A stretch of 64,000 nucleotides of DNA from Clitopilus passeckerianus (Eukaryota > Basidiomycota > Agaricomycetes > Agaricales > Entolomataceae), in assembly GCA_944990035.1 (NCBI GenBank), contig CALYLX010000149.1, forward strand, positions 744,001 to 808,000. The letters are read 5' to 3'. Position numbers and translations under genes: made by a program. Below the pieces are notes generated by a model, which saw only the letters and a program-made list of their open reading frames with translations, was not told the DNA's origin and did not search any database. Positions 1 to 64,000 of this stretch are shown one piece after another; position 1 is the stretch's first letter, and each line of letters starts with the position of its first letter.

Positions 1-1037
1 ATACCCGGGATTCCTCTCGTCCACCTAGGCGCTTCGATGGCCCACCAGGAGAGAGGGGTGAAAGGGAACGAGTGCCTAGTGTTGCTGAGGGTATCAGTGA
101 CTGGCGTTCTGGATTAACCCGTCCTGCTCGGCCTTCTGTCTCTGAAGAAGCACCTCTCAGGCGTAGGGGATCCGGTTTCGGCGCACCGCCTGAAGCCCGG
201 GAGCCTAGTGCAGCTGATCAGGCGGATACCTGGGTGAGAGGTAGCAAATTCACGCCATCGACCTCATCCGGAGGAGAAGAAAAGTTCGGAAGTTTGAGGG
301 GCCCAAGGGGTGACATGGGACCTCCAAAAGAAACCCCGGTGCCTGGTGAGAGTGACTGGAGGCGACCAAGGACCCAGAGCAATATTTCTCGTAGGTTTTC
401 CCGGAATCTACATCTACCGCATTTTTTCTGATATGTTACGTGATGCAGCTGGCAGCTCTACGCCCCCAACTCCTCAGATGGGCAGGCGAAAGCTTGAGCT
501 CATTCCTAGGGCCGGATCCGGAGCGGCGTCTGCAACTCCCAGTCCCTTATCGTCACCGCGAATGGGACCGACTGCTACCCCCAATCTCTCAAAGGCCAGC
601 CCTTTCGGTGCCGCCAAGTGAGTATCAATTATGTCCGGAAGGTATCCCGTGCTGACGTCAAATTCACTCGTGTCAGGCCCGTCGATGTTTCTTCGCGAGA
701 GAAGGAAGTTACAGAACGTATTGAAAAGGACCGCGAAACTGGAAAATTGAGCATGTCACGTACTAACTCACGCGCCGGAACAGAGAGAAGCCCGCTTACT
801 AGGACGCCTCCTGCGTCTGCGACGGGGGCGGCAGCAGCAGCAGCAGCTCCCCCGCGCTCTGCTGGGGCCACTCCAGTGAATGGAGGTCCCAAGCCCATTC
901 TTGCACCAACTGTCAGGTCGAACTTCAGCTTTGCCAGCGCGGCTGCTGGCAAAGAAGGAAAGAAGGGTGAAGATGAGAAAGAGGGTGGCGATGACGTTGA
1001 GAAAGCTGCTGAGAAAGTTGGCGAGCTCAACTTGTAG
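1..1037 (+). CDS. eIF4B-like translation initiation factor, 3' part
   Basis: Partial gene cut by the window start; exons read 1-390, 449-617 and 677-1037, with 58- and 59-nt GT-AG introns, all joining in frame. The product is a low-complexity, charged protein. Seen directly: the block ADTWVRGSKFTPS-like segment, a basic motif RRKLELIPR after the first intron, and PVDVSSREKEV followed by a long charged helix and an Ala/Pro/Ser-rich tail ending GELNL. This order matches fungal eIF4B (Tif3/Sce3), an RNA-binding stimulator of the eIF4A helicase in the cytosolic eIF4F complex. The N-terminal RRM expected for the family would lie upstream of the window and is not seen, so the call rests on the C-terminal half. 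It converges on the cyclophilin gene, with 162 bp between stop codons. Confidence 0.72.
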
Positions 1038-1199
1038 GTTCAAAGGAATGTATTTATCGAAGCTGTCGTGATCAATGCTTGTCGCAGTACATCGAATTGC
1101 TATCTTGAATCATCTCATGACGAATGCTTAGAGTTTACGGATTTCATGCATGTAATGACAACGAATGGTATTACTTCCAATGTATCACGTTGGTACCCC

Positions 1200-2460
1200 T
1201 TAATGCCTTCGTTCTCGACCTGTCTCTGGATCAACGAATTTCATCCTTCCTCGTCCCTTGTACCTCACTCCATCTTTGCTTGCAGGTTCTTGGTACCTTT
1301 CTTTCATCCTTGCCAGTTCTGCTTTTCTGGCCGCTTCCAGGCGTTCTTTCTCTTCTCTTTCGAGGCGGGCATCGTATTCCTCCTCTGTCTCATGGCGGCC
1401 ACCAGGAGTTAAGGATTTTGCTTCAGATTCTTTTGGTATCTCTGCCTGATCTTCATCCTCTGAAGTCTTTCTTCGCTTGGACTTCTTTTTTCGGTGACGG
1501 CGGTCTTTTTCTTTGTCTCGACTGGGACTGCGAGACCGAGATCGTGATTCGGAGCGAGAACGGGAACGCCTTGACTTTCGCCGCCCGGAAGATTCGCGGG
1601 GCTCTGATGCCTCCCTAGTTGGTGCAGGTTTCGCTGCTGTAGTGGCAGGTGAGATGAGGAATGAAGAGGGATGGGAATATTTTCCTAACCTGGTTGACGC
1701 AGTTCGAGCTCGCCACAATTAGAAACCACGATGGGAGTCAGGGGCCGATCCTTTGAGTCCGTAGGAAGGCCAGCTATCTTCTGGATAACATCATATCCAC
1801 GAATAACACGGCCGAATACGACATGCTTCCCTAAAGTGCTGTATGAGAATGACGTAGATAGCAGGAAGAGCGGCCGGAGAAAAGTCACCATTCAAGTGCG
1901 GGCATTCTGTGAGGGTGACGAAAAACTGCGAGCCGTTGGTATTCGGGCCCTTGTTGGCCATACAGAGAAGAGCTTCGGAATCCAGAGGCCTTGTGAGGTC
2001 TTCATCGGCGAATGTACTTCCGTAGATGGATTCTCCGCCCCTGCCATCGAATTTCGTGAAGTCTACATAGAAAGGTCATATTAAGTTTCAGAGTTCATAT
2101 GTGGGTTGACGTGAGACCATACCTCCTCCTTGGATCATGAAGTCCTTGATAGAACGGTGGATAGTACTATTTTTGTAGTATAGCGGCACGCTGCTGCCAG
2201 CAGATGGACCCTTTTCACCAGTGCATAATGCACGGAAGCTGAAGCCATGCAGACCTGTCAGAAGAAGCACGCCATCAGGACAATTGAATTGGCTTCTCAC
2301 TTTTCGCAGGTTATGGGAGCAGTGTCATTGTACAGCTCGAAAATGACCCTAGAAGTTGTTAATTTGAACGGCTAGATATGGGGGATAGATTGCAAAGCAC
2401 TTACCGGCCTAATGGTTCATTATTCGATGTGAAATCGAGGAATGTTCTGGGTCGAACCAT
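1200..2460 (-). CDS. Cyclophilin-type peptidyl-prolyl isomerase with RS-rich tail
   Basis: Six exons on the minus strand (2405-2460, 2301-2348, 2123-2238, 1889-2062, 1690-1830, 1200-1636) join in frame to 323 residues. The first about 175 residues form a complete cyclophilin domain: [35 protein letters not shown] and [13 protein letters not shown] blocks are visible, including the catalytic-site FMIQGGD and QFF residues. The following about 145 residues are Lys/Glu-rich with a dense Arg-Ser stretch near residues 190-225, then a charged helix and a basic end. Such RS-tailed cyclophilins (PPIG/CypG type) are nuclear and associate with splicing factors and the RNA polymerase II tail; that role is inferred from architecture. 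The start ATG begins [10 protein letters not shown], giving the normal family N-terminus. It is transcribed divergently from the small GTPase gene. Confidence 0.88.
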
Positions 2461-2684
2461 CAGCGCGTTGGTGGTCCAGCACGGAGATGTACTAAATTAG
2501 CCGACCGTGTTCGCTGGACATGATATCAAGCTTGACTCTCACGGGCAGCTTCCCCAGGTACACAGCCATTATTCCTTTCCTTTTTGTTCTCCCCTTCGCA
2601 TTCCATACGGGCTTTATCGCTTCTCTGCTTAAATTGAAGCAGACATCACATCTCGCCTCTTAGAAATTCAGTCCGGTCGCCATT

Positions 2685-3710
2685 ATGCGCCAGTTTAACG
2701 TCGTTGTTTTAGGTGGTGAGTCTCGTATCATTGAGTTCAACTCGTGCGGACTGGACCCTGCTCACATGGCAATGCCTTGTTGCTTTCTCGCTTTAGCTGG
2801 AGGTGTTGGAAAGTCGGCCCTCACAGGTACGCAGAGTCTTTGTTCACACTTCCATTAGACGAATACTAAGTCTGAGTCCTTTCAGTTCGATTCATTCGGG
2901 ACGAGTTCATTGAGCACTATGACCCAACGATAGAAGGTTCGTGCAAGAAGAATCGGGGGAGAGATGGGAACTAATCTTGACGGCTTTCAGAGGAATACCG
3001 TCGAAATATAACCGTGGATGGTCAACTATCGTCTGTACGTGTCTTGTTTGCGCCACTCATATGCCGAACACCCCTTCCACCACCACCACCTCTGGCTTTA
3101 TCTGCCCCTGTGATTGTAGCTAATTACATCTTCCTATAGCTCGAAGTTCTTGATACAGCTGGTGCTGAGCAATTTACCTCGTTGAACGAGGTTTACATCA
3201 AGGTGCTTGCGCTATCGGTATTCCCGAACGGAACATGAACTGACGATTCTCCCATCCTAGTCGGGGCGAGGCTTTGTTTTGGTCTTCAGGCAAGTGGCTT
3301 AAATGCTTATCGGGGTAAGCAATACTTAGATCCGATCACAGCTTGACCCAAGAAGCAAGCTTGAAGGAGGTCGATAACCTGCGAAAGCAAATCTATCGTA
3401 TCAAAGGAAAAGATACGGTATGTCGTTTCATTGGAGTAGCCAGATGTTCGAAGGGCTGATAATATTCCAGGGAATTCCGATTGTGGTTGTCGGAACGAAG
3501 CTCGACCTCGTCAATGAGCGGGAGGTGCAACGAAACACCATCAATGCTCTAGCCCAGCGCTGGAACCTTCCTTTCTACGAAACCTCTGCCAAAAGGAATT
3601 GGCATGTTCATGATGTCTTTGAAGACCTCGTCAAACAAATGAGGCAAATATACCCTCCTGAACCCTCAAGAAAATCCAAAAAATCCAGCGGCAAATGCAT
3701 TATCATGTAG
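2685..3710 (+). CDS. Rap/Rsr1-like Ras-family small GTPase
   Basis: Eight exons (2685-2715, 2797-2826, 2886-2936, 2991-3034, 3140-3202, 3261-3289, 3342-3417, 3471-3710) give exactly 187 residues. Visible motifs: P-loop GAGGVGKS (10-17), effector loop YDPTIEEEY (32-40), switch II DTAGAEQF (57-64), TKLD (117-120, in place of NKxD), ETSAK (145-149), a Lys-rich hypervariable tail and a C-terminal CIIM prenylation box. The residue equivalent to Ras Gln61 is Ala. Rap and Rsr1 proteins also lack Gln here, which with the effector loop points to that branch rather than classical Ras. Rsr1/Rap proteins act at the plasma membrane in polarity and bud or branch site choice; this role is by family. Intron 6 (3290-3341) is a GC-AG intron, needed for the frame to close in codon 83. 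Confidence 0.88.
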
Positions 3711-4243
3711 CTGCTTATACACGTCATTCCCTTTTCTCAGTCTCTCAGTATCGGTGGTTCATTCGCTCTCTTAGCATTTCATTCGAATTTCTGTAGCCCA
3801 TCCGTCTACTACTGCTCATGGTTATCGCTAGCAATTGTCTTCATACTAACGCTCTTTTTATTTCTGGTGACTTTCGAATTCTACCCTTGGACATTCATTC
3901 TTGTTATACATGCAATACCCACCTATACCCCTCTTGTATTACCAGTACGCTCGTTTCCCTTCTATATTCAGCCTAGCAATTAGACTCCCGAATCTCGTTT
4001 CCGCTCTCACAAATGCAGCAATTTGGACGGTTGTTCCCCTTTTGTCGACTCCTGCCTCTCGGGCGTATCCTTCAACTTTGGGGAAACTAGCAGTGCAATG
4101 TGGCGGTGTCTTATTTGTCCATGATTGTCACCGGCTTCAGACGGCCCCTTTGTTTGGCAAATTTTTAAATACAGCCTCTGTTCCGCACCCTCACCTCGTT
4201 TTACGTTTTACCTTCCTTTTTACAGCTTTAGACTTCGTTAAAA
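3711..4243. other. Intergenic region between GTPase and DBP2 genes
   Basis: A 533-bp stretch with no convincing coding exon. It should contain the 3' UTR of the GTPase gene and the promoter and 5' UTR of DBP2. Long pyrimidine-rich tracts occur close to the DBP2 start, as is usual for highly expressed fungal genes. No defined regulatory site was recognised. Confidence 0.5.
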
Positions 4244-6927
<2,684 letters not shown>

Positions 6928-7125
6928 TTATGTGCCGCCTCTCACACCGACTTGCATTTTTCATTCTGTTACTTCATTTTTGAACACATTCAGCCATGAG
7001 CCCTCATATGTTAGATCCGCACTGTAGAGCTTTTAATAGACACCATGCATGTTATTTTGTGTTATTGGATGCTTGTTTGACGTGAAATCAACTTTCTGAG
7101 CTGCTGTCAACATCTTAGCCTCTTG

Positions 7126-8202
7126 ATGTCAACGAAAAGGACTCTACTTGTTGGTGGTATTGAAGCCAATGTCTTTGAGGCCCTGCCGGCTGCCTCGGCG
7201 GAAACTAGAAAGGAGACGGTTGTGTTTTTCTTTTTGCACGGCCGTGGGGGATCTGCAGATGTAGAAGAACATCTTGCCAGGCGATTCGTCGAGAAGGTCG
7301 CCGAATTTGATGAAAAACATAGGAAACAGTTTGTGCTGGTCACTTTCGTGAGTCACAATTTAACAACTCCATAGTAGTTTGTTGATTCAGTTAGGATCAC
7401 CGAAACCATGGTCGGAGGCTAATCGATGCTAGGGCGAATGCTGGCTGGAATAAAAAAGATCGGACGAAGAATAATGATACACATGCGTGCGTAGACATTG
7501 TGAAATCATATTGCATTCTATTGAATAAATATCTGCAGGATCGACATGTGGGCTATCCAATGTAAGTAAAGGTTGATACTGGTTTGCAAGGTTCTGGTCA
7601 ATTCTAATTTCCCATTACTCAGCTGGAACAGCAAAGGATGTGTCGTTCTTGATTGACGTTCTACCTTCGTTCTTGTTTCCTGATGATGAGCCGAATCCGA
7701 TTACCGAATGGGGCCTTGCAGGCAAGAGTCTAGGCGGACATTCTACGTGGATTGGGACTGCGCAAGGTAAGTTATATATTTCTCTCGAGTAAAGGTCAGA
7801 CAGCTTACCCCGAGGTAAGATTCCCGTATCAAGACGGGGATTCCGATAATTGGATGTCCTGATTACCTCAAGTTGATGACGGACCGTGCAATCAAGAAAG
7901 GGGTCAACCCAGAGAAAGCACCCTATTTTCCAGAAAGCTTCAAAGAGATGCTTAAGCAATCGGACGTGGCAAGCATTTGTGCACAAGGGGCTAAACCATT
8001 CTTAGGAAAACGGATTCTGGTGCTCTCTGGTGGAGATGATAAAGTGGTGCCGCACAGTGCTGGCAAAGAATTTATTGATAATGTACTCGACGTCGGTGTC
8101 GACGGTGTCAAGGAGGTCATTGTCTACGACGGCGTTGGGCATGAATGTACTGACCAAATGATTGACGATGTTGCTACCTTTGTGGTGAAGTACTGTATGT
8201 AG
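7126..8202 (+). CDS. Alpha/beta-hydrolase fold protein
   Basis: Five exons (7126-7347, 7395-7486, 7539-7561, 7623-7766, 7820-8202) close in frame to 287 residues. The N-terminus reads MSTKRTLLVGG. Visible hydrolase features: the early FLHGRGGS loop that normally forms the oxyanion hole, the nucleophile elbow GKSLGGH (Ser148), a GGDD segment (231-234) that may supply the acidic residue, and DGVGHE with the likely catalytic His268. There is no signal peptide or membrane segment, so a soluble cytosolic enzyme is likely. Substrate and pathway cannot be told from sequence; serine esterase or thioesterase activity is only a family-level expectation. Exon 3 is just 23 nt. It is followed about 240 bp later by the PHD-protein gene in the same direction. 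Confidence 0.82.
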
Positions 8203-8440
8203 ATTGTTACGTAAGCTTTGTTGAGCGAAATTGTCATTGCCTTTCATTCCCAAACACAAATCAAAAGGTCCAGACCTTTGCTATTTCGTGTCCTGCTCGC
8301 TGTCCGGCTCGTTGAGCTCGACTCCTCCCACGACGTTCGTTGCGTCGTAACCGCTCTTATAAGAGTCAAACCTTGAATAGAGCTCACGTAGAAGACACGT
8401 GTGGCACCTGCAACAGGCTCTCTACACCACCGGGTATTCG

Positions 8441-11400
8441 ATGCCTCGCCGGGGTTCTACTCGCAATGCGCCTCGTCAAGAAACACCTCCTCCAGTGGTA
8501 CCAGTCAACGATGTGCAACCACTAGAGCCACTGGCTATCCTTCGGAGGCAGTGGAAGTGGGCGGCGTTTAGCCAGTTTTTCTTCACCTTCAATCATCTAT
8601 TTAACATGACGGACGTCTCGCTCATTGTACGTTCTTTTTAACATCCTTGGCCTGCCTTCGACTTACCTTGAATATACAACAGCAAATTGAGCAGGACCTC
8701 GTCAATGAAACACACGTAGTAATCCCCCGTATAATGCAACGTTTACTCTTCACCATCTCATATGACCGCAAAATAAAGTGCGTATGACCCGCGCCACACT
8801 TTTCCAAACCCCCAGCTGACGCGTTTTTATCAGTTTGGATAATTGGCAGACCGCCCTACGTAAACAATATCGCAAAAGAGACCCTGCTGCGAACCCCATT
8901 GGCCCCGAACCACGCGTCGAGGTCCCGGATGAACCGGCCAGCTCACCTCCCCCTGAGGAGTTTATTCCAATCCCTGAGCTCAAGGTGGAGGACTTTGACA
9001 AGAAGGAGGACAAGGAGGAACTTGATACTACAGAGGACGCCACAGCCACCGATCCTGTCGTGGAGAAAAACCTCCCCGAGTCTACTCGAGCAAGTACTCT
9101 GGAGCCTGCTGCTAGTGTCAAAGGCACCAGTGTCCAACCGTCTGAGATCGATTCGGAGCTTCCTAGCACACGCTACGCATCTGTTGGTGGAGATGCCAAC
9201 GAGATGGAGGGAGAGCAGGAAGACAGCAAGGATTGGCTTGAACTGTCGATGCTGGAGAAGTTGGATACCATGCATCTCTTGACTGAGTGGCAATTCCAAA
9301 GCCCGATGAGGTTGAGGCAGCTGATGCGTAGCGATGACGAGACTGCGACTTGGGTGAGGATCTTTACTCTCTAATAGTGTTCAGATTCTCATTTCTTATA
9401 TTTTAGCGTGTTGAACCCATTGGATATGATGCCAGACATAACGCGTACTGGCTTATTGGAAGTAAGTGGTGTTCAGCTGGCGCCGTAAGGCTGAGCACTA
9501 AAGTATTTCTCCAGCTGATCGTCTATGGATCCAACGGCCTCTCCCCAAGCCGCCTAAGCCCAAGAAGACCACTAAAACTCTCAAACGCAAACGCGCACCC
9601 GCAAAGTCCGCCAAAGCCTCAAAGGGAAAAGGCAAACGCCAGGCTGAATCTGCGAGCGTCCCAGCGTCGAAGCGACCCAGGCTCGCCAAAGAGAAGGAGG
9701 AAGTGCCTTCCGGTCGCGGTAGAGCGGCGAAAGCACAAGCCAAAACGAAGCTGGAACAGCAAGCAGCGCAGCTTGCGGCGACGAAGAAGGAAATCGAGAT
9801 GGAGGCTAAAAGAGCTGGGACGAGAAGCAGTCCGCGTAAAGCAGCTGCGGTGACTTCTGCCAGTGCGCCGCCGCCGCCGAGGGGGACTAGAGCTAGTAGA
9901 CGATTGAGGGGGAAGGCGGATGATGAGGATGAAGAGTGGCAGGCTGTTCCGGATGAATGGCTGGATGATGCGAAGGAGGTTAATGGGAGGAGGATTAGTA
10001 AGAGGGGTCAGGCGTTGAAGACTGGCCTCGAGAGTGAGGGGAGCGAGATTAGCGACTTGACGGAGTTGAGCGAGGAAACTCGCGGTGACGATGCTCAAGA
10101 CGAAGATCCCGTTGTAGAGGATGAAGACGATGAAGACGAAGAGGAGGAAGAGGAGCAGGAGCCGCAAGTAGACGAGCCTGCGCTTCCGGCAGATTTCATA
10201 GAATGGGAAACGGTGAGGTTTTAATTTCTATTGAGAAGATCATGCATTAATGGATTGCTGCAGATTGCCGTCACCTTGTACGAATGGGAGCACGTTGCCG
10301 ACCCATTCGAAAAGGCAACCCACTACTTAGAGAAGGCGCTGTATAAGGTGCTTGTGAATGACCTCATTCCACCGATCACAGAAGAGCTGAGGGTAAGTTG
10401 GTTTAGTATGTTCCAATCCTGTCTTTTCTCATGAAGGGTCTATAGGAAATTGAACGCAAGGAACGTATGGAAGCAGCCCTCAACCAGCGCAAACGTTCCT
10501 CTCGCCTCCTGATCCGACAGTCTATGAAAGAGGAAGCTGAGGCTGCAGCTCGTAAGCAGGCTGAGGAAGAAGAGAAGAATAGTCGTGCGATGCGACAGGC
10601 CGTAAGGGCTGAGAAACAGGAGGATGCTCGAGCTCAGAGGGAGACGGCTAGGGAGCAGCGTAAGAGGGAAAGAGAAGAAAGGGAGGAGAGAGAACGTATA
10701 CAGCAGGAGCTGGCCGAGCAGAGGGAGAAGGAACGGCAAGAGAGATTGGCAAATGGCATCAAAGAGTATGTTCTGTTTCTGTGTCATACTGGTGCTGTTC
10801 GCTCACTCCCTGTCAGTGAGGAGAAAGACGGGAAAGCTAAATCTGCTCGGAGTAGAAGCAAGAAAGCGCCACGCCAGAACGGTCGCCAGGCATCCGCATC
10901 CAAAAGTGGTTCTCGTACCCCTGGAGAGGAGTGGGAGGTCGACTGCGAGATATGTCTTAGACGTGGTCGTAATATTGTGCGCAATTTCGTATCCTTGTTA
11001 CTCTTCCTCTTACGCTAATGATTTACCAACAGGATGATGGGATTCCTATGGCCTCTTGCGGCAACTGTGGGAAATGGCAGCATATTCCTTGCCACGACGC
11101 GTCCGACCAACAAGCAGGAAGGCGCAAGCGGAATTGGAATTCAGTCGACTTCATTTGTCGTCAGTGTCAACTGGCAAAAGCTGCGCATCACTCTCAAGCA
11201 AGATACGACCAAATGCAAATGCATAATGCGCATCCAGGGCAGCACCAAAATCCCTACGCACATCTGGTTTCCGGAACCTCCGCATACCCGACCCAACCCC
11301 CCCATATGGGGCCGGTGGGCAATAGCGTGCAGCATGCCGGTTACCCTGCAGCAGCCTCGACGAATGGCAGGGGGATGGGATACGGGCGAGAGTATCAGGG

Positions 11401-11891
11401 AGTTGGTCAACATGATCACACTTCCCCACATCAACCACAACCCGTCCAGTACAACCACCAAGGGTATGGCGGCGTCTCGTTCACTCATTATCAACCGCAT
11501 CTACGCGAGTTCTCTGCAAACCCGCAAGCATACTCTTCCAGTCATGTCCGAGCTTATGGGCACAGTCAAGTTCCATATTCCCAGTATCAAGCGAGTACAC
11601 ATGCATATCAGGTAAGACAGCTTGTCTTTCCAAAAGTGTATTGAAGCTAACAATGCAAAGGCTCCGCCTGCACCTGCACAGCAGTGGAGCGCAAATCCGA
11701 CTTCCTATCACCAAATTTCGTCCCAACGCCATTCCCCGGCAGAGCCTGCAGCACCATTAGGTCTCCCTACTCCGGTGCCCACCGATATGAATCCATATGC
11801 TCGCCAGTGGCAGCAGCAGTCTCTCGCTGCTGCACAACAGTCACAACCTCAACAATACCCAGCTTCAACTTATCAGCATCCTCCATCTTAA
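8441..11891 (+). CDS. DDT/WHIM-type chromatin protein with PHD finger
   Basis: Ten exons (8441-8626, 8683-8777, 8834-9353, 9407-9461, 9515-10212, 10264-10392, 10446-10765, 10817-10976, 11033-11611, 11661-11891) give 990 residues. N-terminal about 110 residues resemble a DDT helical domain. A WHIM-like block follows, with LLTEWQ, then WRVEPIGYDARHNAYW across the exon 3/4 junction. Next come a Lys-rich and acidic linker, a long Glu/Arg/Lys coiled coil (about residues 570-665), and a PHD finger with C4HC3 spacing from CEIC to CRQC (about 710-765). The tail is rich in Gln, Tyr, His and Pro. The combination is that of RSF1/CECR2-like subunits of ISWI remodellers, which read histone tails in the nucleus; the exact complex is inferred. 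The seventh intron (10766-10816) is 51 nt and stop-free in frame. Confidence 0.8.
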
Positions 11892-12108
11892 TTCTTGGAT
11901 ATTACTTCAATTTCTTGTGTAGATTGGTTATCTGTTACGTAGTAGGCAATAATAGAACTTTTTAATGAGCGCCCCATCTCCATAGCCCTTGTATCAATTT
12001 TAAGGCAAAACATTGTATATTGAACTACGTAGGGTATGTTACAGACGAGTAGGGAAATGGCAAGAGCGGTGAGGCGTAAAGCAGGACAAAAAGGTGTGAC
12101 GAAGTAAA

Positions 12109-13539
12109 CTACTTTCGTGGACGCTTCTTGACCTCGTCATCTTTACAAGCATGAAGCATGATTTTGTTCGGATGGCCTGGGGTCATTCCTGAGTGTCCCT
12201 TTGACCAATCGTAGGCCACTGCGTAGGCGAAGATGTTTCCGTTACGACTGAAGGCGGTGGATGCTACTGGTCCTGGGCAAGGGTCGAATGCTGGAGAAGA
12301 TAGAGTGAATAAGGGATTAGCTCCAGAACACGTGGATAGGGAACATACACTTCAGGCGAGTACGGGCATCCTTATCCCAGAAGTGAATTGTACCGTCCGA
12401 GCCTATCCAGAACATCAGCTTCGTGGTTAGGAGAAGGACGGGGTTAGCCTACCGCAAGTCGAGAAGGTACCGTGCACAGGGTGGAATGAAATGTCGTTGA
12501 CTGCATATACAAGTGCTTGGTCCTTAGATCCTGGGACATTATCGCGACGATGACACTTGAAAGAGAAATTGCTCCTGTTAAAGTAATAAACCGTCAGAAG
12601 AGTTGGTTTGCTGGCCGATGAATTAAGACGAACGCGCTATCCTTCTCTTCTACGTATCTGTGAAGAATGGCGTAAGATTTGGGTGCTTTGAAGGAGAAAG
12701 GCGGACGAACTGTATGGCGACTCGACCCTCAACACTTCCAACTGCAAACCCACTGTTCTGCGCGGCCGTGAAACACGTCACAACGCGTGTTTGCCATTTG
12801 AGGGGAGATTGGATAGTCTGTCAAAGGAGTAATCAGACCCAAGAATGGCACGCCAACAAAGGTTACTCACTTTGAACGCGGTATTGGGGTTTGTGAGGTT
12901 GAATATCTGGATATGGCGCTCGGCTGTCCCAACAACCATTAATGGATATTGGACGTCAAAGGTGTAGCATCGCTCTGGAAGGGTTACGGTTGCAACCGCG
13001 TTCGAGGTTCGCAGGTCCCAGTACTAAACACCATGGAATGAGCGGGGAAGCCGCACAAGGAAAACTTTCTACTTACTTTTATCGTTTTGTCCCAACTCCC
13101 GGTCGCCAATATGCCTCCAGAAGCATCAATCCACCTCACAGTCTTTATTGGCGCGTCATGCTGGGCAACCTGTGTTGCTTGTCCTGTTGTAATATCGTAC
13201 ATTCGGCCAGCATTGTCGGCTCCTCCAGAGAAAACCTTGTTACCCTCCTGCAAGCACTGTTAGCCGAAAGCAGGTCCTTAGATTCGTAATTCATACCTTG
13301 TTCCAACAGACGCTGAGAACAGGACCTTGGTGCTGATATAGCGCTTTTCCTTGTGACTGAAGGTTGGCTGCAACTTCGTAAATGCGCACGCTATTATCCC
13401 ATGCGCCAACAGCAAGATAATCCGCTTGGGGGGAGAACGATATCGAAGATATCGAGTCTTCTGGCGGTTGCGGCATTTCTACATCCTTCTGTTCCGTTGC
13501 TGCAGCAGCCGTCGTGGTTGAGCCACCAAAGAACGCCAT
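12109..13539 (-). CDS. RAE1: RAE1/Gle2 mRNA export factor, WD40 propeller
   Basis: Eight exons on the minus strand (13297-13539, 13077-13247, 12871-13023, 12711-12817, 12634-12657, 12453-12574, 12349-12402, 12109-12290) join in frame to 351 residues. It begins [10 protein letters not shown], followed by the conserved [16 protein letters not shown]40 blades are visible as [47 protein letters not shown] and [10 protein letters not shown]. The end is NKIMLHAC followed by a basic KKRPRK tail, the same ending style as fission yeast Rae1. The protein binds Nup98-type GLEBS motifs at nuclear pores and supports mRNA export and mitotic spindle function. Length fits the family (about 350-370). Exon 5 is only 24 nt. 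Confidence 0.93.
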
Positions 13540-14089
13540 TCTGTGGTTGATGATGTTCGCGTGAATGACCTCGCCTTGAAGGCCAGGAGCGGGTGTTCGG
13601 AATTTGCCGTAAAATTCCCACACTTCGGAAGCACAACTGGGGTTCAGATCAAGTCAGATATATTATTCGGAACCCAGTGTTGCAACACAATTTTCTATCT
13701 CAACAACCACCTAGTAAAAAGACATGAAGTTTGCATACATTATTGATGAGAATGCTCAATTACATTGAGTTGGCACTGAGAACACTATTGTAGATGGAGT
13801 ACTAGCCTAGTACAGTAGTAGAAGACTAGATATGCAAAAAGTACCAGCTTCAAGTTTGCAACTTTTTGTCACACTGTGTAATGCTTTCCCATCACAGGAA
13901 CAAGTTTCTAAATTGAGCAAAAGCTTGAAGCTCTAAGTTCTGAATCTTGAGGCTCAGCTTTGCAGCTCTGAGATTAAGCAGATATATTGTGATATACACC
14001 AAGTTAGAGATAGCAAATGTACAGATAGTATTATTGAACATTATTTACCACATCAGCAAAAGCTGGATTTACTTTTCCACATTTTTTCA

Positions 14090-14128
14090 TACTTTTCCTA
14101 CTTGTTAATACAACAAGTAGGAAAAGTA
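14090..14128. repeat. Perfect 17-bp-arm palindrome
   Basis: Arms 14090-14106 and 14112-14128 are perfect inverted complements around a 5-nt loop (AATAC). The arm reads TACTTTTCCTACTTGTT. It is surrounded by further CTTTTCC and AAGTAA tracts. It could be the end of a palindromic MITE or a cruciform-prone sequence; no gene lies next to it. Confidence 0.85.
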
Positions 14129-15274
14129 AGGTGAAGTAATCCCTTTTACTTGGTGAGTTACTTTTGCTATGGGCAGAAAAGTTGAAGGCAATTTCACAAG
14201 TAAATTGCCCATTGGAAAATAAAATACTTGTAAAAAAATATAGTACCGCATTGTTATCAAGTAGTAGCTTTCAAGTTATTCTAATGCTGTTAAATAAAAC
14301 AAAGAGTGTAATAAATAGCAGCTGTATTGTGTAAATGTGCAAATAGAGAGGCATCTTGGCATTGTACTCACAGCCACAAAAAGTAATGACACGGAGAATT
14401 TCGCGGCAGTCATACTGGGTCTGATCAGGCATGAAACTCCTTCCACAGAGACAACCATGCATCTGGATTACTTCAGGTATTATACACAGACCCAAGTAGA
14501 CTGCATCTAGCCATGTACAAAAGGAATAAGCACCTTCGCAATTGTACAATGTTCTAGAGACAATTGCACTTTGACATACTATGGGATGTTGCTGATGTAA
14601 TTCCCATTATTTTTTGTGGCTGTGAGTAGTGTTCTGCCGGCTATGGCTTGGCTCAAAAGCCCTGGCTTTGGCTGGTGCTATGTAGTATCATACGGCTTAG
14701 GCTCACAAAAAGCAGCAGCTGGGCTATTGAAATTGGTTGACAGCTGGCTTGGCCCAGCTTTGGCTCAGACTGCGGCTTGACAACAAAAAATGTAAATCAG
14801 GGTCTATAGACTACTAGTACAAGTCATTGTCTATATCACCGTACTCATTGTCAGTTGTATCAGCAACTACACTGAATATTTTATCTCAGCCTACTTAGGG
14901 CCTGGCATAGGTAATTCACAGGTGAAATTTTTGTACCCTTACCCTTAGGGCCTGTTTGGGAGTCCAGGCTAACGTTGCTGGGCTGACCACATGCTAACCA
15001 ACCTGGTTGCTAGCCAGACGGTCTGCTTGGCTGGAGGCCGATGTCACAGCATGTCACATAGATTAGATAACACCAGTAGTCATTTGAAAATGAGAATTTG
15101 TGTAGTTGTTACCTTGAATATAGTTTGTACAGACTCAGTGCGCATTCAAAAATCAAAGGAATCAGGGTTAGAACTTTGTAAGAAGGTGCTTGCAGCCATC
15201 ACAGCTTTTTTTGCCACTATTTCAGTCACAAAAAAGCGAAAACCACCTCAACCAAAGCATATATCTGGTCTAGT

Positions 15275-15381
15275 TATCAGCAAATACTGGATGAACTACA
15301 GTGCACTATGCAGTGCTATATAGCAAAAGGTACTCCTGTCATAGTGCTATAGTGCTATAGTTCACCCAGAGTTTGCTGATA
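15275..15381. repeat. Imperfect fold-back repeat
   Basis: The 24-nt arms 15275-15298 and 15358-15381 are inverted complements with three mismatches (arm core TATCAGCAAA). The 59-nt loop contains several copies of GTGCTATA-like words. The layout suits a small fold-back element or decayed MITE. Confidence 0.7.
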
Positions 15382-16849
15382 TAACCAGCCACTTCATCAG
15401 CAAACTCAGATTTCGGCGCTAGGTGCTTGTAGTTGAGGGTGATTTTTATAGCCACCTCATAGGCGCAATCAAATTCCATAACCTTGTATAGTCATCCATA
15501 GGCGGACTGCTAATCAGCAAGCTCTCAGTAGTGTGTGGTATGGCGGAAGCTCAATAGGCTACTAGATCAATAGTTCCGTAGCCTGTCACTCACAACCGTA
15601 GCAGGCTGTAGCCTCCCATAGGTTTTATTGAGTCCATTTTGCGTGGTAGCCTATTATAGCTGGTGGCCCCATCCTGGAGGCGGAAACTGCTCAACTGCCG
15701 TCTTATGGTTCAAGTGTGGTAACGATAATAATAATACAAGATCAGCTATATTATACAAACTACTGGTGTGACTCAAATACATTTAATAGATTACATGACG
15801 ATACACATAGAATACAACAAGATTCACTTCTCTCTCGACAAACACCGCTTACACACTCGGAAGTAAAAGCAAAAATCGATGCAACCTTGCATCGAAATCT
15901 CTCGTTGGTTGCCTGACCCTGGTAAGCACAAAAGGGACGGAGACGCCGTTCTTTGTGATAACAGGCGGCGGAGGCCTGCGCATGCAAGCGGGGAGAGGGC
16001 GATGGCGGTATATCCATGCCTGATCGGAAATTGGTGACGAATGGATGTGCGCAGTAAAGCATCGAAAACGAGACGCGTCGTAACCTCGTATTGTGATGTG
16101 TTGAGTGCCAGAAGAGTGTTGGGATGTCCTAGGTATAGATGTCAGAATGACAGAGAGAAAAGTCACGGCTACGTACTGGTAAACCAAGTTTGTTACGTCT
16201 GCTAGCTGCAAAACCATTCCAAAGCGCTCTATGGTTGCCAACAGGACCGTTAATGCCATCGCCGCCTCACGCTGCCCCACGCGATAGTAGATCCATAACC
16301 CAACGGCTGTTGTGGATGGATATGGCGCCGTGACCTGTAAAAATGCAGAACGGCCGTATTTTGCATCAATATCTGTCTAAAGCACAAGGGAACCAGCTTA
16401 CGAGGCGAGTCTGGGCAACCCCAACAGACATTGCACAGGTCCGAGCCGTTGGCCCAAGATCTGCTTATAACAGTACCAATAGCAGCCTGTGAGAGGAGGA
16501 GGTGTCGTTTTGTTTGGCATCGCCATTGAATCCAATCAAAGCACATCGAGCGCTCGACAATGTTCTCGTGCGCGCAGACTCCAGATCCTGTATTCCAAGC
16601 AGTAGGCCGAGTAGTAATGAACTATAAAATGATTGTCAGCAGAATAACTAATGCAATGTCAACGAAATGCATACGAAGGAGCCCGTACAAGACAGCGCTT
16701 CCTTAAATGTACACGCGCTTGTGACGCTATAGGCGCTAACTTGGTGGGAACATTGTATGTGGTCTGGAACGAGCCGGAAGCCTCTGAATAGACGATGAAA
16801 TAGCTTCAGACTTCAGGGAATCCTTGGCCAATCACCGCCTAGAAAGGTT

Positions 16850-19560
16850 GGTATACCACCACGTGGCCAGTGCAGGAGATGACGGGCGGACATTTGCAGA
16901 GGCGAATGACGGGAACAGGTTGAACGCGCTGTGTTTGTCGAGTCAATGGCAGCCTGTTGGATTTCAGAGTGGTTTCCGAGTGGTTCGAGGGACAACAGGC
17001 CTTCCAAGTGATTGAGGAGGGGGCAGCGTGAATGTGCTGCAGCTCAAGCACCAATTTGCTGAATTAACGATGCTGTGTTTGTCGAGTCAGCGAGGTCGTC
17101 CTGCTCTATTCCGGCGCGGCGTTACGTGATTTCGGAAGAGTGGAAAGGGATTGGAGGTGGTGAGATGAATGGGCTGTAGGTCGAGCTTCGTATTTCCAAA
17201 TCAACGATGCTGTGTTTGTCGAGCCAGCCAGTGCGTCCTGCTGAATCCTAGCGTGCTTTGCGGAGTTGTTCTGGGGACAAGAGGCCTTTCCGAGTGATTG
17301 GGGAGGAGATGGCATGAGCACGCTGCGGCTTGAGAACCAATTTGCTGTTTCGACGATGCTGTGTTTGTCGAGTCAGCGAAGGTGTCCTGCTGGATTCCGG
17401 TATGCTTTCTGAATAGCTCTGGAGATAGGAGGCCTCCGGAGCGATTAAGGAGTCGGTGGCGTGAATATGCCGCAGCTTGAGCATAAAATTTCCGAACGAT
17501 GACGCTGCGTTTGTCAAGTTGGTGAGGTTGTCCTGCTAGATTCCGGCTTGCTCCTTGCAGTTCGAAGGGAGCAAAATGATTACAGAGGGGTGGCTGGGAC
17601 AAGCTGCAGCCCCAGTAAAAAGTAGAGAAACGACACTATCTGTGAAGTCCGAAGCTCTCTAATGATGGGGGAGGGGGTGGTTTAGATGTGGTGCAGCCCG
17701 AGCACCAGCTTTCAGGGACAACAATACGGTACTTGTCGATTCGGCGAGGGGTCATGCTGAATATTTTGATGGTCTCAGAAGTGACTCTGAGGAAGGAAAC
17801 TGCCCGGAGAGTCCTTCTGTATGGTTTCGAGGGGACGAGAAGCCTCCTACATGACCAAGGCAGGGGTCTGACCTGAGCATGCTGCAGATCGAGCATTAAA
17901 TTTCCGAACTGACGATGCTGTGTTTGTCGAGTCAGAAAAGGTATCCTGCTAGATACTAGGGAGATTCTACCGAGGTTCAGAAAGAAGGCTAAACTCTACA
18001 ATTACGATGATTAGATCCGGGGTGGCATGAATGTGCCGTAGCTTGTGCACAGAATGCAGAAACAACGACGCTGCATCTGTCGAGGCGGCAAGCACATCTT
18101 GCTGGATACTGGGTTGTTCATACATGTTTCGAATTCAGGGAAGCCGAATAATTGAGAAAGGAGGGTTGGCGTGAATGTGCAGCGGGTTCCAGAACGCCAT
18201 TGTAGTGATTATCGGGTAGCGGGTGTGTCCTGCTACACACAGGGGTGCTCTCAGCTTGATTTGGGGGCGACAAGACACCTCCTAAATAGTGGGGGAGAGG
18301 ATGGCCTGAATGTGCCGCAGTCACCACCAAATTTCCAGATTAATGATGCTGTGTTTGTCGAGTCAGCGAGCATGTCCAGCTGGGTTCCAGCTTGGGCCCA
18401 CGGTTTCAAAGGTGTGAAACAATTCCCGAACAATTATGGAGGGGTAGGGTGAAGCATCAGATTTCCGATCCAACGATGCTGTGTTTGTCGAGTCGGCAAA
18501 CGTGTCATGCTGGTGTTTAGGTTGCTCCTACGCAGTTCCGATGGCGCGAAGAGACTCCCAGATAGTTATGGAGGAGTGCAGTGAACGTGCAGCAGCTCGA
18601 GTACCAGATTTCGGAATTGACGACGCTATGTTTGTTGAGTCAGCAAGACCGTCCTGCTGGATACCAGCGTGCTTTTTGAAATTATTCCAGGAGGACAGGA
18701 GGCCTCCCGAGTGATTGAAGAGGGACGGCAAGAACGTGCTGCAGCTCGAGCATCTCATTTCTTGATTTGACGACGCTGTGTTTGTCGAGTCAGCAAGGGT
18801 GTCTTACTGGGTTCAGCTTGTCCTCACAGATGTCCAAAAGCGCGGCGGGATTCCCAGACGATTAAGGAGGGGGTTCTGAACGTGCTGCAGCTCAAACGCC
18901 AGGTTTCTGCGTTGATGATGGTGTGTTTGTCGAGTCTGTGAGCATGTCCTGCTGGTTTCCAGGGTGCTTTTAGGAGCAGTTTTAGAGACACAAGGCCTCT
19001 TGAGTGACTGAGGAGCTGTTGGCGTGGTTATGCGGAAGCTCGAGCACCAATTTGCTGAATTGACGATGCTGTGTTTGTCGAGTCAGCGAGGTCGTCCTGC
19101 TTTATTCCGGTGCAGCATTACGTGATTTCAGAAGAGTGGAAAGGGATTGGAGGTGGTGGGATGAATGGGCTGCAGGCCGAGCATCGTATTTCCGAATCAA
19201 CGATGCTGTGTTTGTCGAGTCAGCAAGAGCATCCTGCTTGATACCAGCGTGCTATTCTGATATTTCCGGGAGGAAACAGGAGGCCTCCCGAGTGATTAAG
19301 GAGGGCAGCGAGAATGTATTGCCGCTCGAGCATCAAATTTCCAGACTCGACGATGCTGTGTTTGTCGAGTCAGCGAGTACCTCCCCCTTAGCCCTAGAGT
19401 GCGCCTACACTATACCAAGGACGCGAGAGAGGTCCTAGGCAATTAAGGAAGTGGTGAACTGGATGTGCTGCCACCCGAGCATGGCCTCACGGACATGACA
19501 ATACCGCACTTCTGGAGTCCGCGCAAGTATTTTGTTTGATGCTAGAATGTTCCTGCACTA
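16850..19560. repeat. Degenerate tandem array, period near 147 bp, about 18 units
   Basis: The word GATGCTGTGTTTGTCGAGTC (or close variants) recurs at about 16931, 17075, 17212, 17361, 17507, 17729, 17920, 18073, 18210, 18351, 18481, 18628, 18778, 18923, 19071, 19208, 19358 and weakly 19508. Spacing is mostly 137-153 bp, with two longer gaps. Each unit also keeps GTCCTGCTGGAT-like, GAGGCCTCCCGAGTGATT-like and GTGCTGCAGCTCGAGCA-like blocks in the same order. Reading frame is not kept between units, so this is not a coding repeat. The units starting at 17075 and 19071 are nearly identical although 2 kb apart, showing higher-order structure. It lies just downstream of the Plavaka transposase relic and may be a satellite or the internal repeat of that transposon. 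Confidence 0.88.
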
Positions 19561-20117
19561 ATTCATGGGGAGAGGAGGCCGTCGCCTTTGAGGGCTGGAT
19601 GGTGGAAACTGGGAGGAACTGGTGAGTCTCCGGGTATGATGGTTAAAGTGACAAGAGCATCTTACCATTGAGGCCGCTTTCACTCCAAATCGACTTTGAC
19701 TACCTTCGCCCAGAGACCCTCCTAATACTCTGGGAAAGTTGGAATTTGTTGGAATGAAGCCTGATGAAGAAATAATTAGAATTTTCTCCTTTTGAATGAA
19801 GTCGGAAACCTCACAGCGTCAAGGTACTCCTTATCAAATGGGATCCTTTAAGTCACCAGACCCGGACATTGGCCAGTTGAAGTAGCCATGAACTCTTGAA
19901 AAGAACGCCTCTAACTCGTCTTGGAACCATACTTGGTGTTGTCTCCCCATTTCTGTGTGTCGAGGTCGTGGTTGGAGACGACGTTGCGTGTTGTGTTGCG
20001 TAGGTTTGAGTGACTAAGCCTAAACTATTTCCGAAAGCGGAAAGGTTGCTTTCGGCAAGCAGCCATAGTTAGATAGGACGATAGGGTTAGATACATTGGG
20101 TGTATTCACATAGATAA
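19561..20117. other. Spacer between tandem array and Plavaka relic
   Basis: About 560 bp without a recognisable gene or repeat unit. It may be the 3' flank of the transposase gene or part of the same transposon. No terminal inverted repeat was found by eye. Confidence 0.4.
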
Positions 20118-23100
20118 CTAACTTAATGAATAATATAGTTCCTTATCGAAATACTTGTTTAACCAAAATTCGCCAGTATACGCCATTATGTTACTCGACG
20201 TGAGGACGTGTCCTGCTTTCTCCCCAAAGCGAGGCATCAAGTCTACTACAGCCCGAATCTGTTTGACAGGCACCACATCCCCAATCAACTGTCCATTGCT
20301 TTGTTTGGCTCTTTTGAGAACATAGAGGGAGGACGAAGGTTCTGGATATTGACCGCGGGCAGCCCTTGACTCCGCTGCATCTGGGTTCAGCTGTGGGACG
20401 ACGTCGAATCGTTGGATGTATGCAAGAAACTGGTCGGGCAGTGGGTTGATCGACTCTCCGCTTTGAGTAACACGGAATATCAGTCGAAGTTGCCCAACAA
20501 TATGACCTGTTTTAGTCGTCAATCAGTGAACTGCTTTTATTCAGGCTAGGGTGTTTAGAAGACTCACCATCGAGACCGGAGGTTGGCCAGGCCTTGCTGG
20601 GGTCAACATTGAGCATGATATTGTCACAACGTCCAATGGGCCATTTCTCGTCGGGTGGGGTGGCATTGAGGGTGGTTGGAGGTAGATTTCGGTGAGGGTA
20701 GTGGTATGATTTCACTTGTAAACTCAAACGAGTCCAGACTTCGATGTTTGCAAAAACGGTAGGAACTTGCTGATTACTGATACGCTGGCCGCCAACGGTG
20801 AAGACGGTCGCACCATTTCGAGCACGAGCAATATACTCTGCCAGTGCGACAGGCAAGTCTGGCAGGCCAAATGACGCTGCAACCACATTGACATTGGTAC
20901 GGGTAATCCGAGGGTCGCGATTGAGATGATAAGCAGTCCATGCGTCATGAGCTGTGAAAGTTCTTGAGGGACGGTCTGTTATTGGTAGTTTAGCTTTGGC
21001 AAAGTAGTCGACTTCTTCTCGTTGTGCTCCAATGAGTCGAGATACGGGCTGAACTACAACATTGGTTTCCTTCAAGGAAAGGTCGGATTCGCGTAGTGAA
21101 GCATAAACGGCCGTCATGAGGTCAAAGCGACGTAGCTTCTCTCTCCGATCAAGATATCGGCAGATCTGCGATTCATAATTCTGGTTGTTGGTGGAACGAG
21201 CGGGGTTCTTGATCTCGGTGACGTGGGCATTCTCTGTTCTTTCGGCTGACCACTGAATGGGAGCGCCATTGAGACGAACGTTGGGGACCACACTTTGCAT
21301 GAATTCCAACTTCGGAATATTCCAGCCCATGATAACCTTCTTCCCCGCTCCTCGTCGTGCACCGGCATCCAGGATAGACTGTTTGTGCTGATGGAATCGA
21401 GCCAAGGCATCTTGTATTTTGCTGCAGAGAGTGTCGTCGATGACAGGGGATTGAGCCAGGTAGCGAAAATCGAGGAGGGAACGAATGGCGACGAGGAACT
21501 CTCTTGGAACTGCGCCGGCAATCACAGCAACAACGTAGCGTTGGATTTCTCTATGCTCCCTCCCTGTCACTTGCTTCTGTTGGCTGATTCCCTCTTTGAA
21601 ATGTCGATAACCGGTATGAGGCTGCAGGATCGAAAAACGGAAGTCAATCTCGCGAGCCCCGACGAGATTGATGCACCACCAAATATTGTGGTCCCAAAAC
21701 ATTTTGTGCCAGTGATGCAGAGGCTCGGGGGTAAGGAATGTAGGAGGGTCGGCGAGCGGCCAGTCGCGCCAAAATGGGCGATGGATCCCACCGAGGCGGA
21801 AGTTTTAGCAGCGTTGAAGTACTTCTGAAGGTCCCATGGATCGATGGTCTCCTCAATTTTCTGCAGTTGAGCTATTGTAGTGGAGGCGCTTCGTGGTTCG
21901 TGACGAAAGGGGTCCCCAAATTTCTTGTAATCGGCCATGGTGACTGACGATGTCCAGCCAGCAACTCTGGATACAAGGGTAGCTTCGGGAGTATCCACAA
22001 TGCATGAAGCAAGTGGTGTGAAGCAGTACCGATGATAACCAAAAGCGTCGTTCATCATGATACCAATACTGGCTGCCATCTTCAGGGGATGGAGCACGAA
22101 GTCGAGAACTTCGTGGTATACACGGCTCTCCAGCAAACCGCATAGACGATGGTTGGGATGCAGAAATTTGGGGATAGGGACAAGTGCGAGTAATAAAAAG
22201 GCGTGGTTTGTAGCCTTGTTGCGGTAATCCATGTCGAGATTTGCAAGGCTGATCAAAAGCGGGTGAGCGATACGATTTCCAGTCATAGCGGAGATGTTCG
22301 TCTTGTCTGAGGTGATGATAGTTCCAAGAAGTGTTGCGCCAGCGGGCAGGGCAGCCTAATCCAACAAGTTAGAGGAGTTATGTAGATTAGACCGACTCCA
22401 CATACCTGGGCAGACCAAGCAGCGTCGCCTGAGAGCCACTCTGTGTAAACACGGACGAGCTTCTCAGCTGATCGATAAAGTTTGAAAGGAGTAAACTGAG
22501 TAGAATTACCCGCTAACGGGTTCTCCAATACGGATTGGAGACAATCAATAGGGTCCCGATAGAGGAGCGTTATGGGACGTTTGACAGGCAACTTTGTTGG
22601 CCAAGGTCTTCGTTTCCATTCTGGAACCCAAGGTAGTATTTCGTTACGGCTCCGAAGGTCCTTTGATGTTTTGAAGGAAAGGTTCATTCGCTGAACCTGG
22701 TTAGCGTTAGTCATTTGCTGGCAACAAGAGGTGGCGTTGAGTACATACTCTTTGCAAGCGGAGAAATTCATTTTGTTTCTCCATACTCAGAGGAGAGTCC
22801 AGCATCCAGCTGGCGAGTTCAAATTCGGTTCTATCGGCGTAGGGATAGTAAGGGTTGCTCTTGCGTTCAGCAAAAAATCCGTCATCCTGCAGTCGATCAA
22901 GTAGCGTACGTCCTGTACCGTGAGTAGTTGCCGCGCCAGCAAAATACTCTCTGTAGAAGGGTTCGTTGGTAGCCGGTACATTGCATGACCCCCCTGATGG
23001 CGGTAAGCAAGGAGGCTCAGCCTCCTGGGAGGGTTCCGGAGGGTCTGGACTGTCATTGAGGGATTCATGACTCGGAGGGTTTGTGTCGTTCAGGAATGCG

Positions 23101-23351
23101 GAATCTGGCGTATGCGGAACACCAGAGATTGGAGGGCAGGCTTGCTGTTGCTGCCATCTTCGGGGTGAGAGAGTAGTGTTCGGATTGAGAAGAGGGCACA
23201 GAGATTTGAGGTGTAGTTCATAACGGCGGCGGCAGTGTCCATTTAGTTGATTGAGGTGGTTTCGAGTCGCAGCCAGGCTTCAAAAGCCACGAGAGCACCT
23301 TGGACAGCGATTGTTGACAATCTTGAGGCCGTTGATCTCAATCCCAACCAT
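20118..23351 (-). pseudogene. Plavaka-type DNA transposase, disrupted
   Basis: Minus-strand gene relic with several short introns. From the 5' side: a C2H2-like finger (CPRCSRGF, then H-x4-H as HLNQLNGH), a Pro/Ser linker, a block RVQRMNLSF after an intron, LLYRDPIDCLQ, then LPAGATLLGTIITSDKTN, TGNRIAHPLLISLAN, YCFTPLASCIVDTPE, FGDPFRHEPR, PFWRDWPL, HHWHKMFWDHNIWWCI, GAREIDFRFS, KQVTGREHREIQRY and, after a last intron near 20522-20580, a C-terminal segment ending YYSLS. This order is the Plavaka transposase typical of agaricomycete genomes (Kyakuja-Dileera-Zisupton/CACTA-related). Two lesions are seen: a TGA at 23280-23282 inside the zinc finger, and a one-base frameshift at the T run 21803-21806, after the KYFNAAK segment. 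The rest of the frame is open, so decay looks recent. The start (23351) is the first ATG upstream and is uncertain. Confidence 0.82.
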
Positions 23352-23425
23352 GAGGTATGTTGAAGGACTGAGGACGAGCTTGGATCCATTATAATTTGCG
23401 GTCAACGTAGGATTGCCACCGTACT

Positions 23426-24140
23426 ATGTCCACCGTTTCCATTTGCGGCGTGTACGGTCGTGGGAACACTAAGGCAACTTCCACCACCTCGCAACCGAAT
23501 TCAAACCAAGTTCTTTCGTTCGCCGTTCTCTCGTTCACTGTCATGAGCAGTGCTGCCTTTCTCTCTAGCCCAGCTCCTAGCTGCTCTAGAAGTGCAGACT
23601 ACCATGCAGTTGATTTCTACCAGCAGGCTCAACAAAGGTCCGACTATGACGACTGGATTGCAGAGCAGCCTGAGCCTTGCTGGTCAATGTCGTCTCCATC
23701 TGCTGACGACCCTAACAACATCGGGAAAACTGGCATAGCACCCCGAAAAAATGTGAGTTGTCAATATCCTCCTGAGAACTGAATTATAGCTCATAATTTC
23801 TCAAGGAAACGCCAGACGTACGCCACCTTCTGGCGCAACTGGAAACAGCGCTCAAGGACCAAGAAATGCAGCGGAATGAACGAAACAAGCTGCGCAAAGA
23901 GCTTGCAGACGCGGATGAATCTCTTTACAAGGCAAATCTCGAGGTTGGAAGACTTCGAGCTATGTTGAAAGAAAGAAACTTCCGCTTGGAGGATCCGGCT
24001 CCCGCCCTCAGTCTCACATTTCCGTCGTCCATCGGGAATGTAAGTGCGCCCCATTTTCCTTTGTTTCTACCACGCTCATGCATTCCTAGCCGATGCTATT
24101 CTCTACTCCACAGATACAGGCACTATGCAACTCGATTTGA
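23426..24140 (+). CDS. Small coiled-coil protein, unknown function
   Basis: Three exons (23426-23752, 23806-24039, 24090-24140) join in frame to 203 residues. I recognise no family. The N-terminal half is Ser/Ala/Gln-rich with low complexity. Exon 2 encodes a strongly predicted coiled coil, with LLAQLETALKDQEMQRNERN and a heptad-like continuation to RAMLKERNF. The end is short and uncharged. The start may instead be the internal ATG at 23542. It is transcribed divergently from the Plavaka relic, with only about 75 bp between the first ATGs, so its promoter overlaps that relic. It could be a host gene or an accessory product of a mobile element. Confidence 0.55.
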
Positions 24141-24394
24141 ACTAACGATTGCCACTTGGGCTGTTCTTCCGCATGTCTGTACCCAAGAATATCTCTGTCG
24201 TATTCATATCATATATGGACCCCATTTTGTTTTTGTTCGCTCCTTTGCCTTAGCCCGAATCGTGTGGGAGCATTCTCAACTCAATGTCAGCCCTGTTTCC
24301 ATCTTCCTATAAAAGCCAGCTGAAAAAGGTCCAGTCTACCAACATCGTCTCCACCTCACTTCTCTCAATCAACACCTATACAGCTCATCTTGCA

Positions 24395-26967
24395 ATGCCC
24401 AGCGGCAACGCACTCAACAAGCGCACTCTTGCAGAGTCTAGCGCCGGTCCAAAATCGAAGGTATCTAAGACAAGCAAGAACTCGTCTGCCTCGACTGCTG
24501 CTCGTGCGGAAGGTATGTTTGTTTTAATTTTCCGATCTCATAGACTTATTATTTGTTAGCCGAGAATCTTCCTCCGCTGCCTCCCGTGGCTGCTAGAGCC
24601 AGAATGATAAGGCAGTACAGTAAGTAACTTTGTCTACTACCACTATCGGTGATACTCATGCCGTTTGTATAGGTTCAGTGGCAGCTACTTCAGGAGGCAG
24701 TGAGTGCATTATCTTCTATGCCAATGGGGTCGCTAACATGCGTGTAGATGAAGTATTGCCATTGAGAACTTCGTCAAGGTCTAATCAAGGCCAGGGTGGT
24801 CATATTGATAAACTCAATGCATTCGTGACGAAGACCACGCAACCTGTTCAGAAGGTGACTGCTGCCACGGGAGCTGTTGAGATCCCAGCTGGATTGCAGG
24901 AGAACAACATGGCCCCCGTTATAAAGGTTTGTGAGCTAATCTGATGAACCAATTACTTTCTCACTCAGTTGTCTAGGCTCCTCCGAAACCGCGACCCAAG
25001 AATACGGCCACCACCATCCCGGCTCAGACCGTCATGCCCTTGAGACCGCTGACGAAGCCAGTGGGCACTGCCAGCACTGTAAATGGGCGATATGGATACG
25101 TTGAAGGGCCTACCTCTGCCGCTCGCAACATCGACAATCCCGTAGACCAACAATTGGTCGTTGGGCCCGCGAATCCGCCTGCTGCCGACACTACAACCTC
25201 CAAGCAACCCCACCCCGACAAGAACATGTCAGAAGACATGAGTGCCGAGCAAGACCACCAGGACGACGATCTAGTTAACAACGCGGGCCCGATCATGGAA
25301 GAGGAAGATTATGATCCTGACGAGGATCTCCAGGACGGCGACAACGAAGGTGATCTGTATGGAGATGACCCCGCTTTCGCGTTTGAAGAACCAGATGAAA
25401 CAGGGAGCAACGTTGGCGATCAGGCAAGGTAATGTTACTCCACATGTGTAATATACTATCAACCTGACAGCTCAATAGTGATGAGGACCATGCGCCAGAT
25501 GGATCACAAGGAAAGTATCTCTTTGTTGTTGTGCTCAATCACGCTAAATTTGGATTACAGACATCGACGAAAACTCTCCAGATGCAGATGAAGAACATAA
25601 TCAGTCGTTCTTGCGGAACCTCTCCCCGGTAAGCAGTGAGTTTCCGTCATGCAGATCAAGTACTGATTGTTTTCTTAGCCCGCAGGCGAAGAAGTCGACG
25701 TGGTCACAGATCATAGGTCTCGCAATCGAGCCACTCGACCTCCCTCGCCCTCGCGACTTTTACAAGCTAGCCTCAATCTAGAAGAACAGCAGACCGACAA
25801 TGAGGATGAGGACGACATTGACATTGACAGTACCCAACGAGCTCGCCGAGGGACAAAAGCGATTGGCCAAGGTGCCGAAGACCCGTCCAATTTAGCCTAT
25901 TACAACAAGGATCCGTTGTTCAAAAGCATGATCATTCGAGCAATGGATTCCTACCGTGCTTATCTTGCTCTTGTCACCCCCTTCCCAACTATGGCTGAAA
26001 ATTTCGATGATGCTGAACAGTTTATGGCCGACGAGATATCTGCTGCTGTCAGGAGGGGTGAACTTTCCGGTGCTCCTAGTAGGCCTTCTGTGTTTCCTTG
26101 AGGGTCTGGAGCTCACGAATGATATAGGTTACAATATTGTGCGGCCAATGTCTGAAGTGGTAAGTGACCTTCGTTGTGTTTAGTGTTCTATCTAACACAA
26201 CTCAGGTCTTTCGTGTTGGCCCAAGCCAACGCGGCACATTCAAGCAGGCAGGACGTACTGTTGTCAAGATTCACTATCAAGAAGCAATCTCTCCTAACAA
26301 GGGGCAGGAATACCCCGGGAATCAACTCGCCGAAACATCAGCAGTTAAGGAGCGTATTCGGGAACTTCTGGAGAATTATTCGTTCCTCCACGGCAATCCA
26401 AACCCTGAGGTTCGCGGTTTTCGTTTCTCTCGAAGTAGTTTACTGACTACTGCATCATGGTATAGGGTGTAATCGAGAACTTCAGTCATTCCGCGATCCG
26501 TGCAATGATCACGGAAATGTATTACACTCCAAACAAGCCTATCGCTCGCCTATCGCCCGATTTTCACGACTCGGTTTCACATGCTGCTGCTGCTCTTGCC
26601 ATGACCGTCGTAAGTCATCATTTGACTCTCAGCTCTCCAGTACCGTTCTCATATACCTTTAGGTCTACAACTGCCTTGAAGAATATCGGACTGGTGTCTT
26701 CAGTGGCATCCCATTCGAGGGAAAAACATATTCTAAAAAGTATGATCTGTTCATGAAGTCCTTAGCCACAGTGGGTGCACACTCCTCACGTGGCCCTCAT
26801 CTACGCCAACTTCAGCGGGATTGGGCACAAAGTGGGCTGTAAGTAATTCAAATATTTATCAATGTAACTTTTGAACCAACGTGGCTTTTAGATCCAAGAT
26901 GAAGAAGCCTCTCGCTGACGCCGATATGGATGAGGATTTCACAAATCTCCCCATTCACCTCGACTAG
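24395..26967 (+). CDS. Acidic protein resembling the DUF6532 group
   Basis: Thirteen exons (24395-24512, 24560-24619, 24673-24699, 24748-24926, 24977-25428, 25471-25514, 25561-25628, 25679-26078, 26128-26159, 26206-26409, 26466-26609, 26663-26838, 26892-26967) close in frame to 659 residues. The N-terminal half is basic, Pro/Ser-rich, then strongly acidic (DPDEDLQDGDNEGD-like runs), typical of a disordered nuclear protein. The C-terminal about 300 residues look folded: DPLFKSMIIRAMDSYRAYL, AIRAMITEMYYTPN, ALAMTVVYNCLEEYRTGVF and KKYDLFMKSLATV. This resembles the DUF6532 module, common and often repeated in agaricomycetes, with no known function. Exon 6 has two AG acceptors 8 nt apart (25470 and 25478); only the first keeps the frame. 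The residue-level family match was judged by eye. Confidence 0.7.
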
Positions 26968-27403
26968 ATACAATACCCTACTGTAGTTTCCCTTCCTATG
27001 CTCGACTATGTGCAACGTATAGATCAATAGTACCAAATGTTATTCTATTTATTCTATCCTTTCGTGTGGTCCACTATGCGATAGTATGAGTGTTGTTGAC
27101 GCTAAAGCCTCAATATGAGGCTACCATGCTCTATGACAGTATGACACAGTACTAATACACGACTAGCTCTCTGGGCCTGTGTAGGCGCCATATGTCTACA
27201 GCAGAACAAGATGCGTAAGTAGATCTATATAGAATCCAACTACTACCTAGATGACCCGAAGCTAACAAGCACTATCAAGTATGTTAAGCAGCTATGGGTG
27301 GCTACCTAACCTCAAGAGACTGCTACCGAGACCTATAGACGAGGTATACCCATGCTATGGAGGTTTCGTGCTATAGGAACCTACCTAGAGCTATGTAGCT
27401 CCC
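26968..27403. other. Intergenic stretch, nothing recognised
   Basis: About 440 bp rich in CTA/TAG words, between the DUF6532-like gene and the HARBI1-like relic. No coding exon, RNA gene or clear repeat boundary is visible. Confidence 0.4.
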
Positions 27404-28920
27404 CAGGATTTGCTGATGTTGTGGCTTCAAGAAGTCATTGAAGGCCATCCAGATTGCTTTCATGAGCAACTTGGCCTTTCACACTATGTGTTCTCCAAGT
27501 TATCTTGTGAATTGCAACAAGATCACAAGCTAGCGGACTCTCAAGAGATTATAGCTGATGAACAGCTTGCCATTCCCCTGTACTTTTCTCAACACGCATC
27601 AGCAAAAAAATACCTAGCTTACAGCTGCCTTGCCTTGGCTTACCAAAACTTGCAGTTGTCTTGCAGCACTCTGCAAGCCACTCAAGATATGTAAGCCATA
27701 TAAGGCCTATAAGCTAGATTGGTGTCTTATAGTATAACTTGCAGTCAACTTACTTAAAGTTTTTGTGCTTTATTTTGTGCTAAAAGTTATTTTCCAAACA
27801 CTAAAAAAAATTCAAAAATCTGCAAGTAATTTACAAGGCAGCTGCAAGATAGCCTTCTGCAAGTCCAGTGAGATTTTGCTAACCTGACTCAAGCTCTCAG
27901 ATGCTCCAGGAGCAATTCCAGAGAAGTGGAGACACGGTTAGCAAGTGAGTATATTTTTTACACCATGTACATTGACCCTAACTTCTTGCAGAGTAATCCA
28001 CAGGCTCACAAAAATGTTGATTGGTTCATTTTATCACAAATATGTCAAACCCATGCCCAACATAACTCCTGCTGCCATCCAACAGAATCCATGCCTATAT
28101 CCTTATTTCAAGCATACAAGAGGTGGAGGTGATGGGTCGGGATTTGATTCCCGAGTGCATCAGAAAAAAATAACATGGCTTTTTTCAATCTTAGCTAACT
28201 TATTTGTGTCTTGAAGCATTTTAATTAGGTGTAAAATACAAATAAGTTAGTTAAGACCTAGTCAAGACAGAACAAGTTATCTTAGATTTTTCTGATGACT
28301 CACTGGAGGAAGAGGCCATAGCTCGTTATTGAAGTAGGAAGGGGTGTGTTTCACAAAATGTATTGGCAGGACCGGGCAGGTTCAGATTAGGAATCAATAT
28401 TTGTGTATCTCCTCACCAGATGGGAGGGAAGTGCTGCTGACTCCAGAGTATTTGACTATGCTTGTAAGCATGACCTCTGGGTCCCAGAAGACTGCTACTT
28501 TCTGGCCAATGCTAGTTTCTCACTGTGTGACATGCTCATGACACTGTCTCAAGAAGTTTGCTATCACCTTCAAGAATGGCGCTGAGGCAATTCACAGCCA
28601 CAGAATTACGAAGAACTCTTCAATCTTTGGCATGCACAAGCTCGCAACATTGTTGAACGGATATTCAGCATCTTCAAACAAAGCTTCACTCTTACTACTT
28701 GTGCTTCCAAGTATTCTACCACTATGCAGTCACAATTCATCTGTGCACTTGCTGCACTATTGTAAATCAAGGAATTGAGCATTTCGTCCACCAATTGGAG
28801 TGTGGAAGTCCACCGCCACATGCCGGCAGACTTCTATTCGGCATTTACCGCTGCGCCATATGTGGGTTTTCCTGTCCACTCAGACTTCGTAGATTATCTT
28901 TTGTTACTGGATATAGCAAT
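27404..28920 (+). pseudogene. HARBI1-like (PIF/Harbinger) transposase relic
   Basis: Fragments of a DDE transposase are scattered over three frames in the right order. EGHPDCFHEQLGLSHYVF and DEQLAI form the N-terminal helix block (27420-27590). FYHKYVKPMPN and YPYFKH follow (28020-28120). GSAADSRVFDYACKHDLW, FLANASFSLCDML and YHLQEW lie in the catalytic domain (28410-28580). ELFNLWHAQARNIVERIFSI lies at 28610-28670, and DFYSAFTAAPYVGFPVHSDF near the end. These are standard landmarks of basidiomycete HARBI1-like transposases. Several frameshifts and stops, and a MITE insertion at 28158-28297, show that it is dead. The HARBI1 family normally makes 3-bp TTA/TAA duplications; its ends were not located. 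Confidence 0.75.
28158..28297. mobile_element. MITE with CATCAGAAAAA termini, copy 1
   Basis: A 140-bp element begins CATCAGAAAAA and ends TTTTTCTGATG. Its inner arms continue the inverted repeat (TTAGCTAACTTATTTGT near the left, ACAAATAAGTTAGTTAA near the right). It interrupts the HARBI1-like relic. A second, internally deleted copy with nearly identical ends sits at 58129-58222 in an unrelated LINE, which proves mobility. No protein is encoded. The target duplication is not clear in this copy, so the mobilising superfamily is unknown. Confidence 0.85.
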
Positions 28921-29479
28921 AGATTAGATAGTATAAAAACATGTATTTTGTAGTCCGAAATAACATCGCACTTTCTATCTACTTTTACAATATGCACTTT
29001 ACAACTTCATTTGCCACCACAATCCAGCTGAGTACTTTGTATGTGAAGCTAAGGCTGATTTCTGCTGCCATAAAGCATCAGATTCAAGCAATGGAGATGC
29101 AGAAGAAACCCATAGGGCAGCACAACCAAAACTATTATATGCATCAATTTCAGCAGCTGAATGACATCGAGCAGGAGCATGCAGGAATACAATTGCCGAG
29201 CAAATGTGGGAGGACTATCAAATAAAATTGGCACATCGAGGGCTTCTGTAGCAGTAGATACAATGTGACAGTATACTTTACAACTAAAGCTCGAGATCAG
29301 AGCATGTTACAAAGATATTCTGTATGCTTCTTCTGTGCTCCAATGCTACCATATATGTCTACAAGATTCTTATCTTTGGTAAATAGATGAAGGATTGCAT
29401 TTTCTTCTCTATCAGAAAAGTCACCGTCATCATACAGCAAGTTGATAGCAGCCTACAGTGAGCAGTGTTAAGCTAGTAT
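28921..29479. other. Region without recognised gene
   Basis: About 560 bp following the HARBI1-like relic. A short frame at about 28990-29225 encodes a helical, Gln-rich stretch with IKHQIQAMEMQKKP but no known family. It may be remaining transposon sequence. Confidence 0.35.
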
Positions 29480-29990
29480 CGCTACGTGCTCAACCAAGTA
29501 TCAAGAGTTCAGCTGCTTAGTCCTCTACCAGCCTTTGTAGAGACGAGCGAGAGTAATCGAGCGAGTCGAAGTTAAAGCAAATAGCGATGTATAGGCTTTT
29601 AGGTCAAGCTGGGGAAGCAAGACCGAAAGCGTGAAAGTATTTATACATGAAGAGTAGGGCTAAGGGTTGGGCATTGCGCAGCAATGCTAAGTAAGCGAAA
29701 GTAAATATGACTCGGAGTGAGTCAGAGTAAGAGTCATGACAAGTCATGGTAAGTAAATATAGTACAAGTATCCCACGATCGTGAGAACACTGAGTAATCG
29801 TAGCTAAAGGGATGAGTAATGCGCAGCAGTACTGAGTAATTGTATAAACGTAAGCGGGGCGGGGATAGTAATGGTAGATGAGTAAAAGGAAAAAGAGTCC
29901 GGGTGCGTATCCAAGGTAACTGTAACAAGCAGGAGTGTCTGGAGCACCAATCATGGCTACAGCAATTTTATGAAAAGCACCTATCATCCC
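29480..29990 (-). repeat. Possible solo LTR of a Ty3-like element
   Basis: Read on the minus strand, the segment contains repeated ATTACTCA/TTACTC words, a TATAAATA box at about 29637-29646 followed by CTTTCACGCTTTCGG, and a Ser-codon-like TCGACTCGCTCGATTACTC tract. Such composition is typical of the U3-R region of agaricomycete Ty3/gypsy LTRs. No internal pol sequence adjoins it. Exact ends and target duplication could not be set, so this is a tentative call. Confidence 0.35.
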
Positions 29991-30649
29991 CTCATTTGAT
30001 CTTTCTGCTTGGGTTTATCCTTTTCTGTGCACCGTAGAGGCAGAAGGCTGGGTAGTGGTGTGAGGAGGAGAGTCAGAATCAGCACAAGTCCGCTTTTTAG
30101 AGGCAAGAGTCTTTAGGGCAGGAGTCTCAGGCTGAGTGAGTTCCTGGGCTATCTCATCGTCAAGAATTTTTGCTGGACCAGCTGCAGGGGCAGATTGTGG
30201 ACTGGGCTGGCCGTCAGCAAAACAGCAAAGCAGTTGAGGCAACTTGAAAAAGAGGTGACTGGAAACCAGCTTGAAATTTTTTTCAAGTATATCAAGTTGG
30301 TCTCAAGTACCATTCCAAGATGCAGTGTTTGGTATGCTACTTGAACTTAACTTGAGCACAACCTGTATGCAATTTGAAATATGTCTTAACCAACAAAATA
30401 TAACATATATTTTAAAGCTACAAATATTCTATTCTATTACCACCAAGTTTGTTCTGGGTTTTTCAATACAAAGATACCTTTTCAAATAGGTTTCAAGTAG
30501 CTGGTCAAGTACAATCAAGTAATACTAAACTATTGAGCTAGAGGGCTTTAGAAAGTATATAAAGTATACTTTTCACTTTTCTAATACTTAAAACTATGAT
30601 TTGAACCTGTTTAGGGTATATAAAAATAATGGCTGAATTTTATTGAAAA
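29991..30649. other. Region without recognised gene
   Basis: A minus-strand frame at 30015-30242 encodes a short Pro/Ser/Thr-rich stretch without a known domain. The rest is AT-rich with CAAGTA/TTGAAA words. Nothing further is supported. Confidence 0.35.
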
Positions 30650-31397
30650 AATAACTAAGTCCTTTGGATCTAACAGGAATTGATGGGCTGCACTACAAAT
30701 ATATGTATTACTAGAAGATCCCAAGTTTGCGCTAGCAGCCTGCTTTGATGTGATGAAAGAACGGCCAATGCACTGATTAATCTTGCTAATCAGGTTACTT
30801 GTGCCATGCCTAGACTGCATGTGAGGGCAAGTCAGTACAGGATGCTAAGAATTCTTCTCCTTGCAATGGAAAGCAAAGAGGAGCTGCGATGGAGCCCGAT
30901 CATCATCAAGTTCCCGAATGAGAGCCATATTAAAATGGTCATACACGGCAGATTTCCATGAAGCTATGGATGCGTCTAGTAGTAATCAGCAATGAGAAAG
31001 CACAAATATAAGCTATGTCAGAGTTCCTCACCAATAATCTCCTCATCAGGCATGTGCCAGACCGCCAGATCATCCATCCTGTGAATGGCCATCTTCTTAT
31101 GTTGCTGGGGTTTGATTGGTGAGATAAGAACTGGAGAGGCAGTAGGACCCTCATCATCTGAGTCAAAGGTTTCATAAGCAGATAGAAAAGGTCTGATAGA
31201 GTCAGACGACTATTGGCAGCAAGGCAGAGTGAAGGGGAAAAAGTGTCTGTAACAGGTAAGCGAGAAGAAGGGTGTAATGCAGGGCACGAGGAAGGGCGCG
31301 AATTAGCCAGCGTCACCTCTCGGCTACCTGTGGGCGTTGTCCTGCGAGATGGCCTACCTCGCGAGCCAGTAGTAGGTGTTTTCCTTGGTGGGGCCAT
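30650..31397 (-). pseudogene. hAT-like transposase N-terminal relic
   Basis: Minus-strand fragments begin MAPPRKTPTTGSRGRPSRR at 31397, pass through an acidic patch (FDSDDEG) and reach SIASWKSAVYDHFNMALI, LLFAFHCKEKNS and SRHGTSNLISKINQCIGR. The Ser-Trp-…-Tyr-Asp-His-Phe segment followed by a Cys/His pattern is the usual BED-finger entry of basidiomycete hAT transposases. A stop follows KEKNS (about 30850), and a frame change is needed near 31200. The catalytic part is absent. The family call is moderate. Confidence 0.5.
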
Positions 31398-31989
31398 CTA
31401 TTCCTGCTGGCAGAGAGGTTGAGAGGTTGTTTGTTCACACAAGACCCACAGTATCAAGCTATATTCATTCAGAGTTCTACTACAGATAATCGTACTTGAA
31501 TTGTACGGATAATCATGGAACCGCAGTTATCAACCGCAGTTCATCTGTAGCCAATCCGATCTGTGGGAAGTGCCCGGATGTCGGTTGATAACTGGATACG
31601 CCCAATCCATGACAAGCCCTAGGGGGGAGATCGTGGGGGATCGTGTTAAAGATACATGATGTCTGCCAACACCGAGTTAGCAGTTGGATGACTTGCTGTG
31701 GGCGCTTGTGCAGCAGGCGCTCGCTGACCAGTGTCTGACCAGCACCAACCATGTTATCAGGTCCTTGCAGTGTCACTCGCAGAAAATATGGCAGGCCTTG
31801 GTTGTTGGCAAGTAGTGTGGCAGCTTGTGGGGTGTCTGAGTGACGTGGTGGGAGGTTTGGGACCGGCTGGATGCTTCCAAGATAGCACGATGGTGTAGTT
31901 TCCTGGCTGGGGGCAGCTGCATTGTGAGCGGGTACATGATGCTTTCCGAGGTAGGGTAAGGAATGCTACATCTTAAATAGTAGTCTATA
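31398..31989. other. Region without recognised gene
   Basis: About 590 bp between the hAT-like relic and the copia LTR. Short frames exist but show no motif. It contains GCAGGCGC and CTGACCAG repeats of a few bases only. Confidence 0.35.
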
Positions 31990-32411
31990 AATGTGTTGCA
32001 AGAACCTCGAGAGGCTGGAGTGTCGAGCAGGCGGGGAAGTGCAACTACTAAGAGGGCGCTTACCTTGAGTGTAGAGACTAAGCAAGTACTAACTATGTAA
32101 GGACGAGTGGTAAAACTCTTATAGTATTATGGTGTAGAATGTACACTATATATACAAGTATGAAGTGCGCACAGACCATGTATGTGTAAGCGTATGGAAT
32201 GATGTAGAACATCATGGAATGTGCTAAATATAGTACGGAATAGAAGAGAAACTATATATAGTAGTAATGGTGTGTAATGGAGTCATATGTGACATACAGT
32301 AATGTATGTAATATCGTATGAATCATGGAATAACCCTAGACCCTAGTCACATGCCGTGTCAGGTGATATCACGTGATGTGTCACGTGACCAGACATGTCA
32401 ATATTCCAACA
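31990..32411 (-). repeat. 3' LTR of the copia element (inner edge at 32411)
   Basis: On the minus strand the LTR would begin TGTTGGAATATTGACATG at 32411, directly after a purine-rich tract (ATGGGGGTGTG) that fits the polypurine primer of plus-strand synthesis. The body has CACGTGA words and TATATATA boxes. The outer end is not defined by sequence and 31990 is approximate. No second LTR is in the window, because the 5' side of the element is missing. Confidence 0.55.
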
Positions 32412-33622
32412 CACACCCCCATGAAGATGAAGAAACTTATCTAAGTCTTCACAGATTGACGATAGAATTCTAATCCTAGATTAGATCTATGTGGCGCAAA
32501 CTTGATCTTATCCAAATTCTTGGCAAGTAAGTCAGCTGTGTTTTCTTCGCTGGGTACAAAGTATAGCTCGATAGCACGTTCTTCGACAAAGTTCCGTATA
32601 GCATGATATTTGATGTCGATATGCTTAGAGTGTTTCTCTGTAACAGGATTTTGTCCCATAAAGATTGATCCTTGATTATCGCTAATTAACCATGTTGGTT
32701 TGGAGACATCTTGATCTATCTCGGCGAAGAGACTTCTCATCCAAACAATCTGACGTGATGTGTCAGATAGAGCCATGTATTTGGCTTCTGTAGACGAATG
32801 TGCGACAGTCTTTTGTTTACGTGTCGTCCAAGACACAAGACCACCGGCCAGTTTCAAGAAGAAACCGGAAATGGATTTATGATCATTTTTATCAGATGCC
32901 CAGTCCGAATCGGTCCAGCCATAGAGTGCCTGGTTAGATGCTCCATTGTATACAAGTGCATAGTTAGGCGTGTTTGCCAAGTACTTAAGCACATGTTTGG
33001 CTTCGTCAAGATGCTCTTTACTCGGATTCGCAGAATATTGAGCGAGCGTAATGACTGGATATGAAATATCAGGTCTTGTTCCTAACATGAGGTACAAGAG
33101 TGATCCAATAATGGATTGATATTCATGTCGGAGTTTGGGATCGACTTCGGCGGTGTTCGGGGTAGGAGCCCAGCCTTGTGGTAGACGCATGTGAGCAGAA
33201 CATTTAGCATTAGTCATTCCGTATTTCTGCAAGATCTTCTCCAAATAGGGAACTTGGTCAAGTTTTATCTTTTTGCCCTGTTTGGTTATCCACATACGTC
33301 GGAATTTCTTAGCTTCGCCAAGATCACGACATTCCCATTTTTTCATGAATTCAGATTTCATCTGTATGACGAGGTTCCAATCAGACCCCATGAACATTGC
33401 ATCATCGACGTAGACCACAGCAATAACCGTTTTGCTGCCTTTCTGGTAGATGAAAACTCCCGGGTCGCTGAGTGTTCGTTTAAATCCAAGGAATTCCATG
33501 GATTTGGTCATTTGTCTCCACCAAGACAAACTGGCTTGTTTAAGGCCATATAAGGCTCGTTTAAGTTGCCAAACCTTTTTAGGTTGTGATGGATCTTTAA
33601 ACCCTTCCGGTTGATCCATGTA

Positions 33623-33832
33623 CAGTGGGCAACAAAACCATTCCAATGTTTGCTACTTTTTCAGAGATCACTTAATAACTCAAAAAGGAAAATAGGTGAA
33701 ATCTTTGAAATAATATATAGTAAAGTTTAACATCTTGGCTTGAATCTGACATAAGCCTGAGGCTGTGCAACCACTTTTAGAAGTTGTTTCACACACTGCA
33801 AAGTGGTCACTCATTGGAAAGGTTTTGTTGCC
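33623..33832. repeat. Left terminal inverted repeat of the Tc1 element
   Basis: The 210-bp arm is matched by 35021-35230 in inverse orientation. Its outer end (GGCAACAAAACCATTCCAAT) reappears inverted at its inner end (ATTGGAAAGGTTTTGTTGCC, 33813-33832), so each arm is itself a fold-back with two transposase-site-like copies. Confidence 0.95.
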
Positions 33833-33972
33833 GCTGCTTACACAACCAATGTTTAGCTAATAAGTCACATGATACTCAACTTTGCTGATTGTGATCAACA
33901 AGGTCATGTGACCAGTGTACTAACTGACTATATAAGCAGCTGTCCTGACCATTAGATCCCTACCACTGCACC

Positions 33973-35046
33973 ATGCAACCTCTCACTAAAGTGCAAACAA
34001 TCCGCGTTCTTGAACTGCTTGACTCTGGCATTTCTGGTGCAACTATCCATACAAAAACTGGAATAGGTCTTGCTTCTATTAGTAGAATACGTAAACAACA
34101 CCGCCCACATCTTGCCAAGTCCTCTGGTGGTCGTCCCTCCAAGCTTACGCCTGCCAACATCGAATACACCAAATTAAACATGCACATGGGCAAGATTTCC
34201 ACAGCTGTCGATGCGGCCAGGGTTCTTCAAAATATTACCAACAACTCTGTTACACCTCAGACAGTACGCAGGCACCTCAAAAATACGGGTTGGAAGGCTG
34301 TGGTGAAGAGGAAACACCCTGCACTTACCAAGGCGCATAAAAAGGCTCAACTGGAATTTGCAGAGAGGCATGCAGAGTGGACTATAGAGGACTGGAAAAG
34401 GGTCTGGTGGTCTGATGAGACTAAAATCAACCGTTTTGGGTCAGATGGGAGGGAAATGGTGTGGAAAGACAAGAATGAGGGGCTTAGCAAGCGGACGGTT
34501 AAAGAAACCAGAAAGTACAGTGGTGGAAGTATTATGGTGTGGGGCTGTATAGGGTGGAAAGGGGTTGGATATGCTACCAGAATTGAAGGTAACATGGATG
34601 CTGACCTTTACACAAAAATTCTAGATGATGAACTCCAGAAAACCTTCAAGTACTACAAGCTCAAACACCACGACATCCTTTTTCAGCAGGATAACGACTC
34701 CAAGCACACTAGCAGAACAGCTCGGGAGTGGTTTGAGGACCATGATATTGATGTTCTTATATGGCCAGCACACTCTCCTGACCTTAATCCTATTGAACAT
34801 CTTTGGGTTCATGTCAAGAATGAGCTGAAAAAGTACCCGGATCCACCTGCTGAAATTTTTCAACTTTGGGAGCGGGTACAGGTTGTTTGGGATGCTATAC
34901 CAGAGGAGGTATGCCAGAATTTAATAGAGTCTACGCCTAGAAGACTTGAGGCAGTAATGAAGGCCAAAGGAGAGTGGACCCAAGTATTAATATTTATGTA
35001 TTTCTGTTTTTGTATATGCTGGCAACAAAACCTTTCCAATGAGTGA
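33973..35046 (+). CDS. Tc1/mariner DD34E transposase
   Basis: Intact 357-residue frame starting at an ATG about 45 bp after a TATATAAG box. N-terminal helix-turn-helix DNA-binding region (about 1-110) with GRPSKLT between the two halves. Catalytic acids are Asp148 (WWSDETKINRF), Asp240 (FQQDNDSKH) and Glu275 (NPIEHLW), 34 residues after the second Asp, the DD34E signature of Tc1-like enzymes. The enzyme cuts and pastes its element at TA. The C-terminus is encoded by the right inverted repeat. No stop, frameshift or intron is seen, so it may be functional. Confidence 0.95.
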   Translation: MQPLTKVQTIRVLELLDSGISGATIHTKTGIGLASISRIRKQHRPHLAKSSGGRPSKLTPANIEYTKLNMHMGKISTAVDAARVLQNITNNSVTPQTVRRHLKNTGWKAVVKRKHPALTKAHKKAQLEFAERHAEWTIEDWKRVWWSDETKINRFGSDGREMVWKDKNEGLSKRTVKETRKYSGGSIMVWGCIGWKGVGYATRIEGNMDADLYTKILDDELQKTFKYYKLKHHDILFQQDNDSKHTSRTAREWFEDHDIDVLIWPAHSPDLNPIEHLWVHVKNELKKYPDPPAEIFQLWERVQVVWDAIPEEVCQNLIESTPRRLEAVMKAKGEWTQVLIFMYFCFCICWQQNLSNE

Positions 35047-35230
35047 CCACTTTGCAGTGTGTGAAACAACTTCTAAAAGTGGTTGCACAGCCTCAGGCTT
35101 ATGTCAGATTCAAGCCAAGATGTTAAACTTTACTATATATTATTTCAAAGATTTTACCTATTTTCCTTTTTGAGTTATTAAGTGATCTCTGAAAAAGTAG
35201 CAAACATTGGAAAGGTTTTGTTGCCCACTG
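35021..35230. repeat. Right terminal inverted repeat of the Tc1 element
   Basis: Inverse of the left arm with very few mismatches. The inner end at 35021 lies inside the transposase gene: the last eight or so codons (WQQNLSNE) and the stop come from the inverted repeat. Confidence 0.95.
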
Positions 35231-38159
35231 TATATTTCCTCGTCAAGTTGACCATACAGGAAAGCAGTTTTCACATCAATACCGTGTAGATACCAGTTCT
35301 CTAATGCTGCTAGAGCGAGAAGAGTCCGGATGGTCTCGAATCGTACAACCGGTGAAAAGACTTCAGAGAAGTCTATGCCTTCGACTTGTGAGAAACCCTT
35401 GGTGACGAGTCTAGCCTTCTTTCTGCCATCAGACTTGATATCAAATACCCATCGGTTTTTGATCGTCTTTCGGCCTGGAGGTAAATCAACTAGCTCATAC
35501 ACATCACGTTCCTGGAGTGACTCTAACTCCAATGATTGTGCATGACACCATTCCTTCTGTTCTGCTTCTGGAAGTCGCAGAATGTCGCGGAGTTTCATTT
35601 TGCGAACATTTACAGGTAGACAATTAGTCGGTCCCTGTGTGTGAAGTGCCCAATATAGTGGAATATCTGGATCAGCAATACTTGAAAAGTATTGGTCAGC
35701 CTGATCTAACAGATAGTTTAACATAGGCACACCCCCATCCCGGCAAACATTCTTTGCCCAGCCCAGATGCGCATCTCGTTCTCCCAGGGTACGTTTGTGG
35801 GGAACTATAGGAGGAGCGTGCATGTCACTCTGAGCTGTATGATCATGCATCTCCACGTCGGATGTCGCGTCTGCTGACTGTTCAGATGTTATCTGATCAG
35901 AAGTATCCACGTGTACGGGATTGCTAAGATGTTCGTCCAATTGTTCATGACAATCCTGCGGTAAACACGAGGTAACATCCTGTTGTGTGGCAACTGTTTT
36001 CTCCCAGTGCCTATTCTTAGCAATGTCACGCTCAATGTGAGTTGGGTGATGTGTTTCTCCGTAGACGTTTCCAGATCTTCTGGGTACGTGCCTGTCACGT
36101 GCAGGATTCATTCTCACAGGTGTATCTCTAAATCTACGGGGAGGTTCCGCAAGGGGTTCCTTGGGTTGATGTTGGAAATTCATTTGTTTGGCTAATTGTT
36201 GTGAAGCCTGTGAATTTGGAATTTGGAATGGATAGAGCGGTCGTCGCACCGGTGGCAGTTCAAAACACCTTAAACTAAGTGGACTTCGTGGCTCTTCCTG
36301 AGTGACAGGTGGAGGGCGATTATCCTCGATGTATTCAAGTTCAGGTGAGCTCCTTTTGGATTCTCTAGCCTGCCAATCATACAGATCCTCATTTTGAGTT
36401 CCGGGGATAGGTTGTGCTAATGACTGATATGGATTTAGCTTATCCAAGTCATCGACCTCCTCTTCCTTTGGGAAATTGAGAAATCTTTTCCCTTTATCCA
36501 TCGGGGGAGATGGTGCGGAAAAATTAGTGGAATGAGTGGTTCGGGAAGATTGATCCAGAGATCGATCATTACTGTGGTCTGGTAGAGGATGGTCCGGTCT
36601 ACTGTTTCCATAACCCGATTCATCAGAAGGAAAGGTTGAATTTGGATTCAATGATCCAGTGTTGCGAGATTCTGTTGGTTTATCACCAACACGTGTGATG
36701 CCATGAACTTTATGTTCAGGACACTTTGGAAATAGTGTTTCATCAAATTGTGCCGTTGTTCCATGGAAGATGGTGTTGTTGTGCATGCACATAAATTTGA
36801 ATGCTTTCATGCCTGGTTCAATACCAATATAGATCATCAACTCAGCTTTTGGAGATAGCGAGTTTCGACGATATTCTTCTGGAAGGTAAACATAGGCACC
36901 ACAACCAAAGACTTGGAGATGTCCGATGTCGGGTTTCTCTTTATGTACTAACTCATGTGGAGTCTTCCAATCGAGTCCCCTAATAGAAGTTCGGTTGTAG
37001 ATGTGAACAGCGTGTGCGACGGAGTATTCCCACCAGGATTCTGGTAAACATGCAGTATGGTGCATGGCCAGTGCCTTGTCCATCAGAGTTTGGTTGATCC
37101 CTTCAGCTCGCCCATTTTGTTGAGGCGTGTGAGGAGTGCTTTTGAGAACTTTGATGCCTCGTGCTTTTAATTCCGCTTCAAACTTAATGAATTCGCCATC
37201 CCCATTAATCTGCCATTGTTTGATTGTAGTATTGTATTGGGTGCGTACTTTCGCTTCAAATTCCTGCATCGCTTGGAGTGCTTGAGATTTCTTGGCAAGA
37301 AAGTAAACTTCAACGTGTGAAGTCGCATCATCAAGAAAGGATATATAGTATTTCCTTTTGTGATATGAAAGCGTAGGAAACTCTTTAAGATCCGAGTGAA
37401 TCTTTTCAAAGGGCTCCTTGGCACGTGTTTCGGATGGCGGAAATGATTTAGACGGCATTTTGCCTTCTGCACATCCTTTGCAAGGCAATAAATCCTTGGG
37501 GATTTGTAGGTCTTTTGGACCATTCCGTGCGTGAACCTGAGATCTGCGTAGGACTTCCTTTGAGGGATGTGCCATACGTTGGTGCCAAATCTCATACTTG
37601 GCATTGTACACGTATTTTGCAACGTTTGCGTGACTGTCTGGAGTAACAATCACTGAATCAACCCAATAGATCTCATTATCTGAGTCATGTAGTTGACACG
37701 TTATTTCAGGAGGTCCATCACTCTTCCAATAGAAGGTGATGTGCCTGTCGTCTCCTGTCATGGTCATCTTTTCCTCACGGAGGAATTTCCCCATGGACAT
37801 TAAACAGGAGTTGGCGTCAGGTAGGTAGTAAACAGGGTATAGATGTGTCGTAACCTCTGTTGCCTTCTTGGATTTCTGGGATATAACTTTGTGTTTTATA
37901 ATTACGGTGCCGCGAATGGATATGGTGACAAGGCCATTGGCCATCGTAACACCCCCATAAGAGCCTTCTTCGTAATCGACAAAGTTACTTATATCATTGG
38001 TGAAATGATTTGATGCGCCAGAATCCATGATCCATATGGCATGGCCATTTTCTTGAGACTTGCCTTTACACATTCCACACTTATGTGCATGACGGGAAAC
38101 TTTCCGTTGCGCTTTACTTATGTTGTCCAACTTGTTTGTTACCATAGCATACAGTATGT

Positions 38160-39403
38160 CTTGACTGAGGGAGGAGGGACCACAATCACCTGGCGACATG
38201 AGGGTCCTCTGGTGGTAGACTTGACTTTCTTCTTAGACGAAGGAGTCAAGGGGTTGAGGCCAGTGGCCTGCTTGTGGATGCGAGCAATCTGCTTAGCAGA
38301 GAGCTCAGGATATACTCTAGTAAGATTGACTAGAGTGGAAATGTCACCCCCAGCAGCATCTCGAGCACGCTTGCGTCCCTGAGGTATTGGGGCTGGAGGT
38401 GCAGGGGAAGAGGCTGCAGCTGCTTTAATAGCTGCACCCTGGGAGGCAACGCGTGCAAAGGTCCCTTTTGCAAAGGGCCTTGTAGCACGATTGACCGAAG
38501 GAGGACCTGCCACAACAGCAGGACGCCCATAAGGTCGTAAGGGGCTGCACGGAGGCACAGGAGGACGTGCGTCCTTCCTACCCAGAGTAGGTTGGAAGGG
38601 AGCGAAGGAGGGTGTGGTGGTAGTTGGGATGATACCCGGTGCTGGAGTCGAGGTCTGGGAGGGTCTGGAAAGTGCAGAGAGCTGAACCTCCGCATTTGCA
38701 AACACGTCCCTAAGTTGGCGATACTCTGGGGTATGCTGGAAGGCCCCTGCAAAAGGCCACAGCTGTTAGCAGCATCCAAAAGCTGGATGATGCTCCCAAC
38801 TGTAGAGAGCGATGCAGCGACATTCAGAGAGTGTCCTGCAGAGTGAAGTTCAGCAAGCCTAGAGCTGGCTTGCCAGAAGAGTCGCTCCATACGCCTCAGG
38901 CTGGACTCAGCATCAAGCTGCTGTGTCTCAGGTCGGGGAGCAGATGCATCCGCAGAGCCAGATGGGCCCTGACCAGAAGGAACGAATGTCAGCGCTTGAG
39001 CCGACAGAGTGATAGTACCAGAATGAGGCCGCTTGGAGGTAGACTCCTCGCCGGACAGTGAGGCTGCCCTAGACAAAGTCTTGGGACAGGAAGAATGGGA
39101 CTGAGAGGAGTCACCTCCCAGAGGTGCAGAAGGGCCGCTGGAGAAGTCTCCAGAAGGGTCCTGTACCATAACATCATCGTCAGAGTCTGACAACATGTCA
39201 TGGTCTTGAGGGTTCTGTAGCACAAGATCTGCTACAGATCCACCTGATCAGGTGGACCGCCCCCGGCGATGACATCAAGAAGAGCTCATGGCTCAACTTT
39301 GAGAAAGATCGGTTGTGATCTGAACGAGTAGTAAGCAAAGTGTTGCTGGTGGTAGCTGAAATCACCACTTTGATGGTGGTGGTAAGAGATCAAGAAGCAT
39401 GCT
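38160..39403 (-). pseudogene. LINE element E, ORF1 relic (C-like family)
   Basis: The minus-strand 5' end, near 39403, carries the same start motif as element C (GATCTCTTACCACCACCATC). ORF1 fragments follow: DSDDDVMVQDPSG, SSLRRMERLFWQASSRL, then after a frameshift near 38700 DVFANAEVQLSALSRPSQ, GRKDARPPVPP, KGTFARVASQG, GGDISTLVNLTRVYPELSA and KSTTRGPSCRQVIVVPPPS. These match element C (KGTFARV, GGDIT, QSTTRGPSRK). The element stops abruptly at about 38160, where copia sequence begins; zinc knuckles and everything downstream are missing. Confidence 0.75.
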
Positions 39404-39565
39404 CCACACACTGGCAACTCCACTTCAACCCAAGAGCGTTTGGCGCTACTTGGGCTTCTACTTTGACTGGTCACTGTCTTTTAGTCACCATGTCAAGTAT
39501 TACTCCACCAAGGCTTTGACCACTGTCAAGGCAATGATTATGCTTGGTAACACATCAAGGGGTAC
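39404..39565 (+). pseudogene. LINE element F, short RT fragment
   Basis: About 150 bp on the plus strand match the part of D-family ORF2 that encodes TGNSPLQPKSVWRYLGFYF to VKAMIMLGNSS (compare 50935-51075 on the minus strand). It is diverged, with frame changes. It is sandwiched between the 5' end of element E and the 5' end of element A, so it is the remnant of an older LINE into which both inserted. Confidence 0.7.
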
Positions 39566-39676
39566 CTATCCTCTTTGATCTGTTACCACCACCATCACAG
39601 CCACAACAGCGACGCAAATTCGCCCTCAAGCACTTGCACACCGCTCAACCCTCCAGTTTTCGCGCCTGTCTGCACT

Positions 39677-41900
39677 ATGAGTAGTGCAGGAGGCACCAAG
39701 AAGAATACCCGGCCGCCGGACCCGCCTCCAACGCTCTCCACGCCTCAGAAGGGCCATGGCAGCAGCTATGGCACGTTTGATGGCGAAGAAACTCCCCAGG
39801 GCCCCTCTGGCGCTCGAAACAAGCGTCCTACTCCAGCAATGGATGAGGACGATGGTTTTGAAGCAGACGAGAGCCCTGCTCCCTCCGCACCTTCCTCCCC
39901 TGAACACAAGGGCAGGAAGGACGCCTCTGGTGCTGCTGTTGCACAGCCCAAGTCCAGAACCGCTTCCAGGGCGACTTCACCAACGCAAGGGTTTTCTCCT
40001 GCGTTCCTAGGACATTCAGAGTACGGCTCCGTGGGTTTGCAGGTCCAGGCCACGGATGATGCGGTCGAGGACGACATAGACGCGATCACTGACTCTCTTG
40101 TCACGTTCAAGGAGTGGCTCAACCGAGCCCCTTCTGCTGCCGGCGATGAGGAACACTCTCGCACTCTTGCAGACTTGCTAGTGCATGTCTGCTCTCAAGC
40201 GACCTCTGCAGGTCTCCTCAAGTACCTGACTTCAAGTGCGGACTTCCTGCCTCAAATCCGACACGTTAGGGACGCCTTGGACGCCTATATTCCCTCTCCC
40301 ACTCCCCAGCAGCGCCCTGTGCGCACTGCTGCTCCCAAAGGTGCTGCAAGTGCAGCATCTGCTTCCTCCACTGCTGCTGCAGAGGGGCATGGTGTAGCAC
40401 CGGCCTTCTCTGCTCCAGCAGTTCCCCCCACCTCCTCCAGCGTCTCACAAGGCGCCAGGACCCAGGTTACCCCTCCCCGACCCGCGGAACACACTGCCAC
40501 TGGTCACAAATCTCCGGTGCACCCAATCCGCATGCTGTGCGTGCACCGAACCCTGCTAATGCGTCTCAGCAGCAGCAGCAGCCCTCACAACAGCGTCAGC
40601 GCGCTCCCAAAGCGTCCTACGCCTCTGTCGCATCGCAGCCGCCTAGGAGGCCTGCAAACGCCGCCCCTCGCTCTTTTGCAGAGGTGACTGTTGGCATGAC
40701 TGTGCAGCAATGTGCAGAACTGGCTGAACTCGCGCGTCATCTCCCTGGACTGTCCTGGGATGAAGTAGCGCAACTCAAGGACAACTCCAACGCCAATAAG
40801 CGCAAGGCAGCGTCCTCCCCACCTCCTACTGCTCCCTCCCCTTCTAAGAAGAAGCAGAAGCTCAAATCCACGACGCGCGGCCCCTCACGCAAGCAGTGCT
40901 TCGTCTACGCCACCAGGGGCAATGGAGACAATGCTGTCTCTGTTCCTCTTCCTATCTCGCCTGAACAGGCTGTTTCCACCCTCAACCTTCGCTTTGGTGC
41001 TGGGGGCTCAAAGAACCGCGCTATCCACGCTGAACTCGGCCGGGGTAACGCTATCATCGTCTACCTTGACGAGACACCCACTCACAGCGACCTGGGCATC
41101 ATCCGGGTCGCTGTTGAGTGTGTTTGGTACCCTGTCACTGAAGGTGCCAACCCATCTCCCACCGTCCACGCTGCTGTGGAGGTTCCTACGTCGCGTTCTT
41201 ATGCACGCGCATCACAGGAGTGCCCTACTTCACCTTTGGTGCGGTGGGCAGCACTCCTATCACTGCTGATGCGGTCCTAGCACTGCTGCGTCAAGATCCT
41301 GCTACTAGTGCGCTCCAGCTTGCTGGAATGCCTCGTGTGCACCGCAACTCACGCATGCATGATATGTGTGTCGTGTTCTTCGACTTTTGGGACACCAGGT
41401 CTGGCACCTCCCTCAAGGCCATTACACACAAAAAGAGCTCCATTGGGGGACGATTGTGCCTCATCTCCCCTGCGAGCGTCCATGCTGGTGTTCCGCAGTG
41501 TCAACGCTGCTGGGCTTGGGGTCACCCCACTGCCACCTGCAGGCAGCAGTTCAACTCCTGCGCCCATTGCGGCTATGGCCATGATTCACGCAACCATCGC
41601 AAGCTTGCTCACTGCTGCTGGGGCAAGCCTGACGCTAATCCCCTGGTGCCTGCCACTCCTGATGGCGCACCATGCCCACATGCACCTAGGTGCATTAACT
41701 GTGGCAAGGAACACGAGGCTGATTCGCCCAAGTGCCCTTTTGCAAGACATCGGTTTGATGCTGGCTGGATCCAGCGCCGATATGCTGTCAACGATGCGGT
41801 AGGCTTTTCTGTTAAAGCACCGCAGAGTTATACTGACGTACTACCACCCAGGAGGAGACCGATTCAGATTGGTCGGGGTGAACGCACTGCCCGCACTTAG
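39677..41900 (+). pseudogene. LINE A ORF1, RNA-binding protein, disrupted
   Basis: ORF1 starts MSSAGGTKKNTRPP at 39677. It is broken near 40518 by a deletion of about 180 bp relative to the D2 copy, which changes frame. A second frame change comes from an extra GC dinucleotide in the SYAR/ITGVPY region (about 41207). The last frame carries three zinc-knuckle-like motifs: CQRCWAWGHPTATC, CAHCGYGHDSRNH and CINCGKEHEADSPKC. LINE ORF1 proteins bind element RNA and form the RNP. The stop is at 41898-41900; ORF2 starts 9 nt later. Confidence 0.82.
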
Positions 41901-41909
41901 TTTTACTTT

Positions 41910-43067
41910 ATGCGATACAAACATGTAAATACTCTCCGCTTCTTTTCACAGAATGTGAATAGAAACTATGATCTGGTTGCTGCGCTACTAGAGGAACGTA
42001 AGAATGACTCTGACGTGATTCTGCTTCAAGAGCCACCATGGCGGCTCATTCGACGCACTGTATCCACTACCAATCCTGAGGGGGAGGCAGTGATTGGTGC
42101 TCCTACTCATACTGACTGGCTAGTCATGTTTAGACGTCCAGTCGCTGATATTGACCGCCCACGCGTTATGACGTTTGTGCATAGGCGTCTTGCAGGCATG
42201 CGGCCTGCATTTCGCACTGACCTCGCCAACCACAATGATGTGTTGGTCACTACACTGTATGGGAGCACAGGTGCTCAAATACACTTTGCCAATGTCTACT
42301 CTAGCCCAGGGGATGGTACTGCCATTCGCTGGTTGTGCGACAATGCTCAACGTCTCCCAAGCATGCTTTGCATGGCAGGGGACTTCAATTGCAAGTCGTC
42401 AGTCTGGGATCCGGACTATGACTCTACAAATCATGTTGCGACTGAACTATGTGATGTCGCGCTTGACCTGGGTTTGGAGGTTAGCGTACTACCAGTACGC
42501 ACTCCTACTCACTTCCCGCATGCTGGCAGCCTTAGGCCGTCAGTCATTGATCTATTCTTTCTCCCTGTGGGTCGCACTGCAGGGACTTCACACAGTGTGG
42601 TCACAGAGTGGAAAGGACCCTCTGACCACGCTCCCTTGACCGTCACGCTCCGTATCCAGCCTGTGCAGCTGGCTGCTGAGCGCACCACTCTGCCCAAGGG
42701 CAGTGAGCAAGAGGAATTGTTCCTGAAGGAACTGTCCTCTTCTTTGCGAGCATTGGACACAACCACTCTCACAACAGCAGACGCAATCGAATGCTGCACT
42801 GGCGCTATTGCAACTGCGATTAAGCAGTCTTGGGATAACAACTCAAAGACTGCTCGCATCTCCACCAAGTCAAAGTCCTGGTGGAATCCTGAGTGCTCTG
42901 AGGCTGTCAGAGTGTATCGCGCTTCCAGGGCGGTCGCTGATTACAAGGTGTTCCGCAGGACCACTAAGGTGGCCAAGCGCAAGTTCTTTGATAGTAGGAT
43001 TCAGATAATTGCTACTACCAACAAGCGTCCATGGGATCTTATGCGCTGGGCCAAACAGCGTGAGCTC
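41910..43067 (+). pseudogene. LINE A ORF2, endonuclease part only
   Basis: ATG at 41910, then an open frame of 386 codons: FFSQNVNRNYDLV, ILLQEPPW, NVYSSPGDGTAIRW, MAGDFNCKSSVWD, SVIDLFFLP and PSDHAPLTVTL. These are the motifs of an apurinic-type endonuclease that nicks target DNA for target-primed reverse transcription. The frame runs straight into the poly(T) tract at 43068; RT and RNase H are absent from this copy within the window. Confidence 0.88.
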
Positions 43068-46000
43068 TTTTTTTTTTTTTTTGATCAAAGCCCTACGCCC
43101 CCGGAGGGGGCGTCTGACAATTTATATTCCGGCGCCCAATCGCAGTCCGGTCGCAAGTACCTAAATACATGCATTGTATACTAACATAAGTAAAGAAACC
43201 GTGTTCGTCGAGTGAACTACACTGAATACGAGGTGCACCAAAGAGCAAGCTAGGGTGGCCCCCGAGGATAAATCTATCAGTGAGTATGGTAGCGCGCAAC
43301 ACCCCGCAGAAGCAGCGAGAACCCTGGACGCCAGGCTCGCCGCTATATGAAGAATGGAGCACTGACGTCTATGCATGGAAAACCATGCCAGACGCTTCGG
43401 CCTGTTCTCTGCGAACAAATTGGTGTGCGCCCGGCACCCAGACAAGATTATCCGGGCGTGGTGGTGCAGAGGAGCCTGTTACAGGCATTTGTCGGTGGTG
43501 GTCCCCACCAGCGGGAGGGGCACCACGAATGCGTGTGGGGGCCTTGTCAGGTGGGCCACGTTGCCGTGTCTTCCTGGCTTTAGGAAACGGCGGTGGAGGC
43601 TGTTGCGATGGAAATGCAAAAGTGGTGGGATTGTTCTCGAGGAAGAACAAGAACGACGACAGCTCCTGACGCAAGCGCTGCCTGGGCCGTCATTCGAGGT
43701 TAGCGCACTGGTGGAGGATATGCTCCCTCGTTTCCAGTGCGCGCCAATCGCATGCACACGCTGTCTCCCGATCCAGGTTGAAGCGCGCACGGAATTCACC
43801 GATGGGTGCATGGCCCAAGACTGTGCGTGTAAGGCGCGCGGTGTGCGCATTGGAAGAGCCAACACGACGTAGCCAAGGCCCTCCTTTGAGGTGTGTGGGC
43901 CTTAGGGAGGCACCTTTGTGTGTAAGGCGCAGAAAGTTGTTGCCAGAGTAAGAAGGCTGTTGCAGCAGACAAGTCCACTCATGCAGCATTCTATCCACAG
44001 CGCGTTTCCGGCCATACCCAAGGGATGTCCGGGGTTTATTACTGGCACCCACGCGCAAGCCAGAGGCCGCCAAGTGAGCACAGTGATGAATGCCCCAATT
44101 GAGTCTTGAAGGGACATGAACAAATTGGACGTGCCTGCTGGCGTCGCCCGAGAACCAAGCACGTAGCTTGGAGCAGATGGACAGTGAGTGTCCTTGCCCA
44201 GAGTGGAGAGACGGGTCCAGAGCCAACCGAATGGCTTTAGTCGAGTCTGAGAGCACAACTATCTTGAGGCAGTTGCTGCGCAAAACAGCCTTGCTTATAG
44301 ACAAGTCAATGGCTGCAAGTTCTGCGTCGTCAGAGAGGGCCCTGCCCGACGCCATTGTGTATTCTTCAGGCCCAAAGGCGCCATGAAGGAGGGAGCAAGC
44401 AGCGACCGCTTGGTGCTTCCTGCTTCTGGGAACAGACGCATCAGCTGCCACCAACACCGTAGTGTCAGACAGATCCGCATCAGCGCGAATCACATCCAAG
44501 TGGATGCGACGAGAATCAAGGGCATTCTTAGATGCAGCAATGATGGTGTCAAATGTAACCCTGCCAGAGTGCGTGTCCAACAGGCGAAGGCCTGGGACCG
44601 CTTCTCCATGGACAGGGTTGAGAGGCTCAGAAACACGCACAGCATGTGCATCAGAGTCCACAACCGTAGAGAGCAAGTTGCTGCGCGCCCGTCGCGACAA
44701 GTTGGAGAGGGACGAAGGGTAGCGATCTCGACGAATTTGGCAGCAATGACAGCGTCAGCAACCAAGGACTTGAGCTGATACCATGTAAGGTGATCAAGAC
44801 CTGGAGCAGAAGTGTTTGAACACTTTGCTAGTTCTTCTCTGAGTTCGTTGACACCAAAGTCCCACCACTCGCGCGGAGGAGACTGAGGCATGTCGTCGAG
44901 CACAGAGGGATCAACAGGGCGGTCAGACGCCGAGTTGTATGTTGAGTCAAGAGCAGCCCAAAGCGACTCAAGAGAATTGCAGGGTTCACCATTGTGGCGA
45001 ATTGCTTCATGTGTAGGGAGCTCACGCTGTTTGGCCCAGCGCATAAGATCCCATGGACGCTTGTTGGTAGTAGCAATTATCTGAATCCTACTATCAAAGA
45101 ACTTGCGCTTGGCCACCTTAGTGGTCCTGCGGAACACCTTGTAATCAGCGACCGCCCTGGAAGCGCGATACACTCTGACAGCCTCAGAGCACTCAGGATT
45201 CCACCAGGACTTTGACTTGGTGGAGATGCGAGCAGTCTTTGAGTTGTTATCCCAAGACTGCTTAATCGCAGTTGCAATAGCGCCAGTGCAGCATTCGATT
45301 GCGTCTGCTGTTGTGAGAGTGGTTGTGTCCAATGCTCGCAAAGAAGAGGACAGTTCCTTCAGGAACAATTCCTCTTGCTCACTGCCCTTGGGCAGAGTGG
45401 TGCGCTCAGCAGCCAGCTGCACAGGCTGGATACGGAGCGTGACGGTCAAGGGAGCGTGGTCAGAGGGTCCTTTCCACTCTGTGACCACACTGTGTGAAGT
45501 CCCTGCAGTGCGACCCACAGGGAGAAAGAATAGATCAATGACTGACGGCCTAAGGCTGCCAGCATGCGGGAAGTGAGTAGGAGTGCGTACTGGTAGTACG
45601 CTAACCTCCAAACCCAGGTCAAGCGCGACATCACATAGTTCAGTCGCAACATGATTTGTAGAGTCATAGTCCGGATCCCAGACTGACGACTTGCAATTGA
45701 AGTCCCTGCCATGCAAAGCATGCTTGGGAGACGTTGAGCATTGTCGCACAACCAGCGAATGGCAGTACCATCCCCTGGGCTAGAGTAGACATTGGCAAAG
45801 TGTATTTGAGCACCTGTGCTCCCATACAGTGTAGTGACCAACACATCATTGTGGTTGGCGAGGTCAGTGCGAAATGCAGGCCGCATGCCTGCAAGACGCC
45901 TATGCACAAACGTCATAACGCGTGGGCGGTCAATATCAGCGACTGGACGTCTAAACATGACTAGCCAGTCAGTATGAGTAGGAGCACCAATCACTGCCTC

Positions 46001-46570
46001 CCCCTCAGGATTGGTAGTGGATACAGTGCGTCGAATGAGCCGCCATGGTGGCTCTTGAAGCAGAATCACGTCAGAGTCATTCTTACGTTCCTCTAGTAGC
46101 GCAGCAACCAGATCATAGTTTCTATTCACATTCTGTGAAGCGGAGAGTATTTACATGTTTGTATCGCATAAAGTAAAACTAAGTGCGGGCAGTGCGTTCA
46201 CCCCGACCAATCTGAATCGGTCTCCTCCTGGGTGGTAGTACGTCAGTATAACTCTGCGGTGCTTTAACAGAAAAGCCTACCGCATCGTTGACAGCATATC
46301 GGCGCTGGATCCAGCCAGCATCAAACCGATGTCTTGCAAAAGGGCACTTGGGCGAATCAGCCTCGTGTTCCTTGCCACAGTTAATGCACCTAGGTGCATG
46401 TGGGCATGGTGCGCCATCAGGAGTGGCAGGCACCAGGGGATTAGCGTCAGGCTTGCCCCAGCAGCAGTGAGCAAGCTTGCGATGGTTGCGTGAATCATGG
46501 CCATAGCCGCAATGGGCGCAGGAGTTGAACTGCTGCCTGCAGGTGGCAGTGGGGTGACCCCAAGCCCAGC
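43068..46570 (-). mobile_element. LINE element B/G, 3' part (minus strand)
   Basis: Poly(A) (T15 on the plus strand, 43068-43082), then a 3' UTR with a CGCCCCC-GGA-GGGGGCG hairpin (43096-43112), ORF2 and the ORF1 end. ORF2 is disrupted: a one-base loss at the CAGGG run near 45705, and an internal deletion near 44727 that removes the whole RT core (about 1.2 kb compared with D2). The RNase H domain remains (about 43690-44700; LVAADASV, DDAELAAID, VVLSDSTKAIRL), ending in a premature stop after CANLE. The 5' side is interrupted at 46570 by element C and resumes at 57217. Confidence 0.85.
46558..46570. repeat. Target duplication of element C, left
   Basis: CCCCAAGCCCAGC, identical to 57217-57229. 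The pair frames element C and belongs to the CQRCWAWG codons of element B/G ORF1. Confidence 0.92.
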
Positions 46571-46666
46571 GTCACCCTCTTGATCTCTTACCACCACCAT
46601 CAAAGTGGTGATCTCGCACTATTCGCTCAATACTTCGCTCAATTCTTGTCGGATCGACACCAAACT

Positions 46667-47610
46667 ATGTCTGGGAGTTCCTCTGGAGCTCGCCGCTATG
46701 CCTCCAACCCCCGATCTGGACCGATCGCATCGGATCCCACTCGGGATGTTGAGATGTCCTCTGAGGAGGATGAACTCAATCTCTCTGAAGGAGCACCCTG
46801 GCAACAGGTCCCTGCTCGTTCTACTACTGCCCCTCCGCGCATTAGAGCGCCTCTGGGCATTGCTGAAGGTGAAGCCATTCTTGCTTCTCGCGCTGCAGCC
46901 AAGGCAAAGCGCAAGAAGAACAGTGACTCCTCCCCTCCCACCGAGCGCGCTGGCTTTCCAGAAAAGAGACAGCGGGCTGGTACTATCACCCCGGCTTCTG
47001 TTGAACAGCAAGCCCCTCCTCCTACTGAGGAACCAGTACCTGGTCCCTCAGTTTCATCACCTCCCACTCCCTCCGCCCCCTCTGTGGGTGACGCCTTGAA
47101 GTATGTGGAGGAAACCATTCAACTTGTCTCTGCACAAGTTGAATCTATTCGTGAGCAGGGCCTCTCTCTAGAGGTTCCTGCTTCTGCCAACGTTGGTGCT
47201 GCGCTTATTCGGCTTGTCCGGGTGGCTGGTGCTAGCGGTCTTCTTCGCGCGGCGGTTAACGCGAATCCCAATATTCAGGCGGGTTTCGGCAATTTGGGGG
47301 GCATGCTCCTCAAATTTGGCCCTCAACCCTCCTCAACCCCCAACCCTACCCCGGGTGGCGCTCCTGCTCCGCCCGCTCCCACTCCCGCATCTTCCCGGCC
47401 TAACCCGGGTCGGAAGACTGCACCTCCTCCCGTCCCTCCCCGGAACCCGGCTCGTCCCTATGGGCGCCCTGTCAACGTGGCAGGTGCTGCTCCATCTGGT
47501 GGTCGTGTGAAGGTTTTGCCCAAGGGCACCTTTGCACGCGTTGTCGCAACCGCAACAGCGGCTAATGCCGCTGCTGCGCCTGCTCTCTCTACCCCCACCG
47601 TTAAGCGCTC
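46667..47610 (+). CDS. LINE C ORF1, N-terminal part
   Basis: Frame from ATG 46667 (MSGSSSGARRYASNP). Low-complexity, Pro/Ala/Ser-rich with acidic MSSEEDELNLSEG, a helical segment DALKYVEETIQLVSAQ followed by SANVGAALIRLVRV and GFGNLGGMLLKF (probable oligomerisation region), and KGTFARVVATATA. It is cut at 47610 in the codon after KR by the D2+D1 insert and continues at 55858. Counting one copy of the 14-bp duplication, both parts form a single 658-codon frame without a stop, so C was intact when D2+D1 arrived. Confidence 0.85.
47597..47610. repeat. Target duplication of the D2+D1 insert, left
   Basis: ACCGTTAAGCGCTC, identical to 55844-55857. It is part of the element C ORF1 codons for T-V-K-R-S. 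Confidence 0.93.
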
Positions 47611-48930
47611 TTTTTTTTTTTTTTTTTTTGGTCAAAGCCATACACCCCCAGAGGGGGCGTCTGACAATTTATATTCCGGCGCCCGATCGCAGTCCGGTCG
47701 CACGTACCTAAATACATGCATTGTATACTAACGTAAGTAAAGAAACCGTGTTCGTCAAGTGAACTACACTGAATACGAGGTGCACCAAAGAGCAAGCTAG
47801 GGTGGCCCCCAAGGATAAATCTAACAAGGAGTATGGTGGCGCGCAACACCCCGCAGAAGCAGCGAGAACCCTGGACGCCAGGCTCGCCGCTATATGAAGG
47901 ATGGGGCACTGACGCCTATGCATGGAAAACCATGCCAGACACTTCGGCCTGTTCTCTGCGAACAAATTGGTGTGCACCTGGCACCCAGACAAGATCATCT
48001 GGCCGCGGTGGTGCAGTGGAGCCTGTTACAGGCATTTGTCGGTGGTGGCCTCCAACAGCGGGAGTGGCACCACGAACGCGTGTGGGGGCCTTGTCAGGCG
48101 GGCCACGTTGCCGTGTCTTCCTGGTTTTAGGAAACGGCGGTGGAGGCTGTTGCGATGGAAACGCAAAAGTGGTGGGATTGTTCTCGAGGAAGAACAGGAA
48201 GGACGACAGCTCCTGACGCAAGCGCTGCCTGGGCCGTCATTCAAGGTTAGCGCACTGGTGGAGGATATGCTCCCTCGTTTCCAGTACGCGCCAATCGCAT
48301 GCACACGCTGTCTCCCCACCCAGGTTGAAGCGTGCGCGGAATTCACCAATGGGTGCATGACCCAAGACTGCGCGTGTAAGGCGCGCGGTGTGCGCATTGG
48401 AAGAGCCAACACGACGTAGCCAAGGCCCTCCTTTGAGGTGTGTGGGCCTTAGGGAGGCACCTTTGTGTGTAAGGCGCAGAAAGTTGTTGCCAGAGTAAGA
48501 AGGCTGTTGCAGCAGACAAGTCCACTCATGCAGCATTCTATCCACAGCGCGTTTCCGGCCATACCCAAGGGATGTCCGGGGTTTATTACCGGCACCCACG
48601 CGCAAGCCAGAGGCCGCCAAGTGAGCACGGTGATGAATGCCCCAGTTGAGTCTTGAAGGGACATGAACAAATTGGACGTGCCTGCTGGCGTCGCCCGAGA
48701 ACCAAGCACGTAGCTTGGAGCAGATAGACAGCGAGTGTCCTTGCCCAGAGTGGAGAGACGGGTCTAGAGCCAGCCGAATGGCTTTGGTTGAGTCTGAGAG
48801 CACAACTATCTTGAGGCAGTTGCTGCGCAAAACAGCCTTGCTTATGGACAAGTCAATGGCTGCGAGTTCAGCGTCGTCAGAGAGAGCCCTGCCCAACGCC
48901 ATTGTGTATTCTTCAGGCCCAAAGGCGCCA
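47611..48930 (-). mobile_element. LINE fragment D1, 5'-truncated, with own poly(A)
   Basis: Minus strand: poly(A) seen as T19 at 47611-47629, then a 3' UTR with a CCCCC-AGA-GGGGG hairpin, then the RNase H and C-terminal part of ORF2 (stop at 48237, frame up to 48930: AFGPEEYTMALGRALSDD, VVLSDSTKAIRL, CACDWRVLETREH). It has the same premature stop after HQCANLE as element B and is therefore not derived from D2. Its 5' end abuts the poly(A) of D2 without a target duplication. Confidence 0.88.
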
Positions 48931-49230
48931 TTTTTTTTTTTTTTTTTGGTCAAAGCCCTACGCCCCCAGAGGGGGCGTCTGACAATTTATATTCCGGCGC
49001 CCGATCGCAGTCCGGTCGCAAGTACCTAAATACATGCATTGTATACTAACGTAAGTAAAACCGTGTTCGTCGAGTGAACTACACTAGATACGAGGTGCAC
49101 CAAAGAGCAAGCTAGGGTGGCCCCCGAGGATAAATCTCCTAAGGAGTATGATAGCGTGCACCACCCCGCAGAAGCAGCAAGAACCCTGGAAACCAGGCTC
49201 GCCGCTATATGAAGGATGGAGCACTGACGC

Positions 49231-52200
49231 CTATGCATGGTAAAACATGCCAGACGCTTCGGCTTGTTCTCTGCGAACAAATTGATGTGCACCCGGTACC
49301 CAGACCAGATCGTCTGGGCGCGGTGGTGCAGTGGAGCCTGTTACAGGCATTTGTCGGTGGTGGCCTCCAACAGCGGGAGTGGCACCACGAACGCGTGTGG
49401 GGGCCTTGTCAGGCGGGCCACGTTGCCGTGTCTTCCTGGGCTTAGGAAATGGCGGTGGAGGCTGTTGCGATGGAAACGCAAAAGCAGCGGGGTTGTTCTC
49501 AAGAAAGAACAAGAAGGACGACAGCTCCCGGCGCAAGCGCTGGTTAGGCCGTCGTTGGAAGTGCGCACATTGGTGAAGGACATGGTCCCTCGTTTCCAGG
49601 GTGCGCCAATCGCACACGCACGCTGTCTTCCCATCTAGGTTGAAGTGCGCGCGGAACTCGCCAATGGGTGCATGACCCAGGACTGCACGGGTGAGGCGTG
49701 CGGTGTGCGCATTGGAAGACCCAACGCCATGTAGCCAAGGCCCACCTTTGAGATGTGTAGGCCTCAGGGAAGCGCCTTTGCTTGCAAGGCGCAGGAAGTG
49801 GTTGCCAGAGTAGGATGGCTGCTGGAGCAGACAAGTCCACTCATGCAGCATCCGGTCTACAGCGCGTTTCCGGGCATACCCAAGGGATGTCCGGGGTTTG
49901 CTACCGGCGCCCACCCGCAAGCCAGTGGCCGCCAAGTGAGCGCGATGGTGGATGTCCCAGTTGAGTCTTGAAGGGACATGAACAAAGTGGACGCGCCTGC
50001 TAGCGTCATCCGAGAACCAGGCCCGTAGCTTAGAGCAGATGGACAGTGAGTGCCCTTGCCCAGAATGAAGAGACGGGTCCAGTGCCAACCGAATGGCTCT
50101 AGTCGAGTCTGAGAGCACAACTATTTTGAAGCAGTTGTTGCGCAAGACAGCCTTGCTTATGGACGAGTCAATGGCTGCGAGTTCAGCATTGTCAGAGAGT
50201 ACCCTGCCTGATGCAATAGTGTACTCTTCAGGCCCAAAAGCGCCATGAAGGAGGGAGCAGGCAGCCACCGCTTGGTGCTTCCTGCTTTTGGGAACAGATG
50301 CATCTGCTGCAACCAACACAGTAGTGTCAGACAGGTCTGCATCAGCGCGGATCACATCCAGGTGGGTGCGACGGGAGTCAAGGGCATCCTTGGACGCTGC
50401 AATGATGATATCAAATGTAATCCTGCCAGAGTGCGTGTCCAACAGGCGCAGACCTGGGACTGCCTCAGCATGGACAGGATTGAGAGGCTCAGAGGCCCGC
50501 ACAGCGTGCATATCCGAATCAACAACTGTGGAAAGCAAGTTGCCGCGTACATGTTGCGACAAGTTGGAGAGAGATGAGGGGAGACGCATTGTCCCCTCAT
50601 ACCGTTGGTGCTTGTCACTGATCAGTGATAGCGTAGGGTGATTGCTTATCAGGGTGCCAATGCGCGCCTGGCCGCGCTCGACCAGCTTCCTGACATGCAG
50701 ATGAATAGGAGGGAGACCAGCAATAGATTCAGTCCCTCCTCCCGGAGATGTGCGAAAGGCGCCGGTTATCCACCTGGCAGCCTTGTGTTGCATAGTGCGC
50801 AAGTGCGACATAGCAGTCTTACACCTAGCACCTTTGTAGAACCAGAGGCCCACACCATACGTAGCGACCGGAAGGACACATGCACGGTAGAGCAACCGCT
50901 TCTGCATAGGGGTGATACCCCTTGATGAGTTACCAAGCATGATCATTGCCTTGACAGTGGTCAGAGCCTTGGTAGAGTAATACTTGACATGGTGGCTAAA
51001 GGATAGCGACCGGTCAAAGTAGAAGCCCAAGTAGCGCCAGACGCTCTTAGGTTGAAGTGGCGAGTTGCCAGTGTGTGGAGCAAAGCCCAAGTCAATGGCA
51101 GGATTGACATCGTTGTGCTTGCGAGAGAAGTGAAAGACCTCTGTCTTGTCATGTTCCAAGACGAGGCCAAGTGCAGTAACAAGCTCTGTGATGACAGTGT
51201 ATGCTTGTTGAAGTAGGGTGATGTTTTCCCCAAAGGATGGCGACTGAACGATGAGCGAGCCATCATCCACATACGACATGAGTGTTGTAATGCCAGGAGC
51301 GATCCTGTGTTCAAATAGCCTCATCCCCGGCACCAAATAGAGCGCGGAGAGGAGAGGGGACAAAGCAGATCCTTGACCAACGCCAACATCTGCAGAATAC
51401 TTGCTGGACTCTTCGCCGTTCCAGCTGTAGGATGTGTGTCTCCCAACAAGGTAAGACGCAAAGAAGTTGCAGACTTCCGGCGCGAAGCCCAGTCTGCGCA
51501 GTATGCGTAGCAGCATGTCATGGTTGAGAGAGGGGAAGAACTGAGCAAGGTCAAATGCGACCACGCTTGTCTTCAACCCTCTAGCCCAACCGGCTTTGAC
51601 GATGTGAGTGAGATAAACACCCACATCCTCAGTAGAGTGTTGGCGCACACCTCCAAACTGATTGGGGTGGAACACGCTGAATTTCTGCGCCTCAAACTGC
51701 ATCCGGTTTGCAAGCATCTTTTCAAAAAGTTTCCCCAGCGTGTTGAGTAACACAATAGGGCGGAACATCTTGGGAGTTGAGTAGTGTGGTTTGCCAGGCT
51801 TGGGAACGATGGCAGAGCGCGACTCCTTGAAGTGAGAGGGCCAGTGACCAACCCGAAGGCAGGCATTAGCGATCTCGACAAATTTGGCAGCAATGACAGT
51901 GTCAGCAACCAAGGACTTGAGCTGATACCATGTAAGGTGATCAGGACCTGGAGCAGAAGTGTTTGAACACTTTGCTAGTTCTTCTCTGAGCTCGTTGACA
52001 CCAAAGTCCCACCACTCGCGCGGAGGAGACTGAGGCACATCGTCGAGCACAGAGGGATCAACAGGGCGGTCAGACGCTGAGTTGTATGTGGAGTCAAGAG
52101 CGGCCCAAAGCGACTCAAGGGAATTGCAGGGTTCACCATTGTGGCGAATTGCTTCATGTGTAGGGAGCTCACGCTGTTTGGCCCAGCGCATAAGATCCCA

Positions 52201-53322
52201 TGGACGCTTGTTGGTAGTAGCAATTGTCTGGATCCTACTATCAAAGAATTTGGGCTTGGCCACCTTGGTGGTCCTGCGGAACACCTTGTAATCAGCGACC
52301 GCCCTGGAAGCGCGATACACTCTGACAGCCTCAGAGCACTCAGGATTCCACCAGGACTTTGACTTGGTGGAAATGCGAGCAGTCTTTGAGTTGTCATCCC
52401 AAGACTGCTTAATAGCAGTTGCAACGGCGCCAGTGCAGCGTTCAATTGCTTCTGCTGTTGTGAGAGTGGTTGTGTCCAATGCTCGCAAGGAAGAGGACAG
52501 TTCCTTCAGGAACTCTTCCTCTTGCTCACTGCCCTTGGGCAGAGTGATGCGCTCAGTAGCCAGCTGCACAGGCTGGATACGGAGCGTGACGGTCAAGGGA
52601 GCGTGGTCAGAGGGTCCTTTCCACTCTGTGACCACGCTATGTGAAGTCCCTGCAGTGCGACCCACAGGGAGGAAGAATAGATCAATGACTGAGGGCCTAA
52701 GGCTGCCAGCATGTGGGAAGTGAGTAGGAGTGCGTTCTGGTAGAACACTAACCTCCAAACCCAGGTCAAGCGCGACATCACATAGCTCAGTTGCAACATG
52801 ATTTGTAGAGTCATAGTCCGGATCCCAGACTGACGACTTGCAGTTGAAGTCCCCTGCCATGCAGAGCATGCTTGGGAGACGTGGAGCATTGTCACACAAC
52901 CAGCGAATGGCAGTACCATCCCCTGGGCTAGAGTAGACATTGGCAAAGTGTATTTGAGCACCTGTGCTCCCATACAGTGTAGTGACCAATACATCATTGT
53001 GGTTGGCGAGCTCAGTGCGAAATGCAGGCCTCATGCCTGCAAGACGCCTATGCACAAACGTCATAACGCGTGGGCGGTCAGTCTCAGATGCTGGATGTCT
53101 AAACATGACTAGCCAGTCAGGATGAGTAGGAGCACCAATCACTGCCTCTCCCTCAGGATTGGTAATGGATACAGTGCGTCGAATGAGCCGCCATGGTGGC
53201 TCTTGAAGCAGAATCACGTCAAAGTCATTCTTATGTTCCTCTAGTAGCGCAGCAACCAGATCATAATTTCTATTCACGTTCTGTGAAAAGAAGCGGAGAG
53301 TATTTACATGATTGTATCGCAT
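49231..53322 (-). CDS. LINE D2 ORF2: endonuclease, reverse transcriptase, RNase H
   Basis: Uninterrupted frame of 1363 residues from ATG 53322 (MRYNHVNTLRFF), 9 nt after the ORF1 stop. Endonuclease about 1-245 (ILLQEPPW, MAGDFNCKS, SVIDLFFLP, SDHAPL). RT about 480-800 with FRPIVLLNTLGKLFEK (near 520), FDLAQFFPSLNHD, GQGSALSPLLSALY and the catalytic YVDDGSL (near 682). RNase H around 1000-1130 (VAADASVPKS, DNAELAAID, VVLSDSTRAIRL). A C-terminal zinc-like motif CVCDWRTLETRDHVLHQC lies near 1230-1250, followed by a Pro-rich tail. All catalytic acidic residues are visible, so the enzyme may be active. It nicks DNA and copies element RNA at the nick. Confidence 0.93.
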   Translation of the reverse strand: MRYNHVNTLRFFSQNVNRNYDLVAALLEEHKNDFDVILLQEPPWRLIRRTVSITNPEGEAVIGAPTHPDWLVMFRHPASETDRPRVMTFVHRRLAGMRPAFRTELANHNDVLVTTLYGSTGAQIHFANVYSSPGDGTAIRWLCDNAPRLPSMLCMAGDFNCKSSVWDPDYDSTNHVATELCDVALDLGLEVSVLPERTPTHFPHAGSLRPSVIDLFFLPVGRTAGTSHSVVTEWKGPSDHAPLTVTLRIQPVQLATERITLPKGSEQEEEFLKELSSSLRALDTTTLTTAEAIERCTGAVATAIKQSWDDNSKTARISTKSKSWWNPECSEAVRVYRASRAVADYKVFRRTTKVAKPKFFDSRIQTIATTNKRPWDLMRWAKQRELPTHEAIRHNGEPCNSLESLWAALDSTYNSASDRPVDPSVLDDVPQSPPREWWDFGVNELREELAKCSNTSAPGPDHLTWYQLKSLVADTVIAAKFVEIANACLRVGHWPSHFKESRSAIVPKPGKPHYSTPKMFRPIVLLNTLGKLFEKMLANRMQFEAQKFSVFHPNQFGGVRQHSTEDVGVYLTHIVKAGWARGLKTSVVAFDLAQFFPSLNHDMLLRILRRLGFAPEVCNFFASYLVGRHTSYSWNGEESSKYSADVGVGQGSALSPLLSALYLVPGMRLFEHRIAPGITTLMSYVDDGSLIVQSPSFGENITLLQQAYTVITELVTALGLVLEHDKTEVFHFSRKHNDVNPAIDLGFAPHTGNSPLQPKSVWRYLGFYFDRSLSFSHHVKYYSTKALTTVKAMIMLGNSSRGITPMQKRLLYRACVLPVATYGVGLWFYKGARCKTAMSHLRTMQHKAARWITGAFRTSPGGGTESIAGLPPIHLHVRKLVERGQARIGTLISNHPTLSLISDKHQRYEGTMRLPSSLSNLSQHVRGNLLSTVVDSDMHAVRASEPLNPVHAEAVPGLRLLDTHSGRITFDIIIAASKDALDSRRTHLDVIRADADLSDTTVLVAADASVPKSRKHQAVAACSLLHGAFGPEEYTIASGRVLSDNAELAAIDSSISKAVLRNNCFKIVVLSDSTRAIRLALDPSLHSGQGHSLSICSKLRAWFSDDASRRVHFVHVPSRLNWDIHHRAHLAATGLRVGAGSKPRTSLGYARKRAVDRMLHEWTCLLQQPSYSGNHFLRLASKGASLRPTHLKGGPWLHGVGSSNAHTARLTRAVLGHAPIGEFRAHFNLDGKTACVCDWRTLETRDHVLHQCAHFQRRPNQRLRRELSSFLFFLENNPAAFAFPSQQPPPPFPKPRKTRQRGPPDKAPTRVRGATPAVGGHHRQMPVTGSTAPPRPDDLVWVPGAHQFVRREQAEASGMFYHA

Positions 53323-53331
53323 AAAGTAAAG

Positions 53332-55733
53332 TTATGTGCGGGCAGTGCGTTCACCCCGACCAATCTGAATCGGTCTCCTCCTGGGTGGTAGTACGTCAGT
53401 ATAACTCTGCGGTGCTTTAACAGAAAAGCCTACCGCATCGTTGACAGCATATCGGCGCTGGATCCAGCCAGCATCAAACCGATGTCTTGCAAAGGGGCAC
53501 TTGGGCGAATCAGCCTCGTGCTCCTTGCCACAGTTGATGCACCTAGGTGCATGTGGGCATGGTGCGCCATCAGGAGTGGCAGGCACCGGGGGATTAGCGT
53601 CAGGCTTGCCCCAGCAGCAGTGGGCAAGCTTGCGATGGTTGCGCGAATCATGGCCATACCCGCAATGCGCGCAGGAGTTGAACTGCTGCCTGCAGGTGGC
53701 AGTGGGGTGACCCCACGCCCAGCAGCGTTGACACTGCGGAACGCCAGCATGGACGCTCGCAGGGGAGATGAGACACAATCGTCCCCCAATGGAGATCTTT
53801 TTGTGTGTAATGGCCTTGAGGGAGGTGCCAGACCTGGTGTCCCAAAAGTCGAAGAACACAACGCACATATCATGCGTGCGTGAGTTGCGGTGCACACGAG
53901 GCATTCCAGCAAGCTGGAGCGCACTGGTAGCAGGGTCTTGACGCAGCAGTGCTAGGACCGCATCAGCAGTGATCGGAGTGCTGCCCACCGCACCAAAAGT
54001 GAAGTAGGGCACTCCTGTGATGCGCGTGCATAAGAACGCGACGTAGGAACCTCCACAGCAGCGTGGACGGTGGGAGATGGGTTGGCACCTTCAGTGACAG
54101 GGTACCAAACACGTTCAACAGCGACCCGGATGATGCCCAGGTCGCTGTGGGTGGGTGTCTCGTCAAGGTAGACAATGATAGCGTTACCCCTGCCGAGTTC
54201 AGCATGGATAGCGCGGTTCTTAGACCCACCAGCACCACAGCGAAGGTTGAGGGTGGAAACAGCCTGTTCAGGCAAGATAGGAAGAGGAACAGAGACAGCA
54301 TTGTCTCCATTGCCTCTGGTGGCATAGACGAAGCACTGCTTGCGTGAGGGGCCGCGCATCGTGGATTTGAGCTTCTGCTTCTTCTTCAAAGGGGAGGGAG
54401 CAGTAGGGGGTGGGGAGGACGCTGCCTTGCGCTTATTGGCGTTGGAGTTGTCCTTGAGTTGCACTACTTCATCCCAGGACAGTCCGGGGAGATGACGCGC
54501 GAGTTCAGCAAGTTCTGCACATTGCTGCGCAGACATGCCAGCAGTTACCTCTGCAAAAGAGCGAGGGGCAGCGTTTGCAGGCCTCCTAGGCGGCTGCGAA
54601 GCGACAGAAGCGTAGGACGCCTTGGGAGCGCGCTGACGCTGTTGTGGTTGCTGCTGCTGCTGCTGGGACGCATTAGCAGGGTTGGGCGCACGCACAGCAT
54701 GCGGATTGGGTGCCCTGCGCGTTGCAGGAGCCTGTGGGGCAGGCCTAGCGAACTGGCGCTGCCATTGCATCCAGTTTCCGGAGTTTACCCGCCCTGGTTG
54801 CGATGTGGAAGGTGTAGCACCTGAGTCCGGTCCAGGGACCGGGTTGTCAGGTTGCTGAGATGTCGCTGTGGACTCCTGTCCCTCCATCGGAACCGGAGAT
54901 TTGTGACCAGTGGCAGTGTGTTCCGCGGGTCGGGGAGAGGTAACCTGGGTCCTGGCGCCTTGTGAGACGCTGGAGGAGGTGGGGGGAACTGCTGGAGCAG
55001 AGGAGGCCGGTGCTACACCATGCCCATCTGCAGCAGCAATCCAAGAAGCAGACACTGCGCTTGCGGCACCTTTGGGAGCAGCAGTGCGCACAGGGCGCTG
55101 CTGGGGAGTGGGAGAGGGAATATAGGCGTCCAAGGCGTCCCTAACGCGTCGGATTTGAGGCAGGAAGTTCTCATTTGAGGTGAGATACTTGAGAAGGCCT
55201 AGGGAGGCCGCTTGAGAGCAGACATGCAAAAGCATGTCTGCAAGAGTGCGAGAGTGTTCCTCGTCGCTGGCAGCAGAAGGGGCCCGGTTGAGCCACTCCT
55301 TGAAGGTGACAAGAGAGTCAGTGATCGCGTCTATGTCTTCCTCGACCGCGTCATCCGTGGCCTGCACCTGCAAACCCACGGAATCATACTCTGAATGTCC
55401 TAGGAACGCAGGAGAGAACCCTTGCGTTGGTGAAGTCGCCCTAGAGGCGGTTCTGGACTTGGGCTGCGCAACGGCAGCACCAGAGGCGTCCTTCCTGCGC
55501 TTGTGCTCAGGGGAGGAGGGAGCAGAGGGAGCAGGGCTCTCATCTGCTTCAAAACCATCATCCTCATCCATTGCTGGAGTAGGACGCTTGTTTCGAGCGC
55601 CAGAGGGGCCCTGGGGTGTTTCCTCGCCATCAAACGCGCCATAGCTACTGCCATGGCCTTTCTGAGGCGTGGAGGGCGTCGGAGGCGGGTCCGGCGGCCG
55701 GGTATTCTTCTTGGTGCCTTCTGCACTACTCAT
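53332..55733 (-). pseudogene. LINE D2 ORF1, one frameshift before the zinc knuckles
   Basis: Frame from ATG 55733 (MSSAEGTKKNTRPP) stays open to 53952, but its true C-terminus lies in another frame. At about 54023-54030 an extra GC dinucleotide (TGCGCGTGC versus TGCGTGC in B/G) shifts the frame just after SRSYAR. The zinc-knuckle part (CQRCWAWGHPTATC, CAHCGYGHDSRNH, CINCGKEHEADSPKC) then follows in the second frame to 53332. The same extra dinucleotide occurs in element A. Apart from this the gene is intact. Either ORF1 is supplied in trans or the site is bypassed. Confidence 0.82.
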
Positions 55734-55843
55734 AGTGCAGACAGGCGCGAAAACTAGAGGGTTGAGCGGTGTGCAAGTGCTTGAGGGCGAATTTGCGTCG
55801 CTGTTGTGGCTGTGATGGTGGTGGTAACAGATCAAAGAGGATG

Positions 55844-55857
55844 ACCGTTAAGCGCTC
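55844..55857. repeat. Target duplication of the D2+D1 insert, right
   Basis: ACCGTTAAGCGCTC directly outside the 5' end of D2. No such copy occurs at the D1/D2 border (48930), so the duplication belongs to the whole composite. Confidence 0.93.
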
Positions 55858-56890
55858 TGGCGCTAAAGTGGGTGGTGACATCACTGCTCTGGCCGCTCTG
55901 GCTAGGGCCTATCCCAATTTGAATGCTGAGCAACTTGCCCACATTCACTTGAAGGCCTCTGGCCAGCCTTCTCCTGCACCCAAGCCTACCCAGGTTAAGG
56001 TGCAGTCCACCACACGTGGTCCTTCTCGCAAGAGGATCATCGCTATCCCTTCCGCGACTGTCACTGCTTCTGTTTCCCTTGAGACTATTGTGGCAACGGT
56101 CAATCGTGGCCTCACCAAGAGGTCAAAACTCCGCATTGAGACTGCCTCCCTTGGCATGGGAGGCTACTTCATGCACACCACTCAGGTCCCCAACGCTGCC
56201 GACCTTGAGATTGTTTCCGAGTGGCTGGTCAAGGCCTTCCCAGCTGGCACCCCCGCTTTCACCTGTGAGGTACCGCAGTCATGGTCCTACCTCAAAATTG
56301 TCAATGCCCCCTACCTCTCTGTCAACGCCGACGGGGAGGAGGTCACGCTATCCCGCCCTGCCATTGAGTCTGTACTCACTGCGGGTGACACCCTTCACGG
56401 TGCACAGTTGGCCGCCCCTCCGCGAGTTGTTCACAACTCAAAGACGGCCGACTCATGCACTGTCGTCTTCGAGGTCTGGGACACCCGCCGGGGTGCTCGC
56501 CTCCGTGACCTAGACGGGACACGTGTCCTTGTCTATGGTCGTTCCTGCCTACTTCGCGGTGCGGAGAAAAGGCCTGGAGTCCCTCAGTGTCGGCGCTGCT
56601 GGCACTTTGGTCATACTGCAGACAAATGCCCTGTCAAGGGCGATGTCTGCTCTCATTGCGGGGGGTCTCATAATGTGGCTCTCCATCGTCGTCTAGCGTC
56701 TTGCTGCAAGGGCAATGCCAACGCTACCCCACCAGTGGCTCCTACCCCAGATGGGACCCCCTGCCCTCACTCTGCCAAGTGCGTCAACTGTGGCAAGCAT
56801 CACTCTTCCGATGACCGCAAATGCGTGTTCTGGAAGAATCAATTCAATATCAACTGGATCCTCAGTGGATACCACCGTGATCGGGTCTAA
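55858..56890 (+). CDS. LINE C ORF1, C-terminal part with zinc knuckles
   Basis: Second part of element C ORF1, resuming after the duplicated target 55844-55857. Seen: GGDITALAALARAYPNLNA, QSTTRGPSRKR, WSYLKIVNAP, then three Cys/His motifs CRRCWHFGHTADKC, CSHCGGSHNVALH and CVNCGKHHSSDDRKC, and a C-terminus NINWILSGYHRDRV. These correspond block by block to ORF1 of A, D2, B/G and H, although sequence identity is low. The likely role is binding of element RNA and chaperone activity. After the stop (56888-56890) there is only 3' UTR. Confidence 0.85.
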
Positions 56891-57216
56891 CTAGACTCGG
56901 CCACGACGCCAACGTCCACCTGGGCGTCCAGCGCTTGTCTTTACACGCCGCTATACTCCATGCAGGTGCCGTTCCACCATGCACCCCTTACCCCTACTGG
57001 GCCCCGCTGGACACTAGTCGCTGCTTGCAGCCATGTGTTCATTTCAGATTTGCACTCTTGATTTGCTGCCGTACTTAGTGTATGGACCTTATTTGTCAAT
57101 GTCTTTACTTTTGTATTAGATACACCCGCCGGACTGCTATCGCGCACCGGGGTATAAATTTTCTGACAACCCCTGCGGGGGTGTTGGATTTGATCTCAAA
57201 AAAAAAAAAAAAAAAA

Positions 57217-57229
57217 CCCCAAGCCCAGC
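57217..57229. repeat. Target duplication of element C, right
   Basis: CCCCAAGCCCAGC directly after the poly(A) tract of element C, identical to 46558-46570. Confidence 0.92.
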
Positions 57230-58128
57230 AGCGTTGACACTGTGGAACGCCGGCATGGACGCTTGCAGGTGAGATGAGACACAAGCGTCCTCCAATGGAG
57301 ATCTTCTTGTGTGTAATGGCCTTGAGGGAGGTGCCAGACCTGGTGTCCCAAAAGTCGAAGAACACCATTCCAGCAAGCTAGAGCGCACTAGTAGCAGGAT
57401 CTTGACGCAGCAGTGCTAGGACCGCATCAGCAGTAATAGGAGTGCTGCCCACCGCACCAAAGGTGAAGTAGGGCACTCCTGTGATGCGTGCATAAGAACG
57501 CGACGTAGGAACCTCCACAGCAGCGTGGACAGTGGGGGATGGGTTGGCACCTTCAGTAACAGGGTACCAGACGCGCTCAACAGCGACCCGGATGATGCCC
57601 AGGTCACTGTGGGTAGGTGTCTCGTCGAGGTAGACAATGATAGTGTTACCCCAGCCAAGTTCAGTGTGGATAGCGCGGTTCTTTGAGCCCCCAGCACCAA
57701 AGCGAAGGTTGAGGGTGGAGACAGCCTGTTCAGGCGAAATGGGAAGGGGAACGGAGACAGCATTGTCCCCATTGCCCCTGGTGGCGTAGACGAAGCACTG
57801 CTTGCGTGAGGGGCCGCGCGTCGTGGATTTGAGCTTCTGCTTCTTCTTCGAGGGAGAGGGAGCAGTAGGAGGTGGGGAGGACGCTGCCTTGCGCTTGTTG
57901 GCGTTGGAATTGTCCATGAGTTGCGCTACCTCATCCCAGGACAGTCCAGGGAGGTGACGCGCGAGTTCAGCAAGTTCTGCGCATTGCTGCGCAGTCATGC
58001 CAACAGTAACCTCTGCAAATGAGCGAGTGGCGGCGTTTGCAGGCCTCCTAGGCGGCTGCGATGCGACAGAGGCGTAGGACGCTTTGGGAGCGGGTGACGC
58101 TGTTGTGAGGGCTGCTGCTGCTGCTGGG

Positions 58129-58222
58129 CATCAGAAAAAAATAACATGGCTTTTTTCAATCTTAGCTAACTTATTTGTGTACCTAGTCAAGACAGAACAA
58201 GTTATCTTAGATTTTTCTGATG
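58129..58222. mobile_element. MITE with CATCAGAAAAA termini, copy 2
   Basis: A 94-bp element inserted in the poly-Gln part of the B/G ORF1 (CTGCTG repeat). Ends and about 50 bp from the left and 40 bp from the right match copy 1 at 28158-28297; roughly 46 bp of the centre is deleted. Compared with the uninterrupted D2 sequence (near 54665), only about two G residues are duplicated at the target. Confidence 0.9.
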
Positions 58223-58996
58223 GGACACATTAGCAGGGTTGGGCGCACGCACAGCATGCGGATTGGGTGCCCTGCGCGTTGCAGGGGCTTGTGGGGCAGG
58301 CCTAGCGAACTGGCGCTGCCATTGCATCCAGTTTCCGGGGTTTACCCGCCCTGGTTGCGATGTGGAAGGTGTAGCACCTGCGTCCGGTCCAGGGACCGGG
58401 TTGTCAGGTTGCTGAGATGTTGCAGTGGACTCCTGTTCCTTTATAGAAACCGGAGATTTGTGACCAGTGGTAGTGTGTTCCGCGGGTCGGGGAGGGGTAA
58501 CCTGGGTCCTGGCGCCTTGTTTTTTTTTTTTTGTTTGTCAAAGCCATAGTCTGACAATTTATATTCCGGCGCACGATCGCAGTCCAGTCGCAAGTACCTA
58601 GATACATGCATTGTATACTAACGTAAGTAAAGAACCGTGTTCGTCGAGTGAACTACACTGAATACAAGGTGCACCAAAGAGCAAGCTAGGGTGGCCCCCG
58701 AGGATAAATCTAACAAGGAGTATGGTAGCGCGGAACACCCCGCAGAAGCAGCGAGAACCCTGAAGGCCAGGCTCGCCGCTATATGAAGGATGGAGCACTG
58801 ACACCTATGCATGGAAAACCATGCCAGATGCTTCGGCCTGTTCTCTGCGAACAAATTGGTGTGCACCCGGCACCCAGACAAGGTCGTCTGGGCGCGGTGG
58901 TGCAGTGGAGCCTGTTACAGGCATTCATCGGCGGTGGCCCCCCACAGCGTGGAGGGCATCACGGAGGCGTGTGGGGGCCTTGTCAGGTGGCCCACA

Positions 58997-61900
58997 TCAC
59001 CGCATCTTCCTGGCTTTGGGAAACGGCGGTGGAGGCTGTTGCGAAGGGAACGCAAAAGTGGCAGGGTTGTTCTGGAGGAAGAACAAGAAAGACAACAGTT
59101 CCCGGCGCAAGCGCTGGTTGGGCCGTCGTTGGAAGTGCGCGCACTGGTGAAGGATGTGACCCCTCGTTTCCAGTATGCGCCAGTTGCAAGCACACACTGT
59201 CTCCCCACCCAGGTTGAAGTGTGCGCGGAATTCGCCAATGGGTGCATGACCCAGAACTGCGCGTGTAAGGCGCGCGGTATGTGCATTGGAGGAACCAACG
59301 TGACGTAGCCAAGGTCCACCTTTGATGTGTGTGGGCCTTAGGGAGGCACCTTTGTGCGTAAGGCGCAAGAAGTTGTTGCCAGAGTAAGAAGGCTGCTGCA
59401 GTAGACAAGTCCACTCATGCAGCATTCTATCCACAGCGCGTTTCCGGGCATACCCAAGGGATGTCCGGGGTTGGTTGCCAGCACCCACCCGCAAGCCAGT
59501 GGCCGCCAGGTGAGCACGGTGGTGGATGTCCCAGTTGAGTTTTGAAGGGACATGAACAAAGTGGACGTGCCTGTCGGCGTCGCCCGAGAACCAAGCACGT
59601 AGTTTGGAGCAAATGGACAGCGAGTGTCCTTGCCCAGAGTGGAGAGACGGGTCCAAAGCCAACCGGATGGCTTTAGTCGAGTCTGAGAGCACAACTATTT
59701 TGACACAGTTGTTGCGCAGAACAGCTTTGCTTATAGACAAGTCAATAGCTGCGAGTTCAGCATCATCAGAGAGGACCCTGCCTGATGCCATTGTGTATTC
59801 TTCTGGCCCAAAGACGCCATGAAGGAGGGAGCAGGCAGCAACCGCTTGGTGCTTCCTGCTTTTGGGGACAGACGCATCAGCTGCCACCAACACTGTAGTG
59901 TCAGACAGATCTGCGTCAGCGCGAATCACATCCAAGTGGATGCGACGAGGATCAAGGGCATCCTTAGATGCGGCAATGATGGTGTCAAGTGTAATCCTGC
60001 CAGAGTGCGTATCCAACAGGCGAAGGCCTGGGACCGCTTCTCCATGGACAGGGTTGAGAGGCTCAGAGACACGCACAGCATGTGCGTCAGAATCCACAAC
60101 CGTAGAGAGCAAGTTGCCGCGCACTCGTTGCGACAAGTTGGAGAGAGACGAAGGGAGACGCATTGCTCCTTTGTACAGCTGGTGCTTGTCACTAATGAGC
60201 GACAGCGTAGGGTGGTTGCCAATCAGGGTGCCAATACGCGCCTGGCCGCGTTCGACCAGTTTCCTGATGTGCAGATGAATGGGAGGGAGACCAGCAACGG
60301 ACTCGGTCCCCCCACCCGGCGATGTGCGAAAGGCGCCGGTTATCCACCTAGCAGCCTTGTGTTGCATAGTGCGCAAGTGCGACATAGCAGTCTTACACCT
60401 TGCACCTTTGTAGAACCAGAGGCCCACACCATACGTAGCGACCGGAAGGACGCACGCACGGTAGAGCAGCCGCTTCTGCAAAGGGGTGATACCCCTTGAC
60501 GAGTTACCAAGCATGATCATTGCCTTGACAGTGGTCAGAGCCTTGGTAGAGTAATACTTGACATGGTGGCTAAAGGATAGCGACCGGTCAAAGTAGAAGC
60601 CCAAGTAGCGCCAGACGCTCTTAGGTTGAAGTGGCGAGTTGCCAGTGTGTGGAGCAAAGCCCAAGTCAATGGCAGGATTGACATCATTGTGCTTGCGAGA
60701 GAAGTGGAAGACCTCTGTCTTGTCATGTTCCAAGACAAGGCCGAGTGCAGTAACAAGCTCTGTGATGACAGCGTATGCTTGTTGGAGTAGGGTGATGTTC
60801 TCCCCAAAGGATGGCGACTGAACGATGAGTGAACCATCATCCACATACGACATGAGTGTTGTAACGCCAGGAGCAATCCTGCGTTCAAACAGCCTCATCC
60901 CCGGCACCAAATAGAGCGCAGAGAGGAGAGGGGATAAAGCAGATCCTTGACCAACGCCAACATCTGCAGAGTACTTGCTGGATTCTTCGCCGTTCCAGCT
61001 GTAAGATGTGTGTCTCCCAACAAGGTAAGACGCAAAGAAGTTGCAGACTTCCGGCGCGAAGCCCAGTCTGCGCAGTATGCGTAACAGCATGTCATGGTTG
61101 AGAGAGGGGAAGAACTGAGCAAGGTCAAATGCGACCACGCTTGTCTTCAACCCTCTAGCCCACCCGGCTTTGACGATGTGAGTGAGATAAACACCCACAT
61201 CCTCAGTAGAGTGTTGGCGCACACCTCCAAACTGATTGGGGTGGAACACGCTGAATTTCTGCGCTTCAAACTGCATTCGGTTTGCAAGCATCTTCTCAAA
61301 GAGTTTCCCCAGCGTGTTGAGCAACACAATAGGGCGGAACATCTTGGGAGTTGAGTAGTGCAGTTTGCCAGGCTTGGGAACAATGGCAGAGCGCGACTCC
61401 TTGAAGTGAGAGGGCCAGTGACCCACCCGAAGGCAGGCATTAGCGATCTCGACACATTTGGCAGCAATGACAGTGTCAGCAACCAGGGACTTGAGCTGAT
61501 ACCATGTAAGGTGATCAGGGCCTGGAGCAGAAGTGTTTGAACACTTTGCTAGTTCTTCTCTGAGCTCGTTGACACCAAAGTCCCACCACTCACGCGGAGG
61601 AGACTGAGGCACATCGTCGAGCACAGAGGGATCAACAGGGCGGTCAGACGCCGAGTTGTATGTTGAGTCAAGAGCAGCCCAAAGCGACTCAAGAGAATTG
61701 CAGGGTTCACCATTGTGGCGAATTGCTTCATGTGTAGGGAGCTCACGCTGTTTGGCCCAGCGCATAAGATCCCATGGACGCTTGCTGGTAGTAGCAATTG
61801 TCTGAATCCTACTATCAAAGAACTTGCGCTTGGCCACCTTAGTGGTCCTGCGGAACGCCTTGTAATCAGCGACTGCCCTGGAAGCGCGATACACTCTAAC

Positions 61901-62896
61901 AGCCTCAGAGCACTCAGGATTCCACCAGGACTTTGACTTGGTGGAGATGCGAGCAGTCTTTGAGTTGTTATCCCAAGACTGCTTAATAGCAGTTGCAATG
62001 GCGCCAGTGCAGCGTTCGATTGCTTCTGCTGTTGTGAGAGTGGATGTGTCCAATGGTCGCAAAGAAGAGGACAGTTCCTTCAGGAACTCTTCCTCTTGCT
62101 CACTGCCCTTGGGCAGAGTGATGCGCTCAGCAGCCAGCTGCACAGGCTGGATGCGGAGCGTGACGGTCAAGGGAGCGTGGTCAGAGGGTCCTTTCCACTC
62201 TGTGACCACGCTATGTGAAGTCCCTGCACTGCGATCCACAGGGAGGAAGAATAGATCAATGACCGACGGCCTAAGGGTGCCAGCATGTGGGAAGTGAGTG
62301 GAAGTGCGTTCTGGTAGGACACTAGCCTCCAAACCCAGGTCGAGCGCAACATCACACAGTTCAGTTGCAACATGATTTGTAGAGTCATAGTCCGGGTCCC
62401 AGACTGACGACTTGCAATTGAAGTCACCTGCCATGCAAAGCATGCTTGGCAGGTGTGGAGCATTGTCACACAACTAGCGAATGGCAGTACCATCCCCTGG
62501 GCTAGAGTAGACATTGGCAAAGTGTATTTGAGCACCTGCGCTCCCATACAATGTTGTGACCAACACATCATTGTGGTTGGCGAGGTCAGTGCGAAATGCA
62601 GGCCGCATACCTGCAAGACGCCTATGCACAAACGTCATAACGCGTGGGCGGTCAGTATCGGATGCTGGACGTCTAAACATGACCAGCCAGTCCGGATGAG
62701 TGGGAGCACCAATCACTGCCTCCCCTTCTGGGTTGGTAGTGGACACAGTGCGACGTATTAGCCTCCAGGGAGGCTCTTGTAGCAGGAGAACGTCAAAATC
62801 ATTCTTACGCTCCTCCAAGAGTGATGACACAAGATCATAATTTCTATTCACATTCTGTGAGTAGAAGCGAAGCATAGATACATATTTGTGACGCAT
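58997..62896 (-). pseudogene. LINE H ORF2, one in-frame stop
   Basis: Starts MRHKYVSMLRFYSQN at 62896. A TAG at 62474-62476 replaces the Trp of AIRWLCDN in the endonuclease domain; otherwise the frame is open for 1158 further codons through RT (FRPIVLLNTLGKLFEK, YVDDGSL) and RNase H (VAADASVPKS, VVLSDSTKAIRL) to CACNWRILETRGHILHQC. It stops at 58997 after KARKMR, about 45 residues before the D2 end. One base change separates it from a full ORF2. Confidence 0.88.
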
Positions 62897-62904
62897 AAAG
62901 TAAT

Positions 62905-64000
62905 TTAAACGTGAGCAGTACGATCACCCAGAGCCGTCTGAAGCGGTCTCCTCCTGGGTGGTTGAATGTTAGCATAACTTTGCGGTGCTCTAGCAGAAAA
63001 GCGTACCGCATCGTTGACATCATACCGGCGCTGGATCCAGCCAGCGTCAAACCGGTGACGAGAGAAGGCGCACTTGGACGAATCCGCTGTGTGCGCCTTG
63101 CCGCAGTTGATGCCCCTGGGTGCGTGGGGGCACGGTTCGCCATCAGGAGTGGCAGGCACCGGGGGATTCGCATCAGGCTTCTCCCAACAGCAGTGGGAGA
63201 GCTTGCGATGATTCTGCGTGTCATGGCCATAGCCACAATGTGCGCAGGAGTTGTACTGCTGTCTGCAGGACGCAGTTGGGTGTCCCCAGGCCCAACAGCG
63301 TTGACACTGAGGGACGCCAGCGTGCACACTGGCAGGGGAGATGTTGCAGAGGTGACCACCAATGGACATCCTCTTGTTGGTAATAGACTTGAGGGCAGTA
63401 CCAGGCCTAGTGTCCCAGAAGTCGAAGAAAACAACGCACATGTCATGCGAGCTGCTTGCACGATGAACACGCAGCTTACCAGCAAGCTGGAGCGACGACG
63501 TAGTGGCATTTTGACGCAGGAGTGCCTCCATGGTGTCAGGAGTGACTGGAGTGCTCCCAACCGCACCAAAGGTGAAGTAGGGCACGCCAGTGATGCGAGC
63601 GTAGGAACGCGATGCAGGGACCTCTACATTCACGTTGACGATAGGCTGACCACCCTCAGTGAGAGGGTACCAGACACGTTGCACAGCGAGTCGGATGATG
63701 CCCAGATCGCTGTGGGTGGGTGTGTCACTGAAGTGGACAATGATAGCGTCACCCCTGCCGACTTCTGCATGGATGGCGTTGTTGCGAGAACCACCATTCG
63801 ATAAACGGAGGTTGAGAGTGGAGACGGCCTGTTCAGGCGAGATGGGAAGAGGGGCAGGAATAGCATCGCTGCCGGTGCCTCTGCGCACATAAATGAAGCA
63901 CTGTCTGCGCGACGGGCCGCGCGTAGTGGATTTGAGCTTCTGCTTCTTCTTTGAAGGAGAGGGAGCAGAGGGGAGGGGAGAGGACCCCTGCAATTCTCTT
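62905..64000 (-). CDS. LINE H ORF1, C-terminal part (runs off window)
   Basis: Open frame from the window edge to the stop at 62905: KSTTRGPSRRQCFIYVRRG, ISPEQAVSTLNLR, SRSYARITGVPYFTFGAVG in one frame, and the knuckles CQRCWAWGHPTASC and CAHCGYGHDTQNH. In the third knuckle the first Cys is Gly (GINCGKAHTADSSKC). Residue differences from A, D2 and B/G are frequent here, unlike in ORF2. ORF2 begins 9 nt after its stop. The N-terminus lies outside the window. Confidence 0.82.
   Translation of the reverse strand, partial: RELQGSSPLPSAPSPSKKKQKLKSTTRGPSRRQCFIYVRRGTGSDAIPAPLPISPEQAVSTLNLRLSNGGSRNNAIHAEVGRGDAIIVHFSDTPTHSDLGIIRLAVQRVWYPLTEGGQPIVNVNVEVPASRSYARITGVPYFTFGAVGSTPVTPDTMEALLRQNATTSSLQLAGKLRVHRASSSHDMCVVFFDFWDTRPGTALKSITNKRMSIGGHLCNISPASVHAGVPQCQRCWAWGHPTASCRQQYNSCAHCGYGHDTQNHRKLSHCCWEKPDANPPVPATPDGEPCPHAPRGINCGKAHTADSSKCAFSRHRFDAGWIQRRYDVNDAVRFSARAPQSYANIQPPRRRPLQTALGDRTAHV

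Follow-up and report, generated by a model that had tools for sequence, protein, structure and literature searches.

The analysed window, a stretch of 64,000 nucleotides from the fungus Clitopilus passeckerianus, harbors a LINE, here called element C, which encodes ORF1 only and is interrupted by a nested insert (Table 1). The ORF1 starts with an ATG at 46667-46669, and its two pieces, when joined, amount to 944+1033 = 1977 nt, that is 658 codons plus the stop codon, in frame by their coordinates. Reading of the sequence found no ORF2 between ORF1 and the 3' UTR of this element. The layout described in an earlier note on this DNA (13-bp duplication, 5' motif, 658-codon ORF1, 3' UTR, poly(A), no ORF2) proved real when the letters were rechecked. 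The insert that splits ORF1 occupies 47611-55843 and consists of two D-type LINEs, both antisense. The D family has open ORFs and many copies in the genome, and the best protein matches of its ORF2 are to Cyclocybe, Candolleomyces and other mushroom proteins.

Table 1. Element C, the LINEs nested in it and the E-family element of the window.
Feature	Position	Strand	Basis
E-family element, 5' part and ORF1, cut by a copia-type element; 3' part not seen	38142..39397	-	sequence and domain search
Target-site duplication, left copy, CCCCAAGCCCAGC, 13 bp	46558..46570	.	letters identical to 57217-57229
Element C, ORF1-only LINE, nested insert inside	46571..57216	+	sequence reading
C 5' UTR	46571..46666	+	5' end comparison with E and D
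ORF1 piece 1, N-terminal, proline-rich	46667..47610	+	sequence reading
Insert-flanking 14-bp duplication, left copy, ACCGTTAAGCGCTC	47597..47610	+	sequence comparison
D-family LINE, nested, 5'-truncated, poly(A) read as T at left end	47611..48930	-	sequence reading
D-family LINE, nested, full-length; ORF1 split over two frames here	48931..55843	-	sequence reading
Nested D ORF2, 1366 aa open, endonuclease and reverse transcriptase; candidate enzyme-donor type	49231..53331	-	domain search
Insert-flanking 14-bp duplication, right copy, ACCGTTAAGCGCTC	55844..55857	+	sequence comparison
ORF1 piece 2, including stop codon	55858..56890	+	sequence reading
Predicted RRM-like fold, beta-alpha-beta-beta-alpha-beta	56033..56269	+	structure prediction
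Three CCHC-like zinc knuckles	56588..56824	+	sequence reading; no Pfam knuckle match
C 3' UTR, 307 bp	56891..57197	+	sequence reading and family comparison
Tail core, 28 nt, common to the C, D and E families	57132..57159	+	genome motif search
3' hairpin; D tails have counterparts	57162..57188	+	tail comparison
C poly(A)	57198..57216	+	sequence reading
Target-site duplication, right copy, CCCCAAGCCCAGC	57217..57229	.	letters identical to 46558-46570

Copies and ends of the C family

The search for ORF2 in other copies, proposed in the earlier note, gave a uniform picture. ORF1 lies directly upstream in all 29 copies in which the start of the 3' UTR is intact (window copy counted), the two parts being joined at one identical point in 27 of them, and in none of the 29 does an ORF2 precede the 3' UTR. 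No ORF2 was seen adjoining C ORF1 among the copies examined either. The copies have poly(A), are nested within LINE islands and lie inside contigs; of 14 copies checked besides that of the window, 9 have target duplications of their own, 12-16 bp long, as the window copy also does, so that the ORF1-3'UTR-poly(A) form inserted independently many times. The note had allowed that C might be a lone copy with an internal deletion, and this is ruled out by the copy number and the uniform junctions. We also considered whether introns might explain why some copies have large gaps; this is not supported, the inspected junctions being without GT-AG ends. No autonomous LINE was found that could be the parent of C, and therefore the loss of ORF2 is not directly seen.

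The claimed resemblance of C to D held at both ends, but the matches are short: about 31-35 nt (88-90%) at the 5' end and the last 60-85 nt or so (78-82%) at the 3' end, the rest of the C 3' UTR having no further match to D. With the E family C has in common 38 nt near the start of the 5' UTR (97%) and a 22-nt block of the 3' UTR that is unmatched in D. The tail core of all three families has 180 matches in the genome at no more than one mismatch, compared with 0 for the reversed control, and in the hairpin stem the C and D tails differ by an A-U/G-C exchange. The likeness of C and D is confined to the element ends, which counts against an explanation based on D.

The ORF1 protein and its relatives

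The first part of ORF1 (46667..47610) has no match in Pfam. For the C-terminal half, RRM-like domains together with the zinc knuckles are predicted, from a structure model with a mean pLDDT of 66. Two protein searches with ORF1 beyond this genome returned no match at the thresholds applied (E 1e-5, 7995 candidates scored; E 1e-3, 3223 candidates). The autonomous ORF1s that were found are only 32-53% identical to that of C. The nearer of these belong to the F family (46-53%), whose LINEs do carry ORF2. The E family appears to be a second, rare family that is ORF1-only too, as judged from two damaged loci. In the ORF1 tree E groups with F (support 97/94), while a clade of C and E is not rejected (p-AU 0.069).

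Selection and deletions in ORF1

ORF1 is under purifying selection during the spread of the family. We compared N/S with its expectation for variants binned by the number of C copies sharing them (25 copies). The ratio was 1.0 for private variants, found in one copy only and thus neutral, 0.83 for those present in two copies, 0.57 for those in 3-4 copies and 0.24 for those common to five or more (p=2e-10); private variants differed from those shared by three or more copies with p=1.5e-9 (Fisher, 25 copies). After CpG-type sites were left out, the ratio at three or more copies was 0.27 (27 copies). Taken separately, both halves of ORF1 gave about 0.40 for variants in three or more copies. Off-frame sense controls at the same threshold gave 1.37 and 2.61. 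One antisense frame was low too (0.49), which is expected because its wobble positions are shared with ORF1. Coding capacity has been kept, as the earlier note claimed, in the sense that the amino-acid sequence is conserved in variants shared among copies. A nonsense change at codon 16 was found in five rows of the copy alignment; some of its carriers may have moved, or the site may be a hot spot.

Large deletions in ORF1 give a hint of a tendency to keep the frame, although the pattern was noticed before counting and the test is post hoc. Ten of the 12 deletions of at least 100 nt are in frame (p=5e-4), including one of 1224 nt that removes most of the protein, and the count becomes 11/13 with the ambiguous copy C122c, whose deletion is 330 nt in blastn and 329+1 in MAFFT. 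At 30 nt and above, 10/16 are in frame (p=0.016), or 11/17 with C122c. The final counts include the out-of-frame deletions of the third C152 copy; they leave out three deletions that either include the start codon or run past the stop, of which C62b has two and C84b one, as well as a 38-nt deletion over the C140 stop and a C140 cluster of small gaps.

Discussion

Our data give us high confidence that C is a selected ORF1-only family. More fully, it is very likely a non-autonomous LINE family defined by a conserved 5' start, an RNA-binding ORF1, a specific 3' UTR and a tail shared with D. The family is without a copying enzyme, yet it spread many times under selection; therefore it probably borrows the enzyme of a neighbouring element. 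Such borrowing of a reverse transcriptase had been suggested in the earlier note, and the D-shared 3' tail fits it, while the borrowing itself is what we infer. With moderate confidence, judging from the sequences, we would name D as the enzyme donor. The C RNA would be made by polymerase II and coated by its own ORF1 protein in cis preference, and the D ORF2 protein would recognise the common tail and copy C by target-primed reverse transcription. For L1, the available text of PMC2666806 reports that an ORF1-only transcript retrotransposes with ORF2p in trans, better than the other polymerase II transcripts tested there.

One would argue that C is moved by an ORF2 of the F type, or another one, and not by that of D. 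The ORF1 of F is the closer one to that of C, and the F tail is not available for comparison, the F 3' end having been found neither in C152 nor by tail and UTR patterns. However, the F copies seen are broken and not numerous (the ORF1/ORF2 junction gave 7 matches, query locus and fragments counted, plus one 27-nt match), in contrast to D with its open ORFs and many copies, and we consider an F-type or other donor possible, though rather unlikely.

It could also be that ORF1 is kept only since being translated shields the RNA or helps to load factors on it, for example by avoiding early-stop decay, and that the protein is unneeded. The large deletions, which mostly stay in frame although one removes the greater part of the protein, speak for this, but their count is post hoc and weaker at the lower threshold. 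Additionally, the amino-acid sequence is conserved in shared variants and in both halves of ORF1, which frame-keeping alone would not produce. Thus selection for translation alone is improbable.

Even less probable is that the C copies are internal deletions of an autonomous family whose full-length members are absent from the assembly or lost, and whose ORF1 was selected only while ORF2 was present. A C-type ORF1 must once have sat in an autonomous LINE, and the related F-family LINEs have ORF2. Against this, wherever the UTR start is intact it is joined to ORF1 sequence, nearly always at the same point, no ORF2 was seen beside C ORF1 or before the C 3' UTR, and the substitutions under selection are polymorphic among these ORF2-less copies and are therefore most simply younger than the junction. 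Another reading would make the copies members of a host gene family, or else effector-like genes that were co-opted, for which fungal co-option of LINE ORF1 offers a precedent in the parts of PMC4641428 on powdery mildew EKA genes. This is highly improbable given the poly(A), target duplications, nesting in LINE islands and neutral private substitutions of the C copies.

Returning to C as a selected ORF1-only family, a wider scenario can be put forward only tentatively, and we hold it doubtful as a whole: ORF1-only parasitism would have arisen at least twice, in C and E, among LINEs of putative centromeres, and ORF1 would have to be translated in cis and in frame, so that deletion derivatives keep the frame.

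Several known elements invite comparison. SINEs with a LINE-like 3' end have the tail in common with an autonomous LINE, and C resembles them in sharing the D-type tail; unlike SINEs, it encodes a long selected protein. HeT-A of Drosophila is a LINE that encodes a zinc-knuckle Gag, lacks a reverse transcriptase and relies on that of a relative; like C it is a zinc-knuckle protein gene without the enzyme. HeT-A builds telomeres, whereas C copies occupy internal LINE islands, have target duplications and do not show insertion at chromosome ends. The codependence of HeT-A with TART and TAHRE at those ends is described in the available portion of PMC2881922. HAL1 (half-L1) of mammals is, in the text seen of PMC5753468, non-autonomous, encodes only ORF1p and has several independent origins. 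Like C it is a LINE derivative with ORF1 alone, but it comes from mammalian L1, whereas C ORF1 is homologous to the D and F ORF1s of the same fungus and has CCHC knuckles; on these grounds we judge that C does not derive from L1 ORF1.

Among fungi, Agaricus bisporus has one large repeat cluster on each chromosome, and its HaTad families occur only there (PMC7473861). In this light D looks like a Tad/HaTad-type LINE by its layout (knuckle ORF1, ORF2 with endonuclease and reverse transcriptase, one block per contig); the ORF2 typical of such LINEs is present in D and absent in C. In Blumeria, the EKA genes and the Satine and Kryze LINEs provide LINE ORF1 sequences apart from ORF2, and the accessible sections of PMC4641428 describe EKA as truncated, degenerate copies and as effector genes without the knuckle half, under positive selection, making no claim there of a mobile ORF1-only family, which C is. 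According to the same sections the EKA ORF1 ends before the knuckles; C keeps them, so that truncation of the EKA type is not found in it. These genes are the nearest fungal case met in our searches of the open-licence PMC literature, which showed no precedent for a fungal ORF1-only LINE and do not contradict the statement that such elements are little described in fungi.

The C family would therefore be, to our knowledge, the first well-supported ORF1-only LINE family of a fungus. By analogy, its design would work as in HAL1 and HeT-A, in what is apparently a different LINE group. Since the family seems to belong to a group other than L1 and the Drosophila telomere elements, dropping the enzyme and keeping the RNA-binding protein suggests a general parasitic strategy. 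The C family is also a natural test of the need of LINEs for ORF1p, and the selection of ORF1 without ORF2 argues that the protein acts on its own RNA.

Element C is a family of ORF1-only LINEs

On re-reading, the copy of element C in the window was found to hold every part that the earlier note had named, and by coordinates both parts of its ORF1 (658 codons) lie in the same frame across the nested insert, which has a 14-bp target duplication of its own and consists of two antisense LINEs of D, the abundant autonomous family with ORF1 and ORF2. Contig C122 bears an uninterrupted C copy, likewise of 658 codons, so the finding of an open frame holds whatever is done with the insert. In the same genome at least 40 matches were obtained with the C 3' UTR (short tail-only matches counted in), at least 52 with the 5' part and at least 119 with the C-terminal protein of ORF1; fragments are included in these counts, and the protein matches at 34-54% identity are other families, not C.

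After merging of loci, and with the window copy counted, 29 of the 3' UTR matches start at most 6 nt from the UTR start. In all 29 copies ORF1 sequence overlaps the UTR or lies no more than 3 nt upstream of it, and in 27 it extends to the last codons, the remaining two having a small (C140) or larger (C62b) deletion over the stop. ORF2, whose presence ahead of the 3' UTR in other copies the earlier note had reckoned against its proposal, was found in 0 of the 29. The five other UTR matches are a UTR after an ORF1 deletion (C84b), one after a diverged ORF1, a D tail, and two pieces of a single truncated C84 copy adjoining an antisense D fragment. Our script recognised both ends in 14 of 27 listed C copies; exact target duplications, 12-16 bp long, flank 9 of the 14, and therefore the ORF1-only form itself has moved many times. 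The copies are 88-98% identical to that on C122, with C30a/b and C152a/b as near-identical duplicate pairs and C66a and C66b 98.7% alike. The deletion product of a single copy, against which the earlier note had argued, is contradicted by the multiple copies and their uniform join of ORF1 to 3' UTR: C is a family, no accident.

Coordinates of the elements and loci discussed (window positions unless a contig is named)
Location	Strand	Feature	Remark
46571-57216	+	Element C copy	ORF1 split by nested insert
47611-55843		Nested insert in C copy
48931-55843	-	Nested full-length D
53332-55847	-	D copy (the nested D)	Apparent ORF1 frameshift; ORF1 split over two frames
39551-41900	+	D copy	Same apparent ORF1 frameshift
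32441-38232	-	Copia-type element	Cuts E-family ORF1
33949-35046	+	ORF splitting the copia-type element	Presumably a DDE transposase, from its looks
C152:98227-104570		Two C copies in opposite orientation	Identical over 2162 compared columns; flanks match, 5' of one with 3' of the other, as if by inversion between copies
C152:107165		C 3' UTR match	UTR after diverged ORF1
C30:58786-64844		Two C copies in opposite orientation	Same in-frame 201-nt deletion, same 5' flank; segmental duplication
C43:120200-121750		Diverged C-like ORF1-only copy (L087)	Different 3' hairpin stem; joined to antisense D 5' end
C34:1011295-1087027		Example LINE block
C66:650920-703590		Example LINE block
C146:783358-832177		Example LINE block

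The ORF1 protein and selection on it

The check for purifying selection proposed in the earlier note showed such selection on substitutions shared among copies. The sample was 25 C copies, after removal of three near-duplicates. Two-state sites with data from at least 12 copies were binned by the number of copies with the rarer letter, and the nonsynonymous/synonymous ratio was compared with a mutation-spectrum expectation. The ratio relative to this expectation fell from 1.0 among variants private to one copy (231:100) to 0.83 among those in two copies (72:41), 0.57 in three to four copies (53:45, p=0.004) and 0.24 in at least five (25:61, p=2e-10); private variants differ from those in three or more copies (Fisher p=1.5e-9). 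When CpG-type sites were left out, the ratio for three or more copies was 0.27 (27 copies). As controls, the other two sense frames gave 1.37 and 2.61 for three or more copies, and the antisense frames 1.10, 2.72 and 0.49, the last being the frame that has wobble positions in common with ORF1. Copies therefore decay neutrally once inserted, whereas the protein is retained in the spreading lineages. A nonsense change common to five rows (C30a, C30b, C30c, C62a, C34c), at codon 16, speaks against this view, unless this position is a mutational hot spot.

ORF1 of several C copies has lost large internal pieces. Among deletions of 100 nt or more, 10 of 12 keep the frame (p=5e-4, one third being expected), or 11 of 13 (p=2e-4) if one whose alignment is ambiguous is counted; from 30 nt upwards the figures are 10/16 (p=0.016) and 11/17 (p=0.008). 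This bias is a lead only, because the 100-nt cut was set after the data were seen and the same copies served for noticing and counting.

Pfam gave no significant match for either part of ORF1. A structure model of the C-terminal 296 residues, built from 11 aligned sequences (mean pLDDT 66), predicts a confident RRM-like fold near the start of the modelled part and a second, weaker one. Three CCHC-like knuckles lie downstream of these. The best PDB matches are the tandem-RRM proteins SFPQ/NONO, HuR and Pub1 (E about 1e-4 to 1e-3), at whole-chain TM-scores of only about 0.2-0.3. The predicted folds and the knuckles would suit an RNA-coating role.

Probable enzyme donor and relatives

Judged from sequence, D is the likely enzyme donor for C. 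The likeness of the ends of C to those of D, as described in the earlier note, holds; at the 3' end, both have a tail core and a terminal hairpin in common. The 28-nt core, also present in E, a rare and apparently ORF1-only family, has 180 matches in the genome vs 0 for the control; the hairpin stems of C and D differ by an A-U/G-C exchange, and E lacks the hairpin. Of the two D tail types, D2 (81% over 68 nt) is slightly closer to C than D1 (78% over 59 nt). ORF2 of the nested D is an open frame of 1366 aa that encodes endonuclease and RT. The best named matches of the RT part, at 50-57% at the head of the list, come from Cyclocybe aegerita and Candolleomyces, which puts the genome close to the Agaricales. 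ORF1 of a D2 copy (L089) reads through the region of the apparent frameshift shared by the two window D copies; a D lineage with this frameshift may, too, have relied on help in trans for its copying.

LINEs of the F family carry ORF2, and their ORF1 is 46-53% identical to that of C and 57% to that of E. The ORF1-only form of E rests on two loci (C152 and C43), both damaged or incomplete, in which a UTR of ~300 nt and then an A-rich end come after ORF1, and ORF2 is absent; a third copy, inside the window, is cut ahead of its 3' end. In the ORF1 tree E groups with F (97/94), while the topology test does not reject a clade of C and E (p-AU 0.069). A 22-nt 3' UTR block is common to C and E (95%) and has no match in D; its motif has 24 matches at 0-1 mismatch, all inside places where the 3' UTR of C or E had already matched, and 39 more at two mismatches, where the background is as high as in the reversed control (35 in all). 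It could be that C and E lost ORF2 independently; one loss plus an ORF1 exchange is also possible.

C resembles HAL1, described as having ORF1p as its sole product and several origins (PMC5753468), in encoding the ORF1 protein only. An L1 ORF1 transcript is reported to retrotranspose when ORF2p is supplied in trans (PMC2666806), and in Blumeria effector genes are described to have arisen from truncated LINE ORF1 copies (PMC4641428). The earlier statement that ORF1-only elements are little described in fungi was uncontradicted: our search of the open-licence literature turned up no description of a fungal LINE family that is both mobile and ORF1-only.

Genomic setting

LINE matches (C 3' UTR, 5' part and ORF1 protein, and the tail core, with 100 of its 180 matches listed) lie on 26 contigs, on each of them within one block no longer than about 76 kb, including contigs 1-3 Mb in length. 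For Agaricus bisporus, each chromosome is described as having one large repeat cluster, which is taken as the likely centromere, and four HaTad families are said to be confined to these clusters (PMC7473861). By this analogy the single LINE blocks look like putative centromeres. Therefore, the C family may live in centromeres.
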